64,000 bases of DNA from Liolophura sinensis (lineage: Eukaryota > Mollusca > Polyplacophora > Chitonida > Chitonidae), in assembly GCF_032854445.1 (NCBI RefSeq), contig NC_088303.1:3233501-3297500 (forward strand), in the 5' to 3' direction. Below the pieces are notes generated by a model. It had not been told where the DNA came from and ran no database searches. It saw only the letters and a program-made list of their open reading frames with translations. A program made the translations under genes and the position numbers. Of the stretch, positions 1 to 64,000 are shown piece by piece. Position 1 is the first letter of the stretch; every line of letters starts with the position of its first letter.

Positions 1-3000
1 ACAGGGCCGGTTCTAACTTCTACAGTTTGCCATGATGAAGGAAAGGTTCTCCCCACTAGGGCAATGTAGCTGTACAGATAGGGCCGGTACTAACTTCTGC
101 AGTTTGCCATGATGAAGGAAAGGTTCTCCCCACTAGGGCAATGTAGCTGTACAGACTGGGCCGGTCCTAACTTCTACAGTTTGCTACCATGAAGGAAAGG
201 CTCTCCCAGCTAGGGCAGTGTAGCTGTACAGACAGGGCTGGTTTTAACTTCGACAGTTTGCTATGATGGAAGAAAGGTTCTCCCAGCTTGTGCAGTGTAG
301 CTGTACAGACTGGGCCGGTTCTAAATTTGACAGTTTGCTACCATGAAAGAAAGGCTCTCCCAGCTAGGGCAGTGCAGCTTGCTATTGTGAAGGAAGGCTC
401 TCCCAGCTAGGGCAGTGTAGCTGTACAGACTGGGCCGGTTCTAACTTTGACAGTTTGACATGTTGAAGGAAAGGTTCTCCCAACTAGGGCAATGTAGCTG
501 TACAGATAGGGCCGGTACTAACTTTGACAGTTTGCCATGATGAAGGAAAGGTTCTCCCAGCTAGGGCAGTGTAGCTGTACAGATACGGCCGGTCCTAATT
601 TCGACAGTTTGCCATGATGAAGGAAAGGTTCTCCACACTAGGGCAATGTAGCTGTACAGGCTGGGCCGGTCCTAACTTCTACAGTTTGCTACCATGAAGG
701 AAAGGCTCTCCCAGCTAGGGCAATGTACCTGTACAGACAGGGCCGGTCCTAACTTCTACAGTTTGCCATGATGAAGGAAAGGTTCTCCCCACTAGGGCAA
801 TGTAGCTGTACAAACTGGGCCGGTCCTAACTTTGACAGTTTGCCATGTTGAAGGAAAGCCTCTCCCAGCTAGGGCAATGTAGCTGTACAGATAGGGCCGG
901 TACTAACTTTGACAGTTTGCCATGATGAAGGAAAGCCTCTCCCAGCTAGGGTAATGTAGCTGTACAGATAGGGCCGGTCCTAACTTCTACAGTTTGCCAT
1001 GATGAAGGAAAGGTTCTCCCAGCTAGGGCAGTGTAGCTGTACAGACTGGGCCGGTCCTAACTTCTGCAGTTTGCCATGATGAAGGAAAGGTTCTCCCAGA
1101 TAGGGCAGTGTAGCTGTACAGACTGGGCCGGTTCTAACTTTGACAGTTTGCCATGATGAAAGAAAAGTTCTCCCAGCTAGGGCAGTGTAGCTGTACAGAC
1201 TGGGCCGGTTCTAACTTTGACAGTTTGCCATGATGAAGGAAAGCCTCTCCCAGCTAGGGTAATGTAGCTGTACAGATAGGGCCGGTCCTAACTTCTACAG
1301 TTTGCCATGATGAAGGAAAGCCTCTCCCAGCTAGGGTAATGTAGCTGTACAGATAGGGCCGGTCCTAACTTCTACAGTTTGCCATGATGAAGGAAAGGCT
1401 CTTGCAGCTAGGGCAATGTAGCTGTACAGATTGGGCCGGTTCTAATTTCGACAGCTTGCCATGATGAAGGAAAGGCTCTCCCAGCTAGGGCAGTGTAGCT
1501 GTACAGACAGGGCTGGTTTTAACTTCGACAGTTTGCCATGATGGAAGAAAGGCTTTCCCAGCTAGGGCAGTGTAGCTGTACAGACTGGGCCGGTTCTAAA
1601 TTTGACAGTTTGCTACCATGAAAGAAATGCTCTCCCAGCTAGGCCAGTGCAGCTTGTTATCATGAAGGAAAGCCTCTCCCAGCTAGGGCAATGTAGCTGT
1701 ACAGACAGGGCCAGTTCTAACTTCTACAGTTTGCTACCATGAAGGAAAGGCTCTCCCAGCTAGGGCAATGTAGCTGTACAGATTGGGCCGGTCCTAACTT
1801 TTACAGTTTGCCATGATGAAGGAAAGGCTCTCCCAGCTAGGGCAATGTAGCTGTACAGACAGAGCCGGTCCTAACTTCTACAGTTTGCCATGATGAAGGA
1901 AAGGCTCTCCCAGCTAGGGCAGTGTAGCTGTACAGACAGGGCCGGTTCTAAATTTGACAGTTTGCTACCATGAAAGAAAGGCTCTCCCAGCTTGGGCAGT
2001 GCAGCTTGCTATCATGAAGGAAAGCCTCTCCCAGCTAGGGCAATGAAGCTGTACAGACAGGGCCGGTCCTAACTTCTACAGTTTGCCATGATGAAGGAAA
2101 GGTTCTCCCCACTAGGGCAATGTAGCTGTACAGACTGGGCCGGTCCTAACTTTGACAGTTTGCCATGTTGAAGGAAAGACTCTCCCAGCTAGGGCAATGT
2201 AGCTGTACAGATAGGGCCGGTACTAACTTTGACAGTTTGCCATGATGAAGGAAAGCCTCTCCCAGCTAGGGTAATGTAGCTGTACAGATAGGGCCGGTCC
2301 TAACTTCTACAGTTTGCCATGATGAAGGAAAGGTTCTCCCAGCTAGGGCAGTGTAGCTGTACAGACTGGGCCGGTCCTACCTTCTGCAGTTTGCCATGAT
2401 GAAGGAAAGGTTCTCCCAGCTAGGGCAGTGTAGCTGTACAGACTGGGCCGGTTCTAACTTTGACAGTTTGCCATGATGAAAGAAAAGTTCTCCCAGCTAG
2501 GGCAGTGTAGCTGTACAGACTGGGCCGGTTCTAACTTTGACAGTTTGCCATGATGAAGGAAAGCCTCTCCCAGCTAGGGTAATGTAGCTGTACAGATAGG
2601 GCCGGTCCTAACTCCTACAGTTTGCCATGATGAAGGAAAGCCTCTCCCAGCTAGGGTAATGTAGCTGTACAGATAGGGCCAGTCCTAACTTCTACAGTTT
2701 GCCATGATGAAGGAAAGGCTCTTGCAGCTAGGGCAGTGTAGCTGTACAGACAGGGCTGGTTTTAACTTCGACAGTTTGCTATGATGAAAGAAAGGCTCTC
2801 CCAGCTAGGGCAGTGTAGCTGTACAGACTGGGCCGGTTTTAAATTTGACAGTTTGCTACCATGAAAGAAAGGCTCTCCCAGCTAGGGAAGTGCAGCTTGC
2901 TATCATGAAGGAAAGCCTCTCCCAGCTAGGGCAATGTAGCTGTACAGACAGGGCCGGTTCTAACTTCTACAGTTTGCTACCATGAAGGAAAGGCTCTCCC

Positions 3001-4345
3001 AGCTAGGGCAATGTAGCTGTACAGACTAGGCCGGTCCTAAATTTCACAGTTTGCCATGATGAAGGAAAGGCTCTCCCAGCTAGGGCAATGTGGCTGTACA
3101 GACAGGGCCTGTCCTAACTTCTACAGTTTGCCATGATGAAGGAAAGGCTCTCCCAGCTAGGGCAGTGTAGCTGTACAGACAGGGCCGGTTCTAAATTTGA
3201 CAGTTTGCTACCATGAAAGAAAGGCTCTCCCAGCTAGGGCAGTGCAGCTTGCTATCATGAAGGAAAGCCTCTCCCAGCTAGGGCAGTGTAGCTGTACAGA
3301 CTGGGCCGGTTCTAACTTCTACAGTTTGCCATGATGAAGGAAAGGTTCTCCCCACTAGGGTAATGTAGCTGTACAGATAGGGCCGGTACTAACTTCTGCA
3401 GTTTGCCATGATGAAGGAAAGGTTCTCCCCACTAGGGCAATGTAGCTCTACAGACTGGGCCGGTCCTAACTTCTACAGTTTGCTACCATGAAGGAAAGGC
3501 TCTCCCAGCTAGGGCAGTGTAGCTGTAAAGACAGGGCTGGTTTTAACTTCGGCAGTTTGCTATGATGGAAGAAAGGCTCTCCCAGCTTGGGCAGTGTAGC
3601 TGTACAGACTGGGCCGGTTCTAAATTTGACAGTTTGCTACCATGAAAGAAAGGCTCTCCCAGCTAGGGCAGTGCAGCTTGCTATCGTGAAGGAAGCCTCT
3701 CCCAGCTAGGGCAGTGTAGCTGTACAGACTGGGCCGGTTCTAACTTTGACAGTTTGCCATGATGAAGGAAAGGTTCTCCCCACTAGGGCAATGTAGCTGT
3801 ACAGATAGGGCCGGTACTAACTTTGACAGTTTGCCATGATGAAGGAAAGGTTCTCCCAGCTAGGGTAATGTAGCTGTACAGATAGGGCCGGTCCTAATTT
3901 CGACAGTTTGCCATGATGAAGGAAAGGTTCTCCCAACTAGGGCAATGTAGCTGTACAGACTGGGCCGGTCCTAACTTCTACAGTTTCCTACCACGAAGGA
4001 AAGGCTCTCCCAGCTAGGGCAATGTAGCTGTACAGACTGGGCCGGTCCTAACTTCTACAGTTTGCCATGATGAAGGAAAGGTTCTCCCCACTAGGGCAAT
4101 GTAGCTGTACAGATTGGGCCGGTTCTAACTTCTACAGTTTGCCATGATGAAGGAAAGGCTCTCCCAGCTAGGGCAGTGTAGCTGTACAGACAGGGTCAGT
4201 TCTAAATTTGACAGTTTGCTACCATGAAAGAAAGGCTCTCCCAGCTAGGGCAGTGCAGCTGTACAGACATGGCCGGTTCTAAATTGGACAGCTTGCCATG
4301 ATGAAGGAAAGGCTCTCCCAGCAAGAGCAGCGTAGTTGTACTGAC
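1..4345. repeat. 77-bp satellite array with higher-order repeats
   Basis: A continuous tandem array covers the left edge of the window and probably extends beyond it. The monomer is about 77 bp; GGGCCGG recurs at 4, 81 and 158. Each unit carries GGGCCGG, a CTAACTT..ACAGTTTG block, ATGAAGGAAAGG, CTCCCAGCTAGGGCA and TGTAGCTGTACAG. Some units are shortened, with AGTGCAGCTTGCTAT replacing the middle. There is higher-order structure: the sequence from about 721 recurs almost identically at 2041 (offset 1320 bp), and the start of the window recurs from about 3300. The last degenerate unit fades out near 4345. No coding capacity is apparent. Confidence 0.95.
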
Positions 4346-4729
4346 AGGAAGGTTCTAAGGTACATTTCTGTTTGGAATAAATGAACGAATGGTTGGGATT
4401 TAACACTGCATGTGCTGCATTTCAGTGATATTAGTCGTCTCCTGGTTAGAATATATTTTTTTATCTCAAAAAATTTCACTAAAATCACGGGAGGCAAGTT
4501 TATGGAAAAGAGCCGGCATAAAAGATAATACTACTTTTTGTCAAATCACTTTCTAAAGGAAATCCATCAGTCTGAAATGTCTGGGCGTCGGATACTCAAC
4601 ATAGCCCTAAGAAACCTTCAGGTGCCTGACAAACCTCTGACTTCAAGCCATGGGCAGATCAACGGGAATTGCATATGCAAACGTCACCTCGTTTGTTATG
4701 GGCTAGAGTCATTTACACATTCATCCCAT
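4346..4729. other. Intergenic, no gene seen
   Basis: Unique-looking AT-rich sequence between the satellite and an old SINE. No ORF with recognisable similarity, RNA gene or repeat was seen. Confidence 0.5.
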
Positions 4730-4945
4730 GATTGTGTTTTTATTCAATTTGATTTGACAATGGCCAGCATTATGGTGAGAGGAAAGCAGGCAGAGCCTGA
4801 GGGATACCTACGACCATCCGCAAGTTGTAGGCAGATCTTCCTACGTTATTGAACTCTGTGACTACATTCATGAGATTGGTAGGAAGCTCCAGGGTCATTG
4901 CGCCGAGCTGGTGTGCTACCCTGCTTGGCCGCGGCGGAAAACACC
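4730..4945 (-). mobile_element. Degenerate tRNA-derived SINE
   Basis: Diverged copy of the SINE family seen at 13889-14161. Matching blocks include GGCCAGCATTATGGTGAG, GCAGAGCCTGAGGG, ACGACCATCCGCA and AGCTCCAGGGTCATTGCG, ending in the tRNA-like head (GTGTGCTACC..TTGGCCGCGG, equivalent to GTGCGCTAACC..TGAGCCACGG). The Pol III head is at the right end, so the element is on the minus strand. The head is heavily mutated, so this is an old, inactive copy. Confidence 0.75.
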
Positions 4946-5450
4946 CAACACAACAATCCCACCCCACGATTGTGTAGCTGAGAAAAAATTCTCACGTCAA
5001 GTTGACACACTGGGACGGTTTATAATAATGTATTGAAAGTTGGAAAAGTTAGAAAAGTCAGCTGTAAGAAATGAAGTTTTTTCTTTCAATTTTGATAATA
5101 TACATAAAAACATCCCCTAAAGTAACAGACATGTATGATAATAAAACACACACACACACACAAAAAACCTTTGAAGAGAGATGATAATTCCAATTATTTA
5201 ATAAAAATCTATATAGCACATTCAAGAATTATTTTAACAAAAAAACATAAAGTCAGAAAAATTGGCTACTGTTCAAAATGACCAAGTACACGAAACACAG
5301 GTTGGCAGAAGATATTCCATACAATTTCCCATTGAAAATGTTGTAATGTGAAACTTTTTGACTTTGTTTTTATTGCCTTTATTCTGTGAATAATCCAAAA
5401 TTTACTTGTTTATTTGACTATTGGTTGACCCCAAATAAAAGAATTTTGTT
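4946..5450. other. Intergenic with a short CA microsatellite
   Basis: AT-rich sequence with a (CA)n run at about 5145-5162. TTTATT, the complement of AATAAA, occurs twice at about 5366-5382 and could serve as a poly(A) signal for the minus-strand Kelch gene, but nothing fixes the transcript end. No other feature was seen. Confidence 0.4.
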
Positions 5451-5469
5451 TTGACGCTACAAATGTTTT

Positions 5470-5650
5470 TCAACCTATTGTCATGTCCCACATCTATTGC
5501 GATCTCTCACATCTACTGTCATGTCACATCTACTGTCATGTCTCACATCTATTGCGATGTCTCACATCTACTGACATGTCACATCTACTGTCATGTCTCA
5601 CATCTCTTGCGATGTCTCACATCTACTGACATGTCTCACACCTATTGTCT
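5470..5650. repeat. About 19-bp minisatellite
   Basis: Roughly nine tandem variants of CATCTACTGTCATGTCTCA, alternating with a variant ending ATTGCGATGTCTCA. The two versions alternate in a larger period. It lies 3' of the Kelch gene, perhaps in its 3' UTR or flank. The short reading frame through it is a repeat artefact. Confidence 0.85.
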
Positions 5651-5920
5651 TTTCCTTTAATGCATAGGCTTCATTTCAGGAAGAGCTCAGTAATGCCATC
5701 AAAAAAATACATGCAGGTAACTTTGTTGCAGAACATTGCAGCCACATGAAAAAATGAATATCATAAGAGTAAACAATATATTGTGTCAAAATTATTCAGT
5801 TACAGAGACTTGAGGTTTAATATCATATTAACAATGAACTTATTTATAGTTAGCATGATGCAAACAACATGTGTCTTCTGGTAACCACTGTCTAACATGA
5901 GATCACTAGTTTACCACACT

Positions 5921-6190
5921 TCACTCAGCATACAACAGCATTTCGTTGACAACAACTTTTTCACAAAGCAAACACTTTGGGACATTCATGTGTAGCTTAA
6001 ATGTTTTCCAGGAGTTGTCTTCTGTGTTGTACACTTGAACCATGTCTACATATTTACAGAAGGAGAAAGTGTAGCCTCCAAAACACAGGATGAGCTTGCC
6101 CACTGTAATGGCCGACAAGCAAGATGAGAGTCTGGGTAAAGAGGTGATCACTGTCCACTGGTCCATGGCTATATCGTAACTCTCGCATTC
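5921..6190 (-). CDS. Kelch-like gene, last coding exon
   Basis: 270 bp including the TGA stop at 5921-5923. It finishes the fourth Kelch repeat (ECESYDIAMDQWTVITSL) and encodes the fifth (KLILCFGGYTF .. EDNSWKTFKLH). The acceptor is TCAACAG|GAATGC, phase 0. Confidence 0.85.
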   Translation of the reverse strand, partial: ECESYDIAMDQWTVITSLPRLSSCLSAITVGKLILCFGGYTFSFCKYVDMVQVYNTEDNSWKTFKLHMNVPKCLLCEKVVVNEMLLYAE

Positions 6191-9100
6191 CTGTTGAACA
6201 GAAGACGAGAAGACATAAAATACCACTATATCTGTATTATCTGTTATGAGATGAAACAGATTAACTGTTAGCCTTCATCGTTAAAGTGTAATCCAAAGCC
6301 AGCTTCTAACCAAATTTACAATCTGGACACTAAGGAACCTTAGAGCAGTACACTGGAATTCACATTTACATGCATGTGACGGTAAACATAATGGTCTCTT
6401 ACAATAGGCTGATAGATTTACTGGCCCTTAAGGATAGCTTGTAACAGGTAGGAAAGTAAGTTAAAACAGCTGGAAGATTCAAACAGAAACCCCAACCACT
6501 TAGCCATAACCAATCAAATCAGGTGTTTATCAGTACACAGGATGTTTTCTGAGGGCTCTAGGTGATTTCGTCCACCCCAAAATCAACTGCCAAAGTTTTT
6601 AAATATTCTGGAGTATATATCATTGTATGTGCAAGCATTGCAGTTGAGCTGAAGTGAGTATGGATTTATGGCAACTCCTTGTCATTTTTAACATTTGATA
6701 CATTTGCATATTCCTTGACAACCATACCCAGATGTCTTCCACTGTGGTGTCTATGCACTGACAGCCTCCAAAGGCAAGCAACTTCCCGTCCAGGGTAACC
6801 ATTTTGTGGTTGGCACGAGCATTTCTCATTTGTGCTCTCTCTGACCAGGAATCTTCGTTTGGCTGAAAACACCACAGGCTAGAGCATGTCCCATTCATGC
6901 CATCATGGCCTCCGGAGATGTAAATGTGATCTTCATGTACACAGCCTGAAACGTGCAAGACATCCATACTTTGATTGACTGATTTACCTTTATTTATTTA
7001 TTTATTTGATTGGTGTTTTACGTCAAGAATATTTCACTAATACGATGGCGACCATCATTATGGCGGGAAGAAACCGGGCAGTGCCCGATGGAAACCCACG
7101 ACCATCCACAGATTGCTGGCAGACCTTCCCACTTACGGTCGATTGATTTATCTGATTCGTGTTTTACTATGTACTCTAGAATATTTCACTTATACAACAG
7201 CAGCCATCATTATGGAGAAGGAAACTCGGCTGAGTCTGGGGGAAATCCAGCACCATCCACAGGTCTCTTGGCAGACCTTGCCAAGTACAACCGGAGAGGG
7301 AGCCCGCACGAGGCAGACTTGAGGCTCCTATGTCACAGTGCAGCGCTAGCATGCTAACAACCAGAGAGCGTACATGCTTTGAAGTGAATCAATCACATTA
7401 GCATATGTCAAGAACTTTACCAATAACTTTTTTTCCTTTTGGTTAGCAATTCAGGTTTTGGCCACAGTAAGTTCACTCCTACATGTATCTCAGCTTCCAG
7501 ACATGTCACATGTTCAATGCACCATCATTTTGAAGTACATGTGAATTCAAGACATCTACTTTCTAAAAGATAACTATTGATTTTGCTTATGTATTATTAA
7601 GAAATAACATTTTGCTCATAATTTTTATAAATGGTAAGACCAAAAACACTGTACATGACTGTTCATTCACAAGTTTACTTAGCTTTTGTACAGTGTGCTT
7701 TTTGTCATATTGTTTATCACACATATTTTGAAACCAATCCATACATGTATCTACTCGAACGTTTTGTTCATTTTTCTTTAATGAAAATTCTTGTACCACC
7801 AGCAATAAAGTCTACATCATTTTTAATATATATGAGACAACCCCATTTCCATGCATGAGCCATACCGTAGACGGCCATGTCCCTCTTAACGTCTAATTTT
7901 TGGTCAGTCATATTGCCTCAATTTTCAGTGCATCCTCTGGATGAGAATCTGATGTTTTCTGTCTTGTTTTATTTTGGCATTTGATTGGTGTTTTAATCCA
8001 TACTCAAGAATATTTTGACTTCACAATTTTGACGGTAGTCAGTATTATGTCATGAGGACACCCAGGGAAACACACAACCATCCGCAGGTTGTTTCCCATG
8101 TACAGCCGGAGAGGAAGCACATGTCATGAGGAAACCCAGGGAAACACACAACCATCCGTAGGTTGTTTCCCACGTACAGCCGGAGAGGAAGCACATATGT
8201 CATGAGGACACCCAGGGAAACACACAACCATCCGCAGGTTGTTTCCCATGTACAGCCGGAGGGGAAGCACATATGGCATGAGGACACCCAAGGAAACACA
8301 CAACCATCCGCAGGTTGTTTCCCATGTACAGCCGGAGAGGAAGCACATATGTCAGGAGGAAACCCAGGGAAACACACAACCATCCGCAGGTTGTTTCCCA
8401 TGTACAGCTGGAGAGGAAGCACATATGGCATGAGGAAACCCAGGGAAACACACAACCATCCACAGGTTGTTTCCCATGTACAGCCGGAGAGGAAGCACAT
8501 ATGGCATGAGGAAACCCAGGGAAACACACAACCATCCGCAGGTTGTTTCCCATGTACAGCCGGAGAGGAAGCACATATGTCATGAGGACACCCAGGGAAA
8601 CACACAACCATCTGCAGGTTGTTTCCCATGTACAGCCGGAGAGTATGCACATATGTCATGAGGAAACCCAGGGAAACACACAACTACCGCAGGTTGTTTC
8701 CCATGTACAGCCGGAGAGGAAGCACATATGTCATGAGGAAACCCAGGGAAACACACAACCATCCGCAGGTTGTTTCCCATGTACAGCCGGAGAGGAAGCA
8801 TATATGGCATGAGGAAACCCAGGGAAACGCACAACCATCCGCAGGTTGTTTCCCATGTACAGCCGGAGAGGAAGCACATATGTCATGAGGAAACCCAGGG
8901 AAACGCACAACCATCCGCAGGTTGTTTCCCATGTACAGCCGGAGAGGAAGCACATATGTCATGAGGACACCCAGGGAAACGCACAACCATCCGCAGGTTG
9001 TTTCCCATGTACAGCCGGAGAGGAAGCACATACGTCATGAGGACACCCAGGGAAACACACAACCATCCGCAGGTTGTTTCCCATGTACAGCCGGAGAGGA

Positions 9101-12100
9101 AGCACATGTCATGAGGACACCCAGGGAAACACACAACCATCCACAGGTTGTTTCCCATGTACAGCCGGAGGGGAAGCACATATGGCATGAGGAAACCCAG
9201 CGAAACACACAACCATCCGCAGGTTGTTTCCCATGTACAGCCGGAGAGGAAGCATATATGGCATGAGGAAACCCAGGGAAACACACAACCATCCGCAGGT
9301 TGTTTCCCATGTACAGCCGGAGAGGAAGCACATATGTCAGGAGGAAACCCAGGGAAACACACAAACATCTGCAGGTTGTTTCCCACGTACAGCCGGAGAG
9401 GAAGCACATATGGCATGAGGAAACCCAGGGAAACACACAACCATCCGCAGGTTGTTTCCCATGTACAGCCGGAGAGGAAGCACATATGGCATGAGGAAAC
9501 CCAGGGAAACACACAACCATCCACAGGTTGTTTCCCATGTACAGCCGGAGAGGAAGCACATATGTCATGAGGAAACCCAGGGAAACACACAACCATCCGC
9601 AGGTTGTTTCCCATGTACAGCCGGAGAGGAAGCACATATGTCAGGAGGAAACCCAGGGAAACACACAACCATCCGCAGGTTGTTTCCCATGTACAGCCGG
9701 AGAGGAAGCACATGTCATGAGGAAACCCAGGGAAACACACAACCATCCGCAGGTTGTTTCCCATGTACAGCCGGAGAGGAAGCACATATGGCATGAGGAA
9801 ACCCAGGGAAACACACAACCATCCGCAGGTTGTTTCCCATGTACAGCCGGAGAGGAAGCACATATAAGCCAGACTTAGTCTTTCTGTTGTACAGTTTGTT
9901 GACTTTTCCTTTAATGAATCACAAAACCTTCCTGAGATTCTTCCTGACAAAGACAAAAAATGTTAGAAATGGCATTCCGAGATCTAAGTTATTACACAAC
10001 TGAAAATTGGACATATCTACATACCTGCGTGTTCGTGTAGCTTGGTGTGCATGGGTTTTGTGTACGTCCACTGATTGGCTGAGGGCAAGTAGCACTCTAC
10101 TGTGTTCTCCATTCCCAAGCAGCTGGCACCCCCAACAGCATAGAGCCTCCCGTTCACACAGCCAACATAAAACAGACTTCTGCATGTGTTCATGGGACAC
10201 AGCTGAAATGCACGTATCAGTAACAAAACACCAGGCTTGTAATTATAGATGAGTATTAAATTTTAACAATTTTTTTACGATGGATGAAAAGAGAAGGAAA
10301 GGATAATGTAACTTTTCAGAAATTAGTTAAGGAATGCTATAAAAGAAGGAAATTTTAAAACAGGGTACTTGTCCATAAATTGCTATTCCTTAATGAGCAT
10401 TTAAAAGGGATACCGAATCGAAGCTGATTGGCTGATAGAGGACATGGGATTTCTTAGGTTAAATCCTGCAGCCTTGGTCATGCTTGAATAAATCTGCCAC
10501 ACCTTCAATTCCGATTACGTTGGTCATAGCCTGGAACTGCCTACCCCTCACACCAGCCAATCAAAAATGATTCTGTATCCCTTTAACAATCATCCACATT
10601 CTGGCAAAATTCCAGCACGCACACATATCATCATGTACTGACTGGCACATGAAATAAATACATTCTTTCCAAATGTACTATGCATTATTACCGGTATTCA
10701 TGTAAGTTTGAGTTTGAATGTGAGATTTAGCACTGATTTGCATGATACTTAAGGTGTAGACTTGGCTTATTCAGGTCATTTAATAAAAATAAAAAAAAGC
10801 ATACCAATAGCTCAAGTATATATGTTTATACATGAGTACTGTACAATATACACTCTGTTGACGTTTAATGATGTCAGCTACATGACCTTTAACTTCAAGG
10901 TAAAACTGAAGGCTTCTAACTTTAAACGTAGTAGGACTTATACTTGTACACAGGTTTTCGTAAAAAAAAAAAATCAAAAATCAAAATTCATCTTGTTTTC
11001 AGCATCTACTACAGAAATGTTGCCCATTTAATTCATCACATATGATGAATGAAACACCGCTGACTTTATTTATACCTCTGTCCACTCAAAGACTCTAGGG
11101 TCAAATCTGTAGACAGCACTTGTGGCAAGCTGGGCCCGGTCATGTTCTGCAGTCTGCCCTCCCAGCAGGTAGACGTAGTTATCCAGGGTACAGGTGCAGT
11201 GTTCATACACCTTGGTCAGTAAACGAGAGGTGTGTTTGTCATAGAGAACAAACGGCTCCGTAGGGCAGTCCAGGTCTGTGTCAGTGCTATCAGGAAGTGC
11301 AGATGTCAGAGCAAACTTTGTCTTGTTGCTCGGCTGCTTCTTCCAGATCCCTTGTTCCAAACCTCCCAAGGTCATCATGACCTCTACACCTTTACGTACC
11401 TTTGAGTTGTTTTCTATGAGCAGTTTGTGGCATAGTTCTGGATGATCTTGGTAATGCTTGAGACGAGAGAGAAAATCCTCAACTTGAATATTGTCCTTGA
11501 CAGCAGAGTTTAACACTGTGCTGATATCTGAATGAGAGTTAGTATATAGGCAGGGTATTCTGACAGTGTTGAGCAGTTTACCGGGAAGCTCACTGGACTG
11601 TTCCATGGCTTCTTTGTTGTTTTGAAGCCATAAAACAATCATCTCAAGCACTTCTTTCTCTGAAACCACATTTAGATCATCACTACCCAAAACTTCGATC
11701 AGCTGATCGAGCGGAAGCTCTTTGAAATGTTCTGTTTCAGAAAACTTTGACAGTGATTTACACAGGAATGATTTCAAGGACAATTGGACTTCTGTTAAAC
11801 CAAAGCTTTTTGCGATGCCATATATAGTGGTGTATGTGTTAATGTTTATTTCATCTGTCAAAAAAGCACAGCAGTAATTCTGAAGGTCTGGGATTTGTAA
11901 ATAGGTGGCTGCAAACAACATCTCCCTAACGCAGGACAGAGACAAGTCACAGGCTGAAGTCTTGATAAAGTTCACAGTCATACTGAGGGCTGATGATGTC
12001 AGATTGGCAAATTGAACAGTTTTTGTTAATGATTCTTTCATGCCACTTCTCAGACAACTATTAAAATACCCAGACTGGGAAGAGAGCAGGGTGGCATTCA

Positions 12101-12587
12101 CGAAGAACTCCTCACCATCTGAGCTTGACAGTTTTACATGTGAATCCGGGGAAGAGTCCTTGTCTAAAACAGAGATGGTGGAGTTCCTGTCTCGGACATC
12201 CTTCTTGTCATCAGTGTCGGAGGACTGGCCACATGTAGAGGAGACAGAAGCTCTTATAGCTGACTTGGATAACCTAGGGAAATCTCCTGCTGTATCTTGA
12301 CGCTTGCGAGAAGGGCTTTGAGTAGATATGGCAGGAAGGCTAACAATCCCGGCAGTTTCATTTGAGCTTGACACAGGGCAGAACTCGCTGTAATCATCTG
12401 GTTTGGAGGGAACAGGTTGACTGGTTTCAAATCTCTTTTGGTCATTACCAACCAAAGAGGAAATGTCTGATTCCACCAAAGCTCCTGAGTGACACAGAGT
12501 TTCATCATCATCACCTGTAGCTCTGGCCACCCATTTAGTGCTGCCATTATTGGGGCTAGAAGTATCTCCTGAGCTTGTGTCCCCCAT
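5921..12587 (-). CDS. BTB-BACK-Kelch protein (whole gene, 4 coding exons)
   Basis: A Kelch-like protein of 725 aa, assembled from exons 12587-11076, 10202-10025, 6945-6728 and 6190-5921. All junctions have GT-AG ends and agreeing phases (0, 1, 0). Members of this family usually serve as substrate adaptors of CUL3 ubiquitin ligases: the BTB domain binds CUL3 and dimerises, and the Kelch propeller binds substrate. Residues 1-145 are a Ser/Thr/Asp-rich tail with no recognised domain; about 148-245 is BTB, about 250-385 is BACK, and about 465 to the end holds five Kelch repeats, each with a GG pair and a later Trp. The start at 12587 has a strong context (GCCATGG), and an in-frame TAG lies upstream at 12618-12620. 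A likely 5' UTR splice acceptor sits at 12644-12645, so a non-coding first exon is expected upstream. The orthologue could not be named. The substrate is unknown. Confidence 0.85.
6728..6945 (-). CDS. Kelch-like gene, coding exon 3
   Basis: 218-bp exon carrying the third Kelch repeat (HIYISGGHDG .. EDSWSERAQM) and the start of the fourth (KLLAFGGCQC). The acceptor is TTTCAG|GCTGTG in phase 1, which restores Gly. The donor is ATCTGG|GTATGG in phase 0. Confidence 0.83.
6988..7141 (-). mobile_element. SINE fragment in Kelch intron 2
   Basis: The 3' part of the minus-strand SINE: a (TTTA)n tail, GATTGGTGTTTTACG, CAAGAATATTTCACT, a CATTATGG block, then AAACCCACGACCATCCACAG and GACCTTCCCACTTACGG. 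It is interrupted at about 7141 by a second copy, so the tRNA-like head is missing. Confidence 0.85.
7142..7366 (-). mobile_element. Second, nested SINE copy
   Basis: It begins with ATTTATCTGATTCGTGTTTTAC and runs through AGAATATTTCACTTATAC, CATCATTATGGAGAAGG, CCACAGGTCTCTTGGCAG and AACCGGAGAGGGAGC to a decayed head (GTGCAGCGCTAGCATGCTAAC). It appears to be inserted in, or fused to, the copy at 6988-7141, in the same orientation. Confidence 0.8.
7972..9868 (-). repeat. 76-bp tandem array derived from a SINE
   Basis: A SINE end (7972-8047; ATTTGATTGGTGTTTTAA, ACTCAAGAATATTT) runs straight into about 24 tandem copies of a 76-bp unit. The unit corresponds to the SINE interior: CAGGGAAACACACAACC, ATCCGCAGGTTGTTTCCC, ATGTACAGCCGGAGAGGAAG, CACATATGTCATGAGG. 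A few copies are 74 bp and lack one AT. The rest of the SINE is absent after 9868. The array lies in intron 2 of the Kelch gene. Because 76 is not a multiple of three, every frame is read in turn and long open frames arise by chance. Confidence 0.93.
10025..10202 (-). CDS. Kelch-like gene, coding exon 2
   Basis: 178-bp exon encoding the end of the first and all of the second Kelch repeat (RLYAVGGASCLG .. ANQWTYTKPM). The acceptor is TTTCAG|CTGTGTCCC and the donor is ACGCAG|GTATGT. It enters in phase 0 and leaves in phase 1. Confidence 0.85.
10203..11075 (-). other. Kelch gene intron 1
   Basis: AT-rich 873-bp intron. No transposon, RNA or repeat was recognised in it. Confidence 0.7.
11076..12587 (-). 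CDS. Kelch-like gene, coding exon 1
   Basis: 504 codons covering the Ser/Thr-rich N-terminus, the BTB domain (core around SPDSHVKLSSSDGEEFFVNA), the BACK domain (around ELPLDQLIEVLGSDDLNV) and most of the first Kelch blade (YVYLLGG .. FEWTE). The donor is GAG|GTATAA at 11075, phase 0. The apparent reading frame to 11070 simply runs into the intron. Confidence 0.88.
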
Positions 12588-12649
12588 GGCCAATGTCTGT
12601 ATATGGAAGCAGCTCGGCTAAGTTTGTTGTTCACTCCATACTCCTAAAA

Positions 12650-13130
12650 CATAAATTATTTCCTTATTTAATCAGTGCTGGCAGTGTTATATCAACATTT
12701 CCAGAGTGTCGTCAGTTCAAGCATGTTTGGACCAGACGAATGCGGCTAAAGGGTGCGTTTCTACTGTAGTTGCTAGATTGAATAGTTGCATAGTCTGGCC
12801 TGTCAGCTTAATGGCACAGGTGGCAGCTCTTGTAAACCCACGTCCTTTATCTGTGTTAGTTTGCCACCTTATACATGCATCACCTTAAAGTACATGAAAG
12901 TGTGCAATGGCCAGAATAAGAAAAATGGGGAATGGCTGCACACTAGAAAAAATAGGTCGGCTAATTTGTTTTTAAGATAAGGCAAAAAAGAATTCGCATC
13001 AAACAGTGAATACATACAACACATATAAAATGAACAGTACAGTAATTAAGATTAATCCAAATATGTTCAAAGACAATTGAAGTATGGACTAAAGCACGCA
13101 TATCTCTACTTCTCATATACAGTACATGTC
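12650..13130. other. Kelch gene 5' flank, no feature resolved
   Basis: Likely holds the promoter and any 5' UTR exon of the Kelch gene, but no TATA box, initiator or CpG-rich patch stands out. Confidence 0.4.
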
Positions 13131-13137
13131 TGAACTA

Positions 13138-13358
13138 TCATGTAAAACAATCCTCATGTAGGGCACCCCATGTAGGGTTCTGCATGCAGGGCTCCCCATG
13201 TAGGGCACTCCATGTACGCACCCCATATACAGCACTCCATGTAGGGCACCCCATGTAGGGCTCTCCATGTAGGGCTTCCCATGTAGGGCACTCCATGTAG
13301 GCACCCCATGTTGGGCACTCCATGTAGGGAACCCCATGTAGGGCACCCATGTAGAAAG
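13138..13358. repeat. 14-15-bp minisatellite
   Basis: About 15 tandem variants of CATGTAGGGCACCCC / CATGTAGGGCTCTCC. The short minus-strand frame with MGALHGVPYM-like repeats is an artefact of the period. Confidence 0.9.
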
Positions 13359-13428
13359 TATCAATTAAATTCGATTTATAACACCTAAATAAGTGTTACA
13401 AACATAAACCATAAACACTGAATGATTA

Positions 13429-13507
13429 ATGAGGGGTCCACGCTATCCTAGCAGGACACCTATTGAAATGAGGGGTCCACGCTATCCTAGCAGGACACCT
13501 ATTGAAA
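13429..13507. repeat. 39-bp direct duplication
   Basis: Two identical adjacent 39-bp copies beginning ATGAGGGGTCCACGC and ending GACACCTATTGAA, at 13429 and 13468. A recent tandem duplication. Confidence 0.9.
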
Positions 13508-13888
13508 TTGTTTTGATTATTATTAATATTATTCTTAATCAGTTCATAAAACAACATCTTGAAAACAGATAAAGGTAGCAAAACTGAACTGTGCAGTTTT
13601 AAAAACAAACATAGGAAGCAACTTTTGACATTTTGTGCTGTTTGGGTAGTCACATGAATTAGCGTTCACTTTGAATTTTACTGATAAGCTTAAAAAATCA
13701 TCTTCGCCAGAATGGCTAAAGCTATCAGCATAAAATTAGCAGTTAGCAGTTTCTTAGTGGATGGCCCTAAAAATTCCCCAAAAATACTTGAGTTTGAGTC
13801 TGACATGCAAAAAATTTCCAGAAAAATCTTTCTCTCCAAAATTTAACATGCAAGCTTTATGCAAGACTGCATGAAATTTATCAGTACA

Positions 13889-14161
13889 GTTTAATTTATT
13901 TATTTATTTTGATTGGTGTTTTACGCCGTACTCAAGAATATTTCACTTGTACGACGACGGTCAGCGTTATGGTGGGTGGATACTGGGCAGAGCCCGGGGG
14001 AAACCCACGACCATCCGCAGGTTGCTGACAGACCTTTCCAATTACGGCCGGAGAGGAAGCTGGCATGAGTTGGACTTGAACTCACAGCGACCACATTGGT
14101 GGGAGACTCCTGGGTCATTACGCTGCACTAGTGCGCTAACCGACTGAGCCACGGAGGCCCC
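13889..14161 (-). mobile_element. Near-complete tRNA-derived SINE
   Basis: The best copy of the family in the window. Read on the minus strand: a tRNA-like head with an A box (TGGCTCAGTCGGTTAG) and a B-box-like GAGTTCAAGTCC, a conserved body (CTCTCCGGCCGTAATTGG, GGTTGCTGACAGACC region, GGGCTCTGCCC), then GTGAAATATTCTTGAGTACG, GCGTAAAACACCAATC and a (TAAA)n tail at 13891-13905. The A box plus B box are the internal Pol III promoter typical of such elements. I did not assign a published family name. Confidence 0.88.
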
Positions 14162-14770
14162 TTGTGACCACATTGGTGGGAGACTCCTGGGTCATTACGC
14201 TGCACTAGCGCGCTAACTGACTGAGCCACAGAGGCCCCTTGTGACCACATTGGTGGGAGACTCCTGGGTCATTACGCTGCACTAGTGCGCTAACCGACTG
14301 AGCCACGGAGGCCCCTTGTGACCACACTGGTGGGAGACTCCTGGGTCATTACGCTGCACTAGTGCGCTAACCGACTGAGCCATGGAGGCCCCTTGTGACC
14401 ACATTGGTGGGAGACTCCTGGGTCATTACGCTGCACTAGTGCGCTAACCAACTGAGCCACGGAGGCCCCTTGTGACCACATTGGTGGGAGACTCCTGGGT
14501 CATTACGCTGCACTAGCCGACTGAGCCACGGAGGCCCCTTGTGACCACATTGGTGGGAGATTCCTGGGTCATTACGCTGCACTAGCGCGCTAACAAACTG
14601 AGCCACGGAGGCCCCTTGTGACCACATTGGTGGGAGACTCCTGGGTAATCATGCTGCACTAGTGCACTAACCAACTGAGCCACGGAGGCCCCTTGTGACC
14701 ACATTGGTGGGAGACTCCTGGGTAATCACGCTGCACTAGTGCGCTAACCAAATGAGCCACGGAGGCCCCT
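14087..14770 (-). repeat. 77-bp tandem array of the SINE's tRNA-like head
   Basis: About nine copies of the head of the SINE at 13889. Each plus-strand unit has GACCACATTGGTGGGAGA, CTCCTGGGTCATTACGCTG, CACTAGTGCGCTAACC, GACTGAGCCACGGAGGCCCC and TTGT. One unit (about 14505-14525) has lost the CGCGCTAAC-type segment. Each unit keeps an A-box-like sequence, but the B box lies beyond the duplicated segment and remains only in the innermost SINE copy. Confidence 0.93.
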
Positions 14771-15771
14771 CACTACAGTTTACTGTGGAATAGGACATCA
14801 ACTTTGCAACATTATCTTCTTTCTGTCTTTTTTTTTTGGCAATCAGCAGATCAAATATAACTATTCTCTATGCTTGTCTTCAGTGCTGGGCCCATTGTAA
14901 TTGATGACAGTCTAGGGTTAGTTTAGCGTTTTTTTTTTTTTTTTGTTCTTATTTCTACGATTCAGCATGCAATTAATGCACAGCTTATAGAGCCGACTCC
15001 CAGAACTGCTTTCTCGACAGCTATACAGGTAGTCCAGCGCTGCTTTCTGAGAGCAATGTTTACTTTCTTTTCACTGGTCTTCACACAAGCCCCAAAGGAC
15101 AATGTATCTAGCGGTGTGTGCTTCAAATCCAGTTAATTCCTGCGAATATTTCTTAGCTTTTTCCCCACGTTGTTATGAGCTTTGAACTATGAACCAGACT
15201 ACTAGAAGTGTTAATGACTAGTAGCGTGGGCCCCAGCTAATAGCTTTAATTTGACTTAGGGTCAGGGACCCTGATGCATGCACAAGGACTGTTTGCTTCA
15301 CAGTTTGAGTTATTATGTTGAAAATTTAGACAGTTCTAGTCTATGCCATCCACTGTGTTACAGGACACAGTGTAACACCACACAATTAAGGAGGATTTAA
15401 TTACTGTGTAGACTTGATCATTTTTGTACACTCTAAATATATTCATTCTAAATATACAAATTATGTGATCTAAGGATTATTTTGAAACGTGCTTGAAGAT
15501 TTTCTAACAAAAGTCAAGTCAAGATTACCTTAAGAGCCAAGATTGTCCTTTAAGGTGCACCACTGGCTTTTCTCCGCCAGACAAACCATGTGACTCGCAA
15601 ATTCCTATTCATAGTAATGCTCCAGTATTTCAAAATCTTGTGTGGTAATGCATGAAAAGCAGATAGTGCACCTAGCTCAGATCATCAGTGGGTCACTGAA
15701 TACAAAATGTCCCAATGAAACATGTGCACGTAAATAAAATTTTACAAAACTGCAGAATCCCGTGAAGCATA
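14771..15771. other. Intergenic, nothing recognised
   Basis: AT-rich sequence with poly-T runs near 14830 and 14932. No gene, RNA or transposon could be supported. Confidence 0.5.
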
Positions 15772-15985
15772 GGGCAGATTCCACAAAGCAACATATGACT
15801 ACGTCAGAATTTCAAATACAGTTTTAAATCTACTTTTTCAGCCCTAAAAGTTAAATTTTGTGTATCATTTCAATGTCATCTTGCAGCAAGTGTGTTAAAA
15901 TCTCAGCTTCCAATACCAAATGCTAAACATTATCGGGAGGTTTTAAATTTTGACTTAAGTCAACAATGGCTTTGTGAAATTGGCT
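15772..15985. mobile_element. Candidate short inverted-repeat element (MITE-like)
   Basis: The left arm (ATTCCACAAAGCAACATATG, ACTACGTCAGAATTTCAAA) matches the reverse complement of the right arm (TTTAAATTTTGACTTAAG, TCAACAATGGCTTTGTGAAAT) over about 40 bp with mismatches. The CACAAAGC core also marks the elements at 25541-25781. It carries no coding sequence. Target-site duplication not resolved. Confidence 0.55.
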
Positions 15986-16590
15986 GGTGGAGATAGCTAT
16001 GGTATGCTCAACTGAAAGCGAGTGATGCTGATGTCATGCACATCCTGGTCTGATTACTATCATTAAATGTACAGTGTAAAACAGCCCCGCCTCACTGAAG
16101 ATCGAGGACAGCCTTTCACATGCTCATCACAAAGCCTATCCAACTTGTACTGGCCTAGCATTCTGAAGCAGCCATGCGCATGGCCTGCTTCTCCTTGGAG
16201 CAGTGGTAAGGTTGCGCCTGTGGCCGAGGACAGTAAGGCAAAGGAAGCCTTTATGGCTATAATAAATCTATCTTAAACTGTGCATGGACATATGGTGGTG
16301 CTGCAGTCACTGTGGAAAGCAGGTCTTCAGATTGGTATTTTATTTGCATGAGGCTTGTGCGACAACAAAGACTATTTGCGTGGACATTCATGGAGTACGA
16401 AATTGGTGTATGAACGATGTTAGTTTGGGCCTTCCTTGGCCGAACAGCAACCACAACTTTACAAACCCGCACCACAGCTAACTTCACAGATTAACCTAAG
16501 GCACTAACATGTGTACAAAGCTACTGGAACAGTGATAAAGTAGTCGTTCCCCCATACAGTGTGACAACTTACTCTGTCCACCATGCGCCT
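15986..16590. other. Intergenic, nothing recognised
   Basis: No gene or repeat supported. The tandem CACTGGGCAGTCGAGTAG repeat at about 16595-16632 marks the start of the composite element. Confidence 0.45.
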
Positions 16591-16635
16591 GATTAGAGTA
16601 GCACTGGGCAGTCGAGTAGCACTGGGCAGTCGCCA

Positions 16636-18110
16636 TCCATGAGGAGAACGTCCACGAGGAGAACGGACATCCATGAGCAGAACGGAACAAGTAACTTGTT
16701 CGTTTACGAATAATTGGGCAAGGTACGAGACTATAGGCCTGTATATTTATATAGGCCTATAGCCGAGCAGATAAATTCTCAACACTTTAAACCCCTTATT
16801 ATCCGAAAACACAGACATTACTGTAACCCTGAAGACCTTCTCTAATGTGTCATTGTTAATTAGTAACCTAATAGTCCTCCATCACTAACTTGAAGAAAAA
16901 ATATTAAAGATCCACGAGGAGGACCTTGCCTAGTTCACCTCCCCATAGGTATAAAGTATAACACCCACGAGGAGGACGGTGGCTAATTTAACTTCCTACT
17001 GGCATAAGATACAACATCGACGAGAAGGACAGTGGCTAATTTACCTTCCTCCAGGTAAAAGGTACAACATCCACGAGGAGGACGGTGGCTAATTTACCCT
17101 CATATAGGTATAAAGTACAACATCCACGAGGAGGACGGTGGCTGATTTACCTTCCTATAGCCATAAAGTACAACATCCACGAGGAGGACGGTTGCTAGTT
17201 TACCTTCCTATAGGTATCAGGTAGAACCTCCGCGAGGAGGACGGTGGCTACTTTACCTTACTGCAGGTATCAGGTACAACATCCACGAGGAGGACGGTGG
17301 CTAATTTAACTTCATATAGGTATAAGGTACAACATCCATGAGGAGGACGGTGGCTAATTTACCCTCATATAGGTATAAAGTACAATATCCACGAGGAGGA
17401 CGGTGGCTAATTTACCTTCCTATAGCCATAAAGTACATCCACGAGGAGGACGGTGACTAGTTTACCTTTCTATAGGTATAAAGTTCAACATCCACGAGGA
17501 GGACGGTGGCTGATTTATCTTCCTACTGGTATAAAGTACAACATCCACGAGGAGGACGGTGGTTAGTTTACCTTTCTGGAGGTGTCAGGTACAACATCCA
17601 CGAGGAGGACGGTGCCTGATTTACCTTCCTACTGGTATAAAGTATAACATCCATAAGGAGGACGGTGGCTAATTTACCTCCATGTAGGTATAAGGTACAA
17701 CATCCACGAGGAGGACGGTGGCTAACTTACCTCCATGTAAGCATGAGGTACAACATCCACGAGGAGGACGGTGGCTAATTTACATTCCTACTGGTATAAA
17801 GTAGAACATCCATGAGGAAGACGGTGGTTAAGTTGCTTTCCCATACGTATAAGGTACCACATCCACGAGGAGGAAGGTGGAAAATTTATCTTCCTATAGT
17901 TATAAAGTACAACATCCACGAGAAGGAGAGTGGCTAATTAACCTTTCTACATGTATAAAATTCAACATCCACGAGGAGGACGGTGACCAATTTACCTTCC
18001 TATAGCTATAGAGTACAACATCCATGAGAAGGACGGTGGCTGATTTACCTTCCTATAGGTATAAAGTTCAACCTTTATAGGTATAAAGTTTTCCATTCTT
18101 CAGGTATGCA
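16636..18110 (+). repeat. Left 53-bp minisatellite array (plus orientation)
   Basis: About 21 units of 53 bp between roughly 16905 and 18090, typically CATCCACGAGGAGGACGG, TGGCTAATTTACCTTCC, TATAGGTATAAAGTACAA; starts at 17071, 17124 and 17177 give the period. Before it (16636-16690) lie shorter related motifs with GAGGAGAACGG. Some units use CTGCAGG or CTACTGG in place of CTATAGG. The array at 28960-31660 is the same repeat in reverse complement. Confidence 0.93.
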
Positions 18111-20378
18111 GTACAACATTGATGATTACCAAATTAACTTCTAATAAAGATTTAACTGATTGATTGACACACACTTATGAGGACAATAGATAAGTTATAT
18201 GTCGTTTTGGTACAGCTAAAATCTATATGCGGAGGACTGTTGCCTTGTTTATTTCTGAGAAATATATATAACATATAATGTATAAGTATGTATGTAAGGT
18301 GATGGATACCAGGGTTTGTTACATGTTTAGGAAACTTTTTTAAAACTAAGTATTAGCCCGATTTGAATGGAAGCCCTATAAGTTATATAATAGCTCTTCG
18401 CCAGCCTGATCACACTTGTGTGGTAATTAACCATAGGTTGTTTATTGTTACTTAGAAATGTTATATGTTTTATGTAGGCCTACATGCTTATTATTATTGC
18501 TTTATTCTGTGTACAGTAAACTTCTGACGCTTAATGTTGTAATCCCTTTTGATCTCTGCCTGTGCATAGCTGTTCACAGCGCTCTTGTTGTCAATTAACG
18601 TTCAATGTCCATTTAATTAGTATGTAAAAACTTGCAGAGATATAAAGCCTGGCGAATTGTTACGCTCAGTTCCTTGATAAGGACAAACAAGGTCTTTGCT
18701 GCTGTTGTATAGCCTTATTTATAACCCCCAAAATACACATGTGTAGCTTGAGACCATAATTTGTAAAGTGCGAGAAACATTGAATATTTAAGAAAGCTTA
18801 TTTTGCCAAAGATATCAAGCAAGTTTTTCAGAGTTTGCTTCTTAACACACCCCACACATTATTTCCTCTTATGGCAGAGAAAGGTTCAAGCGTCTAAATT
18901 CTGTGTGTCTGCCCTCTGACTTTCATGCATGACCGAGTTTATTTTGTTATACCGCAGAAGCTTACATCCACATATATCAGATTTCACTGGTGGACAAGTG
19001 ATCGCCCGCTTTATTGCTCCTGAATTCTCTAAGTGAAAACATTTAACTTGAAACTAAATTAGGCGTCTCCATCTCATCGGGTTTTCATATGTCGCGCTAC
19101 CATAAAGTTACTTGCTTTATTTATGTATTTATTTATTTGATTATTGTTTAACGCCATCCTCTCTTTAGGACACATGGTTTGTTTATTCACAACGTAATGT
19201 ATATAACATCCTAGCCCAGCAAACCACGGTGGAATTTTTAGAAACACATTATAGTCCTCAGACTTAAAAAGGAATTCAGACTTATCTCCTTGTCAAGGAA
19301 ATCTGTCAGCTATAACTTTCTCATACCCAGAATTGTTTTCTTTGACCTAAGCAAGATGCATTTATTACTACTATTATTAAGTTTTAAAAAATAAAATGAT
19401 CAGAATCATAAAAATCCACACATCACAAAATATTTCTTAACAAATATGTGTACAGGCAAAAGAATGCAACAATACAGGTGTATGTAAATATACCGCCAAT
19501 GTAATTATGTAACTCAATTCGCATTAAAATTTGCTTTTCCCTGCCCGACAACCAAGCAGCGGAAGATCCATGTATAATACAATATGAATTGGGGTCGGGC
19601 TTTTTGAATAGCGTTTTGATTTTATTCATACAATGAATGAAATCTTCATGAAATGGCTGAAAAGGAAGTATGTCAAGCAAATACCATTTCATTTGTACTA
19701 CCTAGAACATTGGGCCTACTATAGTGCTTGAAAGTCATATCTGCAGTGTCGTGATAACTTTTGTTATGGTTGAAGAATTTAAAATGTACTTCGGACCAAT
19801 ATCTTCAGCTTAGAAATTAAGTAGGACTATTTTATTTTGTTCATATGGACATGTTGTCTCACATGAATGATCTTCATGTCTCCTAATCCCAATTTACTTG
19901 GAATTCGACGGTGGAGAGTTATTTCCAGAAAAATTAACGAGTTCTATCATGTACGAGTTTGTTTATGTTTTTCGGACGCCAGAGCAATACAATATTTGGA
20001 AAAACTCGATGTTGATAGAGGTATAAATGATTTTCTAATTCGATTATAAGATAAAACATTTTCAGTTAAAGTTAAAAACGTGGAGTTTCTAAGAACATTC
20101 AGTATATAGGCCTGCTCTTTCTACACTTTTATACCTCCGTGCATCACTTGCCACAATGTCTAAACAAAACAAATTTATGGGTAACTTTCGTGTGTCTGGA
20201 CCGTGGAAAGCCGAGGTGGCGGTGTGTTTGTAAACACAGTTTCCCATCGCATGTCTGCTGAAGTAATACTATCTCAGGGTGACTTGTTAGCTTTGCAGTT
20301 TGGCTAATGTAGTACATAGCTTTTATAAAAGCTTTCCACTTTTCCGACGAGTTTATTTCTGGACTCTGCAATGTAACA
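18111..20378. other. Unassigned sequence 5' of the KDZ-like gene
   Basis: AT-rich. The only recognisable item is a SINE 3'-tail remnant at about 19114-19162. Should contain the promoter of the KDZ-like gene, if it has one; no core promoter motif was convincing. Confidence 0.45.
19114..19162 (-). mobile_element. SINE 3'-end remnant
   Basis: Only the tail survives: a (TTTA)n-like stretch followed by TTGATTATTGTTTAACGCC, matching the end of the SINE at 13889. Severely truncated. Confidence 0.55.
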
Positions 20379-20583
20379 ATGACAGCACACCAACCTGTCG
20401 TGATTCAGTCTGTGAATGAATTGTTAAGTTGTGTAAAAAGTTGCAAGGATTGTTGTAAAGGAGACTATATTTCATTCCATTGTCCGTTATGTCCACCGTC
20501 AAAGTTCAAGCCAACAAGGAAGAAGAAAGTAGAGAACCATTTGAGAGCTGTACACTGGAAAGCATGCGTTGAGGGACAAAACG
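20379..20583 (+). CDS. KDZ-like gene exon 1
   Basis: 68 codons plus one base, from ATG at 20379 to the donor ACG|GTACGT. It encodes the first zinc finger, FHCPLCPPSKFKP .. VENHLRAVHWK. Upstream 5' UTR is not defined. Confidence 0.7.
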
Positions 20584-21618
20584 GTACGTAAAATTAAGCA
20601 TCAATACGTTTCATTCATCTAAAATACTGTGTACATATATAGTTATCGTCTGCGGCTTTATATGATAGGCGAGCTTTTTGATTAACTTTTCATGTTAAAA
20701 AAATAGATACATTCCCTGTCAATGAGATCTTATTTTCGTGATTGGCCCCGGAGATGGATGTAAAACAAAAAGATGCCATCAACTTCCGGTCGGGCAAATG
20801 CAAGTGTCTAATTTGCAAGGGAAAAAATAACTAACACAAATAGATCAGATCATCTATGCCTGCAATAGAACTTCTGCTCAATGGCCTCATGTGAATAGTA
20901 GTTGTGTAGTGTTTGTGTACATATTCTCTCTATTAGACCAGACAGATTAGTCATTTGGCGAGTATGTTTTAATACCACACAATGTAAAGAACGCTCCCGC
21001 TGCGCTAACCGTAACTCGAAAGCCAACAGATGTTTTTCTTACATAATGCATGAACGGTGGCAAAAATTTTAATGCCAATCACTGGAAAACTATTCATCTG
21101 AAATAATTTGATACGAGAGAAGAGCACGATTTGTCCTGCTGACCAACTTTCAACATTGCACCATTACTGTTTTTCGCATCGTGTCTCAAAAATCAGAATA
21201 AAGTGTGCCTAAAAGCGAAAACTTCTTAAGAAACAAAACAAAGCCACATTCGTGGTTAGCTCTTTATGCCTAATGCATGAACAGTAGGTAAATTGTGGTC
21301 AAACTTCTTAAGCTAGAACAAAGCTAGAACAAAAACAAAGCCAGATTCATAATCTATTTGTCAAATTACACTGTATATATTCACACAAGAAATTGGATCA
21401 GCTCTGCACGGGTTTAAACTTCTTTTCAAAGGCTTCACTGTGCGAGCAATCTAATTAGGCTTTAAGTCTGCGCTATATGCTACAGTCCATGCACATATGC
21501 CCATAAAACTGACCGCCATCACATGGGCTGTAAATTGAGCTGTTTTTGAGGCTTAAAACACCATTGAAATAAATAACTAACTTATCACAATGTTCAAAAG
21601 ACGTGTTTATTTTTGTAG

Positions 21619-22962
21619 GTAAAGGTGCCGTTCTTTGCCATCTAACTGAACACAGTTCTTCACGGCATTTCCACTGCACGTCGTGTTCAAGGATAATTAT
21701 TCGCAAAGAGAACTTGAAGCACCACGTTCAAACATGTGTTAATAGTCTTAACACGCCTGTTGCATCCAAATCAATCCCCTCTACCCGTACAGCGAAAAAT
21801 TCTTATTCGTCGCGTGCAAAACACAGATCAGAAAACCACCAGAATAATGCAGTAGAGGCACAGGAAAGTGACGCGGTGACAAGTGATAAAGACCATTGCT
21901 ATGCCACCCAGAGTATTAATCTGAAGACGACTTGTTCTAGATCATTGGAATCCCAGATTTCAACAAAGACGTCATCCCTTCGAGCAAGTTGTACACTATG
22001 TGGTAAAATTATAACAGTGAAATGGATGAAATCGCACTTGAAATCTCACCAGTCTCTACAGCATGATGTTAATGTCTACAATCATCACCATACTGTTGTA
22101 ATCGATCCAGCCAAAGGAGTGTATTGTTCGTCCAAATCAAGAAGTGGTCCTCAAATCCCGATACATCTGCAGAAAAATACGCTCACAAATACTCCGATCA
22201 GCATTTGTGAAAACAATTCATGTATTGAGTTGAAATCGGCGGCAAGAAGAGGTGGAAACAGTTCCTTTGAGTGTGATCACGTTCGTTCCGTTCCTTATGC
22301 CATTCCTGGAAGAGAAACAATTCTTAGACAAGACACGCTTGAATGCATGCGGAGTGAAAATTTCATCACTGAAAGTAGATACAATGAACTAAAGCAGTGC
22401 CAAGAAACAGCTGAAAGCTCAGGACGCCCATTTGTAGTACTCATTCCACCTCATCAGTCGACCTATTATCCTAGACATATTCATCTGTCTGTGTACACGG
22501 GGAAAAAAAGGTTCTGGTGCAAACTACAACGGACTATAGTAACGTACGATAAACAAAGAAACACCACAATATGCAGGTGCACAAAAAGCATTCGCACATG
22601 CCTCCATAAACTCATCTGCAAATGGTATCTAAAACAAGAACTACCAGAATTGATATCGTCAGATGACGTGCAGTCATTATCTGATCAAGAAACTGACCAA
22701 CAAGAATCTGACACCGAACAGGTAAACGGGAGCCAAAGGCCAGTTCCACTGAGAAATAACAGCCAACATTTCCGATCATTACCACGGAGTATACCAAAGG
22801 ATATCCCTCTGGAAGTCAGGCAAATTATCAGAAATCACAAAAGAGATGGTATCCTCGAAATCACTCCAAGAGAAACATCATGTGCTCGATGCCAAGGACC
22901 ACTCGATGTTCGTCTTGTTTCCAGCAAGTCGAAAATAATACATTTACAACTAGTGGTAAAAG
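21619..22962 (+). CDS. KDZ-like gene exon 2 (fingers and CxC cluster)
   Basis: 1344-bp exon, acceptor TTTGTAG|GTAAAGG and donor GTAAAAG|GTAAGG, both in phase 1. It encodes two more finger-like motifs (HFHCTSCSRIIIRKENLKHH; ASCTLCGKIITVKWMKSHLK), a Ser-rich linker, the VVLIPPHQSTYYPRHIHLSV block, the SWIM-like ICRCTKSIRTCLHKLICKW, an acidic Gln-rich linker and SCARCQGPLDV. The open frame continues beyond the donor to 23120, but the exon 3 join gives the family-like sequence. Confidence 0.72.
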
Positions 22963-23514
22963 GTAAGGTCTCCAACTATCAAGAACTTTTGGTCACTGTG
23001 CTCAGAACAACTGAAGGAATGAATGGTTATGGACATGATATATCGACAATATTCTTGTCATACGGTATCCTGGCACAAGCTAGGTCCAAATTCAGGACAC
23101 TAAGCAGAACTGAACAATGAAAAAACCAGCTTGGCTTAATATTAAACATGACATTGTAATATATTCACTGTTAAATAATTATATTAAGCCTTTATGTCTG
23201 ATCCTATATATAACTGAAAAGATTATGTGGATATTTTGTCAAATATACACCCACGGTGGAAATGTTCTCATAAAAAAACACAAAAGGTTTTGGAGAGAGT
23301 GATATACGTAAATATGATGTAGTGTATTAATGATTCAGCATGGAATGGTTTAGCATGGCAGTTCTTTCCTTGATTTCCTTGATTTTCTATTTGGTTACAT
23401 TTATCTGAAATTAGACCATGTCTGGATAACCTAATGGTTCGTCGTTATATAATTAATAATAGTTAATATAATTAAGTATAAAATTTTAGAATTATCAAAC
23501 GCCTTCTCTTTCAG

Positions 23515-23654
23515 ATATAACCGTATACAACAAGGTATGCAAACGATGCCAACTGTTGTATCAATATAAAGAATGGAACGAGGGCATTCATAACTTCAAT
23601 GATGTCATTTTCCTTGGGCTTGATGTATGTCTTTTCATCAGAGCTGGACTACAG
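23515..23654 (+). CDS. KDZ-like gene exon 3
   Basis: 140 bp, acceptor CTTTCAG|ATATAACC and donor CTACAG|GTACTC. It encodes ITVYNKVCKRCQLLYQYKEW and then NEGIHNFNDVIFLGLDVCLF, a block typical of KDZ-associated proteins. Enters in phase 1, leaves in phase 0. Confidence 0.68.
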
Positions 23655-23868
23655 GTACTCTGAAGTGTTTTATGTTTCTTAATGATAAAATGTCAGATTT
23701 ACTCTATTTTATTTATTTCACTCTATTGAGCATGCATAATGTAGATTTTAACAGAAAATTTAACATCAACAAACCTTCCAGTTTAATGTTATCTCAAGTC
23801 AGGATATACTTACTAAAACTTCAGTTATCAATATTGAAGATAAAATTTTGACGTTTAATTGTTTTCAG

Positions 23869-24070
23869 AACCACGTTGCAATAGGGAGGTCTGTTGCCAT
23901 GCTTCAAGAAATGATCGGAGAGAATGTTGATACTTACAATTTACATCAAGCATACCTACATTTCGAGGCATGTACTGACCACGATTACAGTTTCCATTGT
24001 GTCCTTTGTGGGTATCACCCTTCCATACTTATCTTCGACACCTGTCGCAAAGTAGCGTTCCGCCATTCAG
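23869..24070 (+). CDS. KDZ-like gene exon 4
   Basis: 202 bp, acceptor TTTTCAG|AACCAC and donor CATTCAG|GTAGGT (phase 1). It encodes NHVAIGRSVAMLQEM, then AYLHFEACTDHDYSFHCVLC, then GYHPSILIFDTCRKVAF. The CxxC followed by a hydrophobic strand ending in Asp resembles the first catalytic motif of KDZ transposases (inference). Confidence 0.68.
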
Positions 24071-24429
24071 GTAGGTGGGCATGCAACGTATATGACAAGA
24101 CATGTATTTGGATGATATACATTTCTGAATATTCTGAATCAGAAGATTAAATTTAATGTTACACAATGACATGTATAAACGTGGTTGAAAAGCGCTCTAG
24201 ATATCCAGCAATATTAACATTAACACCCCAACAGCAAAACCATAAATACATATTCGATTACCTGCCCATACATGTCAACTTTCATGCCAAAAGCATAAAA
24301 TTGAAAGTAGTTTCATAAGCCATCGGACTAGGCCATATTTGGATTGTTAATAAATTCTAAAACTCTGATGGTGTTAAATAATTATTTATCCTGGAAGTAT
24401 AAAGTCAAAATTTCCGACATATCTTGCTG

Positions 24430-25078
24430 TTACTTACTATGGCAAGCCGTTCCGGCCTTAGAGCATTTATTTAAGACATTTTGAATTCATTCCAGATATC
24501 TTGAATTCATTTGGACATATCTGGAAATCATTTACAGACATCTGAAATTCATTTTAAGATATCTAAAATAAATTTCGTGCTGTATATATCACAAAAAGCA
24601 TTTCAGATATAACAAAATGAATTCAAGATCTCTTAAATAGACGTCAATTTGATATATCTGGAAGTCTCTTTGTGATAGGTGCCCTACATTTGTCTGGTTA
24701 TTTATGTGAACAAAATGTATGCTCCTTAATTATATCACCACGATCATCCATGATGGCTTGCAGTGCGCATGAGCAGATCTGTACTAATTCTGTTTCCGCT
24801 CAGGGAGCAGTTATTGCATTTTGTACATTTTGGCGCAATTTCTGTGGCTCTTTTACGGTTATGTGCATCCTTGTTTTTTATTCCGAGATATGTTCAAAAG
24901 AATTTTTGATGTCTGGAAAGGATTTTCGGATATGTGAAATACATGATCTATATATTAACACAAGGCTGCTATTTAAGAAATCTAGAAATGAATTGTAGAT
25001 ATCTGAAAATTAATTCAAGATATCTTGAAATAAATTCAAGATATCTGAATTAGGCCGAAATGGCTTGCCATAAGTAAG
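24430..25078. mobile_element. About 648-bp non-autonomous element with terminal inverted repeats
   Basis: The left end TTACTTACTATGGCAAGCC, GTTCCGGCCTTA matches the reverse complement of the right end (TAGGCCGAAATGG, CTTGCCATAAGTAAG). Subterminal regions on both sides carry many copies of a GATATCTTGAATTCATT-like motif in both orientations. No transposase. It sits in intron 4 of the KDZ-like gene. This is the structure of a MITE or other foldback element; the superfamily was not assigned. Confidence 0.8.
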
Positions 25079-25222
25079 GGCAGATACTTTACACGTCATG
25101 AAGGTGGAGGTAGATGAATATATGTACCAACACGCAAATGAAGTACAAGTTATTCAATGATATACACCTGTTATGGGGAAAGTTTTGTGGTCACATGAAA
25201 ATGCTACACACTCAACTATAAG

Positions 25223-25357
25223 TCAATAACGACGTCACTTTGTTATCTTTCGTGTCTGATTTGTCCATTCCGTCTGGCGAAGTTTCTGACACGGTTGATG
25301 CTAAGGCTTTCTGGTCTGCAGTTGAGAACAACGTAAGAAACCCTGGCACTCGACCAG
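25223..25357 (+). CDS. KDZ-like gene exon 5
   Basis: 135 bp, acceptor CTATAAG|TCAATAAC (a weak polypyrimidine tract) and donor CGACCAG|GTAAGA. Phase 1 on both sides. It encodes NNDVTLLSFVSDLSIPSGEV, then AKAFWSAVENNVRNPGTRP. The acceptor was chosen because it is the one that keeps the frame open. Confidence 0.55.
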
Positions 25358-25540
25358 GTAAGATATCAATATGCTAAAAGTAGTCAAATTTTAATTATTG
25401 TTTTGGCAATTGACTACAAAATTTACTGCACAACTAGTGAAGCTCTACGTCTAAATTTAAAGACCTTTCACGATACAATCTTCCAGTCCGAAAATGTAGG
25501 ACAGTGTGTATTTTCAACTGAAAGCAATGATTGATCTCGA

Positions 25541-25781
25541 CCCTGTCCCACAAAGCAATCGTAGGCGAAGGTTATTGTAACTAGCATGGCTGCCCATCTC
25601 TTTTACATGGGTTGTCAAGGTAGTTATAATCAGCTTAGAATAAGGCTGCTTTGAGGAACAGGGCCCAAAGCAAACGTAGGCTAAGCTGATTGTAACTACC
25701 ATAGCTACCTATCTCTTTAACATGAGTTGTCATGGTAGTTACAATCAACCTAGTTTACGACTGCTTTGTGGAACAGGGGCC
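25541..25781. mobile_element. Two adjacent palindromic MITE-like units
   Basis: Each about 120-bp unit is itself an inverted repeat: CCCTGTCCCACAAAGCAATC .. GGCTGCTTTGAGGAACAGGG, and then CCAAAGCAAACGTAGGCTAA .. CGACTGCTTTGTGGAACAGG. The centres carry CCATCTCTTTTACATGGGTT-type sequence with GTAACTAC-type arms. The shared CACAAAGC end also occurs at 15772-15985. Confidence 0.72.
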
Positions 25782-25834
25782 AGGTGATTAGCAAATGAGG
25801 TTAACTACTAACAGGTTGTTCTCCCGTGCTTTAG

Positions 25835-26022
25835 AACAAAATACCATAACTCCGTCCTACGAGTTTTGGAGTCCTTGGATTGGCGAAAACTCTCGCAGTG
25901 GTGACTTGATTTACAACACGGAAATAAAGAAATGTTCTCAAAGTATAAACAAGGATAATGAAGACCCCGTGTCCGAACCGATGCCAGAAGAAACCATCAT
26001 CAAGATGTTAAAGGATGAAAAG
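25835..26022 (+). CDS. KDZ-like gene exon 6
   Basis: 188 bp, acceptor GCTTTAG|AACAAAAT and donor GAAAAG|GTATTT (phase 0). It encodes NTITPSYEFWSPWIGENSRS followed by a charged stretch ending IIKMLKDEK. Confidence 0.62.
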
Positions 26023-26284
26023 GTATTTCCAGTGTAGGATGTAATAACAATTTACTGTATGCACTCAAGTGAAAAGAGAACGTTTAAGAGTTCAGGGTAT
26101 TTGCACTTACTTCAAAGTGCATGTACTTATCTGGGGATATTTTATCCTATATTCTCTCAACGTTTATCTGTATAATGCAAATGCCTTTTTTCTCTGACAT
26201 TAATTTTCGGTGATTTGCTTCGAAAACAAATTCGCTGGATTTAAATTTCGCGGATATTTAGGGTGGAATAGTATTATGAAGATT

Positions 26285-26389
26285 TAGTTATTTATTTGAT
26301 TGGTGTTTTACGCCGTACTCAAGAATATTTCACTTATGCTGACGGCGGCCAGCATTATGGGCAGAGCCCGGGGGAAACCCACGACCATA
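26285..26389 (-). mobile_element. Truncated SINE fragment
   Basis: TTATTTATTTGATTGGTG, TTTTACGCCGTACTCAAG, AATATTTCACTTATGC, CGGCGGCCAGCATTATGG, GCAGAGCCCGGGGGAAACCC, ACGACCAT, then loss of the rest. Highly similar to the consensus, so rather young. Located in intron 6 of the KDZ-like gene. Confidence 0.9.
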
Positions 26390-26472
26390 TTTATAAAGAC
26401 TGTGAAGAAATAATGATGAACACAAAAGCTTCAACACAGCTCAAACCAAAAAATTCTCATATCTTTTGACAG

Positions 26473-26609
26473 GTGTCGACAATCCGAAAAATGTGTCGTG
26501 AAGTGGGTGTTAAAGCAGAAGGGTCCTCTGTTGATATGATCAGGAGGTTGAGAGACATGTCGATTTCACGTGGGGCATTGGACAAGGCTTATGAGAAATT
26601 ATTTGGATG
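26473..26609 (+). CDS. KDZ-like gene exon 7
   Basis: 137 bp, acceptor TTGACAG|GTGTCG and donor GGATG|GTGAGA (phase 2). It encodes VSTIRKMCREVGVKAEGSS, then RRLRDMSISRGALDKAYEKL and FGW. Confidence 0.6.
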
Positions 26610-26852
26610 GTGAGAAGACGCAATACCGCCTAATTATTTCTTAACCTGGACACCTGGAGTGAACCGCATAAACTCAATTAGATATGGCCAAGTATAAACA
26701 TGGCAGGTTTCCTCACATGAGCATTTTTAGGTGATACAACATCAGTTAAACTATCATTGTATTTATTAAATCGTTCTCTTTGGCTGTGACGCTTAAAATC
26801 ACTCAGCCATCAAGAAGTTTATTATCCTTAAATACGTTCTTTATTCTTCTAG

Positions 26853-27735
26853 GAGGATGGGCGGTTGGTTGTTACCATCACGGTGTTGTTTATGCCAGTA
26901 AAAGCCTGCTGTGATCTGAAAGTTCAAGGGATTATCTCGACATTGAAAGATCTATGAAACATCGACCTAATATCACCATCTGCGACATAGCGTATCTACT
27001 GGCAAGACAGGCCAACAAAATAATTCCACATTTTTATTCCCCAAACGAAGGAAGACTGGCACCTCATACAGATTTAAACATTGCAAGAGCCGAAAAAAGA
27101 GAGCTGGATTGCGGGGCCGAATTTCTGACAAATCCCATTTTTCCCCCGACTGTGTCAAATCGAACAAAAACCCCGTCACAGGATCTGACGTACACTATGC
27201 GCTCTTAGACTGGTTCCACCAAGAAAACTGTAAGAGCAGGCAAGAGATACTCCGACGGTGTTCCCTGCTACCTGAGCTTAGTGGAATCATTGACACCCAA
27301 GCGGTGGAGCAACTCTTCAGCTCTCTGAAACGGGACATCTATTATTTAAATAACATGTCCCCGGTCAAACATATTTTTCTTTTTCGACTCATTATATAGC
27401 TCAGAAACGTCAGATGAAACCGAGAACTCCTTCGTAAACAAACGACAAGATTTGGACAGGGATTGTTCTACAATCAATTTGGACAGGTCTGTCAGAAATA
27501 TCTAACCGAAGTTGTGCAACCCACACTGACGGATGACACCATCCAGACGCCTGTTCGATCTGAAATTGTTGTCGACTGGGAGTATGAACATGGCGAGACC
27601 AATGAAGAGATCGCCAATACTTCTGAAAGTGGACGTGGGGAACCATCAGCCTGTGGATTAACGGATACTAAAGTCCAAGAGAACATACTTTTGGGCTCCA
27701 CTCTATCAGAGTTAAAGCACTTGTACACAAGCTAG
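26853..27735 (+). pseudogene. Broken last exon of the KDZ-like gene
   Basis: Family blocks are present but in different frames: GGWL near 26859; CYHHGVVYASKSLL then TGA (26912-26914); SSRDYLDIERSMKHRPNITI and AEFLTNPIFPPTV in the same frame as that TGA; then, after a shift near 27150-27170, NPVTGSDVHYALLDWFH and TQAVEQLFSSLKRDIYYLNN. A further open stretch (27463-27735) ends at a TAG. The acceptor is TTCTAG at 26851-26852. I describe only the breaks; no repaired version is implied. Confidence 0.62.
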
Positions 27736-27739
27736 TCCA

Positions 27740-28959
27740 GCTATCAGGAACCGAGCGAATTCAGAAGATTTTAAATGTGGATGGGTTTGTATTTACCTTG
27801 TATTTTATCTATTTGTTTTTATTTTTTGGTATAATTAGATATGGCTATTTTGGCTCCAGTTATGTATGGAGTAGTATCGGAATGGCTTTCCAGCTTTCAA
27901 GTTATCTATATACAGACTGTTCAAATGTGTATAAACATTTGACAAGACTAAAGCCATAAAAAAGGAGGAAAGTAACTAAGAATATTGCAGTCATCAAATA
28001 GTCATTTACATGTAGATGTGTGTTTAATTATTTATCATTATAATTTCATAATTTTGTTCCGCGCATGGCTTGCTAAAAAGTGTGCAGGCATATATGTTTA
28101 ATTAGTAGCAATCTATATACATTTCCAGATTTCAGTCTTTTACAAATGAATAGGAAGCCTTTAACAGGATTGCATTCTGTTCACATTTTTTCATTGTAGG
28201 TACGATGGGACAGTCAGGAATAGGAGATGTAAGGAAGCTTTGGTTCGGGATGTAGTCTCGCATCGTTTCACACGGCACTTAAAAAAAGTGAACAATTAAG
28301 AGCACACCGCTTAATCAGCAGTACTGAATCGTAACTGGCATGCTGTGTATGTAAATAATAGATGACTGATGAGTTGAAAATGTGTATTTTATATCATTGT
28401 TATCATTGTATCATGGCTATATGCCTTGTACATATACCCTACACCTATAATGTATTTTCCATTCCACCGCCATACCATTCATTGCTTCGCTTACATATGT
28501 ATAGAATCTTAGAATGTACAAGAGAGTTAATACACTAATAAACTTGCCTAGGGTACTGCAGCATATGTATTAAAACACAACTTTTATCCTTACATCTCAG
28601 TAAAGCGTTCTTCAGTTTATAATAGTTTTTTCTGTAAAGGTTTTTGCAAACCGGATGAATACAATGCTGTAACCAGTTTTAGGGAAAGGAACTTGTTGAA
28701 TTAGAGTTTCTGTTGGCAAACTCTCCATGGGGATGGGTTATGGCACTGCGCGAGGGCTCCTTAAAATACATATATTTAAACTAGAATGTGGTTGTTGACT
28801 TTTTTATTCAACTGTCCGGAATTGGTGGTCACTGGATTTCTCATATTCTGTGAATCGAGGATTATATTCTAAGGCTCTGTAAAAATTTTCTCATCTACGT
28901 ACATGTAGAGAAAGGCAAAATCGGTTTATCCTCGTTCGTGTTGGGCTTTTCCCATCTGC
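27740..28959. other. Sequence between the KDZ-like gene and the right array
   Basis: AT-rich. A possible further 3' exon of the KDZ-like gene begins after TTGTAG at 28199, reading YDGTVRNRRCKEALV before a stop, but this cannot be supported. Nothing else was recognised. Confidence 0.4.
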
Positions 28960-31660
28960 GGAGAAAAAGGATGGTAAATTAGTCACCGTCCTCCTCGTGG
29001 ATTTTGTACCTGATACCTGTAGGAACGTCAATTAACCACCGTCCTCCTTATGGATGTTGTACTTTATACCTGCAGGAATGTAAATTAGCCACCGTCCTCC
29101 ACATGGATTTTGTACTTTAAACTTATAGGAACTTAAATTAGTCACCGTCCTCCTCGTGGATGTTGTATCTTATACCTATAGGAAGATAAATTAGGCACCA
29201 TCCTCCTCATGGATATTGTACTTTAACCCTATAGGGATGTAAATTAGCCACCGTCCTCCTCGTGGATGTTGTACCTTATACTTATAGGGATGTAAATAAG
29301 CCACCGTCCTCCTCGTGGATGTTGTACTTTATACCTATAGGAAGATAAATTAGCCACTGTCTTTCTCGTGGATTATAGCTAAAGAAAGGTAAATTAGCCA
29401 CCGCCCTCCTCGTGGATGTTGTACTTTATACCTACAGGAAGTTAAATTAGCCACCGTCCTCCTCATGGATGTTGTACTTTATACCTATAGGAAAGTAAAC
29501 TAGCCAACGTCCTCCTCATGGATGTTGTATTTTACACCTGCAGAAAGGTAAATTAGTCACCGTCCTTCTCGTGGATGTTGTACTTTACACCTGCAGAAAG
29601 GTAAATTAGTCACCGTCTTCCTCGTGGATGTTGTACCTTACACCTGCAGGAAGGTAAATTAGTCACCGTCCTCCTCGTGGATGTTGTACTTTACACCTGC
29701 AGAAAGGTAAATTAGCCACCGTCCTCCTCATGGATGTTGTACTTCACACCTGCAGAAAGGTAAATTAGCCACCGTCCTCCTCGTGGATGTTGTACTTCAC
29801 ACCTGCAGAAAGGTAAGTTAGGCACCGTCCTCCTCATAGATGTTGTACTTCACACCTGCAGAAGGTAAATTAGCCACCGTCCTCCTCATGAATGTTGTAC
29901 CTTATACCGGCAGGAACTTAAATTAGCCACCGTCCTCCTCATGGATGTTCTACCTGATACCTATAGGAAGGTAAACTAGCAACCGTCCTTCTCGTGGATG
30001 TTGTACTTTATAGCTATATGAAGGTAAAGTAGCCAACGTCCTCCTCGTGGATGTTGTACTTTATACCTATATGGATGTAAATTAGCCACCGTCCTCCTAG
30101 GGGATGTTGTACTTTATACCTGTAGGAAGATAAATCAACCACGGTCCTCCTCGTGGATGTTGTACTTTATAGCTATAGCCTCGTGGATGTTGTACTTTAT
30201 ACCTGCAGGAACATAAATCAGTCACCGTCCGCTTCGTGGTTGTTGTACCTTATGTCTATATGAACATAAATTAGTCACCGTCCTCCTCGTGGATGTTGTA
30301 CTTTATACCTGCAGAAAGGTAAATTAGCCACCGTCCTCCTCATGGATGTTGTACTTCACACCTGCAGAAAGGTAGGTCTAAGTTAGCCACCGTCCTCCTC
30401 ATAGATGTTGTACTTCACACCTGCAGAAGGTAAATTAGCCACCGTCCTCCTTGTGGATATTGTACTCTACACCTGCAGAAAGGTAAATTAGTCACTGTCC
30501 TCCTCATGGATGTTGTACTTTACACCTGCAGAAAGGTAATTTAGTCACCGTCCTCCTCATGGATGTTGTACTTTATACCTATAGGAAAGTAAACTAGCCA
30601 CCGTCCTCCTCATGGATGTTGTACTCTACACCTGCAGAAAGGTAAATTAGTCACCATCCTTCTCGTGGATGTTGTACTTTACACCTGCAGAAAGGTAAAT
30701 TAGTCACCGTCCTCCTCGTGGATGTTGTTCTTTACACCTGCAGGAAGTTAAATTAGTCACCATCCGCTTCGTGGTTGTTGTACTTTATGCCTATAGGAAC
30801 ATAAATTAGTCACCGTCCTCCTCGTGGATATTGTACTTTATACCTGCAGGAAGGTAAATTATCCACCGTCCTCCTCGTGGATGTTGTACTTTATACATAT
30901 AGGGATGTAAACTAGCCACCGTCTTCCATGTGGATGTTGTACTTTATACCTATAGGCAGGTAAATTAGCCACCGTTTTCCTCGTGGATGTTGTACTTTAT
31001 AACTATATGAAGGTAAAGCATCCACCGTCCTCCTCGTGGATTTTGTTCTTGATACCTGGAGGAAGGTAAATTAGTCCCCGTCCTCCTCGTGGATGTTGTA
31101 CTTTATACCTGCAGGAAGGTAAATTACCCACCGTCCTCCTCATGGATGTTGTTCCTGATACCTGGAGGAAGGTAAATTAGCCACCGTCCTCCTCGTGGAT
31201 GTTGTACTTTATACCTATAGGAAAGTAAACTAGCCAACGTCCTCCTCATGGATGTTGTACTTTACACCTGCAGAAAGGTAAATTAGTCACCGTCCTTCTC
31301 GTGGATGTTGTATTTTACACCTGCAGAAAGGTAAATTAGTCACCGTCCTCCTCGTGGATGTTGTACTTTACACCTGCAGGAAGTTAAATTAGTCACCTTC
31401 CTCCTCATGGATGTTGTACTTCACACCTGCAGAAAGGTAAATTAGCCACCGTCCTCCTCATGGATGTTGTACATCACACCTGCAGAAAGGTAAATTAGTC
31501 ACCGTCCTCCTCGTGGATGTTCTACCTTATAACAGCAGGAAGGTAAATTAGCCACCGTCCACCTCGTGGATGTTGTACTGTATACCTGCAGGAAGTTAAA
31601 TTAGCCACCGTCCTCCGTATGGATGTTGTACTTTATATCTATATGAAGGTAAATTAGGCA
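28960..31660 (-). repeat. Right 53-bp minisatellite array (minus orientation)
   Basis: About 50 units of 53 bp, plus-strand form CCACCGTCCTCCTCGTGG, ATGTTGTACTTTATACCTGC, AGGAAGGTAAATTAG. It is the reverse complement of the array at 16636-18110. Two main variants occur in blocks: one with TATACCTATAGGAAG and one with CACACCTGCAGAAAGG. Every plus-strand unit carries an AAGGTAAAT that looks like a 5' splice site. Confidence 0.95.
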
Positions 31661-32419
31661 CATTTTATATAGATGCCGGGGGAAAACAACCGTCTTGCCA
31701 AGTACCTGTATATTGTATAGTCCTACAGGCCTATGAACCGCATGTCGGGACAACGGGTCTGGAGAGGCCGTGGTCTTTTGGGTTATTATGATATAGAATA
31801 CCTTGTCTTATTCATCATCTGTCTTCGATAGTTCGATAATTTATACCGATAATTTATAAGATACCTTGTCTTATTCATCATCTGTTGTCTATAGTTCGAT
31901 CATTTGGAGAAGCCCTGTAGTAAATAAAATTTAAGTTGATAGTATGAGATATACAGTGATATAATCCGTATGTCTTTTTAGTGAACACAAATGTGTAACT
32001 ATATCCCACTACTTTACATTTCGCGCCATATGTGTGGTCATGCGCACTACACCGTCCTCCTGATGGATGTCCGTTCTCCTGGTGGGTGTACTTCCGTTCC
32101 CCTCGTGGATGTAGGCTGACGAGTACTGTTGCCTGATTACTGAAATTCGGATATTACTAAATTCCAACATTCTATTTACGAAAAATACGACGGTCAAATA
32201 AAAATTATTGTCACCATTATATCTAAAAATGATTAAATTTGCTAAACTGTTAACGAGATGAAAATGTGATGATATAAACATTTTCATTAAATCTAAATAT
32301 CTAACGTAACTAAGGTGTATTGATGTAAAAGTATTTAAAGTTTTTGCATTTCGGATCAAAGTCATATTCGAGTTTTGAGGACACCGAACAAAGCGTGGAT
32401 TAATTGCCAGAAGAAAACA
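31661..32419. other. Right flank of the element and NUDT21 5' region
   Basis: Contains a 25-bp direct repeat around ATACCTTGTCTTATTCATC (about 31799 and 31861), the outer inverted motif of the composite element at about 32050-32115, and only about 280 bp more before the NUDT21 ATG. The NUDT21 promoter should lie here. No TATA box in a convincing position was seen. Confidence 0.5.
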
Positions 32420-63654
<31,235 letters not shown>

Positions 63655-64000
63655 AGACATCTCCAAGCTCACCTCATACTCTTGATGACCGCCCAGTGTT
63701 CATTGTTCACCTCCAGTTGTTTTGCGAAAGGTGAAGACTGATTCCAAGCAACATTCTTAGTCTGGTGTGAGAAAACTCAACATATTCACAGCATACTATG
63801 CTTTATGCAATCAGTTTTGATGACATCTGTGGAAAACTTCTTTTTTATTGAAGCAAAAGGATCAATTGATTCGTTGTTCAGAATATTTAAAGAAAAATAA
63901 CTTTCAAAATGTGTGTATATTTCTTAAAAGCGTTCTTTGTCAGAAAATTAAAGGTAAAGGGTGTGGAAGCTCATGTGGAAAACCGCCTGGTTATTACTTT
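63655..64000 (+). other. NUDT21 3' UTR (partial) with a candidate poly(A) site
   Basis: Follows the stop codon. A variant poly(A) signal ATTAAA lies at 63947-63952, with a UGUA (TGTA at 63914-63917) about 30 bases upstream and a GT-rich stretch (GGGTGTGGAAGC) from about 63959. The UTR may continue beyond the window. Confidence 0.45.

Follow-up and report, generated by a model that had tools for sequence, protein, structure and literature searches.

The window analysed here is the whole stretch of 64,000 nt from the polyplacophoran mollusc Liolophura sinensis (NC_088303.1, positions 3,233,501 to 3,297,500 of the forward strand). It contains two arrays of the same 53-bp repeat in opposite orientation, with the region of a putative transposase gene between them. 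From left to right, the features are as follows:

16588..16595, no strand: left copy of the target-site duplication, CCTGATTA (8 bp)
16596..16631, + strand: left terminus, GAGTAGCACTGGGCAGTC, 18 bp present twice in tandem in the window copy
16635..16685, + strand: 17-bp tip motif, three copies in direct orientation that presumably bind the transposase
16910..18072, + strand: left array of 53-bp units, 21-22 units (TRF, unit matching)
21573..23117, + strand: open segment of 515 aa in the putative transposase gene, the longest such segment between the arrays
23764..24147, + strand: exon-like open segment where the first catalytic Asp is proposed by eye (SILIFD)
26470..26610, + strand: exon-like open segment with a sub-threshold SAP match (E 0.059)
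26750..27399, + strand: region homologous to an open frame of 222-223 aa in sister copies, where it has a weak KDZ match
28968..31661, - strand: right array, reverse complement of the left one, 48 units by unit matching (TRF, unit matching)
32052..32110, - strand: three tip-motif copies, inverted relative to the left end
32120..32131, - strand: right terminus, CGAGTACTGTTG
32132..32139, no strand: right copy of the target-site duplication, CCTGATTA (8 bp)

The element occupies positions 16596-32131 between the 8-bp duplications CCTGATTA and is 15,536 bp long, in agreement with the size of about 15.5 kb given in a first-pass annotation of this DNA. The limits proposed there, 16595-32140, were nearly exact, with the start one base early and the end nine bases late; position 32140 falls just beyond the right target copy. 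The left tip of the window copy carries an extra direct duplication of 18 bp (16596-16613 and 16614-16631). Compared by eye, the outermost 18 bases of the left and right tips are alike only in part.

Searching the genome (609 Mb in 632 contigs) with the sequence outside each array, we found at least 42 left-end and at least 40 right-end places. These belong to at least 51 end-bearing loci (31 with both ends, 11 with the left end alone and 9 with the right end alone), so that copies with both ends, as looked for on the proposal of the first-pass annotation, number at least 31 with the window included. The copies are dispersed over many contigs and most end alignments stop at the same base. In the two-ended copies the ends lie 7.3-22.8 kb apart; 28 of 31 have a recognisable left tip GAGTAGCACTGGGCAG (allowing two substitutions) and 30 of 31 a recognisable right tip CGAGTACTGTTG (allowing one substitution). 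A duplication of 8 bp had been expected by analogy with Zisupton; it is present at the window copy, scored from the outermost copy of the duplicated tip, and perfect in 19 of the 31 two-ended copies, window included. The other 12 comprise C6b with a match offset by one base, four copies without a recognisable terminus and seven with a mismatch; C7c, which has no right terminus, is outside the 19.

One insertion, C3d, sits within a repeat family and was the sole site compared with its unfilled form. The rejoined C3d site gave 40 matches, 38 of them at other loci, all running through the junction at 78-90% identity, and 23 of these 38 span positions 1-234 or 1-235. C3d itself is split into 1-122 and 115-235, and the overlap of 8 bp is the duplication. 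The site is therefore empty in the repeat paralogues. The 31 two-ended copies, the target duplications and the empty site thus support the proposal that a transposon ends in these arrays. With its fixed ends, constant duplication, empty site and inverted ends the element is a cut-and-paste DNA transposon of the TIR order, and its long inverted ends of tandem repeats in variable number make it a foldback element. That it works as a foldback transposon is well supported.

The described orientation of the arrays, plus on the left and minus on the right, was confirmed by TRF (22 copies in the left array and about 50, in overlapping rows, in the right one) and by inverted matches joining the two arrays, which reach 641 nt at 82% among the longest 25 of 220 pairs. 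The ends had also been described as almost wholly minisatellite. The arrays are indeed terminal, but the units stop short of the tips, leaving 314 bp at the left and 470 bp at the right of the window copy outside the arrays. We then counted units, scored at 36 or more matches of 53, in eight full copies, namely the window and seven others read whole. All eight have arrays on both sides in inverted order, with 21-57 units on the left and 16-84 on the right; their right halves hold zero plus units and their left halves zero minus units.

Arrays scattered away from the element would have spoken against this association. Among 44 array positions, picked by hand to represent 150 listed rows of 513 matches, 43 fall within a two-ended copy or are no more than 20 kb from a single end, and one is not near a recognised end. 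The nearest neighbour of a unit (799 units, ties shared) lies on the same side of another copy in 570 cases, on the same side of the same copy in 187.2, on the other side of another copy in 34.5 and on the other side of the same copy in 7.3. Since the nearest units are mostly on the same side, each of the two arrays is a lineage of its own, handed down with the element. Tandem arrays are plentiful in the window. One of these, a 77-bp array at 1-4348 taken for comparison, gave 33 matches, every one at its own locus, in a search that skips very common words; it behaves as an ordinary minisatellite would.

The tips share a 17-bp motif, and the statement that the outer motifs match at both ends was borne out in all 61 tips scored. 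Allowing up to four mismatches, three copies of a ATCCACGAGGAGGACGG-like motif in the same orientation are found in 28 of 30 left tips (one further left tip, without an anchor, was left out) and in 30 of 31 right tips; the remaining three tips hold two copies, and none holds an inverted copy. Among 2000 shuffles of one left tip, five yielded one motif copy and the rest zero. The eight best-conserved circular 17-column windows of the 53-bp unit all overlap this motif, by a modest margin in conservation (1.63 versus 1.41 bits for the rest of the unit). Because conservation within the unit is highest at the tip motif, the arrays resemble putative transposase-binding sites that have been amplified.

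Another explanation sees in the arrays neutral by-products of slippage at short inverted repeats, with no advantage for transposition. Both the wide variation in unit number and the only slightly better conservation of the motif are in its favour. The presence of an array on either side of every full copy argues against it, as does the fact that the best-conserved segment of the unit is the one common to the tips, and we consider neutral origin unlikely, though a serious competitor.

The first-pass annotation described one spliced gene between the arrays. A gene region does lie there, but in the window it is open only in pieces, and no intact transposase gene was found among the copies examined. 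A PDB search with the 515-aa segment aligned its residues 14-58 with a C2H2 zinc-finger chain (best E 2.1e-4), and the segment recurs in 66 match pieces across the genome. At 20724 the window is without 164-187 bp that nine of nine aligned sister copies have. The region 26750..27399, in which a second Asp and the Glu are proposed by eye, is broken in the window by one stop and one frame break; the sister copies C6d and C1d keep 222-223 aa open there. Codon-position bias, assessed by comparison with two diverged copies, marks the exons only weakly.

The description of this gene as KDZ-like is carried by the same region. For the open exon of C1d the sole Pfam model reported is KDZ (E 0.22, 11.7 bits against a cut-off of 26.6), covering positions 159-206 of the 217 of the profile. 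In all, two of eight exon copies have a KDZ match, below the cut-off and with a best E of 0.14; 17 other protein pieces or composites (ten window pieces, three longer queries and four others), one of them a longer version of the C1d exon, have none. The weak match counts for something because KDZ had been named before the test, and KDZ membership of the gene is weakly supported. Searches of Pfam, PHROGs and the PDB gave no confident transposase match, and the Pfam KDZ model searched against the genome gave no match, with control searches equally empty. The KDZ-matching exon of the C1d type resembles, we presume, the C-terminal part of animal HMGXB3-like proteins; a literature search linking HMGXB3 with transposases found nothing relevant.

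It is conceivable, yet in our judgement improbable, that a transposase of another superfamily, Mutator/Phantom or P-like as is usual for foldback elements, moves the element and that the KDZ-like gene is a captured or older passenger. The weakness of the Pfam support for KDZ leaves room for this, and an 8-bp duplication also fits P elements. Against it, no MULE, P-element or THAP model was reported in single-sequence scans of the pieces, and the KDZ-like block (25060-27735 in the window) is present at 13 loci, 11 of which are near a recognised left end.

The same block (here taken as 25055-27721) is missing from seven of the eight full copies, all but the window. Six of these seven share a filler that is 95-99% alike, and C1e is a shorter form. 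Perfect duplications flank C7a, C8b, C1e, C3d, C1c and C10c, while C8a, also without the block, has none; as six of the seven block-less copies have perfect duplications, defective forms have moved too. Two old copies bear on whether gene and arrays go together. In C3x (91% over the aligned bases) there is a left array, of 23-24 units, and no right array within about 5 kb. C4x, of about 80% identity, matches the gene region only; array units are absent from about 7 kb upstream of the gene match and from about 5 kb downstream, and no tips lie nearby. As a gene copy without arrays, C4x is a case against strict gene-array coupling. C3x and C4x either speak against this coupling or show its decay.

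For the insertion sites we looked at the flanks of 1.5 kb available for 11 of the 19 insertions with perfect duplications. Six of eight CTCGTAC motifs lie within the inner 150 bp, which hold 10% of the bases, and five of these six are 22-34 bp left of the insertion centre. The binomial value of 2.3e-5 is optimistic, because CTCGTAC was picked after looking at the flanks, and at six of the 11 sites CTCGTAC is absent from the 3 kb or, at one of these six, occurs just once, at 161 bp. With shorter flanks, CTCGTAC occurs within about 120 bp of nine of 20 sites (the 19 perfect duplications and C6b), compared with two occurrences in the 64-kb window, one of which lies, by eye, in the subterminal DNA of the element (16720-16729). 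The observed/expected ratio of CpG is 0.91 near the insertion site and 0.64-0.69 beyond 500 bp. By eye, the flanks of C7a, C6a and C1a resemble gene starts. Insertion may prefer promoters. Also by eye, C1b consists of one copy inserted into the tip of another, with the duplication GGCTGCCC; C3b is a head-to-head pair that would be a tip insertion only if a 4-bp hairpin loop was inverted; and C6b sits in a tiny remnant of tip sequence.

Taken together, we favour, as the probable reading, a class II foldback DNA transposon with a KDZ-type transposase that putatively binds the arrayed 17-bp motif. Intact copies would make a transposase, encoded in several exons, that has a zinc finger at its N-terminus and a KDZ-type DDE core in split form and would bind the motif at both tips and once per 53-bp unit. 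With dozens of binding sites at each end, the inverted arrays would improve end recognition and help to bring together the ends of an element of 7-23 kb. They would travel with the element and change in length by slippage or unequal exchange, and copies without the catalytic exons would have moved in trans. Insertion would favour CpG-rich sites a few tens of bases from CTCGTAC, probably promoters. Counting against this model are the sub-threshold KDZ match, C4x and C3x, the 12 of 31 copies without a perfect duplication and the modest conservation of the motif. A bolder version, which we put forward only tentatively and would not expect to hold in full, sees the first KDZ-type (or an altogether new) foldback-ended transposon, whose inverted arrays of up to 57 and 84 putative binding units would form a multivalent end complex, directed by CTCGTAC to promoters and prone to insertion into its own tips.

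Two other origins carry very little weight. A Helentron-type element with satellite arrays, as in oysters, is highly improbable: rolling-circle elements are not known to make target duplications, and neither the 8-bp duplication nor the inverted arrays at the two ends suit them; with these duplications present and no Rep or helicase Pfam model reported for the scanned pieces, we rejected it. What speaks for it is the oyster precedent, in which, according to the part of the report available, non-autonomous Helentron elements carry satellite-like arrays (PMC7492417). Satellite DNA flanking a host gene by chance and amplified locally, without any transposon, would suit a window with many tandem arrays and is practically untenable given dispersed copies on many contigs, matching tips, and the target duplications and empty C3d site that refute it.

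Dozens of copies of a large cut-and-paste element carry one unit family through this genome, and the element is a clear route for spreading a minisatellite. Repeat-filled foldback ends are already known; new are the unit number, the probable link to KDZ, and the clustering of insertions near CTCGTAC. Foldback ends are held to originate separately in one transposon superfamily and another, and the excerpts available likewise hold that repeat-filled ends evolved repeatedly (PMC3169594, PMC4079207). If KDZ is indeed the superfamily here, as is probable, this convergence would reach a superfamily for which the accessible texts do not mention it, at a much larger unit number. As natural copies have 16 to 84 units per end, the question of a binding-site array is directly testable.

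The comparison with known systems draws on partial texts of the sources. Zisupton and Dileera (KDZ) make 8-bp target duplications (PMC12730594), like the present element, which shares with them this length, compatible with other superfamilies too, and whose proposed catalytic exon has the weak, sub-threshold Pfam KDZ match; the available text on them makes no mention of array-type ends (PMC12730594), which the present element has. Kyakuja, under the same Pfam model, differs in its 7-bp duplications and lack of inverted repeats and has CA..TG termini (PMC12730594). Within the portions of the literature on KDZ/Zisupton and on foldback or repeat-filled ends that were accessible, we found no KDZ element with such ends. 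The foldback elements FB4, Tm1 and Tetris are described in the excerpts at hand as having composite, repeat-filled inverted ends of variable unit number (PMC4022104, PMC3169594, PMC4079207), as seen here. Tm1, going by the same excerpts, belongs to Mutator/Phantom and has mostly 9-bp duplications, compared with 8 bp and a KDZ-like gene here; Tetris has no known transposase and units of about 220 bp, compared with 53-bp units and a KDZ-like gene. In Galileo (P superfamily, Drosophila), F repeats of about 210 bp, up to three per end, are accompanied by 7-bp target duplications (PMC3573991, in part), whereas in the present element each end has 16-84 units of 53 bp, the duplications are of 8 bp and no P or THAP match was reported. 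Both have long inverted ends with internal tandem repeats. Transposase-binding sites inside the repeat-filled ends of Galileo were observed by footprint and EMSA, and higher-order transposase multimers were proposed, in the part of that report available (PMC3688188); our binding-array model follows this precedent, with sites that in the present element are inferred.

The same breaks in the putative transposase gene are common to three copies of the element on different contigs (C4:2312162, C6:78976153 and C9:20607484). Because these three copies carry identical gene breaks, the sequence comparison suggests that a single defective copy was amplified. The window copy is distinguished by its left terminus, where an 18-bp direct duplication lies at 16596-16631, a feature found only there among the left ends listed.

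Besides the arrays of the element, the window contains further tandem arrays:

1-4348, 77-bp minisatellite, extending further left on the contig
8046-9865, long tandem array with a 76-bp period
42020-42954, long tandem array with 39/78-bp periods
55939-56796, long tandem array with a 40-bp period
57305-58019, long tandem array with 20/64-bp periods

All 33 matches to the 77-bp minisatellite in one search fell within about 9.4 kb, at its own locus.

Motifs of the CTCGTACATT/CTCGTACCTT type are clustered at most about 35 bp from several element insertions in CpG-rich DNA (flanks, e.g., those of the inner ends L102, L110 and L112), and may represent an unrecognised promoter motif of the host. The element's own DNA contains AAGGTACGAG, at 16720-16729 of the window.

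Copies also occur as two head-to-head pairs, L017 (C3:12259368-12259732) and L024 (C1:16830853-16831213), one of which shows a clear insertion into the left tip of the partner copy. The two-ended copy C6b (ends L043 and L044) sits within a stretch of a few tens of bases that resembles a left tip fused to a right one and may be the footprint of an excision.
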